In this document: positions 1 to 64,000 of the stretch, piece by piece
Numbering within the stretch: position 1 is the first letter of the stretch
Layout of the letters: the number at the start of each line of letters is the position of its first letter
Source: Promethearchaeota archaeon Loki_b32
Lineage (GTDB): Archaea; Asgardarchaeota; Lokiarchaeia; Sigyniarchaeales; SOKP01
Assembly (NCBI GenBank): GCA_005223125.1
Contig: NJBH01000002.1
Span: 124,001 to 188,000, forward strand
Length of the DNA stretch: 64,000 bases
Reading direction: 5' to 3'
Made by a program: the position numbers and the translations under genes
The notes under the pieces: model-generated
What the model was told of the DNA's origin: nothing
The model's database searches: none
Seen by the model: only the letters and a program-made list of their open reading frames with translations

Positions 1-1830
1 TTCTATAATTTCATCAATATCTTTCTCTTCTTCTCTCAATGCGAGATATTCTAATTTTTTATTTATTGTTTCTAGATTTTGCTGTCTTTCTGAAATTTCA
101 GATTTAAAATCTCCCATTTGCTTCTTCAAATTTTCTATAAGCATAAATAATCGATTTTTTTCTTTCTCAGGTGCGCCTTCTCCTATCATGTAGGGGGTAT
201 TGATAAAATGGAATTTTCTTTGAGAATAAATATTATAGGTGTACCCATCTTGGCAATAAATTCTAGAATAAGGGGCATCTTCTAAAAATAATTCCTTTTC
301 TTCAAAAGTATTCGCGAAATAAAAATTATGCATCATTAAATTCATTAAATCTTCAATTGTTTCTGAAGGAAGTGATTGGGGGCACACTTCTAACAAGTCT
401 GACCAATCTCGTAATCCTTTTTTTCCCTTTAATACATAATTTTTTCGAGGACTTAAAATAATTGCATCTGATTTTAAATCTCTATTGATTTTTTCAGCAA
501 TCCTGCCGTGTTTTTCATCAACAACTATACCTGTTTTATATGAAGCTAAAATATTTTCAATATATTCTTGCCATCTTTCAGTTCCTTGTTTAAAATCCAA
601 AGTCTCATATAATAATTCAGAGTTGATATCTCTTTGTTTTAAGGCATTTTGAACCTTGAAGATATCAGAAGGAATATCAAATTTCTTTTGTTCTAATTCT
701 TTTAATTTTTTATTATACTCGCGATATTCTCTTTGGATAATTACCAAGTTTGCCTTTATTTCATCTAACTTTTGTTCTTTTTGCTCTTTTTCTTCTTGAA
801 TGAATAATTGATCAGATATCTCTGAAAGTTCTATATTAAGATTTTGTAAATATGAGATAACAACTTCGTATTTATCTTTATAATTTCTTATCTCATATTC
901 CATATCATAGACTTCTTGTTGTACTTTATCCTTCTCTTCTTTTTGGGATTGGAATTTTTCTTCTATATTAGTGATTTTAGTTTTATTGTTTTTTATCTCA
1001 TTTCTTAATCTTTCAATATCTTCCTTTAACTTTTCATTCTCTTCATAAATACTTATAAAATCTTTTTGGTTATCATCAAAACTATTAAATGTAAAATGGA
1101 TTTTTGCTTTAAGTTCCTTTATTTGAAGTTCTGCCAAATACCTCTCAAACTCAACCTTTTTTTGATATCTTTTGTAAGTTGCTTCAATATTTTGGAATTT
1201 TATATAAAACTCCCTTAATTTATCATTTGCTTCATCTAATTTCTTGTCAGCCTCATCAAGCTCATTTCTTGTTATTTTAACCTTTTCTTTATAATCTTCG
1301 ATTCCAATAAATTTTGAAACTGCATTATATCGTTCTTTCGGCGATTTTTGAGTCCATATTGCGGTCTGTTGATCATCAATAAAAATAAGAGGGTCTTTCC
1401 ATTCTCCGAAATTTTTTAACTCTTCTTTAGTAATTTTTTTTTCCTCTCCTTTAATTCTTATATAACGTCTATTCCTCTTTTTCTTACCTTTAAAGGCCTC
1501 AAGACCTATAGTTATTTCTTCGTCAATTGGATAGATATTTAGGGCATCTGGGCCTGTATTTAATACAGCTAATTCAATTTTAGCATGATTCTTATAGACT
1601 TTACTTTTAGTACCCCCTTCTTCAATTTCCTCATAAGTAAAAAATTCATTATCTCGTTCAATTTTTCTTCCTAAAACATACTGTACTGCATTAAGGATGT
1701 GTGACTTACCTGAACCGCTACTTCCAGTAACATAGCAACGATCACTGAGATCTCCGAAGGAAATAATCGTATTTTTATGACTTCCAAAATTTTGTAAAAA
1801 TAATTGTTTTAGTATAGGATAACTACCCAT
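1..1830 (-). CDS. SMC-family ATPase, N-terminal 610 residues (runs off left edge)
   Basis: Partial gene reading leftwards out of the window. The first residues show an ABC/SMC head: Walker A GSSGSGKS at residues 36-43, and a Q-loop/R-loop-like stretch around residues 150-175 (IDDQQTAIWTQKSPKER). A long charged coiled coil follows (about 180-390), then a region of about 150 residues (about 390-545) that resembles both halves of an SMC hinge, then the returning coil. The C-terminal head with signature motif and Walker B lies outside. The arms imply a full length near 950-1050 aa, shorter than canonical chromosomal SMC. The start is ATG at 1830 with GAGGAGGA just upstream, and it overlaps the end of the preceding KITE-like gene by 8 bp. 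Third gene of a kleisin-KITE-SMC operon, in the order of Wadjet JetA-B-C. SMC family membership is well supported; the JetC, MksB or Smc5/6-like subtype is inference. Confidence 0.8.
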   Translation of the reverse strand, partial: MGSYPILKQLFLQNFGSHKNTIISFGDLSDRCYVTGSSGSGKSHILNAVQYVLGRKIERDNEFFTYEEIEEGGTKSKVYKNHAKIELAVLNTGPDALNIYPIDEEITIGLEAFKGKKKRNRRYIRIKGEEKKITKEELKNFGEWKDPLIFIDDQQTAIWTQKSPKERYNAVSKFIGIEDYKEKVKITRNELDEADKKLDEANDKLREFYIKFQNIEATYKRYQKKVEFERYLAELQIKELKAKIHFTFNSFDDNQKDFISIYEENEKLKEDIERLRNEIKNNKTKITNIEEKFQSQKEEKDKVQQEVYDMEYEIRNYKDKYEVVISYLQNLNIELSEISDQLFIQEEKEQKEQKLDEIKANLVIIQREYREYNKKLKELEQKKFDIPSDIFKVQNALKQRDINSELLYETLDFKQGTERWQEYIENILASYKTGIVVDEKHGRIAEKINRDLKSDAIILSPRKNYVLKGKKGLRDWSDLLEVCPQSLPSETIEDLMNLMMHNFYFANTFEEKELFLEDAPYSRIYCQDGYTYNIYSQRKFHFINTPYMIGEGAPEKEKNRLFMLIENLKKQMGDFKSEISERQQNLETINKKLEYLALREEEKDIDEIIE

Positions 1831-2494
1831 TATTAGGTTCCTCCTCTTTCTTTTGTTGAATTACATCCATCACACTTAATTGTCTAGTGGTTGGTTTAAG
1901 TATTTTCCTCAATTCTAAATAATCTTTAGGCAAATAGGGTTCTAAATTAATATCAGTATATTCTTCATCTATTTCTCTTAATATACGTTTAAGCATTTCT
2001 GGAGAAATACAGGCTTTTAAGACTGTTGTAGGGTGGTATATTATAATATTCTCTCTTTTAATTTCTATTATCCATCGATTGTGTCTTAACTCTCTTAATA
2101 TTCCTCTCAATTCATTCGCACTTATACTGGTTGATTGTAGTTTTTGTTCTAAGAGATCAAAGGTTGGTCCCTGAGAATATTCAAATTCATGAAGAAGAAT
2201 AATACAAACAAGTGCTATTGCCTTATTTGAAATTGCTCGCCTTTTTGATTCATAAGCATCAGGATTTATGATAATAGGAACAATTTTATCTTCAGTCTCG
2301 ACAATTTGAAGAATTCCTTCGAAATATCGATTTGTCGTTATAATAAATTTTTTAATTTCTTCTGTATTGGGGAAATTTAATAATTTTGAACTTATACCTG
2401 GACCTTTAGATGTTCCTTGAAGAATTATAGAAATCTTTCTCAAAGTTTCTTTATCTAATCCCATTTTATCATAATTATATAAATCTTTCTGCAT
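1823..2494 (-). CDS. KITE-like (JetB/MukE-type) tandem winged-helix protein, predicted
   Basis: 223 aa, no transmembrane segment, no catalytic motif. Residues about 85-165 look like winged-helix units: a helical LVCIILLHEF stretch, then ELRGILRELRHNRWI, then a beta wing with IIEIKRENIIIYH. The preceding YFEGILQIVETED stretch also recalls MukE/JetB-type proteins. The start codon overlaps the stop of the upstream gene (TAATG) and its own stop overlaps the SMC-like start, so translation is probably coupled. Size (JetB and MksE are about 200-250 aa) and position between a kleisin-sized gene and an SMC-type ATPase suggest it binds the kleisin, as ScpB, MukE and Nse1/Nse3 do. The assignment rests mainly on context and predicted fold, not on recognisable sequence identity. 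Confidence 0.5.
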   Translation of the reverse strand: MQKDLYNYDKMGLDKETLRKISIILQGTSKGPGISSKLLNFPNTEEIKKFIITTNRYFEGILQIVETEDKIVPIIINPDAYESKRRAISNKAIALVCIILLHEFEYSQGPTFDLLEQKLQSTSISANELRGILRELRHNRWIIEIKRENIIIYHPTTVLKACISPEMLKRILREIDEEYTDINLEPYLPKDYLELRKILKPTTRQLSVMDVIQQKKEEEPNNG

Positions 2495-3858
2495 TAATGT
2501 CCCTCCATTATTTTTTCATCAATTATATTATATTTTCTAGCAGTAAATTTTTCAATATATCTTTTGGAATCATTAATTATACGAAATTTGTTTTCAAGTT
2601 GGATTTTCTGTTCAAGAGATAGAGTATAAAACATTAATAAGTTTTCTAGAAAAGTACGAGGTTTTTTATTCTTTACGATTTGGTAATCTTCCTCTGGATT
2701 AAATTTAATTGCTTTCTTTAACAGTTCTTCCTTTAACGGAATAAGATCTGATTTTTCCACCACATTTTCAATAAAAGATTTTTCCTCCAAAATAGAGCTT
2801 GGAGCTTCGGGTAATTCTTCAAATTCCGTATCTTCTACTTTTCTTAGAACATTGATTAACGCTCTTTTTACATAATAAGAATTGATTTTCATAGGATATT
2901 GTACTGGAATAGCACAAGTATTACAATTAAAAAATATCTCTTGCCAATTTTTATTGGTAAAATTATTGAGAATAAAATCTTGCATTTTAATAAAGGGAGT
3001 CTCTAATAGCCCACCTCTTGATTTTGCCAATTTAAAGTCGTATTTTGCAGAAGCTATATTTAATAATTGAATGACCGCATCAAATATGCTAGTGCTAATT
3101 TGAACATGATGTTGAATAGTCAGACTTGAATTTCCCAATTCATCCTTATTTTGAAATTCTAAAATTTGATCTATTAATTTATGAATTTCACGGATTTTTT
3201 CATCGATATCGGGATCTTCTAAAATAATATTTCCTTCTCGTTTTAAATTTTCTACAAAATCTTTTAATGCATTAATTAATCCATAAATCCAATTCAATTC
3301 TAACCCGTATTGTTCAAAACTTATAAAAGAACGTATCATTTCAACCATAACAAATAAATCCTCGAAAATTCCATAACGCTTCATTGCGATTGTTTCTAAC
3401 TTGAGTTTTTGGTAAGTATGAACGAGAAATTTTCCCATAGAAGTAAGTTTTAATATCTCCCCAATATTTTGAAGAGGGCTTAAAATGGATCTTCCTGTAA
3501 GTTTGGATAAGAGATCTTCAAATTTTTCCCATGAAATAGATTCAAAATCTTTGCAAAAACCTTCGAATATTGAATATTTAGATTGTTCTCCTTCAAAACT
3601 TCTCTTCATTCCAATATAGAATAAAATTTTCATTGCTGTATTTAAATCCTCTTGATTGGAAAATTTCCCCATATTTTTTCCAAAGGATAATAACATTTTA
3701 TCAGCAGCTTTTGATTCATGAGAATCACATGACATAACTTCATCGATACTTATTTTTGGAATAAGTTTCCTTAAACTATCTTGAGTTTCTTTTGAGAGAA
3801 AAAAACTGTTCTTTTTTGATTCAATTTCATTTTGGGTATTTTCTATATTTTCTTTCAT
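2494..3858 (-). CDS. Kleisin-like (JetA/MukF-type) protein, predicted
   Basis: 454 aa, largely helical and rich in Lys/Glu, no TM segment. The N-terminal third could hold a winged helix (about residues 70-160); the middle is a helical bundle (about 180-300). The C-terminal part contains a short FFNCNTCAIPVQYP segment and ends with a helical, winged-helix-like region. It starts 52 bp after the end of rad50 on the same strand and is first of a three-gene overlapping set (kleisin-size, KITE-size, SMC). JetA and MksF are of similar length and occupy the same position. I do not recognise it by direct sequence motif, so the kleisin role is inferred from the operon. An Nse4-like kleisin of an Smc5/6-like complex is an alternative. 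Confidence 0.45.
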   Translation of the reverse strand: MKENIENTQNEIESKKNSFFLSKETQDSLRKLIPKISIDEVMSCDSHESKAADKMLLSFGKNMGKFSNQEDLNTAMKILFYIGMKRSFEGEQSKYSIFEGFCKDFESISWEKFEDLLSKLTGRSILSPLQNIGEILKLTSMGKFLVHTYQKLKLETIAMKRYGIFEDLFVMVEMIRSFISFEQYGLELNWIYGLINALKDFVENLKREGNIILEDPDIDEKIREIHKLIDQILEFQNKDELGNSSLTIQHHVQISTSIFDAVIQLLNIASAKYDFKLAKSRGGLLETPFIKMQDFILNNFTNKNWQEIFFNCNTCAIPVQYPMKINSYYVKRALINVLRKVEDTEFEELPEAPSSILEEKSFIENVVEKSDLIPLKEELLKKAIKFNPEEDYQIVKNKKPRTFLENLLMFYTLSLEQKIQLENKFRIINDSKRYIEKFTARKYNIIDEKIMEGH

Positions 3859-3910
3859 TTAACTTCTACTTATTCTTTCTTTTAATTAGGTTTGCTAAAT
3901 TAATTTTTTT

Positions 3911-6598
3911 TCAATAGAATTCTTGAACTTTGGACACATTATCAATTATATTTACTTCAAACAATGTATCGGCGATATCTTCTAATTCATTATGATGAGT
4001 AACGACAATTAACTGGGGAATTATATGACTTTCTTTCTTAAAATCTTTCATAGCCTCAACCAATTCTTTTCGCCTTTCTTTGTCTAAATGGGTTGTTGGC
4101 TCATCCATAATAACTGTGGATATTTGACTTGAAAGTAGCCTTGCAATCGCAAGTCGTAATATGATTGCTATAGCAACTTTTTCACCACCACTTACTGAAT
4201 TAATTGAAAGTTTGCCTGTACGCCCAATAATCGTAATATCAAGATCCTCATCAATAGAAATATCTGTAATATTGATATTAAAAGCATCTAAATATTCTTT
4301 TGCGAATTCAGTAATTTTGGGAGCAAATATTTTTCTTATTGCTTTTTGTAATCCGTCTTTAGAAAAGGCAGCTCTAATTTTTAATAAAAATTTGTTAAAA
4401 TTTCGAATTTTGTCAAATTCTTTTAATTTTTCCTTAAATTCTTGAATATTTTGCTCCTTTTCTTTTAATTGAGTTTCTTGGTTTTTTATTTGTTTAATAA
4501 GTAATTTCTTATTACTCTTTTTTGTATTTACGCTATCTTTAATTTCATTATATTCATTCATAGCATTCTCATAGTCTTCTTTCGTATATACTAATTCTTT
4601 TATCTTTTCATTAGTATCTTTTAAATTTTTCTTTAAAATTTCTAATTCTTTATTATTTTTATCCAAATCTTGTTTATATTCTTCTAACTTTTCACTTTTG
4701 ACTATATACCCATCACATTTTTCTTTTATATTTCTAAGATGTTTTAATTCTTTTTCGGGGTCTTTTGGTTTTTCTTTAAAATTCTTAAGAACTGACGTAA
4801 TCGAAGATTCTATTTTATTTAAATCTGATTGTAAAATTTGAAGATGATTTTTTATTTCATTTACATCTCGCTTTTCACTTTTTAAAGCTTCTGCTGCTGC
4901 TTTATATAAAATGAATTTTTTCTTTATTAATTTCATTTGCTTTTTATTATCTTCAACAATTTTTTCCAATTCGGATTTTTCTGATAATTTAATTTGTTCT
5001 TGTTTTACCTTTTCTTCCAAACCACTTATTTTTGACTGTAGATTATTAAGTTTTTTCTCAAGTTCATGATAGCGGTCCAGGTCTAATTTTTTAATTTCTT
5101 CAAGTCTATTCGTTAACTTGGACTCCTCCTCATCTAGTCTTTGTTTTTGTTTGTCATTTTTTTTTAATTGTTCTTTTTTATTGGCACTTTCTTCACTAAA
5201 ATTATTAATTACCTTATTCCGATGATCTTCGGTTAAATCACTTGAACAGACTGGACATTTTGTACTCTCTCCGAGGATCTTTAAATATTCATCAATTTCT
5301 TCAATCCTTCCTTTCATCTTACCTGAAAGATCTATTAAATTTCTAACCTTATTGTTGATATCGTTAACATTTTTTTCTAATTTTTGGATTAATTTCTGTT
5401 TCTCGGAGATATCTACTTTTGGTAAGTATTTTAGAGTATTTTTTTCGATCTTAATTATTTCTTCTTGAAATTCCTTAATATTTTCGTTATAGTTCTTTAT
5501 ATCTGCATTGAATTTTGCTACTTGAATTTCAATTTCATTATATATCTTTAACTCTTTTTGTTCTTCTTCGACTTTCTTTTCAGTTTCTTGGTATTGTATA
5601 TAGAATTCCTTATTTGCCTCTTTTTTATCATGCCATCCCTCTACTCTATCGAGATCATTAGTATTAGTCTTTATATCATTCTCTTTATTTTTTTTTTTAT
5701 TTAATAAATCAATATAGCTCTCATAATGCTCAATATTTTTTATCTGTGGTCGAAGTTTTTTTGCTTCTTCTTTAGCACTTCTGGCTTCATCCACTTGTTT
5801 TGCTAACTTTTCGACCATTTTATTTACCGAAGAGATTTTTTCATTAAGTTCTGTCTGTTCATTGGTCATCTTTTCATTGTCTTCACGCTTTGTTTCCCAT
5901 AACTCTTTTTTCTTTAAGGCTTTTTTTAACGATTCTTCTTCTATTTTTATTTCCTCATCAATCTTTGAGACATTATCTTTGAGTTCTTTAATGCTTAACT
6001 CCAACTTGTCTTTAGCTTCTTGATGATCTTCTAATTTAGCCTGAATTACATCATAATCTTTTAATTTATCTTCAAAGGCATCTATAACAGCTTTCATATT
6101 ATCATAAGCTTTTTTCAACTTATCTATTTCTAATAATTTGGCCATCACTTCTTTTCGTTCTGCAGGTCTTCCATCAATTAAATTCGTAATTTCTCCCTGC
6201 CTAATAAAAATTGAATTGATAATCGCATCTTTATCCATTCCTAAAATTTTAGCAATTTCTTCACTTACCCCAGTCTGTTTTGTTGCTTTTGAGATACCAT
6301 TTTCTCTAATTACTGCATAAGGTCCGCTGTCTGTTTCTCTTCTTCTGACTACTTCATAATCATTTCCATTATGCTCAAAAATTAATTTTACTTCTGCATT
6401 ATTAGTACCTTTTCTGATAAGATCATCAATATTATCCCCTCTAACGTGTTCGCCACAAATTGAATAATAAATCCCATCGATAATTGAGGATTTCCCGGAA
6501 CCATTTTCTCCTCGAAAGACCGAAACCCCTCTTGGAAAATCAAATTTAGTATCTTTATGAGAAATAAAATTCTTTAATTCAATTCTTTTCAATATCAT
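3911..6598 (-). CDS. rad50: DNA double-strand break repair ATPase Rad50
   Basis: 895 aa. Walker A GENGSGKS is at residues 30-37, the Q-loop context FIRQGEITNLIDG near 130, a very long coiled coil from about 165 to 720, and the zinc-hook motif CPVC at residues 448-451, at the midpoint of the chain. The ABC signature SVSGGEKVAIA and Walker B VIMDEPTTHLD lie near 795-830. Rad50 dimerises through the hook and, with Mre11, tethers and processes DNA ends. Its start overlaps the end of mre11 by 20 bp, in the archaeal NurA-HerA-Mre11-Rad50 order, so it belongs to one operon. The kleisin-like gene follows only 52 bp downstream on the same strand, which is uncommon. Confidence 0.96.
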   Translation of the reverse strand: MILKRIELKNFISHKDTKFDFPRGVSVFRGENGSGKSSIIDGIYYSICGEHVRGDNIDDLIRKGTNNAEVKLIFEHNGNDYEVVRRRETDSGPYAVIRENGISKATKQTGVSEEIAKILGMDKDAIINSIFIRQGEITNLIDGRPAERKEVMAKLLEIDKLKKAYDNMKAVIDAFEDKLKDYDVIQAKLEDHQEAKDKLELSIKELKDNVSKIDEEIKIEEESLKKALKKKELWETKREDNEKMTNEQTELNEKISSVNKMVEKLAKQVDEARSAKEEAKKLRPQIKNIEHYESYIDLLNKKKNKENDIKTNTNDLDRVEGWHDKKEANKEFYIQYQETEKKVEEEQKELKIYNEIEIQVAKFNADIKNYNENIKEFQEEIIKIEKNTLKYLPKVDISEKQKLIQKLEKNVNDINNKVRNLIDLSGKMKGRIEEIDEYLKILGESTKCPVCSSDLTEDHRNKVINNFSEESANKKEQLKKNDKQKQRLDEEESKLTNRLEEIKKLDLDRYHELEKKLNNLQSKISGLEEKVKQEQIKLSEKSELEKIVEDNKKQMKLIKKKFILYKAAAEALKSEKRDVNEIKNHLQILQSDLNKIESSITSVLKNFKEKPKDPEKELKHLRNIKEKCDGYIVKSEKLEEYKQDLDKNNKELEILKKNLKDTNEKIKELVYTKEDYENAMNEYNEIKDSVNTKKSNKKLLIKQIKNQETQLKEKEQNIQEFKEKLKEFDKIRNFNKFLLKIRAAFSKDGLQKAIRKIFAPKITEFAKEYLDAFNINITDISIDEDLDITIIGRTGKLSINSVSGGEKVAIAIILRLAIARLLSSQISTVIMDEPTTHLDKERRKELVEAMKDFKKESHIIPQLIVVTHHNELEDIADTLFEVNIIDNVSKVQEFY

Positions 6599-7700
6599 CT
6601 TCGATAAATTCCTCCTTAAAATATTTATTCGCTAAATTTATAGCTGAATCTTTATTTCCATTCGAAAGATCATCATAAAGACCTTTTGCAAATTGTCCCA
6701 TATTTTCATTCTCAAAATGCTCCACAAAAATTGCTTGAAGATCATAGTTATCTTTTGAAATTTTAATCTCTTTTGACTTTTTTTCACTAAACCTTATTTT
6801 ATGATATATGACTTTATCCTTCAATAATTTCTCAACGTTCTGCTGAATAAGTGCTCTATCTAAATCCTTTCCGTATATTTTAAGATTAACTACTGGTTTA
6901 TTTTCTTTTTCCAGATATTTTGGCAGGTCATTGACCTCTGATGCTTCTAATTCAAGTCTTAATTGTGGTCGGATATCTAATGGTATGAATTCATATTCAA
7001 TATTCCCATCTTCAATATCTACTATATAAAAACCTTTCCCTTTCTTCTGCCAAGTTGTAACCTCATCTTGCTTTTTAATCTCTGTTGCCCCGCTATATAC
7101 TAAGTAGCCCTCTCCGAATTTTAAGACATTAGTTGCATGAATATGTCCTAATGCATAATAACTTGCTTTTTTTGGTAAATCATCTAAAGTTAATTGATAT
7201 ACTCCCTTAAAAGGTAAATATTTTTTAATTGCTTGGTGAAGAATTAAGACAGAATTTTTAGAATTTTCGGCTATCTTATCAAATTTTTTCAATTCTTTCT
7301 TTAAATGCTCTTTATTCATAGTCCTTAGATTTGATATTCCTGCAAATAGTACATCCTTAATTTTTATTGATTCTAAAGTAAAGCTTTTCCCTAGTATCTG
7401 AATGTTAAATAATTCATGTGGTATTTTAGCTTTTCTTTTAGGTATATCATGTTCTCCTAAGACAGTCAAAAACTTAATTTTACCATTTAATTTATCTATC
7501 CCTTCTTTAAAACTGAGAAGTGCTTTTATAGGAGGATGATAATTATCAAATAGATCACCCGCATGAATTATAACATCCACTCGTTCTTCTAAGCATTTAT
7601 CTATAACTTGATGAAATGCATCATAAAAATCCTGTTCTCGTATATCCAGATTATATTGCTTATATCCTAAGTGGGTGTCTGATACGTGAGCTATTCTCAT
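6579..7700 (-). CDS. mre11: DNA double-strand break repair nuclease Mre11
   Basis: 373 aa calcineurin-like metallophosphoesterase. The metal-binding motifs are in order: D8-x-H10 in HVSDTHLG, HAGDLFDNYHP near residue 48, LGEHD near 82 (usually GNHD, here with Glu in place of Asn), LHQAI, and GHIHATN near 185. It supplies the nuclease of the Mre11-Rad50 complex, nicking and resecting DNA ends, with HerA-NurA acting after it in archaea. It lies 6 bp after herA and overlaps rad50, so the four genes are probably co-transcribed. The Asn-to-Glu change in the third motif is the one oddity; the other ligands are present. Confidence 0.95.
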   Translation of the reverse strand: MRIAHVSDTHLGYKQYNLDIREQDFYDAFHQVIDKCLEERVDVIIHAGDLFDNYHPPIKALLSFKEGIDKLNGKIKFLTVLGEHDIPKRKAKIPHELFNIQILGKSFTLESIKIKDVLFAGISNLRTMNKEHLKKELKKFDKIAENSKNSVLILHQAIKKYLPFKGVYQLTLDDLPKKASYYALGHIHATNVLKFGEGYLVYSGATEIKKQDEVTTWQKKGKGFYIVDIEDGNIEYEFIPLDIRPQLRLELEASEVNDLPKYLEKENKPVVNLKIYGKDLDRALIQQNVEKLLKDKVIYHKIRFSEKKSKEIKISKDNYDLQAIFVEHFENENMGQFAKGLYDDLSNGNKDSAINLANKYFKEEFIEDDIEKN

Positions 7701-7706
7701 ACTTTT

Positions 7707-9353
7707 TCACTCCAGCATACCTCTTGTATCTTCTAAATCTTGTCGTAGATCTTCTTCTCTTCGCTGTTCTTCATTATCAACATATTCACGGGCTTCGTTT
7801 AACATACCTAATAGATCTAAATCTGCTCCCCCTTCTTGAGTATTTCGTCTTCTTACTTTAACCATAACGGGGGCTCTTGTCAAATTACCAACAACTACAG
7901 CTTCTCCAATGTTTAATCCCGGTAAATCACTTAACAGATCTTCACTTAATTTTTCAGAACTTCTCTTAATTGCGGTTTGATCTTCTGCATTGGTTATTTT
8001 TAAAATCATTTGGCTATTGCATTGACTTAATGCATCCTGGTCCACTTTATAAGGTCTCTGAGTTATTAATGCCTGAAAGACTCCAAATTTCCTACCCTCA
8101 GCTGCAATTTCTTTTACTATATCTATTGAATATCCACCGCCTCTTCTCCCAGGTTTATTAGGTAAAAAACGATGAGCTTCTTCAATAAATACAAAGACGG
8201 GAAAATGATATTCATCACTTCTTCTTTGATCATATATTTCATTAAGTATTCGTGAAGCTATATAGTCTGCTACATAATCTGGGATTCCAGATAAATCAAT
8301 TACAGAAACATGCTTTGGACGTATAATATCACAGACAGGGGTTGTTGTATCGGCAAAAATTTGTAATCTGTGCATTCTTCTTACATATCTCAATGCATTG
8401 CGGGAATCATTTGTATCTGCATTAGTTAATTCATTAATTAGATCATCTAAATTATAACCCGTAGCAGAATCTAGATTCGCTAAAGCACTTTCTATTGCTG
8501 TTCTAATTCGAGTAAATCTTTCAGGAATACCACAGATATTAAATATTTCAAATGCATCTAAATCAGCAAAACGAATTGAATATTGTTCGATTTCCCTTCC
8601 AACATCAGCATCAGTATATATTCCTGTACTATTAGGTGTCTGAAATACTCCCATTCGATTAATTGTTTCAATTTCATCTTGCCTTCCTTCGTCATTTTGT
8701 TCGCCTTCTTCTAAATTTTCTTCACTTTCTTCTTCTAATTGATTTCCCAATAATACATAATCCGCATGCGGATCAATGATAACAATTGTAGCTCCTTTTT
8801 TGTATAATTCTTCAACAAGAACTCCTCCCAAGTAACTTTTTCCACCTCCAGTCTGAGCCAATATTGAGATATGTCTTTGAAAACCTTTTATAGATATATA
8901 AACAGGTACATCTGAACGTGTAATTAAATGTCCAATATATAATCCTTCTTCTTCGGGATATGAATAAAATTCAGCTAAAAGGTCATTTGAAGCTAAATAA
9001 ACAGGATTACCCGGTTTTATTGCCCTTCTTGGCTGAAAGATATTTCCATTATGTAAATATCCTAGAACTCGTGCTTTAGCAAAGCATCGAGCATCAGCTA
9101 ATCCCGCACTTATAATTTTTTCAGCATCTTCCATTTTCAGATCGGCGACAAGTGCACGAGAATCCGCAAATACTTCAAATATTTGAGCAATAATACTTAC
9201 GTCAGTTTCTCGCATTATTCCTGCAATATTTATTAGTTCTTTCGAATGTATAGCGACATATTCTAATCTATTAATATCTTTATTAGTCGAAAAATAAAAT
9301 TCGGAAGTATTAACTTCTCCAACTATTATTCCTATTTTAGGGATACCTGACAC
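7707..9353 (-). CDS. herA: HerA hexameric DNA translocase
   Basis: 548 aa with an N-terminal HAS-barrel-like beta domain, Walker A around residues 164-172 (AQTGGGKSYL), Walker B FVFIEEAHRFLP near 390 and the ITQRP arginine-finger region near 435. HerA is a bidirectional FtsK/HerA-superfamily motor that pairs with the NurA nuclease to resect DNA ends after Mre11-Rad50. It overlaps nurA by 17 bp and precedes mre11 by 6 bp. An acidic Glu/Asp-rich insert follows the first ATPase strand at about residues 200-225 (EEESEENLEEGEQNDEG), a lineage-specific insertion by its look. Not to be confused with the HerA-like dsRBD fusion at 23964. Confidence 0.95.
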   Translation of the reverse strand: MSGIPKIGIIVGEVNTSEFYFSTNKDINRLEYVAIHSKELINIAGIMRETDVSIIAQIFEVFADSRALVADLKMEDAEKIISAGLADARCFAKARVLGYLHNGNIFQPRRAIKPGNPVYLASNDLLAEFYSYPEEEGLYIGHLITRSDVPVYISIKGFQRHISILAQTGGGKSYLGGVLVEELYKKGATIVIIDPHADYVLLGNQLEEESEENLEEGEQNDEGRQDEIETINRMGVFQTPNSTGIYTDADVGREIEQYSIRFADLDAFEIFNICGIPERFTRIRTAIESALANLDSATGYNLDDLINELTNADTNDSRNALRYVRRMHRLQIFADTTTPVCDIIRPKHVSVIDLSGIPDYVADYIASRILNEIYDQRRSDEYHFPVFVFIEEAHRFLPNKPGRRGGGYSIDIVKEIAAEGRKFGVFQALITQRPYKVDQDALSQCNSQMILKITNAEDQTAIKRSSEKLSEDLLSDLPGLNIGEAVVVGNLTRAPVMVKVRRRNTQEGGADLDLLGMLNEAREYVDNEEQRREEDLRQDLEDTRGMLE

Positions 9354-10599
9354 GTCTATAACCTCTTGGTGTTGCTTTTTTTCCTATAATTTCTTCAAAT
9401 TTTTTTAAATATAATTCTTTAAAATCTACTCGTGATAATTTTACTTCATTATCCACGGCTGTAAGCCATATATTATAATTTTCCAACCCGCAATATCCCG
9501 CTGAAATTAATTTTAATACTTCATTTAAATCAATGTCTATCAATTTTGGCCATCCAATATCTAATAGTCTTTTATTAATACCAAAATACCATGCAGGTAT
9601 ATCTATTCGCATTGGAGTATCAATTCGAGTTGGTAAAATATGAAATGATATGATTGCTGGAAAGTCCAGCATCTCAAAAATAATTTTTTGAGCGTGCTTA
9701 ATAAAATCTGGATCTTCAGATAACGTTGGGAAATTAGATTCAATAAATTGTCTAAAATTTGTTCTTATTAATTTTTCCGCTCGTCGCCATCTGGTGCTAG
9801 CACCTAATAATAATGGTTTAGTATATCCAGAATCCTTTGCGTTACTAAGAATTAATAAAGAATCGGGTTTCCTTGCGATTAATTCTTCGGTCAACAAGAT
9901 AATATCTTTATCTCTTATTGATTTTGCTAATTTGAATGCATTTTTTGGTCTATCCAACGCTTCTGAAAGAAGTCTTTTTCTCAATTTTTTATCTGAAATT
10001 TTCTCTTTTAAGATCTCCTTTATTAAGAATTCTCTATAAAAAGAGGTTCTACTCTCTTTACTAATCCCTATAAGTAAAATTCCCTTTTCTTTACATAATT
10101 TTAATAATTTTAAATAAATTTCAAAATAATCTAGGATAAATCCCTTATTATTTTCCAGTTTAAGTTCCAATGGTAAGTGAACCATTCTACCATAAAGAGA
10201 ACCATCAATTAATAATATACCTTCAAATTGTTTTTCAATAGCTTGAATTCCTGCTAAATGTTCCGTCCATTCCATTACTCTTCCAATAAAAGTTGATTGA
10301 GTCATAATATTAGAGAAGTCAAAATCCGTAAAAATGGTTCTATACTTATTTTTCTTACCTAATGCTAAAGCACGACAGACAAAAAAGAAGCCTCCATTTG
10401 ATGTTGGACATCTCCCTCGACTACTATCTATTGCTATGACATCTTGTTCAGGGATACAGGAGTCTAATTGATAATTTATCCAATGAGCTTTAAATTTATT
10501 TTCATAAAATTTATTAATTTTTTTGTCCTCAAAATTTTCTAAAATCCTCTTAGATTTAGTATTTAAATCTACGATGAATTCTGTTAGAAATTCTGGCAT
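9337..10599 (-). CDS. nurA: NurA 5'-3' nuclease
   Basis: 420 aa RNase H-like NurA-domain nuclease. The metal-binding aspartate motifs are visible: D58 in VIAIDSSRGR and a second in LLIDGSLYGRM near residue 131. The GISKESRTS strand-loop typical of the family lies near 180, and a C-terminal Asp/Asn motif follows. NurA works with HerA to digest DNA ends and expose 3' single strands. It is the first gene of the repair operon; the 192 bp upstream, up to the Argonaute gene, are AT-rich and probably hold the promoter. Confidence 0.92.
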   Translation of the reverse strand: MPEFLTEFIVDLNTKSKRILENFEDKKINKFYENKFKAHWINYQLDSCIPEQDVIAIDSSRGRCPTSNGGFFFVCRALALGKKNKYRTIFTDFDFSNIMTQSTFIGRVMEWTEHLAGIQAIEKQFEGILLIDGSLYGRMVHLPLELKLENNKGFILDYFEIYLKLLKLCKEKGILLIGISKESRTSFYREFLIKEILKEKISDKKLRKRLLSEALDRPKNAFKLAKSIRDKDIILLTEELIARKPDSLLILSNAKDSGYTKPLLLGASTRWRRAEKLIRTNFRQFIESNFPTLSEDPDFIKHAQKIIFEMLDFPAIISFHILPTRIDTPMRIDIPAWYFGINKRLLDIGWPKLIDIDLNEVLKLISAGYCGLENYNIWLTAVDNEVKLSRVDFKELYLKKFEEIIGKKATPRGYRRVRYP

Positions 10600-10791
10600 T
10601 TTATTATTATATTTTACATTTTTTTCAAATTTTTTGTCTTTAATATAAAGAATACAAATTCAATATTATTTAAATCTTAAAGCTTAATCTGTTAACTTTT
10701 CTTTGCCAAAACGGAATTTTTCCTTTTATATTTTTTTGATTAATGCCTCTTAAGGCTTTTTAGATTCAAATGAGCAATGCTTTTCTATTTT

Positions 10792-12270
10792 TTACATATA
10801 ATTGCTATATGCTGTAGGAGGTGTAATATCTCTACCTTTCAATTCTCCCATTATTTTTCCTACTTTTTTTGATACTGAGAGTGTAACGGGCATTCTTTTA
10901 CAAAAATCTGTGCTATTCCAGTCTAATTTTGTTAAATTGATTATATCTCTTGCTAATATTTCAGTATCACTATCACTTTTTTCTACAATTACTTCAATAG
11001 GTTTTGGTATCATACTACCTGGATATGTATCAAGACAAGGAATGTAACCAGTTGTATAAAGATTAAAGACTTTTTTATTATTGGAATTTCTTTCAAATAC
11101 AGAACCACGAGCTATAGGATAATCTGTTGAGGTAATTGCATTAAAATGACAATATTCTTTAATATGAATAAAATCTTGGATTTCAATATTTTTTGTTGAT
11201 TTTAAAAATCCTTCATTTTCTTCCTCAGTATATTCCGATTTTTTATGTACAACAATTCTATTAGGCTTACTATTATGGTGTTGTCTTTTATATAAGTTAA
11301 TAGCTTGGGACAAAATATCTTTTGCTTGTTCTTCTGTAAGATTGGTTCTTCTAATATCTTCTTCATGTTCAACTTTTAATTCTAAACCTCTAGCCACTTG
11401 AGAGTCACCAGTCCTCATATAGACCTGAGCTATAGCAGCTTTAATAACTACACTATCTCTTTTATTAATATCATAGTAAAATGAAATTCCAACATGAACA
11501 GTTTCAGGATTTAAATCAGCTAATTTCCAGGGAATACCTGAAAATTTATAATATTGGGCAACAACATAGTTCCAAGCAATTGAAGCAGGATCTTCCAAAT
11601 TCCCTCCTTTGAATTCCAATGTTTGAGGAAGCATTAATTGTGTTCGCAAATTCAACTCATATCCTAGAACTTTTATATAATTATGGAAATCATAAAATAT
11701 TGGACGTTCACTTTGATCCATTGAAGCTATTCTCTGTAAATCTCGAAAATTCCGATCGCTTAGTCGGATTTTCTTATCTTTTGTAAATGGATCTGAACAA
11801 GCTTCTAGAATTTTTTTAGGAATAGTAATAATAATAACAGGTCTTGGAAGATTTTGCCCACTCAAATCTTTCAGAATCTGCTTTATATGTTCTGAAAATT
11901 CAACAATTCTTTCATTTCGGTTAGCAATATTAAGAATTTTTTCAATATTTTGTGAAGAAATTTCTTGACAATAATTATCATCTTTCTCCATATAAAATCC
12001 TAACGGACCATCTTGATATAATCCTGGAAAATCAAGATTTCTTATATTTGAATTAGGATATGTCACACCTTCTATTGAATATTGTAATAAAGAAAGAAAA
12101 TCAATTGCCGCATTAATTGATTTTTTCGATCCAATTATTCCTATAGGAATTCTTAAATTATTATGTTCCAATCCATTTGGTTTATAATTTAATAATCCTA
12201 CTCTTGGATCAGCACATGTAGTTTTATCTCTGAAAATTAAATCCGGTTCTGGCACTAAAAACGATCTCAT
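10792..12270 (-). CDS. Short prokaryotic Argonaute (MID-PIWI), catalytically inactive
   Basis: 492 aa, the length of a short pAgo lacking N and PAZ domains. The N-terminus (CADPRVGLLNYKP; PGLYQDGPLGFY) matches the usual opening of short pAgos. The MID region includes LRTQLMLPQTLEF near residues 215-230. In PIWI the first catalytic Asp strand reads VHVGISFYYD (Ser at the Asp position) and the VVHKKSEYTEEE strand lacks the second Asp, so it should bind guide and target without cutting. A strong SD (GAGGAG) precedes ATG 12270. It lies 15 bp after a nuclease-APAZ gene. The pair matches SPARDA, in which guide-directed target recognition activates the associated nuclease. Family call firm; subtype inferred from the partner. 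Confidence 0.88.
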   Translation of the reverse strand: MRSFLVPEPDLIFRDKTTCADPRVGLLNYKPNGLEHNNLRIPIGIIGSKKSINAAIDFLSLLQYSIEGVTYPNSNIRNLDFPGLYQDGPLGFYMEKDDNYCQEISSQNIEKILNIANRNERIVEFSEHIKQILKDLSGQNLPRPVIIITIPKKILEACSDPFTKDKKIRLSDRNFRDLQRIASMDQSERPIFYDFHNYIKVLGYELNLRTQLMLPQTLEFKGGNLEDPASIAWNYVVAQYYKFSGIPWKLADLNPETVHVGISFYYDINKRDSVVIKAAIAQVYMRTGDSQVARGLELKVEHEEDIRRTNLTEEQAKDILSQAINLYKRQHHNSKPNRIVVHKKSEYTEEENEGFLKSTKNIEIQDFIHIKEYCHFNAITSTDYPIARGSVFERNSNNKKVFNLYTTGYIPCLDTYPGSMIPKPIEVIVEKSDSDTEILARDIINLTKLDWNSTDFCKRMPVTLSVSKKVGKIMGELKGRDITPPTAYSNYM

Positions 12271-12285
12271 TTTTTATCTCCTCTT

Positions 12286-13707
12286 TTAATTAAAAAATTT
12301 ATCTATTCTTGTATCATTAACTCCGATTGTTTTAGAGCTCCAATTGACTGTATGCTCCATCAAGGGCTTTATTATAAATTCATTAAACCAGGGATCTTTA
12401 TCTCGGCTAAAATAATCACTAGTTAAGAAATCGCTCCAAAATTCTAACCTAAGTCTCCAACTTGGATTTCTATTCCATTTTGGATTCAAATACTTTTTAT
12501 GTAGATTACTTGAATGGTCTCCTGTTATCGTATTTACACCATTTCTAGTAAAAATAAATCTAGGCCAAATAAATAAACCCATTTTACCATCATATTCATC
12601 TAATCGAATGAAAACAGATTTATGCTCAACATAATACAGTGTTCCATCTGGGCTATAAATTGGTTTAGTTACTGTTTTAATTTTTCTATTGGGTAGATTA
12701 ATTTTAATTGGTTCTACACTGCCCTTTGGTTTATCATCAATAGGTTCGTCATAAGCAAAGAAAAAATCACTCTCCCATCTTCTTAAACCTTTACACCACA
12801 AATATCTTCGTAATGATGTATAAAGTAATTCCCTTTTCCTCTGAATATCAAGCCTATCTGTATCATGGTCATATACTGGTCCTGAAATATGGGGTCTAAG
12901 AACATTCAGATTCTTCTCAAATGACCTTACAACTGGTTCAGGTGCTTCAAATCGTGGAACAACAAATTCAGGTAACCTTTGCTTTTCTTCAGATCTAACT
13001 CTGTCAATTATAGTCTTTTTAAGTTTGAATTTGGATTTAACTTGCCAAAATTTTTGCGGATATTGTAATTCCATAAAATTTAATATAAGATTGTCCTTTT
13101 CTCTCGTTGGATCTCTTCGATTCTTAATTTCTCTTAACAATCTTTTATGCTGTGAATTTAGATTTTTTCTAAAAATATCTTCTCTATCTCTTACTCGTTC
13201 GACTAAACCAAGTAGGGAACAAACCTTTACATCAGTATTTCTAAAAAACTCTAAAATTTCTGATTCATTAGCGGAATTTAACTTTTCTACTTTTTTCTCA
13301 TCAAAATTTAATCCTTCCTTATTATTAAACCAATTTAAAATTTCTTCCTTTTCTGCTTCCCTTGTTAATACTTTTTTAGTCTGATTTTTTTTATTAAATT
13401 TATTCGCAAAAATTACAAATCTAAATCTTCTTTCAGGTCTTAAAATTAACCAATAATAGAAATAGTCAAATATTTCGTGTCTAAGATTTTCAGATTTAGC
13501 AAAAATCGAGACTTGAGTATTTTTAGCTTCTATCCATAAATTTTCTTTCTTATTATCCATGATAATATCAGATAAAGTCCCCTCATTTAAGGAATTCTTA
13601 GTTAAATGATAACCTTGAGTTTGATAATACCTTATAATGTATTTTTTATATAATTCTGAATTATAATTACGAGCTTCTCTCTCTGATTCAAAATCTTCCC
13701 ATGACAT
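12286..13707 (-). CDS. PD-(D/E)XK nuclease fused to APAZ domain (DREN-APAZ-like)
   Basis: 473 aa. The N-terminus has a restriction-endonuclease-like core: D47 in GTLSDIIMD, then E60-x-K62 in LWIEAKNTQ. This fits a PD-(D/E)XK active site, with no Sir2 or TIR motif. A charged linker (about 150-260) leads to a C-terminal region (about 270-473) rich in Trp/Arg, with KRELLYTSLRRYLW and PSWRLRLEFWSDFL segments, where APAZ domains sit in short pAgo partners. In SPARDA systems this protein forms a heterodimer with the short pAgo and degrades DNA and RNA non-specifically after target recognition. First gene of the pair, divergent from the AAA-type gene at 13906. Nuclease motif is seen; APAZ is inferred from position, length and partner. 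Confidence 0.8.
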   Translation of the reverse strand: MSWEDFESEREARNYNSELYKKYIIRYYQTQGYHLTKNSLNEGTLSDIIMDNKKENLWIEAKNTQVSIFAKSENLRHEIFDYFYYWLILRPERRFRFVIFANKFNKKNQTKKVLTREAEKEEILNWFNNKEGLNFDEKKVEKLNSANESEILEFFRNTDVKVCSLLGLVERVRDREDIFRKNLNSQHKRLLREIKNRRDPTREKDNLILNFMELQYPQKFWQVKSKFKLKKTIIDRVRSEEKQRLPEFVVPRFEAPEPVVRSFEKNLNVLRPHISGPVYDHDTDRLDIQRKRELLYTSLRRYLWCKGLRRWESDFFFAYDEPIDDKPKGSVEPIKINLPNRKIKTVTKPIYSPDGTLYYVEHKSVFIRLDEYDGKMGLFIWPRFIFTRNGVNTITGDHSSNLHKKYLNPKWNRNPSWRLRLEFWSDFLTSDYFSRDKDPWFNEFIIKPLMEHTVNWSSKTIGVNDTRIDKFFN

Positions 13708-13905
13708 TGTATCTTATTTTTTCATTTTTTTATAAGAATAAATTATACTTCCTTATGTTACTTATGTTGTATATTATATATATAAACTTTATGTCAAATA
13801 TATTATTATAAAAAATTACTAATCTTTGAAAAACTAAATCTTTAAATCTTAGTTTATCGAATTATTATAATGTAGATAATGTTGCTAATTTATTAATAAG
13901 TTAAT

Positions 13906-15033
13906 ATGCCTGAAAAAAATTCGAATTTTCCAAAGATTAGAAATTTAGTTTTGGATGCTGTAAAGGAAGGTATTAATGAGAAAAAGATTTTTTATGATAT
14001 TTCTCCTAATTGGCATCAATATTTTCATTATGAAAGTAATCCTTTAGACTCATTTACTCCACATGAACCTTTTGAAGACCATCTAAATGAATTATTTGTT
14101 AATAGAGAAGCGGAAATTCATTTAATTTCAAATTATTTTGGAAGTATAAAAACTATTCCATATAACATGCATATCGCAATAATAGGTTCTAAAGGAATAG
14201 GTAAGCATACGACCCTAAAAATAATATGTAAAATCATTCAAGAATCGTTTCCAGAAATATCTTTTGAATATTATAACTTAAAAACAGGTAAAGATTTTAA
14301 AAATAATTCAGATTTAGAAGATTTTGAGTTAAATAATTTAGATAAACAAGAGCTAGATATTCGCCTCATCTCTTGTTCTGGTAAAAATAAGTGGTTGGTT
14401 TTAAAGAGAATTAATAACTATAAGAAGAAAAGTAAAATTTTTTTCACTATCTGGCATACTAGGGATTTTCCTATGAATGAAGGTTTAAAAATAAACAAAA
14501 TCATTTATTTTCGAAATTACAATAAAGAAGTTGTTACTAAAATTTTCGAGCGTAGAATTAAAAAGTTCCTAAATGAGAAAAAAGGAAATAAAAGTTACAT
14601 TAATAGTCTTTACAAGAATCTTCTTCCTTCTATTATCAGTGCATTTCAAGGTAATTTAAAACTTAGTTTTCATTTCTTTAAACAAATTCATCAATTAGCA
14701 AAAATGCAGAATTTAGATGAAATTCCACAATCCTTAATAGAGGAGTTAATGAATAATTATCTATTAATAAAAAGCCAAAAGATTACAAATAAAGAAAAAG
14801 AGATAATTAATTATCTTTTAAATGCTCAAAATGTTAAATTCATCACTACCAGCGATTTAAGAGATGATCTTCAATTTGATCGAACAGTAGCATGGAGATA
14901 CTTAGAGAATTTAACTAAAAAAAACATATTAACACGAGTAAAATACGGAAATCCCTCAAGATATAAAATCAATGACATTTTTCTGAGTTTTTATGAAGAT
15001 GAATTAAAAAATAGAATAATATTTAAAGAATGA
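13906..15033 (+). CDS. AAA/STAND-like P-loop protein with degenerate Walker motifs and C-terminal winged helix
   Basis: 375 aa. A P-loop-like GSKGIGKHTT sits near residue 94, with His where Ser/Thr normally follows the Lys. A Walker B of the DExx type is not evident (the strand reads KWLVLKRINN, then KIFFTIW). The layout NREAEIHLISNYF before the P-loop recalls Orc1/Cdc6-like and archaeal STAND ATPases. The last 80 residues form a winged helix (KEKEIINYLLNA, TTSDLRDDLQFDRTVAWRYLENL). It may therefore be a DNA-binding regulator with lost or altered ATPase activity. It is divergent from the Argonaute pair and 13 bp upstream of an unknown 266-aa gene; the two look like a unit. Confidence 0.6.
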   Translation: MPEKNSNFPKIRNLVLDAVKEGINEKKIFYDISPNWHQYFHYESNPLDSFTPHEPFEDHLNELFVNREAEIHLISNYFGSIKTIPYNMHIAIIGSKGIGKHTTLKIICKIIQESFPEISFEYYNLKTGKDFKNNSDLEDFELNNLDKQELDIRLISCSGKNKWLVLKRINNYKKKSKIFFTIWHTRDFPMNEGLKINKIIYFRNYNKEVVTKIFERRIKKFLNEKKGNKSYINSLYKNLLPSIISAFQGNLKLSFHFFKQIHQLAKMQNLDEIPQSLIEELMNNYLLIKSQKITNKEKEIINYLLNAQNVKFITTSDLRDDLQFDRTVAWRYLENLTKKNILTRVKYGNPSRYKINDIFLSFYEDELKNRIIFKE

Positions 15034-15046
15034 TAAGTGAAACAAC

Positions 15047-15847
15047 ATGCCATTATTGAGAATCTTTCATGATGTATATACCAAATCTGAAATAAGTCGA
15101 ATAGAAGAAAATATTAAAATTAAAAACGAAAATTTTGCTGAATTTGATGAAGAGAAGAAAATATTAAAACCTGGTTTTCGTAAAAGTAAACAAATCTTCA
15201 AACCTACTTCAAAAGGATATTATCTCACGGAATATTTTGAGATTGATAAAAGGTCAATGCCCTCCTATTATACTGAGATGTATTACTTTAAAAACCTGAC
15301 TGAAAAAATCGAATCAGAAGAAAAATTTTATCCCATCCTTATAAAAATCTTATTCAACAGGAAAAAAAAAGTATTATGTTTATATAGTAAACAAATTTTA
15401 AGAAATGATCTTGTTAATAATTTAGTAATCAAATTAAGGAATAAACACGGTTTAGATTTTAAGACACAACCCCAGAATTATATTTTTAAAGAAGATGAAT
15501 TAGATGACCTTGTTGATGCATTAGATATAAAAGACTACACTGCAATTTCTGTCTGGGATAAAGATAATAGGGCGATCTTAGAGAATCCTCAGAAGATTAC
15601 TGAGACTGAAAAGTTTATATCGTTCTTAAATGATACATATAAGGGTAAGTGGCATTACTTAAAAGTACCTTTTGATGAGCTGAATATCGAACTTAAAATT
15701 AATAATAAGACTCAGAAATACATCACTTTTATCAACGATTTTGTTGATGATATGCATTTAACTAATGCAGTAGATTTTTTAGTTTCGAAGATTTTTGAAG
15801 TTGAGGATTTCAGTGGTTCAAAACAAGTATTTATAAATTCATTTTAA
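15047..15847 (+). CDS. Hypothetical protein paired with the AAA-type gene
   Basis: 266 aa soluble protein of unknown function. No signal peptide, TM segment or motif that I can name. It alternates charged helices and beta strands; a NRKKKVLCLYSKQ strand follows about residue 100 and an acidic EDELDDLVDALDIKDY stretch lies near 150. It follows the degenerate ATPase by 13 bp and probably shares its transcript, within a cluster of conflict genes. It may be the effector or adaptor of a two-gene system, but nothing in the sequence proves this. Confidence 0.5.
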   Translation: MPLLRIFHDVYTKSEISRIEENIKIKNENFAEFDEEKKILKPGFRKSKQIFKPTSKGYYLTEYFEIDKRSMPSYYTEMYYFKNLTEKIESEEKFYPILIKILFNRKKKVLCLYSKQILRNDLVNNLVIKLRNKHGLDFKTQPQNYIFKEDELDDLVDALDIKDYTAISVWDKDNRAILENPQKITETEKFISFLNDTYKGKWHYLKVPFDELNIELKINNKTQKYITFINDFVDDMHLTNAVDFLVSKIFEVEDFSGSKQVFINSF

Positions 15848-15948
15848 TGATAATTGAAATTTAATTTATATACATTAAAGAATCTCAGTAAATGGGGATA
15901 TTTTAAAGATGAGATTTCAAATTTTAATTATATATTAAAATAATTGAA

Positions 15949-16584
15949 TTAAATTACTTTTTTATTAAGTTCAATTATTATTTCTTCAATCTTCTCTGTG
16001 TCATTAACAAAATTTTCTTTTTTATCATTCTCATAGATACCATGAATCCCTATTTGATATTTGTTTAGGATAGCAATAAGATCATATTCAGGATTGGTAA
16101 AAAAACATTGAAGGGTGATTAGATCATTTATATCAAAGTAATTTCTTATCATTTTTATTCTTCCTTTAACATAATCTGCCGTTCTATTGAATTCAGGTCT
16201 TCTATTATTCCATTCTCCTTGTTGAAGGATTTCAACTCTCCAAGCATGAGTAATTATTTCACTTCTCTGATTCATTTCATTTAAAAGATTAGAAATATAT
16301 TCTACGATCGTTTTCAAACGCAAGGTTTTATCTCTACTTTTCTTAAAGGAGTTAATATATAGGATAATAAAAGGGCTTATAATAGCAATTATTTGAATTA
16401 ATTCTGAGAACTCAATAAGATTATAACAACTGAATAATATAATTAAACCAAATATAGCTAAACCAATCAAAATGAATCTATAATAAATTTTAAGAATATT
16501 TATTAAATTATAATTCTTTTTTCTATCCTCTTTATGAAGTATTTTTTCTTTGTTATCTGTAGATATTTTGATCACGCCCTCCAA
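15949..16584 (-). CDS. Two-transmembrane protein with C-terminal cytosolic helical domain
   Basis: 211 aa. Two adjacent membrane helices lie at about residues 35-53 (FILIGLAIFGLIILF) and 61-77 (IIAIISPFIILYI). A cytosolic helical domain follows with conserved-looking Trp/Arg residues (AWRVEILQQGEW, FNRTADYVKGR). The arrangement recalls 2TM effectors of the SLATT type found in nucleotide-signalling and other immune loci, but I see no diagnostic motif, so this is only a suggestion. It reads opposite to its neighbours between two candidate conflict modules, 101 bp from the end of the gene at 15047. Confidence 0.5.
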   Translation of the reverse strand: MEGVIKISTDNKEKILHKEDRKKNYNLINILKIYYRFILIGLAIFGLIILFSCYNLIEFSELIQIIAIISPFIILYINSFKKSRDKTLRLKTIVEYISNLLNEMNQRSEIITHAWRVEILQQGEWNNRRPEFNRTADYVKGRIKMIRNYFDINDLITLQCFFTNPEYDLIAILNKYQIGIHGIYENDKKENFVNDTEKIEEIIIELNKKVI

Positions 16585-17317
16585 ATATTAATGCGAATAT
16601 TAGTAATTTTATCTCTTTATTGTATATTTTTCCCTAATGTAATATATTTTTTTTGTATTAGCTTATAATACACACAATAGAAATTTATCTTTTTCCCATT
16701 TTCCTCGATATTTTTTATCTCAAGCTGTATTGCCTCTAACTACTAAGGAAAATGCGATACAACACCCTTTATCACCGTGTGTTGTCCTTTGTCTCGCTGG
16801 TGTCTCTTGTTATACCTAATTAAATAGGAAAAAGGCGAAACGGAATAAAAGAACACCTTAAGAAAGTCTTGATCTTCTTATCTTGCATTTTTTCTTCTTT
16901 TGAGCTTCCATGTGCGAGAAACAATTTCATTACAAAACTTTTTAAAAAATGCGAGCATATAATGGTTAGAAAGAAGTGATTTTACTCCAGATATCTTAAC
17001 TGAATATGAATATATGTCGCTTGTAGGCCTATATAAATATAATTACTTCTTTCTAATAAATTTAGCGGTGAATAATCTAATATTTTGATTTTATAAAAAT
17101 AATGCTTCAAAATCTTAATTATGCTATAAAAATAAATAGAATAAGTCACAGTTCATTAGGATTCAGGCTTTAAAATCCTTTGACACTGTTATATTATTTC
17201 TATTTTTTATTTAAATTAGGATAAATTATAATTTTTTAAAATCCTAAAAAATTATGGATTATAAATTTAAAAGTGACAATGTTTTTAAAAATAATAAAAC
17301 CAAATATAGAATGAATA
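16585..17317. other. 733-bp non-coding region with a relatively GC-rich core and inverted repeats
   Basis: No convincing ORF on either strand. From about 16690 to 16930 the base composition is visibly less AT-rich than the surroundings and holds several short stems, for example ACAACAC at 16759-16765 pairing with GTGTTGT at 16779-16785. A longer inverted repeat follows at 16966-17056. The last 250 bp are plain AT-rich DNA leading to the DprA-like gene and probably contain its promoter. An unrecognised RNA gene, or a small degenerate mobile element, is possible. Confidence 0.4.
16966..17056. repeat. 16-bp inverted repeat with 59-nt spacer (possible RNA stem or element ends)
   Basis: The arms are TTAGAAAGAAGTGATT (16966-16981) and AATTACTTCTTTCTAA (17041-17056). 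They are complementary at 15 of 16 positions, and the remaining G-T pair is allowed in RNA read from the plus strand. The loop contains TGTAGGCCTATA. It is the strongest stem in the intergenic region. It could be a stable RNA, a terminator-like structure or the terminal repeats of a very small element. Confidence 0.4.
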
Positions 17318-18295
17318 ATGCTAGAAGAAGTAAATTCACATCGAAATATAATTGATTACATATTTCTATTACGGATTATGAAGTTCTCAAAATCAGGGCT
17401 TATTAAATTATTTCAAATTCCTACAATGGAGATATCTCGATTAAAATCCTTAAATAAAGAATTTTTAACTAAGATTCTGCTTACTAAAAAGAAATCAAAC
17501 CTAGAATATTTCAACAAAATTTCAAAACTATATGATTTTAATCCTAACGAAGAGGAATACTCTGAATTGGAGAAATTAGTTAAATATTGCATCCAGAAAA
17601 ATATTACAATTGCAACACCTTTCGATAAAAACATTCCTAAATTGCTTCAAATTTTGCAGCCCGGAAAGCGTGATTTAGTATTTATCAAAGGTCAGATTAT
17701 AGATAAAGATTTAAAATCTTACTCTATATGTGGATCTCGAACGCCAACAAAAGAAGCAATTACTAAGACTCGGCAAATCGCGGAATTGCTAGCTAAATAT
17801 AAATTCACGCTTATAAATGGTTTTGCAAAAGGTATAGATATTGAGGCTTTTATCGGAGCTAATGCGCAAAATGGGAGATATATAGGTGTTTTAGCATCCG
17901 GAGTTGAAAATGTTTATCCTAATGAGAATAAACAATATGTACAGTCAGTTATTAAAAATGGTGCCTTAATATCGCAAAATCTTTTATGGAATCGTATTAA
18001 TAAGTTCGCACTACAAATGAGAAACCGATTTTCTGCACAATTATCATTAGGTAGCATCTTCATTGAAGGTAATTATAGATCAGGAACGATATGGCAATAT
18101 AAATTTGCGAAAGAAATTATGCGCCCTGTATTTTATCTGGAGCCAGAGAATTGGAATCACGATAACACACATATTTTAAAGATTGTTAGGGATGGGGGCG
18201 GAATTGAAATAAAAAATGATCTTAGTAATATCAAAAATATAATTGAGATTTTAGAAAAGGAGTATTCTAAGAGAATGGAGAGCTTTAATGACTAA
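17318..18295 (+). CDS. DprA/Smf-like Rossmann-fold protein (ShosA-like)
   Basis: 325 aa. The core (about residues 130-290) has the DprA motif series: SICGSRTPTKEA, then LINGFAKGIDIEA, then GVLASGVENVYPNENKQ, then ALISQN, RNRFSAQLSLGSIFIEG and RSGTIWQYKFAKEI. A helical N-terminal extension of about 120 residues precedes it. DprA in transformable bacteria loads RecA on ssDNA. In this genome the gene overlaps a phosphoribosyltransferase gene by 8 bp, the arrangement of the ShosTA toxin-antitoxin/anti-phage system, in which the DprA-like ShosA counteracts the PRTase ShosT. DprA fold is certain; the ShosA-like role is inferred from the pairing. Confidence 0.85.
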   Translation: MLEEVNSHRNIIDYIFLLRIMKFSKSGLIKLFQIPTMEISRLKSLNKEFLTKILLTKKKSNLEYFNKISKLYDFNPNEEEYSELEKLVKYCIQKNITIATPFDKNIPKLLQILQPGKRDLVFIKGQIIDKDLKSYSICGSRTPTKEAITKTRQIAELLAKYKFTLINGFAKGIDIEAFIGANAQNGRYIGVLASGVENVYPNENKQYVQSVIKNGALISQNLLWNRINKFALQMRNRFSAQLSLGSIFIEGNYRSGTIWQYKFAKEIMRPVFYLEPENWNHDNTHILKIVRDGGGIEIKNDLSNIKNIIEILEKEYSKRMESFND

Positions 18296-19010
18296 GAAAA
18301 TAAAGTTTGATTTTGGAATATTTAAATGCAGCGAAATTACATTGAATTCAATTCCGCTTATTAAAGGGAGATTCTCGCTAAATATCAATCCCAATTTTTC
18401 AAAAGAATTTAAGAGACCTTTCTGGTTTTATGATTTAACAAAAAGATTAAAAATTGATGAGGTTATTTCTTTGGGTGCATATTATCCCCAGAGGAATTTT
18501 AATAGTGATTTAGAAGGCACTCCTAATCTAAGATATCCTGCATTTTCAGATATTTTGTTCAATTCTAAGTCAGGACCATTGCATAGAGCTCGGAGCGATT
18601 ATATAATAGAGTCCAGAAAGCAGCAATTAAGAATAATTTCAAATTTTTATGCTAATTATTTGAAAAATGTAATTGGATCATTAAATTATAATGAAATAAT
18701 TCCTGTACCTGCTAAATTAGAGTATTCCTATAATTCAGTTGAAATAATTAGTATGGAATTTAGCAATCTTTTTAATATTCCAATGAATATAAGTAGGATA
18801 GCACGAATAGATGATTATACAAAGGAATACTCGATAATATGTGAAAATGATAATTTAAATCAGAGAAGAATATTATTAATAGATGATATTATTACTGATG
18901 GAGAAACTAAAGAGAAAATATTTTTCAGATTGAATGAAAAGGGTTGCAATAATATAGATATGATAACTCTCGCAAGAACGGATCACAATATCTATGAGTA
19001 TAATGAATAA
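18288..19010 (+). CDS. ComFC-like phosphoribosyltransferase (ShosT-like)
   Basis: 240 aa type I PRTase-fold protein. The PRPP-binding loop ILLIDDIITDGET lies at about residues 199-211, and the upstream IIPVPAKLEYSYNSVEIIS strand-loop matches ComFC/GntX-type enzymes. The cysteine zinc-finger of classical ComFC is absent. An N-terminal segment of about 90 residues is unassigned. The start (ATG 18288) overlaps the stop of the DprA-like gene by 8 bp, so the two are translationally coupled. By analogy with ShosT it could act on nucleotides or PRPP as a toxic effector. Confidence 0.82.
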   Translation: MTKKIKFDFGIFKCSEITLNSIPLIKGRFSLNINPNFSKEFKRPFWFYDLTKRLKIDEVISLGAYYPQRNFNSDLEGTPNLRYPAFSDILFNSKSGPLHRARSDYIIESRKQQLRIISNFYANYLKNVIGSLNYNEIIPVPAKLEYSYNSVEIISMEFSNLFNIPMNISRIARIDDYTKEYSIICENDNLNQRRILLIDDIITDGETKEKIFFRLNEKGCNNIDMITLARTDHNIYEYNE

Positions 19011-19372
19011 AAATCTTATTATATAGACTAATATTAGACTCTTAATTGAAGTTATCGAGCATTTAAATTATTTAAAGCTAAAAACCTTAGTATGCGAGTA
19101 TTTGATGCAAACTTTTAGCATAACTTATCATGAGACGTTAATAAGTATAAAGTTTAGATGTTTTCAGATTTATAATTAACCTTTAACGAAATTTCGAGTC
19201 ATATATCTGATATGAATATTTAAAGAATAATCATCGTTATATAACTAAATTTCAAATGATAATTTTTTAAGCTGATATTTTCATCGGATTGGAGTTAAAA
19301 TTCTTTTAAAAATGCATTATATTAAAGAATTAATAAATAAGATTAATATAATATTTGTTAAAATATTTCAAT
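19011..19372. other. Intergenic region, no recognised feature
   Basis: AT-rich stretch between the ShosTA-like pair and the membrane-protein/AlbA_2 pair. It has no ORF of note and no strong stem. It must hold the 3' end of one unit and the promoter of the next. Confidence 0.5.
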
Positions 19373-19873
19373 ATGATACTGCAAAGTTCATTTGATTGGA
19401 TTGACATTATTTCCAAAATTATTGGCTCATTTATTGCAACAATTTTTACGATAATAGCTTGGTTCATTCTTGAATTCCTTAAAAAAAGAAAAGAGGGAAA
19501 AAAACTTGAAGAAAAAATCCAAGAGCTTTATAAAATTTTTTTAAGTAAAAGGAAAGAAATTCATACAGCTAAGCAGTTAATTAATCTATTTATATACGGA
19601 ATAGGAATTGAAAATACATCTAAAATCTTCAAAATTTCGCCTATACCTATTAAGAATGGATATTTGTTCGAAGGAAGTCTATATGTTTTGAGTATTTCAT
19701 CAACCACATTATCTAATAAAATATATATACACAAAGGTCATGGGATTGGTGTACCAACATATGATTTTGATAGTCCTAACGAAAATGAAGACGTTTTTAA
19801 TGAGTTTATTGAAGATTTTGAAAGAAATTGTGAAGAAAGTAAAATTAAACTAAGTAAAAATAGAAGTAGCTAA
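19373..19873 (+). CDS. Single-pass membrane protein upstream of AlbA_2 gene
   Basis: 166 aa from ATG 19373; a TTG six codons earlier is also open but less likely. One N-terminal membrane helix (IIGSFIATIFTIIAWFIL, about residues 14-32) is followed by a basic stop-transfer stretch (LKKRKEGKK) and a cytosolic domain of about 130 residues with no motif I recognise. It lies 11 bp upstream of the Schlafen-type AlbA_2 gene, so the two probably work together, with a membrane-anchored component beside a nucleic-acid-binding one. Confidence 0.55.
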   Translation: MILQSSFDWIDIISKIIGSFIATIFTIIAWFILEFLKKRKEGKKLEEKIQELYKIFLSKRKEIHTAKQLINLFIYGIGIENTSKIFKISPIPIKNGYLFEGSLYVLSISSTTLSNKIYIHKGHGIGVPTYDFDSPNENEDVFNEFIEDFERNCEESKIKLSKNRSS

Positions 19874-19884
19874 TCTGTTTAACT

Positions 19885-20766
19885 ATGTTTAATAAAGAAC
19901 TCAAAGATATCACCGAAGAAGATATTTTAAAAATCGAAAAAGATCCAGTTAATTTTGAATCATTTGAAATTGAATATAAAAAACGATTTGATGGAGAAGC
20001 TGGAGAATTAAGAAGGGATGTTATTCAATTTGCTAATGGAAATGTTGTAGGACGTATAATATATGGAATATCAAATGATCCAATAAATGTTATTGGAATA
20101 GAGAAGAGTGAAATAGATATCTTGAAAAACATTTTAAATGATGTTCTTCCCAGAAAAATAGATCCAATCCTATCTCCATTTCCCCAGTATCAAGCTGTTC
20201 CTTTATCAAATGGAAAATATGTTTTTATAATAGAAATATTTCCAAAAAGCTATGGTGTTTATGGTATAAGAGTCCATGAAGATTTAACTAATAGGAATTA
20301 TAAGAGATATGAATTCTATAATCGAATGGATGGAAGTAAACATCAAATGAATATAGAAGAACTTGTTGAATTAATTGAAAGTAAAAGTAGAGGTAAGAAA
20401 AAACATTTAGAAGTTTCAATCCATGGGTTTTTTCTAATAGGCGGATTTGATGATGTTTTCATCTCAGTTAAAGCTGTAAATAAATCAGAAAGACCAATAG
20501 TTGTGACATCATACGGAATTTCTGTACTTGAGAAGGAAAAAGTTGTATATATCTCACCACTACATCCAGAATTAATGGTTTTAAATACAAAACTACCAAT
20601 AAAGTTAGAAGATGGTGAATCTTGTAATGCATATATTGATAGACCTTCTTTTGAAGAAATAATGAAAAAGGAAGGTTGGAGTTATCCAATACAAGTACAA
20701 GGTGTTTTTACCACTAATGATGGTAAGTATTTTTCAGAGGATATTATTTTAAAAGAAATTAAATAA
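19885..20766 (+). CDS. Schlafen-type AlbA_2 domain protein
   Basis: 293 aa. Residues about 20-150 form an AlbA_2 (Schlafen-core-like) domain: the FEIEYKKRFDGEAGELRRDV opening, the IQFANGNVVGRIIYGIS block and a VIGIEKSE continuation match the family's E-x-K, RDv-x-x-FAN and GxxxxGI pattern. The C-terminal half (about 170-293) is a beta-rich domain of unknown type. The usual helix-turn-helix and ATPase extensions of bacterial homologues are missing. AlbA_2 proteins bind nucleic acids, and several Schlafen relatives are nucleases or antiviral factors. It forms a two-gene unit with the membrane protein before it. Confidence 0.75.
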   Translation: MFNKELKDITEEDILKIEKDPVNFESFEIEYKKRFDGEAGELRRDVIQFANGNVVGRIIYGISNDPINVIGIEKSEIDILKNILNDVLPRKIDPILSPFPQYQAVPLSNGKYVFIIEIFPKSYGVYGIRVHEDLTNRNYKRYEFYNRMDGSKHQMNIEELVELIESKSRGKKKHLEVSIHGFFLIGGFDDVFISVKAVNKSERPIVVTSYGISVLEKEKVVYISPLHPELMVLNTKLPIKLEDGESCNAYIDRPSFEEIMKKEGWSYPIQVQGVFTTNDGKYFSEDIILKEIK

Positions 20767-21110
20767 TAATTAAGTTAATTGCTATTTTTAATGTATAAAA
20801 TTTATTGGATAATAGCTTGAGCAATCCCATCTTTAAAATTAAGTAGATCCGTTTGCCTCCATTTCTTTGAGTAAGATCTAATTTAGATCGTGCTGAGAAA
20901 TCTTACCTATTGGGTATAATTATCTGATTTCTTGAGAAATAATTTTCATAATTCTTTTCATGCAATCATTTAATTTTTATCTTACAGTTTTATTGAATAT
21001 TTATGAATAAAAGATATTTTAATTTCTTGAGTCCTGAATTATTAATGGAAGAATTAAAAAAACCAAGTTAGACATTAATCTTTTTCTCTTTTCTATGAAA
21101 TAAACTATAC
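20767..21110. other. Intergenic region with one perfect short palindrome
   Basis: No gene seen. GATCTAATTTAGATC (20875-20889) is a perfect 7-bp inverted repeat around a single T and could be an operator half-site pair. No other structure is evident. Confidence 0.3.
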
Positions 21111-21515
21111 TCAAAAGAGCAAGGATAAAGACAAGGAAATTACTGAAACAGCCAATGCACTTACGCTAATAATGAAATTAATTTTACTCTCTCTTAAATT
21201 TAGCATTAAACTTACATAGAGCTCTAAGTTCTTTTGTACTTGATCCTTATTATTCCAAACAGTTGTTCTCCCCTGTGAATCATCTGCATCATCCCCCGAC
21301 AGAATTGTCGATTTTTGCTGAATATTATCTATTAATTTTAAAATATCAATATATCCTTTCTTTAACTTTCTTCATTTTGAAGTATATCCTGATAATAAAC
21401 CTGTGATACTTCTAGAAATTTCTAAATAAGCGTCAGCTAAATTAGAGAGGTTTAATCCACTCATTTCTATATATTCTTTTAAAGTCTTTGAAGGTTGAAC
21501 AAGTTTTAAATCCAT
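21111..21515 (-). pseudogene. Small membrane-protein gene broken by one in-frame TGA
   Basis: Reading from ATG 21515, 134 codons are open except for a single TGA at 21374-21372 (codon 48), flanked by ...GLLSGYTSK and RKLKKGYIDILKL. Coding character continues through the stop and ends with a membrane helix (INFIISVSALAVSVISLS). The N-terminal half is helical (LKEYIEMSGLNLSNLADAYLE). One base (TGG to TGA) would explain the interruption. Programmed selenocysteine is unlikely because the residue sits in a basic linker and no SECIS-like hairpin was found. It is the downstream member of a three-gene minus-strand set. Confidence 0.5.
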
Positions 21516-21558
21516 ATTAGTCACTTAAGTTATTTTTGTAAAAAGTTTCAGGTATAAT

Positions 21559-21885
21559 TTAATTTTTATGGTTTCTCAATTTTTCTTCCGGAACTTTAAT
21601 TTCTTTCCCTGATAATGTGATAAGATATTCTATCTCACGATCATCACCAATAAAAACCATGAATCCCGCTTTAATAGCAACATCCATATCATCAGTTATA
21701 AATGTGGCATAATCATCTCCTACTCCATTATTATCATTTAATTTAATACCCCATTCCTTCCATTGCCGAAATTGTTTTGTTAATGACTCAAATGTGTCAA
21801 TAAAATCATCTATCGTAGCGGCATGAGAGGTAATCCACTTATTCCTCCATGTTGATATATATTTTTCCAACGTAATTTTCATCAC
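21559..21885 (-). CDS. Hypothetical small protein
   Basis: 108 aa, soluble, no recognised domain. It is rich in aromatic residues (ISTWRNKWITSHAA, FRQWKEWGIKL) and predicted mixed alpha/beta, with a GDDYATFITDDMD turn. GTG-ATG begin the frame after AAAGGTGA, so GTG 21885 or ATG 21882 may be used. It lies between two other small genes on the same strand, all of unknown role. Confidence 0.5.
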   Translation of the reverse strand: MMKITLEKYISTWRNKWITSHAATIDDFIDTFESLTKQFRQWKEWGIKLNDNNGVGDDYATFITDDMDVAIKAGFMVFIGDDREIEYLITLSGKEIKVPEEKLRNHKN

Positions 21886-21941
21886 CTTTAGGTTTTCATA
21901 AAATTTTCAATTTCGGACTTAAATTTTTCTTTTTCTTCCAT

Positions 21942-22304
21942 CTATTTCTTAATTTTTTCGATATTTGTATCATATTCTTCAGCTCGTATATCATCAGACA
22001 AATTATTCATATCTATGGAATCAGCTTCTACGATTTTTTCATTATACATCCCCGGAATGCGTTGATAAATCGCTCGTCTACTATACTTTTCTGCTTTTTC
22101 CACAATATCATTTGCTAAATCAAATAAACCATCTGCTATATATTCTTCACAGGGAATTACAACCCGTTCAAAGAGAAGTGTCGCTTGAACCCAGTTTGGA
22201 TCTTGGTATTCATTCATAGGGTCTTCTAAAAGCTCTCTTATCTGGATTTCGATATACTCCTGAATAAAAGCACAGGCATCATACATTCTATCTAATCCCG
22301 CCAT
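21942..22304 (-). CDS. Hypothetical small helical protein
   Basis: 120 aa, acidic and almost entirely helical (FIQEYIEIQIRELLEDPM, YIADGLFDLANDIVEKAEKY). No signal peptide or membrane segment. The helical repeat-like pattern with Tyr/Arg at the ends could be a TPR-like or bundle adaptor, but no family is recognised. It heads the minus-strand trio that ends with the broken membrane-protein gene and lies 130 bp from tRNA-Ala. Confidence 0.5.
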   Translation of the reverse strand: MAGLDRMYDACAFIQEYIEIQIRELLEDPMNEYQDPNWVQATLLFERVVIPCEEYIADGLFDLANDIVEKAEKYSRRAIYQRIPGMYNEKIVEADSIDMNNLSDDIRAEEYDTNIEKIKK

Positions 22305-22434
22305 AAATTATTATCATCTCATAATTTTTTCAAATGTTTCTATTATAACTTCAATCAAAAGTATATAAAGAAAAAACAAAATCCTCAAATAATAAAATTT
22401 AATTATTTGGGAGTGTTTTTTATTATATAATATT

Positions 22435-22506
22435 GGGCCTATGGATTAGTGGAAGATCGTTCGCTTGGCATGCGAAAGGCCGCGGGTTCAATTCCCGCTA
22501 GGTCCA
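22435..22506 (+). tRNA. tRNA-Ala (anticodon GGC)
   Basis: 72-nt cloverleaf. The acceptor stem is GGGCCTA/TAGGTCC with discriminator A, including a G3-U70 wobble pair, the classic alanine identity element. The anticodon arm is TTCGC-TTGGCAT-GCGAA (anticodon GGC) and the T arm is GCGGG-TTCAATT-CCCGC. No intron and no encoded CCA (TTT follows the discriminator). It stands alone between the small-gene trio and the homing endonuclease gene. Confidence 0.96.
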
Positions 22507-22724
22507 TTTCGGATTCTTATTATTGACAAATATACTCTAAATAAACCAATGAATCTTGTACATTGGTTAAAGTTTAAAAAAAAACCAATAATTTAATTAT
22601 CTAGTCTTAGGGTAAAAAGAAAAAAAGAGAAAAACTTAGAATTTCATCTTATCTTGTTCAATATCAAACATCCAACATTAAACTTCCATCATCAAACTTC
22701 CACCAATAAAAAAAAGGAAAAGAA

Positions 22725-23369
22725 TTAAAGATAATTTCTCTTCCTAGGTAGGCTGAATTGGTAATTATCCAGCATATCATTGAAAAGGTCTTTTCCAAAA
22801 CCCATTTCAAAGCATTCACCATGAATTTCCCTTCCTTCGATGGGACCTCCACTGGTTTTTTTGGCGATTTTATAGTTAAGAGCAAACAATTGTTGGATTT
22901 GTATAAGGAATTCCTTACTCCCACAAGTGATTCTTGAACTCCTAACTTTTCCATCACCGTCATAATAGCCAAGTAAAAATGCTAAATATAGCTCTCGACT
23001 ACTAAGTTTTGGTAATTGAATGGATTTGGATTTTGCTCGCCCAATTATAAACCCATGTTTTTCAAGGTTATTAGTAAATTGGGAATTGAGCAGTCTAATA
23101 CCGACTTTTGTATTGTATCGGTGTTTTTTGTATTTAGGATTGAATCCAATAGCATTAATGAATCGATCTATGAGGATCTCTTCTTTGATGCTAATCTCGA
23201 CTCCAAACCGAATACCATTTTTTTGCATAGACATCCATCCCTCTGCAAATAACCAACCAAGCCAATAAGCTTTTTCTTTGGTGTCAATAACCTTGAAATA
23301 ATCAAGATTAATGTTTGGGTGGAACTTGAAGATATGTTGATATTGTTTTTGAACATTCCCAGGACTCAT
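22725..23369 (-). CDS. LAGLIDADG homing endonuclease, free-standing
   Basis: 214 aa with two LAGLIDADG-type helices: YWLGWLFAEGW at about residues 35-45 and LAFLLGYYDGDGKV at about 125-138. The acidic residues (E43 and the D of DGDG) are in the expected places, so it is a single-chain double-motif enzyme. ATG 23369 is preferred because AGAGGTGA lies 4 nt upstream; the frame remains open for 62 further codons, but those codons read through a structured leader. No host exon or intein junction is apparent. It lies 218 bp from tRNA-Ala, and its leader motif occurs three times nearby. Confidence 0.85.
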   Translation of the reverse strand: MSPGNVQKQYQHIFKFHPNINLDYFKVIDTKEKAYWLGWLFAEGWMSMQKNGIRFGVEISIKEEILIDRFINAIGFNPKYKKHRYNTKVGIRLLNSQFTNNLEKHGFIIGRAKSKSIQLPKLSSRELYLAFLLGYYDGDGKVRSSRITCGSKEFLIQIQQLFALNYKIAKKTSGGPIEGREIHGECFEMGFGKDLFNDMLDNYQFSLPRKRNYL

Positions 23370-23493
23370 AATATCACCTCTTTTTTTTAATTTGTATTTA
23401 TAAACCAAGGGAAGAGCCCAACGCCAACCGTGTGAAATAATTGAAGTTAGGGTCTTCCCTTGCTTCAAAATACTTGAGGTGATATTTTGAAGC
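23370..23493 (-). promoter_or_regulatory. Structured leader of the homing endonuclease gene with an anti-Shine-Dalgarno loop
   Basis: Read on the minus strand, hairpin P1 (11 bp: 23493-23483 with 23472-23462) has a loop containing TCACCTC. This is the exact complement of the gene's SD, and the full match is 11 nt (23476-23486 with 23370-23380). A second stem of 10 bp pairs CAAGGGAAGA (23462-23453) with TCTTCCCTTG (23415-23406). P1 and the long SD-masking stem share bases and are alternatives. A control element that hides the ribosome binding site is inferred from these pairings. Confidence 0.45.
23453..23487 (+). repeat. Leader repeat, copy B (inverted relative to the endonuclease leader)
   Basis: TCTTCCCTTG at 23453-23462 and AGGTGATATTT at 23477-23487, 14 nt apart. 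The same two blocks occur in the endonuclease leader on the opposite strand (copy A, 23415 down to 23370) and again at 23871-23899 (copy C). Confidence 0.5.
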
Positions 23494-23837
23494 CACGTAG
23501 AAGATATTACTAAATTTTCTCTTTTTTCTTTTTTAAATCGAGACCTGATAAGCAAATTTTGTGTAGAATCTATTGTTCTACAACACTTTTCAGGGCTCGC
23601 TCGGAAATTATTATATTGAGGGCTATATATTTGAGAATTGATTTTAACCGATTTTACATGGTGAAAATCATCCTCAAACCGATTGGATATTTCAAAATCT
23701 GCTGAAAGCGTTATTTAAAAACCCTAATTGAATAGTTGTCTCAGATTAATTTTTTCCGAGTTGTAATAAAGTAGAAAGAGGAGTATAAAAACACCACAAA
23801 AACAGAAAATATTATTGTAATAATTTTAATTTAGAAA

Positions 23838-23867
23838 GTGCAGAGGAGGGATTTCCCCTCCGTGCAC
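23838..23867. repeat. GC-rich hairpin (11 of 13 pairs, 4-nt loop)
   Basis: GTGCAGAGGAGGG (23838-23850), loop ATTT, CCCCTCCGTGCAC (23855-23867). It is the most GC-rich stem in this AT-rich region and stands just before leader-repeat copy C. It could be a terminator stem or part of an unrecognised RNA. Confidence 0.45.
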
Positions 23868-23870
23868 AAT

Positions 23871-23899
23871 TCTTCCCTTGTTTATAGAAGGTGATATTT
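23871..23899 (+). repeat. Leader repeat, copy C (degenerate start of the endonuclease leader)
   Basis: TCTTCCCTTG (23871-23880), TTTATAGA, AGGTGATATTT (23889-23899), then ACGACTCCT. Copy A reads TCTTCCCTTGG-TTTATA...AGGTGATATT-ATGAGTCCT, so copy C looks like a decayed copy of the leader and first codons of the endonuclease gene on the other strand. Confidence 0.45.
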
Positions 23900-23963
23900 A
23901 CGACTCCTATAATATCATTATCAAATGAATATATTTAAACAAAAAAGTTTTTCGGGTCTAGTT

Positions 23964-25586
23964 TTATAAACCCAAAACGTCACACATCCTTTTAGCAGCG
24001 TCATTCTCAGCCAATTTTTTACTTTTTGCTTTTCCTATTATCGTATCATCACGATTTTTGAAAAATCCTTGAAAGTTATTTATATTTGTTCCTGGAACAA
24101 TGCTTAATTCTACTGTATAAGTGGGAGAATGATTTGGACCATCTCTATTTATCACTTTATAAATTGGCAATTTAAAATGGTTTTGTTGACAAAATTCGTG
24201 AAGTAATGATTTAGGATTTTTATCTCTATTATCTTTTTGAGCCAAATTTTTTATTAATTTTTCAAGACGAAAGAAATCCTCATCTCTATTTTGATTAGGA
24301 TTTTCAGTTTCAATTTTTAGAGTTTTAATATTTTCTTTTTTGACTTTAGGAAAAATCAAATCATTTTCTTCAAGTCTTTTTTCAATTTTAGGCGTTTTTT
24401 TTCTCAGCTTAACAAATTTGATTTTATCTTTAAGTTTTTTAAACCATAATGATTTATTCAATAAATTCTTCTTTGATTCAGCTTGATTAAAATCTCCATT
24501 TTCTTCACTTTCACTTTTCTGGAGTATTCTTTTATTATTAGCATTTATTTGGTCAAGGGTTAGCGAATGTCTTTTAATATATGGAATGTACAATAGAAAA
24601 GGTTTTTCAATCGAATTTACACGAATAATACAATAACCCATTTGTAGCATAGATAGGTATTCTTCATGTTCTTCATCAAGATTGAGTAGTTTACGCAATG
24701 TCTCTTTTTGCATATGGTTCTTAAAAGTAATTAACACTCCACAATTCGCTAAAATCTCTTCACTAACATCGGGACGTGTGGCAATAGTAATTAAGCATTC
24801 ACCAGTCCCTCTTAATAAAAGAGCAATATCTTCAATATAAGTCGAGATTTTAGTTTTGTCAGATAGTCCCCTGGGAGCAAAGTATTGAGCATCTTCAATA
24901 ATAGTCATATGTCTTATAGTTGTGTAGTCTTCCGAACCTTTAGATAAATTTTTATCCCATAAGTATTTTAAAATCATGTTTAAAAAGAATATAGCATCTT
25001 CTTTTTCTCCACCAAGGCGAATAATTGAGCTTAAATCAATAAGAATGTCTCTTTCAAATAATTTTTTTACATCTAATTTATTTTTTGTTTCAAAAATCGC
25101 CTTAATAGGACCAACAGAAAATCTTCTTATCCTATTTTTAACACTGATTATTGATTGGTCTAAAAATGGAATATTTCTTTTTTCTTTTTGAAGATATTCT
25201 TCGCATTTTTCGTAGAATCCTTCCCAACTCTGATATTCCTTGCTGCTACAAACTTCAGTTAAAATATCAACTAATACTTTTTGCATTTGAGGTGTAAATT
25301 CTGCGTGTGCTTCCAACATCTGGGCACTTTTAAAAATCGCAAATATTCTCTCTGCATGAACTTCGGGATTACTTCCTTCTGGATTAAAAATATTTATTGA
25401 AAAATTTTCTCCAGGTCTTATGATTAGTAGGTCATTGAGTTTCTCTTGTAAGAAATTGTATTCTCCTTTGAATTCTACAAGCATTATTGGTGTTTTATAA
25501 TGCTTTTTAAAATTCATTAAAAAGAATTGTAAAAAATTACTTTTTCCTGCTCCTGTTGAACCACATACAAACATATGTCGCTCCAA
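23964..25586 (-). CDS. HerA-like P-loop ATPase fused to a C-terminal dsRNA-binding domain
   Basis: 540 aa from TTG 25586. Walker A CGSTGAGKSNF is at residues 8-18 and Walker B MTIIEDAQYFAP near 230, followed by RGTGECLITIATRPD, as in HerA/VirB4-type (DUF87) motors. A basic linker (about 360-450) leads to a double-stranded RNA-binding domain over the last 80 residues (PIYKVINRDGPNHSPTYTVE, then GKAKSKKLAENDAAKRM). The coding frame continues at least 30 codons upstream (FYLSIHDLERHM is typical HerA sequence) to a TAA near 25690 with no ATG, GTG or TTG. So the 5' end is truncated or uses a rare start, and the usual N-terminal domain is missing. Function unknown; RNA-linked motor activity is inference. 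Confidence 0.75.
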   Translation of the reverse strand: MERHMFVCGSTGAGKSNFLQFFLMNFKKHYKTPIMLVEFKGEYNFLQEKLNDLLIIRPGENFSINIFNPEGSNPEVHAERIFAIFKSAQMLEAHAEFTPQMQKVLVDILTEVCSSKEYQSWEGFYEKCEEYLQKEKRNIPFLDQSIISVKNRIRRFSVGPIKAIFETKNKLDVKKLFERDILIDLSSIIRLGGEKEDAIFFLNMILKYLWDKNLSKGSEDYTTIRHMTIIEDAQYFAPRGLSDKTKISTYIEDIALLLRGTGECLITIATRPDVSEEILANCGVLITFKNHMQKETLRKLLNLDEEHEEYLSMLQMGYCIIRVNSIEKPFLLYIPYIKRHSLTLDQINANNKRILQKSESEENGDFNQAESKKNLLNKSLWFKKLKDKIKFVKLRKKTPKIEKRLEENDLIFPKVKKENIKTLKIETENPNQNRDEDFFRLEKLIKNLAQKDNRDKNPKSLLHEFCQQNHFKLPIYKVINRDGPNHSPTYTVELSIVPGTNINNFQGFFKNRDDTIIGKAKSKKLAENDAAKRMCDVLGL

Positions 25587-25795
25587 ATCATGAATTGATA
25601 AATAGAACGCATTTTTCTTTTTACCGTCTTTTACAATTTTCCCAAATTTTATATCTCCGTTTTTAGCTTCTGAAACTGCCTCTCTTAAAATTTATAAAAC
25701 GATAATTAGGATTAGCAAAAATCTTATATAGCTGTTTATCATTTAACTATTTAACATTTATACAGACAAAAATCAATAAAATTTATGAAAATAAG

Positions 25796-27511
25796 ATGAA
25801 ATCAAACATTCAAACTAAAAAAATTATAATGATTATAGGAATTTTTTTCGTTTTGTCAACCTTAATTTATTTTAATTCCAATTTCAGTACTGGAAATATC
25901 TATAGAAGAGATGTAAATTTAAAAATCTCACCTATTTCTGAAAAAATTATTATAATCGGTAATTCAGGTTGGGTTGATTTTAGGAGTGATGGAAAATGTA
26001 CTGGTTCAGGTACTTATTCCGATCCATATATCATAGAAGATTTAGTAATCGATGGAGGAGGATCGGGAAATTGCATCTGGATTGAAAATACAGATGTATA
26101 CTTTATAATTGAAAATTGTAATGTTTACAATTCATTAAATTACCCTAGTGCGGGAATCAAATTAAGAAGTGTTAATAACGGACAACTACTTGATAATAAT
26201 TGTTCGTCTAATCATTATGGAATATACATCGCTAATAGTAAGAATATCACTCTATCAGGAAATACGGCTAATGATAACCAGCATATAGGGATATATTTGA
26301 AGAAATGTAATATCACCACTACTTCGGGAAACACAGCCAATTATAATTATTATGCTGGGATAAGCTTATATTTGTGTAATAACATCACTACTTCGGGAAA
26401 TACAGTAAGCAATAGTGAACAATGGGGGATATTTTTCCATTATAGTAATAATAACACCATTTCGGGAAACACAGCCAATTATAATTATTTTGAGGGGATA
26501 TATTTAGAAAATAGCCATAATAACACCATTTCAGGAAACACAGCCAATTATAATTATTACGCTGGGATATATTTAACAAATAGCTATAACAATGCCGTGA
26601 TGGGAAACACTGTTAACAATAATAGTATATATGGTATAGGTTTAGATAATAGTTGCAAAGATAACACGATCTCGGGAAATACTGTAAATAATAATGAGAT
26701 ATCTTTAAATGGTAAGAACCACATTATTTCGAGCAATATTTTAAATAATACTGGATTAAGTGTATTTGGTCCAATTGAAGAACTTTGTTCCTATGATATT
26801 GATGTTACAAATCTTGTGAATGGAAACCCTCTTTATTATTACATCAATGAAATAAATTTAGGACCAAACAATTTTACGAATGCCGGGCAAGTGATATTGG
26901 TTAATTGTAGTAATTCATTAATATCCAACTTAGATATTTCTTATAGTTCTAACGGAATTTCATTATATTACTGTAATCACAATGATATCTTGGAAAACAC
27001 CTTAATTAACAATACTCGGTCAGGTATATGTTTATATTATTGTAACTATAATAATGTCTCGGAAAATACGATAAATAATAATATTTGGGGGGGGATATTT
27101 TTATATTACTGTACCTCTAACGAAATCTCGGGAAATATGGCAATTAACAATGACTATGGGATTTATTTTCAAGATAGTCATTATAACGATATATTGGGAA
27201 ATAATGCAAGTTACAATTTTTATGATGGGATACATCTACTTGATAGTCATAACAACTCCGTTTCGGGGAATACAGCAAATAACAATAAATGCGGAATATA
27301 TTTAGATTCAAGTGATAATAATATCGTTTCAGGAAATACAATATTAGGGAATGATATATGCATTGATGAACAATATTGTGATGGGAATATTTTTGAAAAT
27401 AATGATTGTGGTAAGAAAAAACCAACAATACTAGGATATAGTTTATTCTTTCTACTTGGCACTCTATCCGTTATTTTAATAATTAAGTGTAGAAAAATAA
27501 AGAAATTTTGA
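25796..27511 (+). CDS. Secreted, membrane-anchored right-handed beta-helix (NosD-like) protein
   Basis: 571 aa. A signal/anchor helix lies at about residues 10-26 (IIMIIGIFFVLSTLIYF). A WVDFRSDGKCTGSGTYSDPY entry block follows, then about a dozen helix coils built on the pattern NNTISGNTANYNYYAGIYL. A short interruption near residues 320-370 (DVTNLVNGNPLYYYINEI) is typical of NosD/CASH-type proteins. A C-terminal TM helix (YSLFFLLGTLSVILII) ends in a basic tail. It should display a solenoid on the outer face of the membrane, perhaps for polysaccharide binding. The repeats at DNA level are coding, not a mobile or CRISPR array. Confidence 0.85.
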   Translation: MKSNIQTKKIIMIIGIFFVLSTLIYFNSNFSTGNIYRRDVNLKISPISEKIIIIGNSGWVDFRSDGKCTGSGTYSDPYIIEDLVIDGGGSGNCIWIENTDVYFIIENCNVYNSLNYPSAGIKLRSVNNGQLLDNNCSSNHYGIYIANSKNITLSGNTANDNQHIGIYLKKCNITTTSGNTANYNYYAGISLYLCNNITTSGNTVSNSEQWGIFFHYSNNNTISGNTANYNYFEGIYLENSHNNTISGNTANYNYYAGIYLTNSYNNAVMGNTVNNNSIYGIGLDNSCKDNTISGNTVNNNEISLNGKNHIISSNILNNTGLSVFGPIEELCSYDIDVTNLVNGNPLYYYINEINLGPNNFTNAGQVILVNCSNSLISNLDISYSSNGISLYYCNHNDILENTLINNTRSGICLYYCNYNNVSENTINNNIWGGIFLYYCTSNEISGNMAINNDYGIYFQDSHYNDILGNNASYNFYDGIHLLDSHNNSVSGNTANNNKCGIYLDSSDNNIVSGNTILGNDICIDEQYCDGNIFENNDCGKKKPTILGYSLFFLLGTLSVILIIKCRKIKKF

Positions 27512-27548
27512 AATGCTAAATGTAGGGTGTTATTTTACTTACCTATAT

Positions 27549-28073
27549 TTAAGAAGCATACTTAATCATACGCTGGGTTAATTCTCTGAAAGCTTCTTCA
27601 ACATTTTCACCAGTTTTAGCTGAGGTTTCAATATAAATACTATCTTTACCTTCTGCATATTCTCTTACAACTTTATTATCAATCGAGCGGCTAACATCTT
27701 TTACCAAATCTAACTTATTTCCTATGATAATAAAAGGAATATTTTCATTTAATATTCCAAACATCTCTGAAAGCCATTGTTCAATCTCTTCATATGTATT
27801 GAGTCTTGTAAGGTCAAAAATTATTAGAGCGCCTTGAGTTCCTTCATAGTATTGTTTATGCAAAAATTTAAACTTTTTCTGCCCCGCTACATCCCAAATA
27901 ACCAGTTTAGCAATGTTTTTTGATTCTAAAGTAATTTCTTTAATTAAATAGTTAATACCTATAGTTGTTATATAATCACGAGAGAATTCGTTCTTTACAA
28001 ACCGATATAATATGCTAGTTTTTCCTACAGCAGGAGCGCCTAATAATAGTATCTTAAAACTATATTGCTTCAT
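27549..28073 (-). CDS. Ras-superfamily small GTPase (Rab/Rag-like, Asgard type)
   Basis: 174 aa single G domain. The motifs are G1 GAPAVGKTS (residues 12-20), switch I Thr in DYITTIGINY, G3 WDVAGQKKF, G4 NKLD and G5 ETSAKTG. The sequence resembles eukaryotic Rab GTPases in switch II, but there is no C-terminal Cys for prenylation and no N-terminal Gly, so membrane targeting is not by the eukaryotic lipid routes. Such GTPases are abundant in Asgard genomes; partners are unknown. It is monocistronic, convergent with the beta-helix gene. Confidence 0.92.
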   Translation of the reverse strand: MKQYSFKILLLGAPAVGKTSILYRFVKNEFSRDYITTIGINYLIKEITLESKNIAKLVIWDVAGQKKFKFLHKQYYEGTQGALIIFDLTRLNTYEEIEQWLSEMFGILNENIPFIIIGNKLDLVKDVSRSIDNKVVREYAEGKDSIYIETSAKTGENVEEAFRELTQRMIKYAS

Positions 28074-28425
28074 AAAAATACATTGAAATAAATTCTAATT
28101 GGCAATAAATTTAATATTATCCAATAGTAATAATTATTTTTCATTAAAAAATAAATATTCTTCTTAAGTTAAGCAAAGAGAAAGAGGTTTTACAAGGCTA
28201 GATACGGTTTAACAAGAATTTTGATGAACCTTTTATATCATTTTCTAGAAAACATAAGAAAATTCAAGAAATAATAGTATTTTTGGATTAATTCAAGACC
28301 TATAAATCTATTTTGAGACCTTAAATTAATGATTCGAGAAAAGTAGAATCTATAATTTTTTTAAAAAAGTACTTTTTTAGATTATTAAAACAAAGATTAA
28401 ATAATTACTTTATTTTGTGTTGTTT
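28074..28425. other. Intergenic promoter region with an 18-bp perfect palindrome
   Basis: Divergent region between the GTPase and the subtilisin gene. It has no ORF. TAAAAAAGTACTTTTTTA (28362-28379) is a perfect palindrome 46 bp before the protease start. Its position fits an operator or promoter element, but A/T runs make chance palindromes more likely here. Confidence 0.35.
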
Positions 28426-31400
28426 ATGAGAAGATCTAGAAACAGAATTTCTTTTTTAATCTTATTAACCATTTTTTTCAGTTATTTTATAATTCCATTC
28501 ATTGGAACACGATTGAATAGTTCCAATCTTAATGATCAAAACATTAATAATGAAATAGATTTAAAATCATTGTCGTCCTCTCTTTCAAGCGGAATTAATT
28601 CAGATAAGAATAATTTAGAAAATTATTCAAGTTATCAGATTTCAAAATATGGAACAACCCTTAATAAATTTCTATCTAATATCACTTTAAACCATGACAG
28701 TAATCAAAAAGAGGTGAAAGTTATTGTTGTATTTGATAAATCCTTATCTAAAAAAGAGCATGTTGTTCTATTAGACTCAATTTTTGATAACTATAATTTG
28801 ATAAGCAACTATGATATAATTCCCGGTGCTTATATAAAACTCAATCCTAATCAACTTATTACAAAAAAAGATGTAATAGATGGTATTATATCAATTACTC
28901 AAATTCATAAATCGAATGTTTATGAGTTACCTTCTGTTTCAGATAATTCGGTACAATTGAGTGCGTTAGATAGTGGCGATTATTCTAACTGGTGGCTTTC
29001 TGCTATTGGTGCTGAAAGTCTCCCTTATGATGGCTCAGGTGTGAAAGTAGCTGTGATTGATACGGGAATTTACCCTCATCCTGATTTAACAATTATTAAT
29101 AACAGTAATTTTGTTGCTGATGAGGAGTTATGGGAATATGATGATAAAACTGGACATGGTACTCATGCTGCTGGAATTATTGGTGGTGATGGTGGTGGCT
29201 CTTCTGGAGAATATCGTGGCGTTGCTTCTGGTGTTTTGTTAATTAATGCAAGAGCAGGTAATGAAAGTGGATTAGATGAAGGAGATATAATAAGAGCGAT
29301 TGAATGGAGCTCTAAACCAACCCATTCGGGTGGTGCAGGAGCAGATATAGTATCCATGAGTTTTGGTGGGGTGTATCCTTATATTTCTGATCTTATTACT
29401 CAAGCAATCACAAACGCAAAAGATAACTTTGGTGTTATTTTTGTTTCATCTGCAGGTAATTCTGGACCGGAGTATTTTACTGGTTCAACTCCCGCTTCTG
29501 GTATTGATGTTATATCTGTAGGTGCTACAGATAGAAACGATAATCTGGCTTCTTTTAGTAGTTGGGGTCCAACTTTTCGGTATTTAGGGTTCCCTGATGT
29601 TGTTGCTCCTGGTATTAATATTATTTCCACAGATGCAAAGGATTCTACATTTTCCAAAGAAGAACGTTATAAAGACAACTATTTGGATTTTACAGATGAT
29701 GCAGATTATATTCCTCTAAGCGGAACGAGTTTTTCCTGTCCTATGGTTGCGGGTGCATTAGCAATTCTATTGGATGCGTATCCCAATATTACACCTGAAA
29801 CTGCTAGAATAGCTTTATTAGAAGGAGCAAGAAAACTTCCTGATGAAAATGAAATCGATATTCTTAAATCTGGAGCAGGGATGATAAATGTAACTGCATC
29901 CTTAGATTATTTAAACAGTATTTCTCCTGACTATAATGATACAGCAAAACTATTCCCTGATGATCTTCCAGTTAAACCTTATGATTTATTACATTTCCCG
30001 GGAGACCATCAAAAATTTAATTTAACTGTAATCTCTGGAGACGCTAATGATTTTGATATTGAAATTCCAACCTATATTCAAGGTGTATCTCTATCTATAG
30101 ATAAGTTAACGATTAATTTCTCTAACTCTGGAATTGATTTTTTAGAAATAGATATTGAAATTCAAAAAGATGCTATTCCAGAGATAAAGACATTTCAAAT
30201 TAACCTTACCATTGGAGTTAAAATTTATGATACTGCTGAGATCACATTAGATATTAGATTACCAGAGTATCGAATATTAATGGAATCTTTCCATGGATTA
30301 AATGATTGGTTTGCCGTCCCAAATTTTGGATACACTTTTTATCAGATGGGGTTTTATGAAGCTATGGCGGATCTTACAGATCTTAATATTTCGATTGACT
30401 ATAGCATGGAATATTGGACACCAGATTATAATAAGGATTTCGACAATTCAATTTTAACAGAAGAAAGATTAGCTCAATATGATATTGTTGTTTTACAAAA
30501 CCCAATCCTTCCCTATAGTCATGTAGAAATTGATAACATAGTAAATTACTATGAAGGTGGCGGTAATCTGTTATTTTTAGGAACTAGGTACCAAGATATG
30601 GTAGTGGAAAATATAAATTATTTATTCACCAGATTGGGAATAGATATTCAAATAAATGAAGAAAATGTAATGAATGATAACTGGCTTGGTATTGGAGCAA
30701 GTATAACTTCTCAAAGTGTATATAATTTTGATAATTCAGCGATTTTTAATGACGTATCCCAATTCTATTGGCTATATGGTAATAGTTTTACTATTTCTAA
30801 TAATGCTGAGTCTATCGCAACCATAGATAATAAAACAGTAGTGGCGCTTTATAATGGAACTGAAAATGGAAAAGGAAACTTTTTAGCTTTCGGAGATTTA
30901 AATTGGATTTACGATAAATATGATTCATCAGCTTATATTGATGACCATTCAAATTTATTAAAAAATATAGTCGACTTTTTATTACCCTCAAATGAAGTAT
31001 CTATCAACATAGAATTAGAAAAAGAAAGCACTTCAAATGGTGAAATTGATATCTCAATTTATTTGAAAAACCAAACCTCTGAGGCTCCAATTACAAATTA
31101 TACTTCTTTAACTTTAACAATTAAGAATGAAACATATCAAGAGTTGATTATATTAAATACAACATTTACAAGTGATGGAATATATTTCAATGAGTCATTT
31201 AATATTCCGTTTCCAAGTAATATACCTTATTCATTAATAGTAAATTTGACAATTGGTTCAATAGAATATAATAAAACCTCGAAAATTCTTTATTATAACA
31301 GTAATGAAATGCCACAAATTAATGATTTATCTGTTAGTGATATACAAATTACAAGAGTAGAATCAACATTATTGATTTCTGAATTAGATGATAACTCATA

Positions 31401-32403
31401 TAATGATTTTGAGGGGCAACTCTCTATTTATTCCTATTCATTTTATAATACTAAAAAATCTGTTAATAAAACTTTAACATTCAGTCATAGTGGTTCCAAT
31501 TATTATACTGCAACTTTCGACGCAGATACAGCTGATCCTTCTGGATATGCTATTCTTTATTTAGTACCGATGAATTCCAATTATACTGCTTCAAATTCAC
31601 CTAGAGCTCTTTTTCTAATTATTAATAATCCCCCCGAAATTATAAAAGAAAGTTCTACATTTGATCATGGTTCTTTTGATAGTACTGAATCTGATGATGG
31701 TTCATATGTTTATTCCGCAACTCAAGGCGATACATTTGATTTTGCAGTAGATGTGGAAGATACGGTAGCATATGAAGACGATAATTCTAATATGAGAGTC
31801 TTTGTAAACTTATTTATATATGTGACAGCAGGCGAAGGAACTATTATCGGTATAATTCCAAACACTTTTGAAGTTGCTGAGTTAAATTATCTTTCAAGCT
31901 CCGATAAATACGAAGGAACTTTTACTATACCAATTACTATGCAATATAGTACCATTGCGGGCATAAAATCTGTATCAACGGCAACTGAATTTGATACTTC
32001 CACCAATACTGGATATTTAGGAGTTCTCATTATTACTGCATATGATAGTGAAGGTGGATCTGATGAATTTACCATTATTTTAATAATTTCTGAACAACCT
32101 ATTGATTTTAGTTTTCTTATTATTATTGTATTGATAGTAATTGGTATCATTGGATTTGCGGGAATGCTTATTTATTTTGTAAAAAGGCAAAAGCGCCCTA
32201 AGATTACTCAATATCCGCCAATGTATCAAGATTATTATTACGAATCCCCAATTGAAAAACCAGAAGAAACTTATTTAATTCCCGATCCTTTATCTCATCT
32301 AGAACAATTTTATTGTCCTTTCTGTGGACAATTAGTAACACAACCAAAGAAATTTTGTCCACATTGTGGGGAATCTCTCACATTTAATGAAACAAATGAA
32401 TAG
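28426..32403 (+). CDS. Membrane-anchored subtilisin-like (S8) protease with site-1-protease-like ectodomain and zinc ribbon
   Basis: 1325 aa from ATG 28426; a GTG three codons earlier is possible. Signal peptide at residues 5-28. An I9-type propeptide (about 85-165) precedes the S8 domain, with Asp about 212 (VIDTGIYPHPDL), His about 244 (GHGTHAAG), Asn in SSAGNSGP and Ser about 435 (GTSFSCPMVAG). Next comes a Rossmann-like block (about 620-860: YDIVVLQNPILPYSHVEI, then YEGGGNLLFLGTRY, then FLAFGDLNWIYD) whose order recalls the region after the catalytic domain in eukaryotic site-1 protease. Beta-sandwich repeats, a TM helix (about 1230-1255) and a cytosolic CPFC/CPHC zinc ribbon end the chain. 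An extracellular processing protease is likely. Confidence 0.85.
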   Translation: MRRSRNRISFLILLTIFFSYFIIPFIGTRLNSSNLNDQNINNEIDLKSLSSSLSSGINSDKNNLENYSSYQISKYGTTLNKFLSNITLNHDSNQKEVKVIVVFDKSLSKKEHVVLLDSIFDNYNLISNYDIIPGAYIKLNPNQLITKKDVIDGIISITQIHKSNVYELPSVSDNSVQLSALDSGDYSNWWLSAIGAESLPYDGSGVKVAVIDTGIYPHPDLTIINNSNFVADEELWEYDDKTGHGTHAAGIIGGDGGGSSGEYRGVASGVLLINARAGNESGLDEGDIIRAIEWSSKPTHSGGAGADIVSMSFGGVYPYISDLITQAITNAKDNFGVIFVSSAGNSGPEYFTGSTPASGIDVISVGATDRNDNLASFSSWGPTFRYLGFPDVVAPGINIISTDAKDSTFSKEERYKDNYLDFTDDADYIPLSGTSFSCPMVAGALAILLDAYPNITPETARIALLEGARKLPDENEIDILKSGAGMINVTASLDYLNSISPDYNDTAKLFPDDLPVKPYDLLHFPGDHQKFNLTVISGDANDFDIEIPTYIQGVSLSIDKLTINFSNSGIDFLEIDIEIQKDAIPEIKTFQINLTIGVKIYDTAEITLDIRLPEYRILMESFHGLNDWFAVPNFGYTFYQMGFYEAMADLTDLNISIDYSMEYWTPDYNKDFDNSILTEERLAQYDIVVLQNPILPYSHVEIDNIVNYYEGGGNLLFLGTRYQDMVVENINYLFTRLGIDIQINEENVMNDNWLGIGASITSQSVYNFDNSAIFNDVSQFYWLYGNSFTISNNAESIATIDNKTVVALYNGTENGKGNFLAFGDLNWIYDKYDSSAYIDDHSNLLKNIVDFLLPSNEVSINIELEKESTSNGEIDISIYLKNQTSEAPITNYTSLTLTIKNETYQELIILNTTFTSDGIYFNESFNIPFPSNIPYSLIVNLTIGSIEYNKTSKILYYNSNEMPQINDLSVSDIQITRVESTLLISELDDNSYNDFEGQLSIYSYSFYNTKKSVNKTLTFSHSGSNYYTATFDADTADPSGYAILYLVPMNSNYTASNSPRALFLIINNPPEIIKESSTFDHGSFDSTESDDGSYVYSATQGDTFDFAVDVEDTVAYEDDNSNMRVFVNLFIYVTAGEGTIIGIIPNTFEVAELNYLSSSDKYEGTFTIPITMQYSTIAGIKSVSTATEFDTSTNTGYLGVLIITAYDSEGGSDEFTIILIISEQPIDFSFLIIIVLIVIGIIGFAGMLIYFVKRQKRPKITQYPPMYQDYYYESPIEKPEETYLIPDPLSHLEQFYCPFCGQLVTQPKKFCPHCGESLTFNETNE

Positions 32404-32440
32404 ATTTTTTTTTCAATATTTACTTTTTTTTATTTTGGGA
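32404..32440 (+). terminator. T-rich terminator between convergent genes
   Basis: Runs of T9-10 and T8 directly after the protease stop, in the short gap before the convergent rpiA end. Archaeal RNA polymerase stops at such oligo-T tracts. Confidence 0.4.
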
Positions 32441-33146
32441 GAGTTAACACGTTCCCATCTTCGAGTCCGACGTAGACTTTAGAAGTCATATCTATAAATA
32501 ATCCTGTATCAACAATTCCGGGAATATTTAGAAGCTTTAAGTTAAGTTCTTGTGGTTTTTTAATTTCTCCAAAATCTACATCGATTATAAAATTACCATT
32601 GTCTGTAATTAATGGTCCACTTTTTGACCGAGCCATACGAAGAACTGGATTTCCATCAATTTTTATTAATTTGTTCATTAATGGAAAATAAGCCATTGGA
32701 ATTACTTCAATAGGGATACCTCGTTTCCAATTTGTGCCTAAAATTTTAGAATTCTTTCTGAAATCCACTATTATAATAAGTTCCTTTGAATTTGAAGCGA
32801 TTATCTTCTCCTGTACTAAACAACCACCTCCACCTTTAATTAAGTTAAGATCCTTATCTATCTCGTCTGCCCCATCAATATCAATGTCAATTTCCGAATA
32901 CTGTTCTAAAGATACTAATTCTAATCCATTCTGTATTATTAATTGGTAAGCTTGAAATGAACTTGGGATACATTTTATATTCATTGCCTTTTCTTTGTTG
33001 ATTTCACCTAATCTTTCAACAGCATACACAACAGTCGACCCACTACCAATTCCTACGATCATATTCTTTTTAATATTTTCTTCTACAGCTTTTATAGCAG
33101 CATTCTTTTTTCCTAATTCAATTAGATTTTCAGTCAAGATAATCAC
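32430..33146 (-). CDS. rpiA: Ribose-5-phosphate isomerase A
   Basis: 238 aa. Family motifs: VGIGSGSTVVYAVERL near residue 32, DIDGADEIDKDLNLIKGGGG near 90 with the catalytic Glu in the following QEKIIA, and the terminal GIVDTGLFIDMTSKVYVG. It interconverts ribulose 5-phosphate and ribose 5-phosphate, feeding PRPP and purine synthesis. It lies 7 bp downstream of purE on the same strand; together they make a small nucleotide-precursor operon. Confidence 0.96.
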   Translation of the reverse strand: MIILTENLIELGKKNAAIKAVEENIKKNMIVGIGSGSTVVYAVERLGEINKEKAMNIKCIPSSFQAYQLIIQNGLELVSLEQYSEIDIDIDGADEIDKDLNLIKGGGGCLVQEKIIASNSKELIIIVDFRKNSKILGTNWKRGIPIEVIPMAYFPLMNKLIKIDGNPVLRMARSKSGPLITDNGNFIIDVDFGEIKKPQELNLKLLNIPGIVDTGLFIDMTSKVYVGLEDGNVLTLPK

Positions 33147-33153
33147 ATTTAGT

Positions 33154-33576
33154 CTATTTTTTTAACAGATTTAAAATCCTAATTGCTAAATACGCAGCAT
33201 TTTCGCCTCGATCAATACCAACACTCGCAACAGGAACTCCTGGAGGCATTTGAACTATAGATAATAAGGCATCCAATCCACCTAACTTTGTACTTACAGG
33301 TACTCCTATAACGGGTTTATTTGTTTTTGATGCGATCACACCTGGTAAGGCAGCAGAAAGACCAGCAACGGCAATATATATTAACGAATCACACTTTTTT
33401 AAATATTCATCTAATTGCTCCGGATTTCGATGAGCAGAAATAATTTGAAGATCATATTTTATATTATTTTCCTGTAAAACGCTTTCAGCCTTTTTATAAA
33501 TATCCTCATCTGAGGTACTCCCTGCAATTATGGAGACTAAAGTTTTTTCACTAGTGTCTACGTTTGGTTTAGGCAT
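33154..33576 (-). CDS. purE: N5-carboxyaminoimidazole ribonucleotide mutase-type PurE
   Basis: 140 aa. The AIR carboxylase/mutase signature is clear: [16 protein letters not shown] near the N-terminus (substrate phosphate site), [10 protein letters not shown] with the catalytic His, [20 protein letters not shown] and the [19 protein letters not shown] block. It rearranges N5-CAIR to CAIR, or carboxylates AIR if class II; the class is not resolved here. First gene of the purE-rpiA pair. Confidence 0.95.
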
Positions 33577-33782
33577 AATTTATTTAAATCTTCTATGCAT
33601 AAAAATAATTCTAATAGCATCTTAATAGGAATATCAAAATTTTCGAAAAGAATAATATTAACTACGAAAAAACTACTTATTTTTATCAAAAAGTTTAATA
33701 TTATTTTAAACCTTCAACTAGTAAAATTGAATTTTTAATAATCAAAAATTACTCAAATATTTTTATAGTTGGTGAAATTAAA

Positions 33783-35066
33783 TTGGAATTAAAAGAAGTA
33801 TGGATGGTTGATTATGCTCGTACAGCATTTTCTCGTTCTAGACCAAAACAACCGGAAAGAGACGTTTTTGGGGAAATTAGAAGTGATGAACTTCTTGCTA
33901 AATTATTAGTCAAATTCTTTGATCAGAAATTAACAGATAAAGGAATAGAGAAGAAAGATATCGATGAGTTCACTGTGGGTACTGCTATGGGTGTTTACGA
34001 GAATTGGACTTACGGAGGTAGACTTCCATTATTTTTAGCGGAGTTTCCAGTAGAGGTTCCAGCTATGTTTGTTGATAGACAATGCGGTTCAGCAGGTTCT
34101 GGAATGCATGTAGGTATCATGGAAATTATGACTGGTCATAGTAAAACCTGTTTAGCTGGTGGTGTTGAACATATGACTCGTGTTGATATGCAGAATAATC
34201 ACGTACGCCCAAATTTAAAAATGATTAATAAGAAAAGCGAATGGTACAGACCTCAATATGATATGCTAACTACAATTAATATGCTTCAAACAGCCCAAAA
34301 ATTATATGAAGAAGAAATACCTGTTTTTACTAAAGAGGATTTAGACAAATTTGGTGTAAGAGCACATAATTTAACAGTAGAAAGTCAAGAAGCAGGATGG
34401 TTTAAAGGTGAAATTATCCCCATTGAAGGTCACGTTGAGGGAAATGTTGAAGAACCAATGATGGTGGATAAAGATATGGCAGCAAGAAAGTCTACCTTGG
34501 AAAGTGTTTCAGGATTACGTAGATTATCAAAACCATTTTTCTTAAAAAAGAATGGAGGTAGAGCTGGTTATAAAGAAAGAGAAGGAACTGCGGAAGGAGT
34601 TATTACCGCTGGCAATTCTTCTCCTCTAAATGCTGGTGCTACTGTATGTCTTATAATGGAGGCTGAGGAAGCTAAAAAACGAGGAATTGAACCTTTGGCC
34701 AGAATTGTATCGATTGGATGGGCGGGGGTAGATCCTACGGTAATGGGTAGAGGTCCTGTTCCAGCAACAGAAAAAGCATTAAAATATGCGGGATTGACAG
34801 CAGATGATATTGATTATTGGGAAATAAACGAAGCTTTTACAATTGTAGCGTTAAATTGTATGAATCACTTTAATATTCCAGAAGAAAAAGTCAATGTAAT
34901 GGGCGGATCTACAGCAATCGGACATCCATTAGGGGCCACAATGGTTAGATTACCAGGAACTCTTGCTCGTGTCTTAAAAGATAAAAAAGCTAAATATGGT
35001 GTAGCAAATGCCTGTGTTGGTGGCGGTCAAGGTGTTACCACGATAATAGAGAATTTGGATGCCTAA
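33783..35066 (+). CDS. Acetyl-CoA C-acetyltransferase (thiolase)
   Basis: 427 aa from TTG 33783, with GGTGA 7 nt upstream. Thiolase motifs: nucleophilic Cys in VDRQCGSAGSGMH near residue 93, NEAFTIVAL, GGSTAIGHPLGAT with the catalytic His, and the C-terminal Cys in NACVGGGQG. It condenses or cleaves acetoacetyl-CoA and longer 3-ketoacyl-CoAs, serving mevalonate synthesis or beta-oxidation. It stands alone; archaeal HMG-CoA-linked thiolases usually sit beside a DUF35 OB-fold gene, which is absent here, so a degradative or general role is possible. Confidence 0.93.
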   Translation: MELKEVWMVDYARTAFSRSRPKQPERDVFGEIRSDELLAKLLVKFFDQKLTDKGIEKKDIDEFTVGTAMGVYENWTYGGRLPLFLAEFPVEVPAMFVDRQCGSAGSGMHVGIMEIMTGHSKTCLAGGVEHMTRVDMQNNHVRPNLKMINKKSEWYRPQYDMLTTINMLQTAQKLYEEEIPVFTKEDLDKFGVRAHNLTVESQEAGWFKGEIIPIEGHVEGNVEEPMMVDKDMAARKSTLESVSGLRRLSKPFFLKKNGGRAGYKEREGTAEGVITAGNSSPLNAGATVCLIMEAEEAKKRGIEPLARIVSIGWAGVDPTVMGRGPVPATEKALKYAGLTADDIDYWEINEAFTIVALNCMNHFNIPEEKVNVMGGSTAIGHPLGATMVRLPGTLARVLKDKKAKYGVANACVGGGQGVTTIIENLDA

Positions 35067-35079
35067 ATTCATTAAAATT

Positions 35080-35122
35080 ATAATTTTCTATAATTTTTTG
35101 TTTTTCTTTATTCTATTTTTTA
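35080..35122 (+). terminator. Oligo-T terminator after thiolase
   Basis: Several T5-T6 runs within 45 bp of the thiolase stop, with no strong stem; typical of archaeal factor-independent termination. Confidence 0.35.
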
Positions 35123-35244
35123 TTTTGGCAAGTTTGTTTTTATAATATTAAGACTCTTAAATTCATCTGTTTTCTGCGTAATATTTAAATATTAACTAAT
35201 AACAAATTAACATATAAAAAAAGTAAAATGAATGTGAAATCAAA

Positions 35245-35451
35245 ATGACAGTTTATAAAAGTATTCAGTTAGTTGGTACTAGTGATAAGAATTGGGCAGA
35301 TGCGGTTAGGAATTGTTACGAAGAGGCCAAGAAGTCTTTACGCGGTATTAGAAATATCCAGATCCTCGAATCTGATGTAAAAATAAAGGAAGATATTGAC
35401 AAAATGATATACAGAGTTCGTGTACAAGTAAACTTCCAATTAGAAAGATAA
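35245..35451 (+). CDS. Dodecin family flavin-binding protein
   Basis: 68 aa, the usual dodecin length. The beta-alpha-beta-beta pattern is clear: YKSIQLVGTSDKNWADAV, helix NCYEEAKKSLRG, then strands IRNIQILESDVKI and YRVRVQVNFQLE. The Trp that stacks on the flavin is in NWADAV. Dodecins form hollow dodecamers that bind FMN, riboflavin or lumichrome and buffer free flavin. Single gene followed by a strong T-rich terminator. Confidence 0.92.
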   Translation: MTVYKSIQLVGTSDKNWADAVRNCYEEAKKSLRGIRNIQILESDVKIKEDIDKMIYRVRVQVNFQLER

Positions 35452-35454
35452 AAG

Positions 35455-35486
35455 TTTAATTTCTTTTTTATTTTTTTTTCTTTTTT
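35455..35486 (+). terminator. Oligo-T terminator after dodecin gene
   Basis: TTCTTTTTTATTTTTTTTTC and a further T6 run directly after the stop codon. Confidence 0.5.
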
Positions 35487-35601
35487 AAAATTTAAGACAT
35501 ATAATCTAATACTTTATTGATGAATAAAATAAAGTTAAACCTCAAATTTTAAATATGATGAATTCTATTCAGATTTTAATAATTTCAAGAAAGGGGTAAT
35601 A

Positions 35602-35730
35602 ATGTTTCAGTCAATTGATATCTTAGATATCTTTTCAGATCCAACAGTCATGAGATATATTATCGGGGGTATAATAATATTAGTAGTTGTTATCATCTGC
35701 TATTCTATCCATAGGAAATTAACGTCATAA
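35602..35730 (+). CDS. 42-aa single-pass membrane peptide
   Basis: Short ORF from ATG 35602 to TAA 35730, preceded by AAAGGGGTAAT, a good ribosome binding site 5-9 nt upstream. The peptide begins MFQSIDILDIFSDPTV and then forms one TM helix (YIIGGIIILVVVIICYSI) ending HRKLTS. No family is recognised. SD strength and clean TM topology support it being expressed. Confidence 0.55.
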   Translation: MFQSIDILDIFSDPTVMRYIIGGIIILVVVIICYSIHRKLTS

Positions 35731-35739
35731 GAAAAAAAA

Positions 35740-36255
35740 TTATTTTTGTCTTAAATCATCCAATTTTTTTCTGATTTGGGATCGCGCTGTTAATGCATAG
35801 GTAAAATTTGAGTCAATTTCTAAGGCTTTTTCATAGAGATTTAAAGCTTCTTCATATTGTTCCATATCTTCATAAAGTAATCCTAAATTATAGAGACAAT
35901 ATTTATAATCAGGTTTAATTTCTAATGCCTTTTTGAAAGATTTCTTAGCATTTTCCATCTGACCTAAATTGAAATAAGCAATACCTAAATTATAATGTGC
36001 TCTATAATTTTTTGGACTTATTATGGTAATTCTCTCAAATAATTGTTTAGCTTTTTCATATTCCAGCGTATAATAATCATTAAGATATCCTCCATAATTA
36101 AATAAAGTGTCTATCAATATATCTTTAATTTCTCCAGATTCAGGTTTATTTTCATATAGTTGTTCTAAGATTTTAAGAGCTTCTTCATATTCTTCCTGTC
36201 TCCTTAAAATCTTTGCCTTTTCAAGAAGTTGTGTCCTACTATTTGAATTTTTCAT
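35740..36255 (-). CDS. Tetratricopeptide repeat protein
   Basis: 171 aa with three to four TPR units. The clearest are at about residues 80-113 (YRAHYNLGIAYFNLGQMENA) and 114-147 (YKYCLYNLGLLYEDMEQYEE), preceded by ILRRQEEYEEALKILEQLY. It is a protein-protein scaffold with no enzymatic domain. It reads with the GNAT gene just upstream (41 bp gap) and is probably co-transcribed. Confidence 0.85.
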   Translation of the reverse strand: MKNSNSRTQLLEKAKILRRQEEYEEALKILEQLYENKPESGEIKDILIDTLFNYGGYLNDYYTLEYEKAKQLFERITIISPKNYRAHYNLGIAYFNLGQMENAKKSFKKALEIKPDYKYCLYNLGLLYEDMEQYEEALNLYEKALEIDSNFTYALTARSQIRKKLDDLRQK

Positions 36256-36296
36256 GAAGAATTTTCACATATTTTTAGGAAAAAAAGGATTTATAT

Positions 36297-36752
36297 TTAC
36301 AATTCATTTTCATACCAGATATTTGGTGATTTTTTTACTCCAAGTTTTAGGAAAAGACTTCTCGTTGCTCCATCAGAATCGGGACAGATAAAATATACTT
36401 TATCAATTTTTAAAGATCTTTTAATATATAATTGTAGTTCCCGGATAATTTGTTCTTCAATTCCTTTTTTATAAGAATCTTCTTTTCTTGTTAAAACTTG
36501 GTGAATTAATACTCTATCATTACCCAAATAATCTCTAAATAAGGTATATGTTCCAAAACCTAAGATTTTTCCATCTTCTTTTGCTACAACCATTGAATTT
36601 CTATATTGAAGGTCAAGAGATCTCCGATTTAACTCTTCCTCAAATTTTTCCCAATGAGAGAAGAAATAAGATTTACTAGAAATAAATTCTTTAAAAATTT
36701 CTTTTAGCACTTCTTTGTCCGCTCTAGGGTCGTATCTGTCTATAATAATCAT
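36297..36752 (-). CDS. GNAT-fold N-acetyltransferase-like protein
   Basis: 151 aa. The GNAT core is visible: the strand NSMVVAKEDGKILGFGTYTL, strand VLIHQVLTRKED (acetyl-CoA loop region, though the usual Q/RxxGxG/A is replaced by KKGIEEQ), then helix IIRELQLYIKR and strand KVYFICPDSDGATRSLFLKLG. Substrate unknown. It precedes the TPR gene on the same strand. Confidence 0.65.
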   Translation of the reverse strand: MIIIDRYDPRADKEVLKEIFKEFISSKSYFFSHWEKFEEELNRRSLDLQYRNSMVVAKEDGKILGFGTYTLFRDYLGNDRVLIHQVLTRKEDSYKKGIEEQIIRELQLYIKRSLKIDKVYFICPDSDGATRSLFLKLGVKKSPNIWYENEL

Positions 36753-36845
36753 TTTTTCACCGATGGAATATTGATATTTAACAAAATATCTATTCTTTAA
36801 TAAAAATTATTTTTTATAATACAGGATTATTTAAGATGATTAAAA

Positions 36846-37361
36846 ATGAGTCATAGGATTAATGATGAAATCGTATCAATTCCTATTAAGAAATTGAGAA
36901 ATGATACAAATATCCCTCAGCAGTCAAAACTGGGAGATGCTGGAGCTGATGCAAGGATTATTGGCTTTAAAAAGATTATTCATGAAAATGATAAAAAAGA
37001 ATTAATCGAGATTAATTCAGATACTTATACATTAAAACCATTAGAGAGAATAGGCTGTCCATTAGGATTCTCAACAGCTATACCGGAAGGATATTACTTT
37101 AAAGTGGTTCCTCGAAGTGGAGTAGCTTTATGGGATGGACTGTCTATTGTGAATTCTCCAGGTACGATTGATGCTGGATACCGAAATGAGTGGATGGTAA
37201 TTGTCGTGAATCTTTCCAATAAAGAAGTTACATTAAAGAAAGGCGAAAGAATCTGCCAAATTATTTTATCTAAAATGTACCATTATAAATTTATTGAGTC
37301 AGATGAATTACCCGAATCTGAACGAGGTTTGGGGGGTTTTGGTTCTACAGGTAAGAAATAA
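36846..37361 (+). CDS. dut: dUTP diphosphatase-like enzyme
   Basis: 171 aa. The dUTPase motifs are in order: GDAGADARI (motif 1), VPRSGVALWDGLSIVNSPG (motifs 2-3), GTIDAGYRNEW with the catalytic Asp (usually followed by DYRG), GERICQIILSK (motif 4), and RGLGGFGSTG (motif 5, the C-terminal P-loop-like tail). It hydrolyses dUTP to dUMP and keeps uracil out of DNA. A small insert near residue 45 (HENDKKELIEINSDTY) is longer than usual. It precedes a small winged-helix gene by 42 bp. Confidence 0.9.
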   Translation: MSHRINDEIVSIPIKKLRNDTNIPQQSKLGDAGADARIIGFKKIIHENDKKELIEINSDTYTLKPLERIGCPLGFSTAIPEGYYFKVVPRSGVALWDGLSIVNSPGTIDAGYRNEWMVIVVNLSNKEVTLKKGERICQIILSKMYHYKFIESDELPESERGLGGFGSTGKK

Positions 37362-37403
37362 ATTTTAATTAAATATTAATATTTTGTTGAGAAAAGATCT
37401 AAT

Positions 37404-37622
37404 ATGTCAGAATTAACAGAAGAAGAAAATTTTATAATTACAAAACTCAAAGAAAAAGGGGGTAAGCTGAATTACAAGGAATTACAAATTCTATGCGAAG
37501 ATAAATTCGAAGGAGTAAGGTTAATTCTCAAAAAGCTAAAAGAAAAAGGAATTGTTGAATATGAAGGTATGATACCTGGTTTTTCAGCTGAAATTGAATT
37601 ATTACGAGATGAAATTACTTAA
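37404..37622 (+). CDS. Small winged-helix protein
   Basis: 72 aa. A single HTH-like unit: TEEENFIITKLKEKGGKLNY, recognition helix EGVRLILKKLKEKGIVEYEG, short wing and tail. It resembles the MarR/ArsR-type minimal winged helix seen in archaeal single-domain regulators. Probably DNA-binding; target unknown. Located between dut and an acyl-CoA synthetase subunit gene on the same strand. Confidence 0.65.
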   Translation: MSELTEEENFIITKLKEKGGKLNYKELQILCEDKFEGVRLILKKLKEKGIVEYEGMIPGFSAEIELLRDEIT

Positions 37623-37691
37623 ATTTCCTAATCGTAACCCTTATGTTGTTTTTTTAATTTTCTTTTATAGTATTTAGGTTTAAGATTTACT

Positions 37692-39215
37692 ATGAGTGAA
37701 AACAATTCAGAATCCACTAAAGATAATTTTATTGAACAAATTCTTAACCCTAGGAGTATCTGTGTTTTTGGTGCAAATAATAATCTTATGACAACAATGG
37801 GCTCAATGCAACTACGAAATATTATTGCTGGAGGTGGATTTAATGGAAATATATTCCCTGTGCATCCAAGATTGGAAAAAGTTCAAGGAATTCAAGCTTA
37901 TCAGTCTATATTCGATATCCCAATAATACCAGATCTAGCATTTATTATATTACCAACAAGAATCGTACCTCAAGTTATGGAAGAATGTGGTCAAAGAGGT
38001 GTAAAACATTTAATCATTACATCAGGTGGCTTTCGAGAGACGGGATCTGAGGGAAAAGAATTATCTAAACAAATTGACAAAATAGCTAAAAAATATGATA
38101 TGAGATTCATTGGTCCTAACTGTCTAGGTGTATATAATGGATGGTATGGTTATCCTGATAAAAGAGACGCTTATTTCAACACTTTTTGGATTTATCTCCC
38201 TCATAAACGCGGAAATATTTCGATTATTAGCCAATCTGGTACTGTTGCAGCTCAAACTGCTTTTTATACAAATGATTTGGGAATTAAAATAGGAAAATCT
38301 ATATCCGTAGGGAATGAAAGAAACATAGATTTAGTGGATGTATTAAGATATTTTAAAGATGATCCTCTTACTGAAGTAATTGGGCTTTATATTGAAGAAA
38401 TCAAACAGGGAAAAGAATTTATTAAATTAGCGAAAGCTACTACCCCTTACAAGCCTATAGTTGCAATTTATGCTGGGGGTACACAAGCAGCGGCAAGATC
38501 TATAATGAGTCATACAGGATCAATTAGTACGGATAATAAAATTTATGAAGCAGTATTTAAAGAAACAGGCATAATTTCTACTAATTCCATTAAAGATTTC
38601 TTGTATTATCTTAGAACTTTATCACAAGCGCAATCATATAAAGTCTTTCCAAAAGGGAATCGAATAGGAATTATAACTGATTCAGGAGGTCCCGGTGCTA
38701 TGATGACTAAAACTGCTGAATTGTATGGATTAGAAATACCAGAATTTTCAACAGAATTACAATTAGAATTTAAAAAAGATATTCCTAAAACAGCAAGCTC
38801 AGTGAATCCTATTGATATTACTTTTCACGAGAACTTTATGAATATGTTTATAAAATTCCCAAAATTACTAATGAAATCTCATGAAGTCGATGCGGTTATA
38901 GTGTTTGGTGTTTATGATTTTGATGATATAATGAATGTTATTGAAAAATCGGGTATGAAACTTGATGAAAACATGAAAAATATGAAAGATATATTCGAAA
39001 AAATTGTTTTAAAATCTATAAAAAGATTAATGAAAAAGTATTCAATACCAGTGTTTTTTGCTGGACCATATCCTTATAGATATCCTTGGATGCAAAAATT
39101 CATAGAACATGATATCCCTATTTTTAGCATGTGGGATGATATAACTAAATGCCTTAGTATATTATATCGTTATGCTGAATATCGTAAAAATTTAAATCCT
39201 AAATTTAAAAATTGA
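37692..39215 (+). CDS. ADP-forming acyl-CoA synthetase, alpha-subunit type
   Basis: 507 aa. A CoA-binding Rossmann domain (SICVFGANNNLMTTMGSMQL, NIFPVHPRLEKVQG, DLAFIILPTRIVPQV) is followed by the ligase domain (ISQSGTVAAQTAFYTNDLG) with SHTGSIS carrying the putative phospho-His region near residue 275. The match is to the alpha subunit of acetate/acyl-CoA ligase (ADP-forming), which makes ATP from acyl-CoA. The beta (ATP-grasp) subunit is not in the window, so the partner is elsewhere. The upper half is well conserved; the C-terminal 120 residues are more divergent. Confidence 0.85.
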   Translation: MSENNSESTKDNFIEQILNPRSICVFGANNNLMTTMGSMQLRNIIAGGGFNGNIFPVHPRLEKVQGIQAYQSIFDIPIIPDLAFIILPTRIVPQVMEECGQRGVKHLIITSGGFRETGSEGKELSKQIDKIAKKYDMRFIGPNCLGVYNGWYGYPDKRDAYFNTFWIYLPHKRGNISIISQSGTVAAQTAFYTNDLGIKIGKSISVGNERNIDLVDVLRYFKDDPLTEVIGLYIEEIKQGKEFIKLAKATTPYKPIVAIYAGGTQAAARSIMSHTGSISTDNKIYEAVFKETGIISTNSIKDFLYYLRTLSQAQSYKVFPKGNRIGIITDSGGPGAMMTKTAELYGLEIPEFSTELQLEFKKDIPKTASSVNPIDITFHENFMNMFIKFPKLLMKSHEVDAVIVFGVYDFDDIMNVIEKSGMKLDENMKNMKDIFEKIVLKSIKRLMKKYSIPVFFAGPYPYRYPWMQKFIEHDIPIFSMWDDITKCLSILYRYAEYRKNLNPKFKN

Positions 39216-39355
39216 AAATTTAAGTTGTAAAATCTCTACTTATTTCACTAATTATATATATGTTTTTTATCTATAATTATTAGAATTACACCAAAAAGTT
39301 ATATCAGATATAAGAAACTTTAATTATAATAAATTATACGAGCGTAGTTTTAATT

Positions 39356-40354
39356 TTGCCAATAGAATTTTATAATCCTCCTTCAGCGATTCTAGCTTCT
39401 GGATCAAAATTAGGGGTTGAGATTGGAGGTAGTAAAAGCATTTTAAGTATGGATGCTCGTCATAATTTATATTCTGAGGGTGTTATCTTCAGTGAATTAA
39501 GCTGGGGTGCATTTTATCAAGAAGAAGGATTAGAAGATCAAATAGACACATTTGAGACCAAAGAATTTGACTCAATTCGAGAAGATCCTGAAGCGTTGGC
39601 TAAGAAAATTGTGGAAAGTATTTACAATATCATAAATAATAACAGATTGTTATATGGTATTGCCGATTTCGAAGTAGATGGGTTTCTCAATCAAAATACT
39701 ATTATTCCTGGACTTAAGTTAGACTATGCTATAATAAATAAGTTATTAGATGCCCATAAAAAAACAAGAGATGAAGATTTATTTCCAAATCTCTTATCTG
39801 ATGCAAAGGGAGCTCATAGAATAAAGATTGAATTCCAGGGAACAAAAAAAAGGAATCTTCATCTAATTGGTTCAAAATTAGAAGATTTAGCTGATATCTT
39901 AAGAATGGCTAAAGGATTTGCGACGGGGATAGTCTGTACTTCACGGGGTGCTGCCAATCTTTATATTATGTGTGATAATATTGTGTTTAAAGAAGAAGAA
40001 TATCCAGATCTCTACACCGATGAAGAAAATTTAGCTATAATAGAGATGGGTATCCAAAGAGAACTATTATTTCCAATTAGTTGGTTTAGAATAGATCTAG
40101 GTATTAGATCTCTTGAAACTTTAGAACTATGGGATAAAATCAAAGAAAACCCGAAATTAAACAAAGCTATGAAATATTATGAGAAATATATAACCAGCTT
40201 AGTTTATAAAAAATTTCAGGTTATGGCTTCGACAGAAAAGATCGGTACTGATGTAGAAGAGGATTTTTATACAATGAGTCCGGCAGAAAGAAGAAAAGCG
40301 CTTAGAGATATGGCCGAAGCAATAAGAAAATTAACTGATGAATATAAGAAATAG
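39356..40354 (+). CDS. Hypothetical conserved-looking protein
   Basis: 332 aa from TTG 39356. Soluble alpha/beta protein with no motif I recognise. Notable segments are LASGSKLGVEIGGSKSILS near the N-terminus, a central LHLIGSKLEDLADILRMAKG and a C-terminal helix AERRKALRDMAEAIRKL. There is no cysteine cluster or P-loop. It lies between the acyl-CoA synthetase subunit and gatC, with a 4-bp gap to the convergent gatC end. Confidence 0.55.
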   Translation: MPIEFYNPPSAILASGSKLGVEIGGSKSILSMDARHNLYSEGVIFSELSWGAFYQEEGLEDQIDTFETKEFDSIREDPEALAKKIVESIYNIINNNRLLYGIADFEVDGFLNQNTIIPGLKLDYAIINKLLDAHKKTRDEDLFPNLLSDAKGAHRIKIEFQGTKKRNLHLIGSKLEDLADILRMAKGFATGIVCTSRGAANLYIMCDNIVFKEEEYPDLYTDEENLAIIEMGIQRELLFPISWFRIDLGIRSLETLELWDKIKENPKLNKAMKYYEKYITSLVYKKFQVMASTEKIGTDVEEDFYTMSPAERRKALRDMAEAIRKLTDEYKK

Positions 40355-40358
40355 AAAT

Positions 40359-40667
40359 CTATTTTTCTTTTAGAATTCTGGGGGCTTTGATATAACCGTC
40401 CTTTTTATATTTTGCATTTTTTAAGGCTTCTTCATTTGAAAGCGATTTCCAAATAATGTCTTCACGAAAAACATTTTTTAAACCGTCTATTGGATGGGTC
40501 ATTGGTTTTACATTACTTGTATCCAAGTCATCTAATTTTTTAAAATAATTTAGGATATCACCTAATTGTATAGCTAACTTTTCTTTTTCATCATCAGATA
40601 AATCTAATAAAGCTAATTTTGAAATATGATCGATGGTTTCCTTTGAGAATTCTTCTTTCTCTGACAT
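40359..40667 (-). CDS. gatC: Asp/Glu-tRNA(Asn/Gln) amidotransferase subunit C
   Basis: 102 aa. GatC pattern: SKETIDHISKLALLDLSDDE, the helix KLAIQLGDILNYFKKLDDLD, then NVKPMTHPIDGLKNVFRED and the C-terminal KYKKDGYIKAPRIL. GatC wraps around and stabilises GatA-GatB in the amidotransferase that makes Gln- or Asn-tRNA. gatA and gatB are not in the window. Confidence 0.92.
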   Translation of the reverse strand: MSEKEEFSKETIDHISKLALLDLSDDEKEKLAIQLGDILNYFKKLDDLDTSNVKPMTHPIDGLKNVFREDIIWKSLSNEEALKNAKYKKDGYIKAPRILKEK

Positions 40668-40788
40668 GGCTCAGTTCATTAAAATATAAGTATAGATAAT
40701 AATTAAGATTAACTACCTTACTGAACTTGCTATAATTCTTTAAAAAATAATAAAAAGTATTAAGTGATATCAATTTTTTATTTTAATT

Positions 40789-41142
40789 ATGGTAGATCAA
40801 GAAGATTTAAGGTTTGAAATCCCAAGTTATGCATTTATCGCACTAGCAAGACGTGGTATGGAAAAAATCTCTTTAGATCAATGTTTTTTGAAGAATTGTG
40901 ATAATCAGGACCCAGAATTATTAGAACCCTTTAAGAAAGAAGAATATGAAGATGACAAGAAACAAGTGAAAGAGATCTATATCAAATGTAAAAAATGTAA
41001 AGGTATATTCATTTTAAAACTAGAGACTCTAAAAAGAGTAGCTAAATCTACTAAGGATAAGGATGAAGATGTTTTATCAATGGGGATGGTATATGCTTTA
41101 GACGAGAAAAAGAATAACCTTGGACATATTGGTTATTTTTAA
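40789..41142 (+). CDS. Hypothetical protein with cysteine pairs
   Basis: 117 aa. Cysteines occur as CFLKNC (about residues 29-34) and CKKC near 66-69, a possible zinc ribbon, followed by a helix KLETLKRVAKSTKDKDED. No enzyme motif. It precedes the HAD-family gene by about 27 bp and may share its transcript. Confidence 0.5.
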   Translation: MVDQEDLRFEIPSYAFIALARRGMEKISLDQCFLKNCDNQDPELLEPFKKEEYEDDKKQVKEIYIKCKKCKGIFILKLETLKRVAKSTKDKDEDVLSMGMVYALDEKKNNLGHIGYF

Positions 41143-41169
41143 TAATTTATTCATTTGTTTTATAAGAAA

Positions 41170-41862
41170 ATGACTTTCAAATTCTATTTATTTGATTTAG
41201 ATGGAACTCTATTAAATCTGGGTAATATACGTGCTTATGCAGATCAAATTTTTACAAAAACACTAACTATTTTAAAAGCACCTAATATACCCAATAGAGA
41301 AGAAAAGCTAAAATTTTGGTTGGCTGGCAAAGATTATATCAAAGTATTGAATAAATGGGGTATTTCTAAACCACAATATTTTTGGAATGTATATGATAAA
41401 GTTGATTTTGAACACCGAAAAGTTCTAATAAATCAAAAAAAAATTGGATTATTTAATGATGTTAAAGATATATTAAAAAAGATTTTTGAGATTTCTAATA
41501 AACTTGCTATTGTAACTAATACAGCTGGTTATGTTGTTGAATATATTTTGAAAAAATTTAACATTTCAAAATGTTTTCATGAAATCTTTAGTATGGGGCC
41601 TGGGATTGATGAAAAATTCGCAAAACCTTCTCCTAGTGGTATTTTCTCAATTTTAAGAAAGTTTAACTATGATCAAAAATATCATAAAGCCTTAATGATA
41701 GGGGATTCAATAGTTGATATAATTGCAGCGAAAAAAGCAAATATCACTGCTTGTTTAATAACAAGAGATAAAAAAAGATATCCAGAAGATTATGAAGATT
41801 GGTTATATTCTCCTGATTTTATTATTGAAAGTTTAGATGAATTAATTCGTTTAAATTCTTAG
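41170..41862 (+). CDS. HAD-superfamily hydrolase (phosphoglycolate phosphatase-like)
   Basis: 230 aa from ATG 41170; an upstream TTG adds five residues but is less likely. HAD motifs: FDLDGTLL (motif I, two Asp), AIVTNTAG (motif II Thr), KPSPSGIF (motif III Lys), and MIGDSIVDIIAAKKA (motif IV). A helical cap lies between motifs I and II. A phosphatase acting on a small phosphorylated metabolite is likely; the substrate cannot be read from sequence. Confidence 0.85.
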   Translation: MTFKFYLFDLDGTLLNLGNIRAYADQIFTKTLTILKAPNIPNREEKLKFWLAGKDYIKVLNKWGISKPQYFWNVYDKVDFEHRKVLINQKKIGLFNDVKDILKKIFEISNKLAIVTNTAGYVVEYILKKFNISKCFHEIFSMGPGIDEKFAKPSPSGIFSILRKFNYDQKYHKALMIGDSIVDIIAAKKANITACLITRDKKRYPEDYEDWLYSPDFIIESLDELIRLNS

Positions 41863-42078
41863 TGAATTTTTAATTAATCAATTTCATTAACAAGGAGTTA
41901 GAAATTTAAATCCTCTATTTGTTTAATGGATTTTTGAGCACTCAAAAAATAAGTTTTTTAATTAAAATTATTGAATTACCGATTCATAAAGTTCGATATA
42001 TTAACTTGTTAAAGAAAAAAAATTAAATAATCGAACTGCTTTTTATTTAATATTGAAAATCTTAAGAGACTAGTCTAA

Positions 42079-43806
42079 ATGTCGACAAAATTAGGAGAAG
42101 AAGACCTATTAAGAAAAAAAGTATGGAAAATCATCAATTTAACACAAGCTAATCAATTATTTGTTCATTATAAAGATTTGAGCATTAAGTATTTTGCTGA
42201 AAAAAGTAAAAAAGTTACTACATCAATATTACCAGAAATCTTAACATTATGTGTTTTAAACGCTTTGGTTCCCAATTCTGCGATACTTTTAGTAGGTGGC
42301 CATGGCGGCGGTAAAACAACACTCTCTAAGCTTTTGGGGCGAATGTTTACTGCTACTTCACTTAATGACATTGAAAGTTCAATCATAAGGGGACATCCTC
42401 AATTAACTGAAGAAAAACTTATAGGTACTTTAAAGCTTGGGAAATTGATGAAAGAAGGTGAAGAAGAGGTTGTATGGAGACATTTTGTTACTAATTTTTG
42501 GAAAATCATTGATGAGGTGAATCGGTTAACACCATATGCACAAGATATCCTCTTATCATTGCTAGCAGAAGGTACCGTTAAGTATTATGATTCAATAATA
42601 TCAATTAATAAATATTGTTTATTTGCTACTATTAATCCTCATGATATTGGGACATTCGAGTTATCTCAGCCATTTTTAGATCGTTTTGGCATTTCAGTCC
42701 CAATAACAATGCCAGCGAGCCATGATTTACAATTAATCTTATCTGGAAAAGATGAGAAATATTCTGGTTTAGATGAACTTGTTCAAGTGCCTGAAATTTT
42801 GTTTATTGATGATTTAATGGAAATCTGGTATTATGTGAACAGAATACAATTCTCATCTGAAGTTAATAACTTTATACACGCCATAATTAGAGAATTTACA
42901 TTATGTTCAAGGATAGATAAAGGAAATACCGAAGATATAAAACCTAGTACAGGTTTATGCACAGGTTGCCATTTTAATACTGCTCAAAACATTTGTAATA
43001 AAATTGATTCGATTCTAAGTGTAAGAGTTGCAAAAGATCTGCTGAGATATTCAAAAGCTCTAGCATGGTTATTAGGAATCAATAATATTGATGTTAATAT
43101 TGTAAACACTATCGCCCCTTATGTAATATCGCATAGAACGAAGTATGTAAAACGAGATTTAGACAAATCACCATATTTTGGAAATAAATATGAATTTTCT
43201 AAAAATATTTTAAAAACTATCCAAAAAAGATTTAAAAATCGTGAAATCTGCTACCATATTACAGAAAGATTTCGAGAAGGAAATCCTAAGGATAATGATT
43301 TAACTGAGTTAAAAAAATTCGAAAAAAATGATTTAATCGTAAAATATGATTTAATTCCGTTTGTAAATTCAATTAATAATAAGGAGTATCCCCCAATTGC
43401 CCAAGAAATTCAAGAGGCATCAAAGAAAGGAGATATTAATAAGCTCGCTGAAATCAGGAATACTCTTATGGAAGAAATTAATTTCCCTAATAGAGGAGAC
43501 TTAATTGAATGGACTAATAGAGAACTTTACAAACAAACAGTTACTGATTACGTCTTCAAGTACCAATTTAATAAGGAAGTGTGGGCTGATATTGCTGCAG
43601 AATTTTCAAAATTAGATCAACCCTTAAAAGAAGCATTTAGTCAAAGACAAACTAAACAAATACGGACTGAAGATATGTTGATTGAAATAAATGTTACTGG
43701 AACAAAAGAGGATTCTCTTGTAAATATTCAAATTTCTGGTGGTTCTGAAGCTTTAAAGTTAAGAGATATACTAAATAATTTAAGTTATATTCAAAAAGAA
43801 GAATAA
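42079..43806 (+). CDS. MoxR-type AAA+ ATPase
   Basis: 575 aa. Walker A GGHGGGKTTLSKL lies near residue 75, a GHPQLTEEKLIG insert follows, and Walker B is IIDEVNRLTPYAQD near 140 with the sensor region ATINPHD. This is the MoxR/magnesium-chelatase layout. A cysteine group around residues 275-310 (CSRIDKG, STGLCTGCHFNTAQNIC) could bind zinc or a cluster. MoxR ATPases act as chaperones with VWA proteins to load metals or remodel complexes. The next gene, 17 bp downstream, is a VWA protein, so the two form the standard pair. No clear SD before the ATG. Confidence 0.88.
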   Translation: MSTKLGEEDLLRKKVWKIINLTQANQLFVHYKDLSIKYFAEKSKKVTTSILPEILTLCVLNALVPNSAILLVGGHGGGKTTLSKLLGRMFTATSLNDIESSIIRGHPQLTEEKLIGTLKLGKLMKEGEEEVVWRHFVTNFWKIIDEVNRLTPYAQDILLSLLAEGTVKYYDSIISINKYCLFATINPHDIGTFELSQPFLDRFGISVPITMPASHDLQLILSGKDEKYSGLDELVQVPEILFIDDLMEIWYYVNRIQFSSEVNNFIHAIIREFTLCSRIDKGNTEDIKPSTGLCTGCHFNTAQNICNKIDSILSVRVAKDLLRYSKALAWLLGINNIDVNIVNTIAPYVISHRTKYVKRDLDKSPYFGNKYEFSKNILKTIQKRFKNREICYHITERFREGNPKDNDLTELKKFEKNDLIVKYDLIPFVNSINNKEYPPIAQEIQEASKKGDINKLAEIRNTLMEEINFPNRGDLIEWTNRELYKQTVTDYVFKYQFNKEVWADIAAEFSKLDQPLKEAFSQRQTKQIRTEDMLIEINVTGTKEDSLVNIQISGGSEALKLRDILNNLSYIQKEE

Positions 43807-43823
43807 ATAAATTTTAAAGTAAT

Positions 43824-45545
43824 ATGATTCAATCGAGGAGAAGAGGAAGAGGCAAAAGTACTAAAAAGGAAATTACAGAAAATGAAAGAAAGATCATAGA
43901 ATTAGCTAAGATTGCATGGACTAAAACTTTAAAGGAATTTTATTTTCCTCCCTTAAATGAACCTAACTATGTATTTGATTATACTCATTTAGAGGGTTTT
44001 TATATTGATCTTGAACATCGATGGCAAATAACAATGAACTTAGCTAATACACCATTATTTAAAGATGATGGTGAATATATTGATTATTTTCATATTATCT
44101 CACTTCATGAGGTTTCTCACTATCAAATAATTCCTTACGATGGTTTAATCAATGCAAAATTACTCAGGGCTGCGATGATGCATGTAAACCAGAATTACGC
44201 ACCTATAATTGTAAATATTTTTGCTGATCTTATAATAGATACAAAATTATATCAAAAATATCCAAATCTCATTACATGGGAAATGGAGGTAACCTATAAA
44301 CATCTTAAAAGTAAGGGACCAATTTGCAACTTGACAAAGTTCCTATTTCGAGCTTATGAAAAAATATGGAATAAAGATATCTTAAATGATGAGTTGCTAA
44401 AAGAAATGGATTCCTTAGCGGAACGAGTTTCTAAAACTATTCTAAAAGATTTTGAAGATGAGTCAACTTGGGAAAAGAAAGTAGCTTTAGTTGCCAAATA
44501 TTTAAATAATTTAATTCAAGATACTTTTACGTTAATAGGAAATAGAGGCATATTGGATAAAAATAAAGAAAAGAGAAAGAGTCCTGGCGGTGCATTTTTG
44601 GAAGTGCCTAAAGATATTTTAGAAGTAATGGATAACCCTTTAGAGAATAAGAATTCAGACAAACTAAAAGAAGGAAATGAAGATGAATTAAGACAAAAAT
44701 CAGAAGAATTTGCTAAAGATGTTCCCTATTCTGAATACGGTGGACCTGCACGTCAGGCAGGGATTTTAATAGATGGGAGTGCATTAGCTGCTTGGTATAG
44801 AGGATCTGCGAAAAATTTAATCGAAATTAAAATATTTGAGGAAAAACCAGGAGGGCAATTACCCGTTTACCCAGAAGTGTGGCGAATTGGAGATAGAATA
44901 GAAGAATTAGATATTGTTCAGAGTTTATTGAATAGCCCCGTAATGATACCTAATATAACTACAAGAAAATGGGCTTACAGAGAGGGAACTGGGCATCTAG
45001 TAGAAAAACAAATCCCTGATCTTTTGATCGTTTTAGATTCATCAGGTTCAATGGGTTGGAATTATACATCTAGATCTGCTAGCGGAAAAGGACCTTATCA
45101 TACAGCTCTAATAGCTGCGTTTGCTTCTTTGCATTTTGCAGCTAGAAAAGGTGCAAAATTCAGTATAATCAATTTTTCAAACAGAGCAGATGTTTGTCAA
45201 TGGACCTCTGATTATAAAAAAGCTGAAAAAGTTTTATTAAGATATCAAGGAGGAGGAACATTTTTACCGATAAAACAAATCGCAAATCAATGCGAAAAAG
45301 CAGATAGAAATGTGCTTGTATTTATCATTACTGATTTTGGTATCTATAATTGGAGCAAAGCTAAAAAAATTATGACAGACTTAGCTCAAAAAGGGCATAA
45401 AATAGTAGGGTTTTTCATAGGGTCAAAGAGAATACCAAAAGATAAATTTAAAAGTCTATTAGATAAGGTCACTTTCTACGGAATAGGGAATGTAAAAGAT
45501 TTAATAGATTTGGTGATAACGGAAGTGAAAAAATACTACTTATAG
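43824..45545 (+). CDS. VWA-domain protein with an N-terminal HExxH metallopeptidase-like motif
   Basis: 573 aa. The C-terminal half (about 390-573) is a VWA domain with the MIDAS start LLIVLDSSGSMGW and later GGGTFLPI and FIITDFG. The N-terminal half has SLHEVSHYQI near residue 92: an HExxH zinc-binding pattern, as in two-domain metallopeptidase/VWA proteins of the COG3864 kind. It pairs with the upstream MoxR ATPase. Whether the HEVSH site is active is not known; a third ligand is not identified. Confidence 0.82.
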   Translation: MIQSRRRGRGKSTKKEITENERKIIELAKIAWTKTLKEFYFPPLNEPNYVFDYTHLEGFYIDLEHRWQITMNLANTPLFKDDGEYIDYFHIISLHEVSHYQIIPYDGLINAKLLRAAMMHVNQNYAPIIVNIFADLIIDTKLYQKYPNLITWEMEVTYKHLKSKGPICNLTKFLFRAYEKIWNKDILNDELLKEMDSLAERVSKTILKDFEDESTWEKKVALVAKYLNNLIQDTFTLIGNRGILDKNKEKRKSPGGAFLEVPKDILEVMDNPLENKNSDKLKEGNEDELRQKSEEFAKDVPYSEYGGPARQAGILIDGSALAAWYRGSAKNLIEIKIFEEKPGGQLPVYPEVWRIGDRIEELDIVQSLLNSPVMIPNITTRKWAYREGTGHLVEKQIPDLLIVLDSSGSMGWNYTSRSASGKGPYHTALIAAFASLHFAARKGAKFSIINFSNRADVCQWTSDYKKAEKVLLRYQGGGTFLPIKQIANQCEKADRNVLVFIITDFGIYNWSKAKKIMTDLAQKGHKIVGFFIGSKRIPKDKFKSLLDKVTFYGIGNVKDLIDLVITEVKKYYL

Positions 45546-45552
45546 TTTTGAT

Positions 45553-45834
45553 TTAATCCATTTCTCTCCCTATTTTCATTCCTAATTCAAGGAAGTCTTT
45601 AGGAATATTTTCTCTCTCTAGGTGTTTTAATGATATTATGTTTGCCGGACAATTAACCACACATATACCACATCCCATGCATTTACTATCATCAATTTCT
45701 GGTTTAGTATCACCTAATGATATCGCCTTAAAAATACAATTTGCTTCACATGTTCCACATCTTTCACATAATTTAGAATTTTTGATTTCAGCAATGTAGT
45801 TAGCAGCCGCTACAGAATGTGGTTTGTCCCACAT
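45553..45834 (-). CDS. 2x[4Fe-4S] ferredoxin-like C-terminal part of a frameshifted gene
   Basis: 93 aa from ATG 45834, preceded by GGAGGG. Two cluster motifs: CERCGTCEANC with a following IFKA, and CMGCGICVVNCPA. The frame stays open upstream of the ATG and encodes NTFYVINCCSSCC, matching the cysteine block of the paralogue at 47315 (FICSCCGCCC). So it is most simply the C-terminal half of the gene at 45846, displaced by one base. Because a good SD stands before the ATG it could also be made alone as a small electron carrier. Confidence 0.75.
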   Translation of the reverse strand: MWDKPHSVAAANYIAEIKNSKLCERCGTCEANCIFKAISLGDTKPEIDDSKCMGCGICVVNCPANIISLKHLERENIPKDFLELGMKIGREMD

Positions 45835-45845
45835 AGTAATCCCTC

Positions 45846-46664
45846 CTAATGGATTACAACAACTTGAACAACAATTGATAACATAGAATGTGTTCCTTCA
45901 ATAAAATTCTCTGTCGTGTGAACTAGACCTTTTTGATTAAACTCTTTGCACAATCTTTTTGCTTCTTCTTTACTTATTTCATGACCAAGATCTCTTTCAA
46001 TTATAAATTTAGCCATATGATTCATATAAAAACAAGTTTCTAACGGAAATTTTTCCTTACAATCTCTAATTCCTAAAGTTTCTGTACGAGTTTTACAAGC
46101 ACATTTAGTAATAGCTATTATTTTCGCATCATCGATAATTCTTGAAACATTTTCATAGGGCAATATCATCTTCGTTGACTCAATTGATTTTTGAACAGGT
46201 ATCACTCGAAGAGTAGGCGTTTCAGGTGATCCACTATAAACTTTGTACCAATCATCATCAACCATATTTTTAAAACTCAATTCTGCTAATTTTTTTGCCT
46301 TTTCTTTTGGATATTTGTGGTAGCTTAATGGAGGAAAACTATGAAGGAGAGGTGTTATGTGAATCGCATATTTTGGATCTTTTGAACCTATTTTTGTTAC
46401 ACAATTTTGACGTATTAATCTCTCTAAAATTTGTTGGGCTTCATCTTCACTTTTTTGAATTTTTTTTGCATATCGTTTTAGTGGAAGAAAATTAGTGACC
46501 ACGTTTAATTTATTTAAATATTTCACATCTTCAGAGTCAATTAACACTTTCAAGTAATCAATCCAACCATTAGGAATTTTACCTTTTTGTCCTGCTGGTG
46601 ATAATCTGGGTACTGAAGTATCTAATTTTTTTACTAGGATTTCATAAGGATCTTCACTTAACAA
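45846..46664 (-). CDS. Iron-sulfur protein N-terminal part, frameshifted near 45885
   Basis: 272 aa. It is the paralogue of the first 260 residues of the protein at 47315: both share an N-terminal winged-helix-like region, then RVIPVQKSIEST (VVPVEKSISHEN in the paralogue), AIITKCACK-type cysteines (TKCACKTRTETLGIRDCKE), the ETCFYMNHMAKF block and EISKEEAKRLCKEFNQKGLV. After FIEG the frame departs from homology (THSMLSIVVQ), while the -1 frame continues with NTFYVINCCSSCC into the ferredoxin part. One missing A in GGAACA would explain it: a real mutation, an assembly error, or a frameshift site. Confidence 0.75.
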   Translation of the reverse strand: MLSEDPYEILVKKLDTSVPRLSPAGQKGKIPNGWIDYLKVLIDSEDVKYLNKLNVVTNFLPLKRYAKKIQKSEDEAQQILERLIRQNCVTKIGSKDPKYAIHITPLLHSFPPLSYHKYPKEKAKKLAELSFKNMVDDDWYKVYSGSPETPTLRVIPVQKSIESTKMILPYENVSRIIDDAKIIAITKCACKTRTETLGIRDCKEKFPLETCFYMNHMAKFIIERDLGHEISKEEAKRLCKEFNQKGLVHTTENFIEGTHSMLSIVVQVVVIH

Positions 46665-46806
46665 GAAACCACCTTTTCATTTCTAAATTTAAAAGGATTA
46701 TAATTAATTGTATTTATCTTTATTTAAGACTTTTTTAAAATTATATAAAAAAGAGGAAATGAACCCGAAAAAGAAAAAACTTTATTAACTTGATGTAATG
46801 AATGAT

Positions 46807-47073
46807 TTATTTAGGTTTGTTAATTTCTCGTAAATATTGCTTCATGAAATATCGCTGGGATTGACAATAAAGTAACTTATCTTTAGGTGTTAGATGTTTG
46901 CATTTCTGTAAGACATTCTGAATATCTGTAAGCAGCTTAAAATTATCATATTTCGTTTTTTGTGATATATCCACAACTTCTTTATCAATTGGGGTAATAT
47001 TGACTTCTTTTTCATAGAATAACTCTCTAAGATTTAGAACTGGTTCTGAGTCTTCTATATTTGAAATCATCAT
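46807..47073 (-). CDS. Hypothetical small protein
   Basis: 88 aa, helical, no recognised motif. Two cysteines (KCKH, YCQS) are spaced 14 apart in a basic C-terminal region. It stands alone between the two paralogous iron-sulfur genes. Function unknown. Confidence 0.4.
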   Translation of the reverse strand: MMISNIEDSEPVLNLRELFYEKEVNITPIDKEVVDISQKTKYDNFKLLTDIQNVLQKCKHLTPKDKLLYCQSQRYFMKQYLREINKPK

Positions 47074-47314
47074 TTTTTTTCATTCGATTTTGAATTTTTT
47101 TTAAGATTCATTCACATTATTATGAACATCTCTATAATAGCAGAGAGATATCTACATATATATTAAAAACATATGATCAGATCTTTTTTGAAACTAAGTG
47201 ATATCTAGGTAATATCTTCAAGAATTTGACATTTTTTTTAAAATTTGAGAAATAATGATAATATTAATAATTAAGATAGAATAATAGAATTAAAGACAGT
47301 TAAGGAGTTTTTAG

Positions 47315-48433
47315 ATGAAATTAGAGGATATGAAAATTTATAGAAAATTGCAAGAACATCTTGATAAATTACCAATTGGGTTTCCTCCTACAAAATCTGG
47401 AGTCGAATTAAAATTATTACAATATCTTTTTACACCCAAAGAAGCAAAAGTTGCTACTAAACTAAGTTTCACTTATGAAACCTTAAGTACTATTTATGAA
47501 CGAATAGACGATCCTCATATGTTAATTGAAGAATTAGAAGAAATTTTAGAAAATAGTATAAAAAAGGGGAGTATTCATTATAAAAGAAAAGGAGAAGAGA
47601 AACTTTATGCTAATGCAATGTTAATCATAGGTATATTTGAGTATCAAGTTAATAGGCTTACAATGGAGTTTATGGATTTAATGAAACAATATGGACAGGA
47701 AATGTTTGATGCTGAGTTATTTCGCACTAAAATATCCCAAACTCGTGTTGTACCAGTGGAGAAAAGTATATCTCATGAAAATTTTGTAGCACCTTATAAT
47801 GACGTAAGGAGATTAATTCAAGATGCAGAGAATCCTATTGCTGTCACTAATTGTGTATGTCGCCAAAAACAGGATGTTCGAAGAGAAAGGGATCCATGTA
47901 AACTTACAAATAGGTATGAGACTTGTATTGGATTTGGGCATAGTGCGCAATTGTATATCGACCAAGGGTGGGCTCGTGAAATAACGAAAGAAGAAGCCCT
48001 GAATATTTTAGATAAAAATGAAGAAACGGGCTTAGTACTCCAGTTTGGTAATGCTCAACGTCCTGGCTTTATATGCAGTTGCTGTGGATGCTGTTGTGGA
48101 TTATTGAGAGATTTTAAAAAAATAAACAATCCAGCAAGACTTATGAAAACTAATTATTATGTTGAGATTGACTCTGATTTATGTGTTGGTTGTGGAATAT
48201 GTGTAGATCGATGTCAAATGGGCGCTTTAACTCTCATTGATAATATCTCAACTGTTAATCGAAAAAAATGCTTAGGGTGCGGTCTCTGCGTTGTAACTTG
48301 TTCTGCAGAAGCAATTGAATTAAAGAATAAGAAAAAAGAAATAAATCCTCCAGAATCAACTGATGATTTAAATGCTATGATTCTAAATAAAAAAAAAGAA
48401 TTAATAGAGAAATACAACAAATCAAAAAGGTAG
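47315..48433 (+). CDS. Multi-cluster iron-sulfur protein with N-terminal helical domain
   Basis: 372 aa. The N-terminal part (about 1-150) is helical and winged-helix-like (LLQYLFTPKEAKVATKL). The middle has NCVCRQK and DPCKL cysteines, then an unusual Cys-rich block FICSCCGCCCGLL near 250. Two classical [4Fe-4S] motifs follow: CVGCGICVDRC and CLGCGLCVVTC. The whole looks like an electron-transfer or reductase-partner protein. It is the intact paralogue of the split gene at 45553-46664. SD AAGGAG precedes the ATG. Confidence 0.85.
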   Translation: MKLEDMKIYRKLQEHLDKLPIGFPPTKSGVELKLLQYLFTPKEAKVATKLSFTYETLSTIYERIDDPHMLIEELEEILENSIKKGSIHYKRKGEEKLYANAMLIIGIFEYQVNRLTMEFMDLMKQYGQEMFDAELFRTKISQTRVVPVEKSISHENFVAPYNDVRRLIQDAENPIAVTNCVCRQKQDVRRERDPCKLTNRYETCIGFGHSAQLYIDQGWAREITKEEALNILDKNEETGLVLQFGNAQRPGFICSCCGCCCGLLRDFKKINNPARLMKTNYYVEIDSDLCVGCGICVDRCQMGALTLIDNISTVNRKKCLGCGLCVVTCSAEAIELKNKKKEINPPESTDDLNAMILNKKKELIEKYNKSKR

Positions 48434-48445
48434 ATTGAAGAAAAA

Positions 48446-48973
48446 TTAGAGCACTGTAAGTAGGCTATCAATATCAAGCCAACCTTTTAAAGCGTGAATT
48501 ATTTTTCTTTGTTCATCTACAACGAATTGTCCCGGTCCTTGCTTTTCCCAACCTTCATATTCTCCATGTTCAATACCTAATTTCGTCGCTTCTTTCAATT
48601 TAGATCTCACTTTAGTGAACGCTCCAGCAGTCATCAATCCAAGTCCATATTCCTTATATAATTCATCTTTAGAACTTGGAATAACAGGAAAATCAATATT
48701 TTCTTTTTGAATATATTCATGTGCTACTTTTTCACCTGATTGAGTAATGTATAAGATCTTTGCTCCCTTGTCTTCAATCTCCGACTTTCGCTTCATTAAA
48801 ATGGAGAGATCCAACAAACATATAGGGCATCCAAAGTATCTTGAAAATATTAAAACAACTTTCTGTCCTTTAAATTCTGCTAAATCGACTGAACCGGTAT
48901 TGTAAGAATCCAATTTAAATAAAGGGGCTTCATCTCCTTCTTTTAAGTCATTCTTTCCCATAATTTCCCACAT
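48446..48973 (-). CDS. Peroxiredoxin-like thioredoxin-fold protein
   Basis: 175 aa AhpC/TSA-like domain. GDEAPLFKLDSYNTGSVDL and VVLIFSRYFGCPICLLDL give the thioredoxin fold, with a CPIC in place of the single peroxidatic Cys context (PxxxT/SxxC), as in PRXL2-like proteins. The C-terminal strand is GQFVVDEQRKIIHALKGW. Likely a thiol-dependent reductase or peroxidase. An internal Met at 48961 is an alternative start. Convergent with the iron-sulfur gene at 47315 (12-bp gap). Confidence 0.8.
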   Translation of the reverse strand: MWEIMGKNDLKEGDEAPLFKLDSYNTGSVDLAEFKGQKVVLIFSRYFGCPICLLDLSILMKRKSEIEDKGAKILYITQSGEKVAHEYIQKENIDFPVIPSSKDELYKEYGLGLMTAGAFTKVRSKLKEATKLGIEHGEYEGWEKQGPGQFVVDEQRKIIHALKGWLDIDSLLTVL

Positions 48974-49166
48974 CTCTTAATTTATATATATATTTCAAAT
49001 TATTGGTTTCATAAAAGATTTATAATAAAATTTAGAGCGATAAAATTTCTTAATTAATTATAATCAATTAATTTTAATAATGTAAGCTCAATAAATAACA
49101 TAAGAAGAAATTACAATATAATCAAAATTACAATTTAAATTAAAATCGATATAATTGGTGAAAATT

Positions 49167-49958
49167 ATGGTAAAAAAGGAATATGTTTGTGAGAAAGGTA
49201 AGAAATCCAGTATTATTATTGATGATTTGACAGTTGAAATTAAAGAAGGAGCAACCTTCGTTTTAGGTTTTGCCGGAATTGGCCTAATAGGTCCTATTGT
49301 TGCTAATACACTTATTGAACAACTTACAGATATAAAAGAAATAGGTTTTATTACTTCAGAGTATCTCCCCCCTATCTCAGTCTTTTATGCAGGTGTTTTA
49401 AAGCATCCCTTCAGATTGCTTTATTCTCTAAAAAATAACTTGATTGTTGGTATTTGTGAGGTACCATTTCAGATTCCAAATGCTTACAACGACCTAAGTA
49501 AAACAATTTGTAATTGGGCTTTATCTGAGGATGTTAAAGCAAAAGAAATCGTGATTTTTCAAGGAATCCCCCAGAGAGGTATAATTGATGAATATCCAGT
49601 TTATTATGCTGCTGAAGAAGTGATGATGGACCATCTTGAAAAATTCGGGATTACAAAAGTTGAGAAAGGGATCATCGTGGGTCCTGAAGCGACCGTTTTA
49701 AATGAAGCACTAACTAATAAATTACATGCTTATGCATTATTTACTCCTGTATTAGAAATCCCTACTCCAGAAGGGGCTGCCAGTATTTTAGAAGTACTAA
49801 ATAAAATGTATGAATTAACAATTGACACAGCATCTCTTATCGAACAAGGAAAGGAAATTAAGTCTAAAATGCTAGAATTAGCCCAGAAAGCTCAACAATA
49901 TCAAAAACAACAACAATTACCCGGAACTGGCAAAGAATACACAGGCTATTTCCAATAG
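49167..49958 (+). CDS. PAC2 family protein (archaeal proteasome-assembly chaperone-like)
   Basis: 263 aa. ATG 49167 is chosen because GGTGA ends 5 nt before it; TTG, GTG and ATT codons upstream are open but less suited. Family pattern: GATFVLGFAGIGLIGPIVAN, then EYLPPISVFYAGVLKHPFRL, VGICEVPFQIP and FQGIPQRG, ending GAASILEVLNKMYEL. A glutamine-rich C-terminal tail (QQYQKQQQLPG) follows, where archaeal PbaA-type proteins carry a proteasome-binding tail. The role, assembly or proteasome-linked, is inferred from the family. Confidence 0.88.
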   Translation: MVKKEYVCEKGKKSSIIIDDLTVEIKEGATFVLGFAGIGLIGPIVANTLIEQLTDIKEIGFITSEYLPPISVFYAGVLKHPFRLLYSLKNNLIVGICEVPFQIPNAYNDLSKTICNWALSEDVKAKEIVIFQGIPQRGIIDEYPVYYAAEEVMMDHLEKFGITKVEKGIIVGPEATVLNEALTNKLHAYALFTPVLEIPTPEGAASILEVLNKMYELTIDTASLIEQGKEIKSKMLELAQKAQQYQKQQQLPGTGKEYTGYFQ

Positions 49959-50145
49959 AATAGATAATTATTGTATTTATTTTTAAATTCTCTAACTACT
50001 TTTTTATTAATTTTTATACTAGTATAAAAGAAACAATTAAATCTCACTCGTCTATAAAAATTGATAATCTATTAAAATTACATTTATAATTCACCTTTAT
50101 TTAGATAAATTGAATCAAAATATAGCAAAGGATAATAATTGTATC

Positions 50146-50162
50146 TGAGGTAATTTACAATT
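50146..50162 (+). promoter_or_regulatory. SD site selecting an ATT start codon
   Basis: TGAGGT (50146-50151) followed 8 nt later by ATT at 50160, the only plausible start for the ferredoxin. The in-frame TAA at 50151-50153 and the absence of ATG, GTG or TTG before residue 82 rule out the usual starts. Confidence 0.6.
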
Positions 50163-50600
50163 AAAGAAAAATTTGTACCTGTTCAAATTAATCAAGAATT
50201 ATGTCTAAGATGTGAGCGATGTCTTCGAGCATGTAAAGCTAAAGCAATATATTTCGAACATGGAATTAGAAAAGTTGATTACACTAAATGTAAAGCTTGT
50301 TTAAGTTGCGTTCAAGTATGTCCAAGGAATGCAATAGAGGTAACTTCTATAACAAGTCCAGATCAAATTATTAGTATCAAAATAGATCATGAGAAATGTA
50401 ATATGTGCGAGCAGTGTCTAGATGAGAATGGAAAATTCTCTCCTAAAAATCTTTTTTATAAAGATATCGTGAAAAAAGTAGGAAGAGAGGAAGAAGGAAT
50501 CAGGTATAAGTTTAGGGAAATTGTAAAATGTCAAGGATGCTTAAAGTGTGAATTATCTTGTCCAGAAGGAGCTATTAAGCCCGTGAAACTTGAAAATTAA
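50160..50600 (+). CDS. Polyferredoxin (several [4Fe-4S] motifs), ATT start
   Basis: 146 aa if initiated at ATT 50160. Cysteine motifs: CLRCERCLRAC, CKACLSCVQVC with P following, CNMCEQC, and the C-terminal CQGCLKCELSC followed by PEG. The first two and the last are standard cluster-binding patterns. The next ATG (50403) would remove the first two clusters, so the longer form is preferred. It is probably an electron donor to the flavoprotein that ends convergently 15 bp away (50616-51194, AfpA-type), a pairing known for AfpA. The near-cognate start codon is unusual but well placed. Confidence 0.82.
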   Translation: MKEKFVPVQINQELCLRCERCLRACKAKAIYFEHGIRKVDYTKCKACLSCVQVCPRNAIEVTSITSPDQIISIKIDHEKCNMCEQCLDENGKFSPKNLFYKDIVKKVGREEEGIRYKFREIVKCQGCLKCELSCPEGAIKPVKLEN

Positions 50601-50615
50601 ATCCATAATGGAAAT

Positions 50616-51194
50616 TTAGCTTTTCTCTTTAATTTTTTGTAATATAAGTTGCTTAATCTCAGAAAATTTTGAAATTACAACAATCCCTTCCATTTGTTTT
50701 AATTTTTTAATATTTTCAAGCTCAATATCTCTTATCTTTAAAACTAAGGTGGAGCCATTGGGCCGAGAAGTTACAATAGGCTCAGTATCTTGATCAGATG
50801 GAAAAATATAGACTGTCTGCCCACCTTTAATGGCTTGAGCTACACAATTTGTTATTAAAGTGTCAGCAATACCACAAACAATTTTAGCTACACTATTAGC
50901 AGAAACAGGACAGGCTAAAAACAGATCGTAATTTCCAAGTTGTAGAGGTCCTGCATAAAATGGAATATTAGGAGTTTTTTCTACTTTGACCTTTTTAACG
51001 GTTTCAGTCAATAGGAGCCATTTCTTATACCATTTAACAACTGCAGCGCCCTCTTTAGATAAAATTACAGTTATATCGATGTCATAATTATCTTGTAATT
51101 CTTTCATTAAATCAATTGATTCTCGCATTAAATACCCAGTTCCTGTTATACCCCAAATAAGTTTCATATCCTTCTGATCACCGTTCTTCTTCAT
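50616..51194 (-). CDS. afpA: Archaeoflavoprotein AfpA-type flavoprotein
   Basis: 192 aa flavodoxin-like UbiX/Dfp-superfamily fold. LIWGITGTGYLMRESIDLM forms the FMN-phosphate loop, ITVILSKEGAAVVKWYKKW follows, then LACPVSANSVAKIVCGIADT, and a C-terminal CVAQAIKGGQTVYIFPSDQD. The order and length match AfpA, an electron-accepting flavoprotein reduced by ferredoxin. The start overlaps the end of the PhlG-like gene by 17 bp, so they are co-translated, and a polyferredoxin gene lies convergently downstream. A redox role in that trio is inferred. Confidence 0.8.
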   Translation of the reverse strand: MKKNGDQKDMKLIWGITGTGYLMRESIDLMKELQDNYDIDITVILSKEGAAVVKWYKKWLLLTETVKKVKVEKTPNIPFYAGPLQLGNYDLFLACPVSANSVAKIVCGIADTLITNCVAQAIKGGQTVYIFPSDQDTEPIVTSRPNGSTLVLKIRDIELENIKKLKQMEGIVVISKFSEIKQLILQKIKEKS

Positions 51195-51690
51195 ATAATC
51201 TTGGCAAAAATTCAGTAAAATATCCTATTTCTTCGATATTATGCTTTTTCAAATCTTCAATGAATGAATTTGGGACTTGAGCAGGTAAACGAAATGTTGA
51301 TCGTAAGAAGGTTCCATTAGGAATTGATTGATATTCATGTAAAATCCAACTAATAGGGTTATCTTTATTATTTAAAACACTTGCTGCATTTTTATGGTTA
51401 AACTCAGCCTTTATAGGTATTGAGTCAGGATTTTCCCATCGAATTCTTAATGTTGTTGGTCTTCCTTCGATTATTTCAACAACACGATGTATTGCTCCCA
51501 TATGGCCCTTCGCACTTTCAGGAGAGACTTCCCATTCAAATGATTTATGGTCTTTAGGATGCCATAATCTATAGCGTTCTGAATTATCAATATGATCCCA
51601 CCACCAATCAATCATTTCAGGAGAAACTCTAGAGAGTTCATGTTCTACGATTAGATCAATAGTTTCATTATTTGATTTTTTTTTATTCAT
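51178..51690 (-). CDS. DAPG hydrolase (PhlG)-like protein
   Basis: 170 aa. The PhlG-like START-fold pattern includes EMIDWWWDHIDNSERYRLWH, then HPKDHKSFEW (zinc-ligand His region) and GHMGAIHRVVEIIEGRP. PhlG enzymes cleave a C-C bond in acylphloroglucinols; the archaeal substrate is unknown. It overlaps the AfpA-type gene downstream. The Trp/His-rich N-terminal half is the basis of the call. Confidence 0.7.
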   Translation of the reverse strand: MNKKKSNNETIDLIVEHELSRVSPEMIDWWWDHIDNSERYRLWHPKDHKSFEWEVSPESAKGHMGAIHRVVEIIEGRPTTLRIRWENPDSIPIKAEFNHKNAASVLNNKDNPISWILHEYQSIPNGTFLRSTFRLPAQVPNSFIEDLKKHNIEEIGYFTEFLPRLYEEER

Positions 51691-51843
51691 TTTTATTATT
51701 CGATTAGCGATTTTAGAAGTTAAAATTATTCCTAATTTATGAAAAATTAGCCTTATTTATAAAATCTAATGAAAAGAATTAATAATTTAAGCATGATAAT
51801 TATTTAATTAGGATATTCTAATATTATAATTTTTAGATTTAAT

Positions 51844-53067
51844 ATGAATGATTCGAAATATATTTACCTTGATAATGCTGCAACAACTCCAATGGACCCC
51901 CGAGTTATAGAGGAGGTAAATAAACATTTTAAAGAAACCTATGGAAATACCTCAAGCCTACACTCAGTGGGACAAAAAGCGGGGCAAGTATTGTTGAAAT
52001 CTCGTGAAATAATTGCTTCATTAATCAATGCTCATAGAGATGATATTTTCTTTACCTCTTCAGGAACAGAAGCGGATAATATGGCGATTTTTGGAGTTGT
52101 TTCAAGAAATAAAAAAAGAGGAAATCATATAATTACAACTTCAATTGAGCACCATGCAGTAGAAAACCCATATAAAGAATCAGAGAAAACTGGAATTGAA
52201 GTTACTTTTCTACCGGTCGATAAATATGGTTTAATTGAAATTAAAGACTTAGAGAATGCCATTACTGACAAAACCATATTAATTAGTATTATGTTTGCCA
52301 ATAATGAAATTGGGACAATTGAGCCAATAAAAGAGATTGGAGCTATTGCGAAAAAACATGATATTATTTTTCACACCGATGCAGTTCAAGCTTTCGGAAA
52401 AGTTCCAATTGATGTAAATGAAATGAATATTGATCTGTTATCCGCTTCAGCTCATAAACTTTATGGCCCAAAAGGAGTAGGGATGCTATATATTCGCAAT
52501 AAAGGTGTAAGAGAAGGATGGGGTAAATTTATGGACCCTCTTATGTATGGTGGTGGTCATGAAAGAGATATGAGACCAAGTACGGTAAATGTTCCCGGAA
52601 TAGCGGGTTTTGCAAAAGCAGTAGAACTTGCTAAAGAAGAAATGGAAGAGGAATCTCTAAGACATATAAAATTAAGAGACAAAATTATAAAATGGGTAAC
52701 AGAAAACATTGAAGATACATATTTGAATGGACATCCTACTCAAAGACTCCCAAATAACGTAAACCTCGGATTTAAATATATTGAAGGTGAATCAATTGTA
52801 TTAGATTTAGATATGGAAGGAATAGCTACTTCAACGGGATCGGCTTGTTCTTCAAAAACCCTAGATCCTTCACATGTACTATTAGCAATCGGATTAAAAC
52901 CAGAAGAAGCGCATGGTTCATTGAGAGTTTCTTTAGGAAGATTTACAACTGATGAAGATATTGATTATTTCCTTGAAAAATTGCCCCCAATAATAGAGAG
53001 ACTTAGAAAAATGTCACCTCTTAAAAAGGGTGTAAAGTATATGTTTAATAATAAGGAACATAAATAA
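51844..53067 (+). CDS. iscS: Cysteine desulfurase (IscS/NifS type)
   Basis: 407 aa PLP enzyme. Motifs: YLDNAATTPMDPRV, FTSSGTEADNMAIFG, SIEHHAVENP (His stacking on PLP), HTDAVQAFGK, the PLP-lysine in SASAHKLYGPKGVG near residue 208, and the catalytic Cys loop STGSACSSKTLDPSH near 337. It supplies sulfur for Fe-S clusters and thiolated tRNA. The IscU scaffold is in the window 5.6 kb downstream (58728). Confidence 0.95.
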   Translation: MNDSKYIYLDNAATTPMDPRVIEEVNKHFKETYGNTSSLHSVGQKAGQVLLKSREIIASLINAHRDDIFFTSSGTEADNMAIFGVVSRNKKRGNHIITTSIEHHAVENPYKESEKTGIEVTFLPVDKYGLIEIKDLENAITDKTILISIMFANNEIGTIEPIKEIGAIAKKHDIIFHTDAVQAFGKVPIDVNEMNIDLLSASAHKLYGPKGVGMLYIRNKGVREGWGKFMDPLMYGGGHERDMRPSTVNVPGIAGFAKAVELAKEEMEEESLRHIKLRDKIIKWVTENIEDTYLNGHPTQRLPNNVNLGFKYIEGESIVLDLDMEGIATSTGSACSSKTLDPSHVLLAIGLKPEEAHGSLRVSLGRFTTDEDIDYFLEKLPPIIERLRKMSPLKKGVKYMFNNKEHK

Positions 53068-53248
53068 CATCCTCATTAAGATTCATTTATTTGCTTAAGA
53101 GGAATTATCCCCGGTTTATTTTGATTCGTATTTCCTAATCCAAAATATAATTTTGTTATAAGTTTAATATAAGAAATTAATTTTTATTTTTTATATCAAA
53201 CACAATTATTAATAATTTTTAATTTATGTAAAAGGTTAGATTTTACTT

Positions 53249-53911
53249 ATGGACGATCAAAAAAAGCTCGCAATTGTAATATTAATAGGCGGAAAAAACA
53301 TCCGCTTTGGAAACGAATCTGCTGCTGTTTTAGATGTACTCGGAAAACCGCTAATTTTACACCAAATAGAAACGCTTTCTAAATTTGACGAAGATGTTTT
53401 TTTGGTTGCTAACTCAGAATATCAGATTAATTCCTATTATAGGGAGATTAATTTTCCAAGAGACATTAACTTCATCGTTGATGATACAGAAATTATCGGG
53501 GAATCTGATGTAAGAACTCCAATGTTAGGTATATATTCTGGTTTCAAAGAACTAAATATTTTAGGTTTTGAAAAGGGCTTTCTATTATCGGGCGATATGC
53601 CTTTAATCAAACCTGAAGTGATCGAATTATTGATTAAAGAAGTCGAAGGATACGATTGTTGTATTCCAAGATGGAATAATGGATTTTTGGAGCCATTATT
53701 CGCTATCTATCCTGTTGAAAAAACGTATGAACTTGCGAAAAAAACAATTCAAGAAAAAAATTATTCTTTAAATAGTATAATCGATAAAACTTGGAACATA
53801 AATTACATATCAGTTGAAGAATCGATAAAACCGTTAGATCAAAATTTAATCGGCTTAATAAACATAAACGGACCAATCGATCTTGAGAAAGTAATCAAAT
53901 TATACCAGTAA
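53249..53911 (+). CDS. MobA-like molybdopterin-guanylyltransferase family protein
   Basis: 220 aa nucleotidyltransferase. N-terminal VILIGGKNIRFGNESAAVLD (the usual LAGGxSxRMGxxKxxL, here altered with Asn-Ile-Arg-Phe and no clear Lys), then PLILHQIETLSKFDEDVFLV, the metal-binding LLSGDMPLI near residue 113, and EPLFAIYP. Likely transfers GMP to molybdopterin or acts on a related cofactor. The modified nucleotide loop leaves substrate uncertain. Confidence 0.78.
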   Translation: MDDQKKLAIVILIGGKNIRFGNESAAVLDVLGKPLILHQIETLSKFDEDVFLVANSEYQINSYYREINFPRDINFIVDDTEIIGESDVRTPMLGIYSGFKELNILGFEKGFLLSGDMPLIKPEVIELLIKEVEGYDCCIPRWNNGFLEPLFAIYPVEKTYELAKKTIQEKNYSLNSIIDKTWNINYISVEESIKPLDQNLIGLININGPIDLEKVIKLYQ

Positions 53912-54002
53912 CTTTAATTTTTTCTTATTATCATTCTCTATTTTTTTTGCATCTTAATTTTTCTCAATAAACCTTATACTCTAAAAAAAATTGTTTAACT
54001 TA

Positions 54003-56306
54003 ATGGATAAAGAGGAATTTAAATTTTCAGATAAAAAAATTCCAATTGAAAGAAAAGATGAAATAGATTCTTCCTACAAAATTAAATCTTATAACTTGAA
54101 ACTAAAATTTATGGAAGAAAGGAAAATTCCTCAAAGAGAAATTAAAGATCTGCTTAATCATTTTTTTAATACTACTAAAGTTATCTCAAGAAAAACTAAA
54201 AACTCAATATCTAAAATAATTTACTCTCAAAAAGATAGAATCTTAATTGTGATTACTCCTTTGGGTAAAGATATTATTGTTAATCGAGATAGATTAAGTA
54301 GAGATTATGGATGGTTCTTTTTCATAGAAAAACCTAAAAAAAAGGAAAAAGATTTAAAAAAGAAGAAACCAAAAAAAAAAGAAGAAAGGAAAGAAGAGAA
54401 AACATTAAGTACGGAAGACTTTCCTTTTGATGATTCAATTGTTCCGTTAAAAGAAAAAATAAATATGCGTTCGTTATATCGTACAAAAGAATATGATCAT
54501 TACTTGAAATTGATTAAATCTGGAGATATATCTCAATTACCTGTGAAAGATGTCCTAAATGACTTATTCTTTAAAGATGAGACCATTCCCCTTGAAGAAA
54601 AAAAGGGAATTAGAAAAATCATATATTATCAAAAAGAAAAGGTCATTGTCATAAAGTCTCTTATAGGAGATGAACTATATGAAAATTTAGAAAGATTAGT
54701 TAAAAAGTACGGTTGGTATTTTTACATTACTGGAGTTCCAGTAGGGAAAAGTGAACTTTGTATCGCAATTGATAAAGTTGAAAAGAGATTTGAATTGGAT
54801 TACTTTAAAAATATATCTCTTGCGGAAGATTCAAATAATTCTAGTGATATAAGAGTAACAATTTATCCAATCGTCCTGAAACCTAACCATAATTGCCACA
54901 TTCTAGGTTTAGGGAATCTTAATATTTTATTGGATTGCGGACTTTCGGAGAAAGATGAAGAAAATGAAATTGAAGGAGATTTTAGGCATATTGAAGATTA
55001 TATGCTAAATTTACCGCAATATATTACCGAAGAAGAAAAAATTCGAAAAGAAATAGTTGATGAGGATTCAGATGAGGTGATCTTAGAAGAGATCCCAAAG
55101 AATCCAAAAATAGACGCTATATTTCTCAGTCATAGTCATTATGATCATGTTTCAGGACTTAAAGAACTAATTAAATTATATCCAGATACTCCACTTTTAA
55201 GTTCAAGAATAACATTAGATTTATATCTACTTAGAGATTCGAATTTCTTAAAACAAGAGACACATAATGAAATTGAAGAAGAAGAATACCAAAATATAGT
55301 TAAGAATATTATATATGTTGAAAATGGTACTAAAATCGAATTTAAAGAAAGAAATTGCTTTCTCTCATTTTTTCATGCTGGTCATATGCCTGGAGCATTG
55401 ATGTTATTGGCAAAAATAAATGATTTTAAGTTTTTATACACAGGAGATTATACTTATATCGATATAACTCCATTTGCGGGTACAAGACGATTTTTAGAAC
55501 AAATTTCTCATCCTATTGATTATTTATTGATTGATGGTACAGCCGCTCAAGAAGATTTTGGCAATATTTCTGATCAATTTCATAGCCTAATTTTATTTTT
55601 AGAACAAAAAGCAGAATATGGGGATAATTCATTAATTGGAGCGGATCCTTCAAGTTTAGCCATAAGTTTTATGTTAACTTTTTGGAGATATTTTAGAAAG
55701 CAACAATTAAGGCGTGGTTTCAAAAAACGTCCAAATATTTATGTCGATATGATGGTGAGGAGAAATATCCAAGTTATAAACCATCGCTATGAATATATCT
55801 ATGGTCCAATTTCAAGACTAATTCGTGATAAAGCAAATCCATTTAATAGCATAAAATTTAGATGGTTTGATCATACTAATTTAAACTTTTTACGCAAGAA
55901 AAATAATATAATAATTTCCCATCCACCTGACCTTTCTTACGGATTAATAAGAAATATTATTAATGTTGTTGGACGAAATCCTCATAATTTTGTTTTTTTA
56001 GCAGGATCCATCCATGATCCTCCGGGTTCAGATCTACTAGAAGGTGCTGAAGAAATAGAATTTTCTGAGACATGGAAAATGCCATTTCGGGCATTATTAC
56101 TCAATACATTTGCGCCTCACATTAAAATTAAACTCCATGCTGATAAAAATCAGTTGCTGGAAATGATAAAAAACTTGGAGCCGAAAGAAGTTTGCTTTTT
56201 CCACCAATCAGCTAGAAAATTGGTAGAAGTAGTTGAATATGTACAAGAATTGGGCGTTGATAAAGTCTCTTTACCTGTAAAAAGAAAGCTTAAAATATTG
56301 AATTAA
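54003..56306 (+). CDS. Beta-CASP-type metallo-beta-lactamase protein with duplicated N-terminal domain
   Basis: 767 aa from ATG 54003; an earlier TTG is less likely. Residues about 5-100 and 140-240 are tandem copies of one domain (both carry KI/GIRKIIY-type SQKDR/YQKEK strands and end YGWFFFI / YGWYFYI), joined by a Lys/Glu-rich linker. The MBL core has IFLSHSHYDHVSG, FFHAGHMPGAL and LYTGDYTY, and the C-terminal EVCFFHQSARKLVE stands where CPSF-type enzymes have their last His. A nuclease acting on RNA or DNA is likely. The duplicated N-terminal domain is not one I know in KH-containing aCPSF1. Confidence 0.8.
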   Translation: MDKEEFKFSDKKIPIERKDEIDSSYKIKSYNLKLKFMEERKIPQREIKDLLNHFFNTTKVISRKTKNSISKIIYSQKDRILIVITPLGKDIIVNRDRLSRDYGWFFFIEKPKKKEKDLKKKKPKKKEERKEEKTLSTEDFPFDDSIVPLKEKINMRSLYRTKEYDHYLKLIKSGDISQLPVKDVLNDLFFKDETIPLEEKKGIRKIIYYQKEKVIVIKSLIGDELYENLERLVKKYGWYFYITGVPVGKSELCIAIDKVEKRFELDYFKNISLAEDSNNSSDIRVTIYPIVLKPNHNCHILGLGNLNILLDCGLSEKDEENEIEGDFRHIEDYMLNLPQYITEEEKIRKEIVDEDSDEVILEEIPKNPKIDAIFLSHSHYDHVSGLKELIKLYPDTPLLSSRITLDLYLLRDSNFLKQETHNEIEEEEYQNIVKNIIYVENGTKIEFKERNCFLSFFHAGHMPGALMLLAKINDFKFLYTGDYTYIDITPFAGTRRFLEQISHPIDYLLIDGTAAQEDFGNISDQFHSLILFLEQKAEYGDNSLIGADPSSLAISFMLTFWRYFRKQQLRRGFKKRPNIYVDMMVRRNIQVINHRYEYIYGPISRLIRDKANPFNSIKFRWFDHTNLNFLRKKNNIIISHPPDLSYGLIRNIINVVGRNPHNFVFLAGSIHDPPGSDLLEGAEEIEFSETWKMPFRALLLNTFAPHIKIKLHADKNQLLEMIKNLEPKEVCFFHQSARKLVEVVEYVQELGVDKVSLPVKRKLKILN

Positions 56307-56332
56307 GAATTTTTAAAAAAATAAATATTAGT

Positions 56333-56698
56333 TTATTCAGTAAAATCGCCTAGATCTTTTATAGCCATAAAATCACCCAAAAATGCTTTTTTTAGGAGTT
56401 CAGAAGCTTTTTCCCATAGATTCTCTAAAATATTTTGTACATTTATCATATCTTCCTTATTTTTAAATTCAATAGTAATTTTTTGAGATTCTTCATCTAC
56501 ATTTATATCCATTTGAATGTCTTCTGTTAAACCCCCAATTACTTTAAGCATGTCTTTTACTTCACTCTCTTTACCTAATTCATCCTTTCTTTTTTTTTCT
56601 CCTTTAAAATCTAAACTAATTTTAAGTTTTATATCATCTATATTGATTGATACCTGTTCTTTTAACATATTTTTTAATCCATCTATTATATTTTCCAT
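56333..56698 (-). CDS. Hypothetical protein
   Basis: 121 aa. ATG 56698 is preferred because AAGGAGGAGG stands just upstream; a longer frame reaching into the CocE gene exists but lacks a ribosome site. Predicted helix-strand-helix, with EQVSINIDDIKLKISLDFKG and IQMDINVDEESQKITIEFKN forming two beta hairpins and no motif I recognise. It begins 19 bp after the CocE-like stop on the same strand. Confidence 0.6.
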   Translation of the reverse strand: MENIIDGLKNMLKEQVSINIDDIKLKISLDFKGEKKRKDELGKESEVKDMLKVIGGLTEDIQMDINVDEESQKITIEFKNKEDMINVQNILENLWEKASELLKKAFLGDFMAIKDLGDFTE

Positions 56699-56717
56699 AT
56701 TAAATCCTCCTCCTTCT

Positions 56718-58547
56718 TTAACTATTATTCTTTTTTTTAATGGGAACATCAATATAGGACGCGTAAGAGGCATTTCGTGCAATAGTAATGGTAGGTTTTC
56801 CATCAGTTGGGTATTTTCTAAAAGTATCTTTATCAGCTCCCGCGATGGCAAGTTTGAGTCTATGTCCTTTTCGAATAAGGACAGACGTCGGTCGAAATCC
56901 GAAAGTTACTTCTGTGATTTCCCCCGGTATCATTGGAGAGGCATCTTTCTTTTTAAAAGAATGGTAGGGAATTAATATTTCATATGGGGGTGTATCCGTG
57001 GATATTTTACGGTGAATTAATCTTAAATTTCCATCTGTAAAATAATGTATGTTTCCATTATCATCTATTTCTTCTAAATAAGCAAATATTGCTCCATCAT
57101 CGTGAGTTGATCTAAGAAATAATGTAATCGTGGCATGACCTGTGATCTCCACATCCTCTTCAAAAGGCGGACTTGTATATGTCAATAACTTTTTATCTGC
57201 TTTTTCTCTATTTGAGTAATCAATTGGTAAACCTAATAATGTCCACCACCTATTTAATCTACCAGATGTGGCGGTAAAGCTTACTTTATAATTATCTTCT
57301 CCTGCATCATTTTCAGGTTTCTTTGTAGTTATTGTATTATTTTCAGATAAATACCATTTCATTCTTGTAAATCCTTCAGGTGGCCAAACTTGAGTTTTAT
57401 TCCATTTTTCTTCTCCCATTGTGTAATAATACAAAGTTTTTCCTTTAATTTCCTCTCCATATAGAATTGAGTCAAAAAAATCAATCCATGTAGTAATACG
57501 CTCTTTTGGAGAAGGAGTGACTTCGGGTTTATCCGGATTTAAAGGATCAGCAGGATATAAAGCTCCATGATTCCATGCTCCAATTATTGCAATGTGAGGA
57601 TTTTTCAAATTTATAAACCTATTTATGTGAGCATCAATATAAGCTGAATCTAACCAAGCACACCAACTCAATATAGGCACATTAGATTTTTCAAACTGAT
57701 CTTGGTAAATAAAAGAACTAATCTCATCTGGTGTTGCTCCATCTGGAAGAGAATCATCTCGAAAATCTTTATCATGAAGTAAATCATAGACATATTCATT
57801 TGAAAGATGTTCTTCCTTAGCTTCTTCTAATATTTTCTGATCTGTATCAATATCAATAGGTTTTACCCCTTTCATCAATAACCATAAATACGGAATTAGT
57901 TCTTTAAAAGCTTTAGAATTGTTTTGATCAAGATTTCTTCCTACAAAGGACCAAAGTTGTACAAATGCGTGATCAAAACAGCCCCCAGGAAAAGCGACAT
58001 CAGTATAAGCATCCCATAACCCGTGACCCGGCATAATAGCTTTGACAGCGGGATGATTATTTACTGCTAACTGTTCCGCAGTTGTTGCAGTATAAGATAT
58101 TCCATTAGAAACAACATTTCCATTTGACCAAGGTTGAGAAATAATCCAATCTACAATATCAGCGCCATCTTTAACTTCTTCTTTTGAAAATGGATAAGGT
58201 CTTGATCCAAAAGAAGCACCGCATCCTCTCACGTCTACATACACTATTGCATAACCACGCTTAGTGAATAATGCAGGTGAAGGTGTAAAAATTGATGTTT
58301 CTTTAAGTACCCATCGAAAAGGAATTCTAAGTTTTGCAGCTCTCCAATATCTTGTTTGATATAATAATGTAGGAAGTTTTTGTTCGGGATCTATTCCTTT
58401 AGGAAGACATATAGTAACTGCAATTTTTACTCCATCTCTCATAGGAATATGGATATTACTGGTTGTATAATCTTTATAGGTCTTTCTTTGGGGAAAATTC
58501 CACTTCAGATGAAATGGATTATTATCACTTTCGATATTTTTACTCAT
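56718..58547 (-). CDS. CocE/NonD-family hydrolase (X-Pro dipeptidyl-peptidase-like)
   Basis: 609 aa alpha/beta-hydrolase with the C-terminal jelly-roll typical of the family. TSNIHIPMRDGVKIAVTICL opens the fold, YVDVRGCGASFGSRPYP is the oxyanion region, and the nucleophile lies in GNVVSNGISYTATTAEQL (Ser of GISY). The acid is Asp in LSWCAWLDSAY and the His is in GAWNHGALYP. Members hydrolyse esters, amides or Xaa-Pro dipeptides. No signal peptide, so probably cytosolic. Substrate unknown. Confidence 0.9.
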   Translation of the reverse strand: MSKNIESDNNPFHLKWNFPQRKTYKDYTTSNIHIPMRDGVKIAVTICLPKGIDPEQKLPTLLYQTRYWRAAKLRIPFRWVLKETSIFTPSPALFTKRGYAIVYVDVRGCGASFGSRPYPFSKEEVKDGADIVDWIISQPWSNGNVVSNGISYTATTAEQLAVNNHPAVKAIMPGHGLWDAYTDVAFPGGCFDHAFVQLWSFVGRNLDQNNSKAFKELIPYLWLLMKGVKPIDIDTDQKILEEAKEEHLSNEYVYDLLHDKDFRDDSLPDGATPDEISSFIYQDQFEKSNVPILSWCAWLDSAYIDAHINRFINLKNPHIAIIGAWNHGALYPADPLNPDKPEVTPSPKERITTWIDFFDSILYGEEIKGKTLYYYTMGEEKWNKTQVWPPEGFTRMKWYLSENNTITTKKPENDAGEDNYKVSFTATSGRLNRWWTLLGLPIDYSNREKADKKLLTYTSPPFEEDVEITGHATITLFLRSTHDDGAIFAYLEEIDDNGNIHYFTDGNLRLIHRKISTDTPPYEILIPYHSFKKKDASPMIPGEITEVTFGFRPTSVLIRKGHRLKLAIAGADKDTFRKYPTDGKPTITIARNASYASYIDVPIKKKNNS

Positions 58548-58714
58548 AATTGTTTCTCTAATCCTAATTTAAATTCTTAAGATAATATAATACTATTTTT
58601 ATCTTCTGTTATTTATTAAGTTACTTCTTCTGATAATCAATTGAATTTATTAAATGTAAACCATAAATCTTTAAGGAAATGATCTCTTATACATCATAGA
58701 ACTAAATTATTGAT

Positions 58715-58730
58715 AAGGTGTATAAAGATT
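58715..58730 (+). promoter_or_regulatory. SD site selecting an ATT start codon for IscU
   Basis: AAGGTG (58715-58720) stands 7 nt before ATT at 58728. An in-frame TTG at 58710 lies upstream of the SD and would add six residues not seen in IscU proteins. Confidence 0.55.
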
Positions 58731-59108
58731 TACTCTGATAAAGTCCTGGACCACTTTAAAAATCCCCGAAATATGGGTGAAATGAAGGACGCTGATGCAG
58801 TAGGCGAATATGGAAATCCTATATGTGGCGATTTAATGCATATATATATTAAGGTGAAAGAGATGAATGGACAAAAAATTATTGATGACATCTCTTTTCA
58901 GACTTTTGGTTGCGCTGCTGCTATTGCTACATCTTCTATGATTACAGAGATTGCTAAAGGAAAAACTTTAGATGAAGCTTCAAATATTACCAGAGATGAT
59001 GTAGCTAAATCTTTAGATGGACTACCTCCTATTAAATTGCATTGTTCAAATTTAGCTGCAGACGCCTTAAAAGATGCTATTAAAAATTATCGAGAAAACC
59101 AAAAATAA
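58728..59108 (+). CDS. iscU: IscU/NifU-like Fe-S cluster scaffold
   Basis: 126 aa if initiated at ATT 58728, giving (M)YSDKVLDHFKNPRNMG, the standard IscU N-terminus (M-Y-S-x-K-V). The three cluster cysteines are in GNPICGDLMH, QTFGCAAAIATSS and KLHCSNLAADAL. It assembles Fe-S clusters with the cysteine desulfurase at 51844. The SD spacing supports the ATT, so this gene is one of three in the window with a near-cognate start. Confidence 0.92.
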   Translation: MYSDKVLDHFKNPRNMGEMKDADAVGEYGNPICGDLMHIYIKVKEMNGQKIIDDISFQTFGCAAAIATSSMITEIAKGKTLDEASNITRDDVAKSLDGLPPIKLHCSNLAADALKDAIKNYRENQK

Positions 59109-59156
59109 AATTCTTTTTCCTCTTCAATTAGAAATTAAAGTTTATTCTTTACTCTT

Positions 59157-60029
59157 ATGGAATTTTCTAAACCAATAATAAACATTATTCAAGAGCGAAT
59201 ATCTCATAGAACTTATTCTGGACACTCTCTTGAAAAAGTTCTTAGAGAAAAGGTATTGAATTTATTGGAAAATCATGATTTGATAAGTCCTTTTAGTAAA
59301 TATGCTGGAAAAGCAAGATTTAGGCTTTTAAGCATTCCAGAGTTTAACTCTAAAGAAAGGAAAAAGTTAGGGACTTATGGATTCATAAAGGGCGCTCAAG
59401 ATTTTATTGTAGGAGCAGTTGAAAAATCTCAGTACAGTCGAGAACATTATGGATATCTTATGGAAACTATTATTTTAGGTGCCACAGATTTGGGGTTAGG
59501 CACATGTTGGTTAGGTGGTTTTTTTAACAGAAGTCTATTTACTTCGAAAATTAATTGTACATCAGATGAAATCATACCTGCTATTACACCCATTGGATAT
59601 TCTGCTCAGAGAACAGTTAGAGAAAAGGTTATTCGATCATTTGCTAAAGCAGATAAAAGATTGCCTTGGGATCAATTATTTTTTGAAGGAAATCATAGTG
59701 TTTCATTATCTAAGGAAAAAGCAGGCAAGTATTCAAAACTACTTGAAATGGTTAGATTAGGGCCATCTGCTGGGAACAAACAACCTTGGCGGATATTTAA
59801 AGTACTCACCAGAGATACTTTTCATTTTTATACCATTAACCCTAAAGATGGACGATTTTTGCAATACAGCAAATTTCGACCTATAGATATCGGAATAGCT
59901 GTTAGTCACTTTGATCTTACGGCAAAAGAATTAGGCATTAATGGGAATTGGATAATTGAGACTCCTCAAATTCCCGGAGCAGACGACTTAATATATAAGA
60001 TTACTTGGAATGGGGATGACAAAAAATAA
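59157..60029 (+). CDS. Nitroreductase-family protein
   Basis: 290 aa. N-terminal ERISHRTYSGHSLEKVLREK (the R-x-S/T-x-R FMN-binding start), then LMETIILGATDLGLGTCWLG (mid-domain dimer helix), and a second half with EMVRLGPSAGNKQPWRIFKV and IDIGIAVSHFDLTAKELGI. The double-length layout, with a reductase-like motif in each half, matches the TM1586-type nitroreductase branch. Flavin-dependent reduction is likely; the substrate is unknown. It lies just after iscU. Confidence 0.85.
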   Translation: MEFSKPIINIIQERISHRTYSGHSLEKVLREKVLNLLENHDLISPFSKYAGKARFRLLSIPEFNSKERKKLGTYGFIKGAQDFIVGAVEKSQYSREHYGYLMETIILGATDLGLGTCWLGGFFNRSLFTSKINCTSDEIIPAITPIGYSAQRTVREKVIRSFAKADKRLPWDQLFFEGNHSVSLSKEKAGKYSKLLEMVRLGPSAGNKQPWRIFKVLTRDTFHFYTINPKDGRFLQYSKFRPIDIGIAVSHFDLTAKELGINGNWIIETPQIPGADDLIYKITWNGDDKK

Positions 60030-60049
60030 GTCAATCTAATTATTAATAT

Positions 60050-60298
60050 ATGATTTTAGGAGTAGGGGCTGTATTATTAGTAATTATTATTTTAACATAC
60101 ATTGTAATTCATTACAATACCCATAACGATTCAATAAATCCATTAAAAAATGAATATTATGAAAATAATGAGATAAAATCCCCTAAAACCGATGATAAGG
60201 AGTTTTCTTTAGGAAATGCTAATTTTTGTTATAATTGCGGTAAAAAATTAGATTATAATTCAGTAAAATTTTGCATATATTGTGGAGTAGAAATTTAA
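60050..60298 (+). CDS. Small membrane protein with C-terminal zinc ribbon
   Basis: 82 aa. One TM helix at residues 2-21 (ILGVGAVLLVIIILTYIVIH), a polar linker, then a zinc ribbon NFCYNCGKKL ... KFCIYCGVEI. The topology places the ribbon in the cytosol. Tail-type zinc ribbons of this sort recur on membrane proteins here (see the subtilisin). Function unknown. Confidence 0.65.
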   Translation: MILGVGAVLLVIIILTYIVIHYNTHNDSINPLKNEYYENNEIKSPKTDDKEFSLGNANFCYNCGKKLDYNSVKFCIYCGVEI

Positions 60299-60430
60299 TT
60301 GAAATAACTTGAAGTTTTATAACCTAAACGATTAAATACAGATTATTATGAAACCAAAATGAGAAGTTAATTTACAAATTATAAACAAAAGGTATAATTA
60401 TCAAAGTTAGTAATTAGAAATATGAGAAAA

Positions 60431-60445
60431 AGGTGATTTTTCATA
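60431..60445 (+). promoter_or_regulatory. SD site selecting an ATA start codon for the copper ATPase
   Basis: AGGTGA (60431-60436) stands 6 nt before ATA at 60443. An in-frame TGA sits two codons before the ATA, and the first downstream ATG is inside the metal-binding motif GGMTCANC, too late to be the start. Confidence 0.6.
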
Positions 60446-63340
60446 ACAGAAACTAAAGAAAATATAAATATTAAGTTAGGTGGAATGACATGCGCTAATT
60501 GCGCTTTGAAGATCGAAACAAAGTTAAATAATCTTGAAGGTGTCAATACAGCAGTAGTTAACTTTGCTAATGAGGAGGCAACAGTTGATTATGATCCTAG
60601 AACCGTTGATTTTACTGTTTTTAAGGATGCAATTCGTGATCTTGGTTATAAAGCATCATTAGCTAAAATCGATTTAAAAGTTGTAGATACCCTTTCTGAA
60701 AGTGAATTTGAAAATTTCATTAAGAAGATAAAAACTATCCAAGGAATTCATGATATCAGAGGGAACTACAAAGCTTCCAAGATGTTCATTGAATTCAATG
60801 AATTAATTATAGATGAAAATGGCGTATATTCTACAATAAAGCAATTGGGCTATACTATTGAGAAATCCGCAGGAGTAATGGATATGGAGATTATTAAGCA
60901 TAAGAAAGAAATGAGATATCGTTTACGTATTATGTTAATTTCACTAACGTTTTCACTAATAATTACTCCTATTAGCTGGCTTGTAATAGAATCTTTCGAA
61001 AGGAATTTAGTCCTATTTTTTCTCGCAGTTGCTAATTACCTTATTTCTGGCTCTTTCTTTTTGATTGGAGCATACAAATCTTTGAAGAATAAATCTACAA
61101 ACATGGATGTATTAGTCGCTTTAGGCACCACAACAGCACTTATTTATTCCATATTAACGACATTTATCATATCTGGAAATACCTTTTACGAAGCTATGAG
61201 TATGATAATTACTTTCTTACTAGTCGGAAAATATCTTGAACATAAAACTAAGGGACAGACTTCAGAAGCTATAAAAAAATTAATCGGTTTACAACCAAAA
61301 ACTGCTACAATTTTAAAAGATGGAAAAGAAATTGAGATTCCTATTGAAGAAATTGAGTTAGGAGATACATTAGTTGTGAGACCTGGTGAAAAAATTCCTG
61401 TGGATGGAAAAGTTGTTGAAGGAAAAACTAAAGTAGATGAATCAATGATCACAGGTGAAAGTAAGTATGTTAAAAAAGAAATTGAGAGTGAGGTAATTGG
61501 GGCAACAGTAAATCAGACTGGATTAATTCATATGATTGCTGAGAAAATCGGTAAAGATACATTACTATTTCAGATTATAGATTTTGTAAAACAAGCTCAA
61601 GGTAGAAAAGCAGCTAAACAGCAATTAGCCGATAAAGTTAGTAATTATTTTGTACCATTAGTTATTATAATAGCAGTAAGTTCATTTTTATACTGGTTTT
61701 TTATTGGAACTCAAGTATTCCCAGTACTTCAAGCTACTAGACTTGAAACCTCTTTGTTAGTCTTTACTTCAGTAGTTGTTATAGCATGTCCTTGCGCTTT
61801 AGGACTTGCAATTCCAACCGCTGTAATGGTTGGTACAGGTAAAGGTGCTGAAAATGGTCTTTTAATTAAAGGAGGTGATTCACTGGAATCGATCAATACA
61901 ATTAACACTATTGTTTTTGATAAAACAGGTACTTTGACGGTTGGAAAGCCAAAAGTTTCGGTAATTTTTACTGAAAAGGATTTGAATAATACAGGTTATG
62001 ATGAAAATGAACTACTATTTTATGCTGGAAGTGCTGAAATGGGATCAGAACATCCTCTTGGAAGGGCCATCATTGAAGAAGCAAATCAAAGAGGATTATC
62101 TCTCGAATCACCAAAAGAATTTGATGCTTTTCCTGGAAAAGGCATTAAAACTAAAATTAAAGGAAAAACAGTATTAATTGGAAATAATAAATTAATGTTA
62201 GACAATGGTATATCAATTGAAGATTATAAGAACAAATTTAATGAATATCAGCAATATGGTATAACAACAATTTTAATCAGTATTGATAATACAATCAAAG
62301 GTATAATAGGGATTTCTGATAAAATAAAGGATCAAGCACCCTATGCTTTAGATAAATTACGAGAAACTGGTTTAGAAATTTATATGTTAACAGGAGATAA
62401 CATGCAAACAGCTTTAATTATTGGAAAACAATTAAAAATTGATGATCAACATATTTTGGCAGAGGTTTTACCTAATGAGAAAGCTTTAACTATTCAAAAA
62501 TTGCAGGAGTCTGGAGACCATAAGGTTGTCGGTATGGTGGGTGATGGAATAAATGATGCTCCTGCATTAGCTCAAGCGGATGTTGGAATAGCAATAGGAT
62601 CTGGAACTGATGTCGCCATTGAAACTGCTGATATTGTTCTGATGAGAGGAGATTTACGAAATGTTGTTTCTGCCATTAATTTATCAAAAAAGACTTATAA
62701 AAAGATGATAACAAATCTATTCTGGGCTTTTATTTATAATGTTATCGGAATACCAATCGCAGCTGGTGTATTTTATGGTTTAACTGGACTATTTCTGCCA
62801 CCTTATTTAGCAGCAGTTTTTATGGCAACAAGTTCGGTTTCCGTAGTAACAAATGCTTTATTTTTAAAAAAATATGAACCAAAAACACCTCAACAACTTG
62901 AAGAAGAAATGTTATTGGTTTCTCAAGAGAAAGTAACAGATCCAGTATGTGGAATGGAAATTGATCCAAGACAAGCAATTGAATATGAATATAAAAGTAA
63001 AATATATCATTTTTGCAATCCTAATTGTGAAACTCATTTCAAACGAGATCCTGAAAGATTTAAGAATTATGATGCAATGGATCCAAAACTTATGCAAATA
63101 AAAAGCCCTGATAGTAACAAAAAAGAAGAAAGTGTAATTGAGAATGAACAAACTAAAAAGGAGGATAAAAATATGGGAAAATTAAAATGTTCGGAATGTG
63201 GATTAGAGCAAGATCTTCCAATGCATTGTGGACAAGCCATGCATAAAGAAGGAGATCAATTAGTCTGCTGGATGGGTTCTAGCTGTGGAGCTCAACTAAT
63301 TCCAGAACATCATGGAAAACATATGGAAGTTATTGAATAA
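60443..63340 (+). CDS. copA: Copper-transporting P1B-type ATPase with C-terminal YHS and metal-binding domains, ATA start
   Basis: 965 aa if initiated at ATA 60443. The N-terminal HMA domain carries MTCANC (Cys 17 and 20); a second HMA-like domain (about 75-150) has lost its CxxC. The ATPase core has the ion site CPCALG, phosphorylation motif DKTGTLT near 493, HPLGRAI (the HP locus) and [14 protein letters not shown], all P1B-1 (Cu+) marks. After the last TM pair comes a YHS/TRASH-type domain (DPVCGMEI ... [12 protein letters not shown]) and a tail [19 protein letters not shown]. An internal SD and ATG at 63173 could produce the last 55 residues separately. Exports copper from the cytosol; regulation not evident. 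Confidence 0.93.
63173..63340 (+). CDS. Internal in-frame start: 55-aa Cys/His metal-binding protein inside copA
   Basis: AAGGAGGA (63158-63165) stands 7 nt before ATG 63173, inside and in frame with the ATPase gene. The product would be 55 aa, beginning [10 protein letters not shown] and containing CxxC, HCGQAMH, a CWMGSSCG pair and a HHGKHM tail. This looks like a small soluble metal carrier. The SD is stronger than those of many real genes here. Production as a separate protein is inference; bacterial copA can also yield a chaperone, by frameshifting. Confidence 0.5.
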
Positions 63341-63354
63341 TATATTAAAACTGA

Positions 63355-63546
63355 GTGGTGAAATTGGAAAAACTTCAATTAATTTGTTGTAAGTGTGGGA
63401 ATGTGATGGAAACACTTCCTAGTAGTAGCCAAGATATTATTATAGATGAAGAAACCGGAGAAATTTTATATTGGAATGGCCAAAAATGCGGTTATAGACC
63501 TTCAGATTGCCTTGTTTGTGAAAAATGTCAAGATAAAGGTTGTTAA
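63355..63546 (+). CDS. Small cysteine-rich zinc-ribbon-like protein
   Basis: 63 aa. Cysteines in ICCKCGNVM, then GQKCGYRPSDCLVCEKCQDKGC, eight in all, could bind zinc or iron as a rubredoxin-like or ribbon fold. The start is GTG 63355 or GTG 63358. It lies 14 bp after copA and may join it on one transcript, fitting a metal-handling role. Confidence 0.6.
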   Translation: MVKLEKLQLICCKCGNVMETLPSSSQDIIIDEETGEILYWNGQKCGYRPSDCLVCEKCQDKGC

Positions 63547-63650
63547 ACTAACAGATTTTTTACTCTAATCTTATATTTCATAAAAAATAATCTTTAAAGT
63601 AATTTTTACTTACTATATTTCGAATAAGCGTTTTATGGAGGAAAAACATC

Positions 63651-64000
63651 ATGAAGTATTATTCAGATATATTAAAATTAATCGGTAGAACACCATTAGT
63701 CCGGATTAATAAGAGTAATCCGTATTCTAATGTGTTAATGTTAGCTAAATTAGAAAAATATAATCCATCTGGGTCTGTAAAAGACAGAATTGCGATTTCT
63801 ATGATAGAAGAAGCAGAGAAAGCAGGAATATTAACACACGAAAAAGTTATAATAGAACCGAGTAGTGGAAATACAGGAATTGGGTTATCTTTAGTATGTG
63901 CTGCTAAAGGTTATCCTCTAGAAATTGTTATGCCTGAAACAATGTCAGTAGAAAGACGTAAAATAATGACTGCTTATGGGGCTAAAATAACTTTAACTCC
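63651..64000 (+). CDS. cysK: Cysteine synthase / O-acetylserine sulfhydrylase-type PLP enzyme, N-terminal part
   Basis: First 116 residues only; the gene runs off the right edge. [15 protein letters not shown]-lysine in [11 protein letters not shown] near residue 42, and [20 protein letters not shown] (the substrate-binding SGNTG loop) are diagnostic of the CysK/CysM branch. ATG 63651 follows GGAGGAAAA, a good SD. It makes cysteine from O-acetylserine or a related acceptor and sulfide. Confidence 0.92.

Follow-up and report, generated by a model that had tools for sequence, protein, structure and literature searches.

A probable Wadjet-like SMC operon adjoining an exchangeable NurA-HerA-Mre11-Rad50 module in an Asgard archaeon

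The genes at the left end of the window (the whole stretch of 64,000 nucleotides from Promethearchaeota archaeon Loki_b32 that was analysed) probably belong to a Wadjet-like SMC defence operon, a new archaeal variant which is coupled to an exchangeable DNA-end-processing module; a rough probability of 0.6 is given to this reading. An earlier reading, made from the sequence only, had described three overlapping minus-strand genes laid out like JetA-JetB-JetC, and their coordinates and sizes were borne out (Table 1). The neighbouring genes overlap by 1 base (JetA-like and JetB-like) and 8 bases (JetB-like and SMC), and the trio belongs to a JetA-B-C-D-like operon of four genes, the last of which lies outside the window.

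Table 1. Genes of the Jet-like operon and of the adjoining module, in positions of the window
Product	Length (aa)	Position	Strand	Evidence
JetC-like SMC ATPase	first 610 of 963	1..1830, continues left to C21:122939	minus	Pfam SMC_N
JetB-like protein, candidate KITE	223	1823..2494	minus	homologues in 4/4 other loci
JetA-like protein, candidate kleisin	454	2494..3858	minus	first gene of kept A-B-C-D order
Rad50 with zinc hook	895	3911..6598	minus	Pfam AAA_23 2.3e-24, Rad50_zn_hook 1e-9; CPVC at residue 448
Mre11 nuclease	373	6579..7700	minus	Pfam Metallophos 6.7e-14
HerA translocase	548	7707..9353	minus	Pfam DUF87 (DUF87/HerA) 4.3e-36
NurA nuclease	420	9337..10599	minus	Pfam NurA 1.8e-11

Based on full-length SMC matches (1116-1516 bits, n=5, all others being excluded), the operon was identified in five of the 227 genomes searched. 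SMC profile matches were obtained in 94 of these genomes, five of them full-length, the next best being a partial match of 89.6 bits. The order A-B-C-D, with all genes co-directional, is kept at 5/5 loci (the window genome, G000, and G017, G054, G066 and G074), a count which includes a D gene with a kinase in G054 and a JetA-like gene in G074 that has no sequence match to that of the window and was assigned by position only. With its gene content and order repeated in five genomes, the trio is more than a chance arrangement. The closest pair of Jet proteins is that of G000 and G017, with 62-72% identity. A scan of the genome contigs with query patterns, a method which detects close relatives only, returned one locus (L019), and a search of plasmids gave two records (E 0.03 and 0.2), both of them JetD genes of annotated JetA-D-type operons. 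No match to the D protein was found in the viral contigs searched, and the C protein gave a single weak SMC match of 64 residues there.

A JetD-like gene beyond base 1, following the SMC, had been proposed beforehand as a check, and one was identified by PADLOC, Pfam and hhalign. It encodes a Toprim protein of 494 aa. PADLOC JetD matches for the four Toprim-bearing loci were 4e-16 (JetD1, window genome), 3.5e-17, 4.3e-11 and 3.2e-11, while Pfam JetD_C was above cut-off in only two of the four (window genome: 24.5 bits, cut-off 22). In hhalign, the D profile matched two bacterial type I JetDs with an E-value of 1.2e-13 over 330 columns (3.1e-11 and 3.2e-8 singly), and the Toprim E and DxD are kept in four of the five D proteins. 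In G054, what is joined to the JetD N-terminal part is not Toprim but a Ser/Thr kinase domain (Pfam Pkinase 6.6e-43), with the motifs HRDLKPKN, DFG and APE and the catalytic Lys of a Hanks-type kinase.

Three observations on the D protein count against the Wadjet-like reading: the JetD_C result in two of four, the PDB search with the D profile, which yielded Topo VI only (E 0.08 or worse), and the PADLOC JetD1 model, which also matches a Topo VI A subunit (1.2e-12), so that a JetD1 match by itself is not specific. It is nevertheless very improbable that the protein is a subunit of the Topo VI-A/Spo11 type, with a cleaving or topoisomerase role, and not a JetD nuclease. Its Toprim is homologous to that of Topo VI A (6.9e-5 in hhalign; 0.0039, below cut-off, in Pfam TOP6A-Spo11_Toprim), but the type I JetD match given above is much better, a genuine Topo VI A scores 3.9e-59 in TOP6A-Spo11_Toprim, and the D motif DYDLGG resembles the GDIDLGG of bacterial JetD. 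A further JetD-profile match, in G079, was rejected as JetD, being a Topo VI A (Pfam 3.9e-59) beside a Topo VI B (3.7e-53).

The complete SMC was obtained from contig C21:122939-125830 (stretch L011, identical to the window where the two overlap). An SMC with Walker A, coiled coil and a hinge-like middle had been described from the partial gene, and this agrees with Pfam (SMC_N and AAA_23 above cut-off), with the Walker A GSSGSGKS and with the middle region of the complete protein. The C-terminal SMC head, the loss of which would have spoken against the description, is present, with the signature NFSKGE and the Walker B FSVWDEFD. Walker A, signature and Walker B were found in all five SMC homologues. 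The hinge region matched type I JetC with an E-value of 2e-6 as a pair (7e-4 and 1.4e-6 singly); the values for the two other SMCs and the Rad50 of the same genome were 0.0032-0.17, and those for 10 shuffles 0.11-0.81. Profile comparison of the sequences thus ties both JetD and the JetC hinge to type I Wadjet. The heads are closer to canonical SMC/Rad50 than to type I JetC, which weighs against the Wadjet-like reading, as does the full-length comparison, in which another Asgard SMC (L068, E 7e-20) and not JetC scored best. PADLOC JetC matches (best 2.1e-12) were not used, as they fall partly in coiled coil (residues 135-455) and mad3 matched better (2.2e-16).

A relative of Smc5/6-Nse1/3/4, which had been offered as the other possible identity, was not upheld. 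The operon resembles Smc5/6 in having an SMC with small partners, one of them with a winged helix, but it holds a single SMC gene where Smc5/6 has two SMCs, it contains a Toprim gene, and the Rad50 upstream has a zinc hook. The scans gave no Nse-like family match, and the hinge of the operon SMC fits type I JetC rather than the two other SMCs of the genome.

The JetA-like protein has homologues in three other genomes (phmmer 1.5e-220, 3.7e-51 and 8.4e-113). No PADLOC, Pfam or NCBIfam family matched it, nothing citable was found among PDB profiles, and hhalign gave no match to bacterial JetA. Its AF2 model had a mean pLDDT of 40, probably due to an alignment of only two sequences. The protein is right in size for the kleisin it was taken to be, but a kleisin fold was not demonstrated by this model, and it is regarded as a candidate kleisin. 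Resemblance to winged helices and kleisin ends, seen by eye in parts of the protein, was discarded, since no comparison bore the likeness out. The JetB-like protein had been called KITE-like with winged-helix character. This holds for its C-terminal half, which was modelled as a winged helix spanning residues 83-166, with a best Z of 11.4, to MepR (rmsd 1.4 over 68 residues), but not for the N-terminal half, where the model gave H-H-H-E-E at low confidence. There were no KITE folds among the matches listed for the C-terminal half, and no match to JetB or another family was obtained with PADLOC, Pfam, NCBIfam, PDB profiles or hhalign. It is regarded as a candidate KITE.

That neither protein matches a JetA or JetB model or a PDB chain counts against the Wadjet-like reading. 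The PADLOC JetA/JetB models, run on the window genome, G054, JetA and JetB of G074 and JetB of G066, matched nothing. In 78 piecewise comparisons of the JetA- and JetB-like proteins with 13 proteins, each with three shuffles, the lowest real E-value was 0.012 and the lowest shuffled one 0.0069. The same method applied to type I against type III Wadjet gave 0.16 for JetA and two values each for JetB (0.34, 0.70) and JetD (0.22, 0.024); as these recognised types miss each other likewise, the missing JetA/JetB matches are uninformative. The operon was assigned to none of types I, II and III, because the JetA and JetB models were unmatched. The original suggestion of a Wadjet/MksBEF-like system is supported by the JetD-like next gene and the C-terminal SMC head; the kleisin and KITE identities of the 454- and 223-aa proteins are putative.

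The Rad50-Mre11-HerA-NurA block which had been placed 52 bp upstream on the same strand was confirmed for all four genes by Pfam, and the proposed link to Mre11-Rad50 recurs at other loci. At four of the five loci, JetA is immediately preceded by a co-directional block of NurA-HerA-Mre11-Rad50 type (gaps of 52, 21, 3 and 119 bp); in G054, JetABC has no adjoining module, which is a point against coupling. The block is not a constant housekeeping operon, since its Rad50 occurs in 2/19 genomes of the genus (E <= 1e-40) and a second NurA of the window genome lies on another contig (C3:8000-8881). Window Mre11 shares 60% identity with that of G015, other matches in the genus being 29-38% identical and mostly partial; HerA is 66% and 41%, and NurA 70% and 31%, identical to the G015 and G066 copies, respectively. 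A second, housekeeping Mre11-Rad50 was not found in the window genome; an Mre11-like gene on C24 (396 aa) encodes a metallophosphoesterase beside a PHP-domain gene and was rejected as such.

Two versions of the block were distinguished, a canonical one (G000, G066) and a very divergent one (G017, G074). In the latter, HerA-like and Mre11-like domains were recognised and the Rad50-like one is weak, with no CxxC hook, and homology to NurA could not be demonstrated for the protein in the NurA position (E 0.13). Block version does not track Jet relatedness, as G000 and G017, the closest Jet pair, carry different versions in the same slot. It is possible, though rather unlikely, that JetABCD is Wadjet-like and that the block, a defence or repair cassette in its own right, only shares its defence island. 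Both versions also occur without JetABCD, ahead of other gene sets (BREX in G015; a Cas4-like/HerA-like, beta-CASP set in G073), and G054 has JetABC without the block. TPR and HATPase genes flank JetD at two Jet loci (G000, G066) yet are found in three operon-free genomes (HATPase in 5/227 genomes in all), and were left out as a further part of the system. Against independence stand the position immediately upstream, on the same strand and with short gaps, in 4/5 loci and the exchange of the canonical block for its divergent counterpart in the same slot of G000 and G017.

The repair-type upstream genes and SMC/Rad50-like heads would also suit a repair or chromosome-maintenance SMC complex, with a Smc5/6- or MukBEF-like role, acting with Mre11-Rad50 on chromosomal breaks and not in defence. 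This is improbable given the patchy spread (5/227 genomes), the JetD-type Toprim gene in the operon and the defence surroundings (a short Argonaute with an REase partner; PD-T4-7); moreover, the genome has a second NurA and a separate SMC with ScpA/ScpB-like neighbours, recognised by eye.

Under the Wadjet-like reading, JetABC, with its candidate kleisin and KITE, would load on DNA and extrude a DNA loop. Small or foreign DNA may cause JetABC to stall and JetD to be activated, the JetD Toprim would cut the DNA, and HerA-NurA and Mre11-Rad50, perhaps in physical contact with the complex, would then degrade the new ends. In bacteria this end-degrading role would fall to general nucleases such as RecBCD, which is not known from such cells; a dedicated end-resection module would, if the reading is right, be an answer to the fate of cut DNA there, and some archaeal Mre11-Rad50-HerA-NurA operons would be immune and not housekeeping. 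More tentatively, the whole may be pictured as a composite archaeal immune machine of eight or nine genes, in which a Wadjet-like SMC sensor takes plug-in parts at both ends: upstream either version of the end-degrading module, and downstream a Toprim or, in G054, a kinase on the JetD N-terminal adaptor. Foreign DNA would be cut and shredded or, where the kinase is present, the sensing of DNA shape would be passed on by phosphorylation. In Wadjet as described, JetD is the sole effector (PMC10586767); a kinase on the kept JetD N-terminal part, if real, would separate sensing from cutting, so that what JetABC reports could be asked directly. A word search of two papers on defence in archaea and in Asgard archaea (PMC11291487, PMC12988326) found no mention of Wadjet, HerA, NurA, Rad50, Mre11 or SMC in their main text.

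Among known systems, type I Wadjet (JetABCD/MksBEFG/EptABCD) shares the A-B-C-D order, overlapping genes, a Toprim with E and DxD at the C-terminus of JetD, the JetC hinge region and similar sizes of A, B and D (454, 223 and 494 aa here, 474, 202 and 433 aa in a Cohnella plasmid operon). The archaeal operon differs from it in the unrecognisable JetA and JetB, a shorter SMC (963 instead of 1135 aa) whose heads are SMC/Rad50-like, an additional stretch with Cys and His at the N-terminus of D (seen by eye), a kinase for Toprim in one genome, and the end-processing module upstream. Type III Wadjet, present in the same phylum (G067, G073; PADLOC JetC3 1.7e-63 and 1.3e-111, JetD3 3.7e-49 and 2.9e-71), likewise has an SMC-based JetABC and a Toprim JetD, but its JetC is about 1490-1507 aa, A and B have no detectable similarity, and D similarity is only 0.0089 and 0.053. 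The upstream genes are the same four, in the same order, as those of the archaeal NurA-HerA-Mre11-Rad50 resection operon, in which linkage of rad50-mre11 to nurA and herA is described for most hyperthermophilic archaea (PMC2288612), whereas here the module is accessory, exchangeable and ahead of defence genes. Lamassu (LmuABC), described with an SMC-like sensor and exchangeable effectors (PMC10586767), is alike in both features and differs in its SMC and partner genes, the Jet order and JetD-like gene being found here. The PADLOC scan gave some weak matches to LmuB and LmuA.

A JetD-like gene lies directly beyond the SMC gene, left of the first base of the window, where the sequence-only reading had proposed to look for one as support for a Wadjet-like system; the window genome (4.13 Mb, 71 contigs), whose contig C21 contains the window at 124001-188000, thereby holds an operon of JetA-, JetB-, JetC- and JetD-like genes. 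The genes for the 454-aa, 223-aa and SMC proteins were found as that reading had placed them, and the SMC gene, truncated by the window edge, encodes 963 aa when read entire from L011, the overlapping stretch that extends left. Genes for Rad50, Mre11, HerA and NurA indeed precede this set in the same orientation, a gap of 52 bp separating the Rad50 and 454-aa genes.

Features of the Jet operon, its upstream blocks and related loci
Feature	Location	Strand	Remarks
454-aa, 223-aa and SMC genes	window 1-3858	-	overlaps of 1 and 8 bases
D gene, 494 aa	C21:121474-122958, outside window		directly after SMC, 20-base overlap
Short prokaryotic Argonaute, followed by REase-type partner	window 10792-13707	-	PADLOC pAgo_I 1.6e-115; Aga_REase_Archaea 6.6e-25
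Genes after JetD	L011:4945-9464 (C21:116945-121464)		TPR protein, sacsin/gyrase-B-like HATPase, PD-T4-7 (2.8e-33), 235-aa protein
Divergent block gene 1, G017/G074			446/397 aa
Divergent block gene 2, G017/G074			813-aa HerA-like ATPase; DUF87 1.2e-6 and 1.6e-5
Divergent block gene 3, G017/G074			475/471-aa metallophosphoesterase; Metallophos 7.8e-15 and 5.6e-16
Divergent block gene 4, G017/G074			870/871-aa ATPase
Divergent block gene 5, G017/G074	L074:1870-2586, L077:16583-17332		238/249 aa; between ATPase and JetA
D gene of G054	L022:12610-14364		Ser/Thr kinase domain
Block of G015	L072 (G015:C30:54000-73000)		before BREX genes
Block of G073	L081 (G073:C578)		at contig end
Other Asgard SMCs	L068:7178-11968 (G163:C36); L069 (G145)		990 and 996 aa
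Further SMC of window genome	L012:2972-8379 (G000:C28)		1155 aa

The D protein matched the PADLOC JetD model (4e-16) and Pfam JetD_C (24.5 bits against a cut-off of 22). The PADLOC match is insufficient by itself, since the PADLOC JetD1 model also matches the Topo VI A used as control (1.2e-12), which is separable by its own Pfam family (3.9e-59, versus 0.0039 for the D protein). In profile comparison the D protein matched two bacterial type I JetDs with an E of 1.2e-13 over 330 columns, versus 6.9e-5 for the Topo VI A control; a search of the PDB gave no JetD match.

The SMC has the C-terminal head whose absence the sequence-only reading had named as a refutation, with signature and Walker B motifs as well as Walker A in all five homologues. 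The heads resemble those of canonical SMC or Rad50 proteins (against the window genome's own, E 1e-12 to 3e-14); of the 60 PDB matches listed, an Smc ranked first (2.7e-25). The middle matched type I JetC at its hinge region (two JetCs as a pair, E 2e-6; singly, 7e-4 and 1.4e-6), with no match to the SMC, Rad50 and type III JetC tested (E 0.0032 to 0.19; shuffles 0.11 to 0.81). Among the proteins compared, the top full-length match of the SMC profile was another Asgard SMC (L068, E 7e-20), which speaks against simple descent from bacterial JetC. The L068 and L069 SMCs have a hinge-like middle and are followed by proteins of 251, 201 and 151 aa; judged by eye, these are candidates for a kleisin, a partner with a winged helix and a zinc-ribbon protein. 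The further SMC of the window genome lies between unrecognised 418-aa and 215-aa proteins.

The KITE-like winged-helix character claimed for the 223-aa protein held for its C-terminal half, where a winged helix was found (Z 11.4). The proposed HMM check failed to place the partners, as neither the 454-aa nor the 223-aa protein matched a PADLOC JetA or JetB model or a PDB chain, and the system is therefore not filed under Wadjet types I-III. By the same method, JetA, JetB and JetD of types I and III do not find each other (E 0.02 to 0.7), so that the silence of the Asgard A and B proteins is no argument against Wadjet, and the Asgard D stands nearer to type I JetD than type III JetD does. Type III Wadjet itself occurs in the phylum in G067 (L065) and G073 (L066), with JetC3, JetD3 and JetB3 matched in both, and JetA3 in G073, the one of the two where it was tested.

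Full-length SMC matches were found in 5/227 genomes of the phylum (the window genome, G017, G054, G066 and G074). At each locus the B, C and D genes stand together with an A gene in front, which in G074 was assigned by position only. The Toprim-bearing D proteins of G066, G017 and G074 matched PADLOC JetD (3.5e-17, 4.3e-11 and 3.2e-11, respectively), while Pfam JetD_C exceeded its cut-off only in the D proteins of the window genome and G066.

The G054 D gene carries a Ser/Thr kinase domain where Toprim is expected (Pkinase 6.6e-43; PDB kinases 7e-24; catalytic motifs present), and its best PADLOC match was the defence kinase family PD-T4-6 (2e-42). About 300 N-terminal residues of D are kept, and when the protein is aligned with the D of the window genome the overall identity is 33%. 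This is a single case in a genome 79% complete; an assembly chimera is unlikely, since the kinase and the D N-terminal part lie within one open frame. The spacing between JetC and D is larger in G054, no ATG, GTG or TTG stands ahead of the homologous N-terminus (CTG 12631, ATT 12643), and a start at ATG 12862 would drop about 75 first residues.

The upstream block occurs in canonical and divergent versions, 52, 21, 3 and 119 bp before JetA in four loci; none adjoins the G054 operon. G066 has the order of the window (NurA, HerA, Mre11, Rad50-like, JetA, B, C, D), its NurA, HerA and Mre11 being 26-41% identical to the window's. The HerA and Mre11 relations of the divergent block are supported by sequence comparison (metallophosphoesterase versus Mre11, profile E 6e-10). 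Its large ATPase is weakly Rad50-like (3e-5) without CxxC, and profile comparison demonstrated no NurA homology of the first protein (E 0.13). The fifth protein is 38% conserved with no Pfam match; by eye it resembles a regulator of CARF type that ends in a winged helix.

The closest pair of Jet proteins is that of the window genome and G017, of the same genus per the genome listing (62-72% identity), yet the former has the canonical block and the latter the divergent one. The block nearest to the window's is that of G015 (47-70%), in which BREX genes follow NurA-HerA-Mre11-Rad50 after a gap of 258 bp (BrxA 5e-24, BrxB 1e-23, BrxC wHTH 9e-10, Eco57I-type methylase 4e-23). Divergent HerA was found in 3/227 genomes, twice before JetABCD and once in G073, where a HerA-like/Mre11-like/ATPase/247-aa block is followed by a 934-aa fusion of Cas4-like and HerA-like parts and by a beta-CASP gene. 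The window's Rad50 occurs in 2/19 genomes of the genus (E <= 1e-40). Based on this patchy Rad50, the block swap among Jet loci and the other neighbours, the module is accessory and portable. A hitch-hiking module beside JetABCD is a live alternative, to which these BREX and Cas4-like/HerA-like, beta-CASP neighbourhoods lend weight; the module nevertheless holds the slot before JetA even when swapped, which argues for function.

We infer each step of the following scheme. By analogy with the account of bacterial Wadjet in the review PMC10586767, JetABC would act as a DNA extruder and, on small circles, switch on JetD; the cut DNA would next be broken down by the upstream module. Among the open-licence PMC papers listed, no title or abstract reported Wadjet in Asgard archaea, Wadjet coupling to HerA/NurA/Mre11/Rad50 or a kinase JetD.

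The Argonaute/REase pair adjoins NurA and marks the region as a defence island. Among the genes after JetD, the sacsin/gyrase-B-like HATPase was found in 5/227 genomes, and the 235-aa protein gave a weak peptidase M78-type match.

Follow-up and report, generated by a model that had tools for sequence, protein, structure and literature searches.

Among the systems described so far, those closest to the locus reported here are the SPARDA systems of Novosphingopyxis (NbaSPARDA) and Xanthobacter (XauSPARDA), in which a short prokaryotic Argonaute (pAgo) is encoded together with a DREN-APAZ protein, and SPARHA (PDB 9om4), in which the partner is an HNH-APAZ protein. The characterized nuclease-APAZ systems cleave non-specifically upon target recognition (PMC12205087, PMC10810196). 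In archaea, APAZ group III was described by Ryazansky et al. with APAZ as the sole domain (PMC6299218), and this group may correspond to the family modelled in PADLOC as Aga_REase_Archaea. Two Argonautes are also described from the lokiarchaeon Ca. Harpocratesius repetitus, namely HrAgo1, which is eAgo-like in its domains and silences RNA, and HrAgo2, a MID-PIWI protein that is catalytically dead and has been placed in the context of transposition and replication genes, not of an immune effector (PMC11217426).

Here, a stretch of 64,000 nucleotides (the window) from an Asgard genome of 4.13 Mb in 71 contigs was analysed, and it was found to encode a short pAgo and a nuclease-APAZ protein as neighbours, at the positions given in the first-pass annotation. 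The nuclease-APAZ gene comes first and the Argonaute gene second on one strand, with a GGAG motif preceding the Argonaute start. The closest named relative of this Argonaute (85% identity) is from a Ca. Lokiarchaeota MAG (JAUWHL010000267) congeneric with the source genome, indicating that the host is a lokiarchaeon, in line with the apparent Asgard archaeon of the first-pass annotation. The Argonaute is thus Lokiarchaeal like HrAgo1 and HrAgo2, and catalytically dead like the latter.

Table 1 Features of the short Argonaute pair and the surrounding island (positions in the window).
Feature	Position	Strand	Evidence
Wadjet-like SMC module (454 aa, 223 aa, 963-aa SMC)	1..3858	-	SMC_N 46 bits, above cut-off
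Accessory Rad50-like ATPase with zinc hook	3911..6598	-	Pfam AAA_23, Rad50_zn_hook; 45% identity to G118
Accessory Mre11-like phosphoesterase	6579..7700	-	Pfam Metallophos; 61% identity to G118
Accessory HerA ATPase	7707..9353	-	Pfam DUF87 125 bits; 63% identity to G118
Accessory NurA nuclease	9337..10599	-	Pfam NurA 44 bits; 70% identity to G118 copy
Short pAgo (MID-PIWI), 492 aa, catalytically dead	10792..12270	-	PADLOC, PDB matches, TM-score, alignment
Intergenic gap, 15 nt, with GGAG ribosome-binding site	12271..12285	-	Sequence read
Nuclease-APAZ effector, 473 aa	12286..13707	-	PADLOC, fold search, dN/dS
APAZ domain, about residues 198-434	12406..13116	-	Profile match to 9jsb_D, 9om4_A, 9qbp_A, 9qbq_A
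PD-(D/E)XK nuclease domain, N-terminal, residues 1-165	13213..13707	-	Triad D47/E60/K62, hhalign, secondary structure
AAA-HTH protein, 375 aa, divergent	13906..15033	+	54% identity to G118/G115; island edge common to both
266-aa protein accompanying the AAA-HTH gene	15047..15847	+	48% identity to G118/G115

The Argonaute matches the PADLOC pAgo_I models at 384 bits over almost the entire protein, and a PDB sequence search ranks short Argonautes from SPARDA, SPARHA and SPARTA complexes highest (E 1.7e-45 to 9e-35), the solved SPARDA Argonautes reaching E 1e-43 to 1e-45. In a two-chain model of the two genes read through (pTM 0.53), the Argonaute half was good, with a TM-score of about 0.85 to SPARDA Ago chains, and the APAZ half was poor, with much of the APAZ region at pLDDT <50. 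In an alignment with Asgard long Argonautes that retain D..D..H (motifs FDVSR, KDG and LPLH), the first Asp is replaced by S263, the second Asp by K344 and the His by S465, indicating that the PIWI domain is catalytically dead and that slicing has been lost. The dead PIWI proposed from a Ser at the first Asp position and a missing second Asp is therefore confirmed, and extended to the His. The HK-type MID motif H196-x3-K200-x9-TQ (H196/K200/T210/Q211) is kept in all four aligned sequences; in NbaAgo, the MID His is replaced by Arg, as read off the PDB-search alignment.

The partner gave no match in a single-sequence PDB search, and a Pfam search returned nothing convincing and no DUF4365/DREN match. 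PDB matches came with a profile of its family alone, built from seven sequences. This profile matched the APAZ parts of DREN-APAZ, HNH-APAZ and DUF4365-APAZ chains, including 9qbp, 9qbl and 9qbq, with E values from 6e-12 to 4e-8 (9om4 HNH-APAZ, 6.2e-12; 9jsb DREN-APAZ, 2.7e-11), and the PADLOC APAZ-containing models matched residues 199-434. The AlphaFold2 model of the partner has a mean pLDDT of 74.5, and SPARDA nuclease-APAZ chains fill the first 11 places in its Foldseek search (E 2.8e-12 and up); the high rmsd of these full-length alignments is probably due to different placement of the domains. Thus, the C-terminal APAZ domain, which the first-pass annotation had placed there, is supported by PADLOC, profile and fold alike.

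In the predicted nuclease core, a helix (residues 16-29) is followed by strands 34-38, 48-51 and 56-66, a helix (74-88) and a strand (95-104), which is the secondary-structure order of the PD-(D/E)XK core. In the AlphaFold2 model, D47 lies just ahead of the second strand, and E60 and K62 lie within the third. The triad is invariant in all six homologues with the same nuclease and is arranged like residues D41, Q60 and K62 of the NbaSPARDA nuclease (PMC12205087), with Lys third in both, supporting the restriction-endonuclease-like site (D47, E60-x-K62) noticed in the initial reading. The DREN identity implied by that reading did not hold at the level of sequence. The nuclease profile gave an hhalign probability of 0.6% against bacterial DREN, in a comparison of shallow profiles and with a fold that is similar, and of 0.1% against SMEK; neither identity is supported. 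The partner instead matches the PADLOC model Aga_REase_Archaea (PDLC02417) at 86.5 bits over residues 30-226, and its nuclease domain aligns with that of haloarchaeal partners with a probability of 99.6%. By sequence, the nuclease belongs to this archaeal family and is not recognizable as DREN, SMEK or HNH.

In a tree of 29 sequences, the window Argonaute groups with Lokiarchaeal, Heimdallarchaeal, Hodarchaeal and Thermoplasmatota proteins (support 100/99), and the next-wider clade adds haloarchaea and one Lokiarchaeal HNH-type protein (99/98). The Argonautes of bacterial DREN-type SPARDA group apart from these, in a clade of their own (100/99). The window Argonaute thus nests among archaea, and a recent transfer from bacteria is unsupported. 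Together with the nuclease profiles, the tree indicates that the pair resembles SPARDA in layout and fold, has an archaeal ancestry and is not DREN proper. It shares with SPARDA the two-gene order, the dead MID-PIWI, the APAZ domain, the N-terminal PD-(D/E)XK nuclease and the best structure matches, but differs in a nuclease that is not DUF4365 by profile, in the separate clade of its Argonaute and in the MID His. With SPARHA it shares homologous APAZ and pAgo, although the effector is an HNH fold there and a PD-(D/E)XK fold here. The pair is therefore a member of the archaeal branch of nuclease-type short Argonautes, which is already catalogued in outline, and is distinguished within it by its Lokiarchaeal lineage. 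Both genes are kept together in Lokiarchaeota, Heimdallarchaeota, Hodarchaeota, Thermoplasmatota and several haloarchaeal plasmids, so the layout is not rare in archaea and the earlier remark that it is known mainly from bacteria needs correction. In a scan of viral contigs, a single distant relative came up, and its partner is SIR2-like. Natural single-chain nuclease-APAZ-pAgo fusions occur in other Asgard archaea, supporting the partnership of APAZ and pAgo.

Several related arrangements were observed in the same survey. Schlafen/AlbA_2-APAZ-pAgo single-chain fusions of about 980 aa are present in one Asgard family (L014:5597-8542, L015:2281-5298, L016:1-2751 and L017:6180-9089), with an SLFN_AlbA_2 match of 44.8 bits in the L014 fusion and a PIN-domain gene adjoining the L016 fusion. 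The Lokiarchaeon G145 carries a SPARHA-like HNH-APAZ and short pAgo (L023:6592-9455, the same as L013:7293-10156) next to what appears to be a type III-like restriction-modification pair. Upstream of haloarchaeal REase-APAZ/pAgo pairs lies a conserved, divergently oriented unit of two genes (L088:762-2419, L090:795-2447 and L099:783-2425), and one of its proteins resembles a PIN domain by eye. In G116, a congener of the source genome, broken or truncated Argonaute genes (L110:11263-11712, L079:7195-8022 and L119:9093-10368) are signs of decay at Argonaute sites.

A second Lokiarchaeal genome, G128 (locus L011), carries a homologous pair that is 84-85% identical but has different flanking genes. 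At the DNA level, the 84% identity breaks off 31 nt ahead of the first start codon and 7 nt past the second stop codon, in a comparison where only 0.6 kb of contig remains downstream; these limits mark the boundaries of a cassette of two genes that probably moves as a unit. Against this pair, dN/dS (NG86) is 0.10-0.11 for both genes, with a range of 0.06-0.11 for the nuclease-APAZ gene, which, with the 84%-identical second copy, indicates that the pair is not a chance reading. The truncated pAgo relics of G116 would fit the idea that the pair is likewise inactive cargo or a decaying relic in a defence hotspot; however, its frames are intact, its triad is conserved and both genes are under purifying selection, making this very improbable.

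We consider it likely that the pair is a self-contained archaeal SPARDA-type defence system. By analogy with its relatives, RNA-guided DNA sensing that unleashes a collateral nuclease would be its most likely mechanism. The short pAgo and the nuclease-APAZ protein would form a heterodimer, in which the APAZ protein may supply the N-L1-L2 half of the Argonaute channel that is absent from the short pAgo, and the HK-type MID domain would bind a small guide, most probably an RNA, by its 5' end. Base-pairing with invader DNA would open the complex and drive its assembly with other complexes, and assembly is predicted to activate the D47/E60/K62 nuclease. The active nuclease would cut DNA without sequence specificity, and the infected cell would be stopped or killed. 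To our knowledge, no archaeal member of this family has a measured guide preference, activity or defence function. Alternatively, the nuclease could make up for the lost PIWI activity by cutting the guide-bound target itself (or RNA), instead of acting as a collateral killer. This is the classical proposal for inactive pAgos (PMC2743648, PMC6299218), and the unlikeness of the nuclease to DREN is consistent with it. Nevertheless, this alternative is improbable, as the fold matches those of the characterized nuclease-APAZ systems, which cleave non-specifically after target recognition (PMC12205087, PMC10810196).

The self-contained system preferred here would travel as a two-gene cassette and, in the window, fill the Argonaute slot of an accessory island. 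As the first-pass annotation had pointed out, the pair immediately precedes a NurA-HerA-Mre11-Rad50 block that is read from the same strand; the block begins 192 nt downstream of the pair. The block resembles the archaeal NurA-HerA-Mre11-Rad50 repair operon in gene content and order, but it is an accessory, patchy second copy headed by an Argonaute. The source genome has two NurA genes, and a close homologue (70%) of the pair-side one is found in one of 18 congeners (G118), the other congeners having a distant NurA alone; the reading of the block as a housekeeping repair operon was therefore rejected. A Wadjet-like JetABCD module lies directly downstream of Rad50. Beyond the SMC gene and outside the window, the next gene encodes a JetD-like protein (JetD_C 24.5 bits, cut-off 22; module L154:1474-7858). 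In G085 (L075), NurA-HerA-Mre11-Rad50 and the first three Wadjet-like genes occur in the same order as in the window.

On the other side of the pair, the possibility that the AAA-HTH and 266-aa genes regularly belong to archaeal SPARDA was rejected, as the haloarchaeal divergent genes are unrelated and G128 lacks them; 7 Asgard genomes have this two-gene module, which frequently lies opposite an Argonaute or HerA-Mre11-Rad50 operon. A ShosTA-like pair lies at 17318-19010, with a DprA-like protein matching ShosA at 143 bits and a weak phosphoribosyltransferase match, and other defence-type genes are located on that side. Open reading frames that agree with this ShosTA-like pair in length and in the first 40 residues occur in G116 (L079:10661-12353), close to a short pAgo that is truncated. 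The window also encodes (23964-25586) a HerA/FtsK-like ATPase that carries a double-stranded RNA-binding domain (dsrm, E 6e-16) at its C terminus, an unusual combination.

In G118, which has the AAA-HTH and 266-aa genes and the whole NurA-HerA-Mre11-Rad50 block (identities in Table 1), the slot between the AAA-HTH gene and NurA is occupied by a 757-aa long Argonaute (Piwi above the cut-off), apparently catalytic, and a 1388-aa protein. The AAA-HTH/266-aa pair of G115 likewise lies opposite a long Argonaute of this kind, followed by NurA-like, HerA and fused Mre11-Rad50 genes. The order is long Argonaute, NERD-helicase, NurA, HerA, Mre11 and Rad50 in G119; AAA-HTH-like gene, pAgo, NurA, HerA, Mre11 and Rad50 in G075, from another family; and pAgo, 370-aa protein, HerA, Mre11 and Rad50 in G159. 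In G189, 2.2 kb separate a pAgo from a NurA-HerA-Mre11-Rad50 block, which is on the opposite strand. The pAgo is of the long type in G075, G159 and G189 too. Neighbourhoods of long pAgo and NurA-HerA-Mre11-Rad50 type recur across Asgard families (L039:8943-19810, L077:3076-13959, L081:9369-19913, L136:373-10543, L153:555-9579 and L130:9603-20000).

These arrangements would fit a reading in which the pair is the sensing and killing head of a NurA-HerA-Mre11-Rad50(-Wadjet) island, whose machine would open or resect invader DNA ends and feed single-stranded DNA, and perhaps guides, to the Argonaute, with the long, apparently catalytic pAgo as its equivalent in relatives. A census recovered about 56 pAgo genes, after merging of fragments, in 50 of 228 Asgard genomes, and HerA, Mre11 and Rad50 lie within 10 kb of 7 of them. 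Asgard genomes carry 5.6 HerA-domain genes on average, so that about 3% of a genome is within 10 kb of one, and counting every HerA gene gives an expectation of 1.7 such loci (P = 0.0017). The expectation is far lower when Mre11/Rad50-linked HerA alone is counted (P = 2.5e-6 at an assumed rate of about 1%). Given the shared ancestry of G115 and G118 and the general clustering of defence genes, this proximity shows association and not cooperation. Moreover, NurA is preceded by the 192-nt gap, in which a TATA-like box of its own was read by eye, and the G128 pair has no adjacent NurA or AAA-HTH gene, both of which argue against the necessity of coupling. A pAgo was recognized beside the window-type NurA in 2 of 18 genomes and beside the other NurA type in 2-3 of 32, leaving 16 and 29-30 genomes, respectively, with accessory NurA-HerA blocks and no recognized pAgo alongside. 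Functional coupling of the pair to the repair-type block is therefore possible, but the reading as its sensing head is unlikely. About as unlikely is a composite Asgard defence in which an exchangeable Argonaute module, either long and apparently slicing or a SPARDA-like pair, would work with accessory NurA-HerA-Mre11-Rad50, here beside a Wadjet-like SMC module; the Argonaute would then read the strand laid bare when this machinery opens the ends of invader DNA.

In the open-access papers searched, we found no description of an Argonaute swap at one site and no paper joining 'prokaryotic Argonaute' with Rad50 and Mre11, and the swapped Argonaute slot beside DNA-end-processing genes seems to be new. 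The pair by itself is a further member of a catalogued archaeal class; what sets it apart is its distinct nuclease family and, mainly, the swapped slot. The pair extends the known short-Argonaute class to Lokiarchaeia and adds a nuclease family distinct from DREN, and the locus raises the question of why unrelated Argonaute types alternate at the head of one DNA-end-processing island. If the two cooperate, Argonaute immunity would be linked to the NurA-HerA-Mre11-Rad50 machinery in the archaea nearest to eukaryotes, which would bear on the source of DNA targets or guides for prokaryotic Argonautes.
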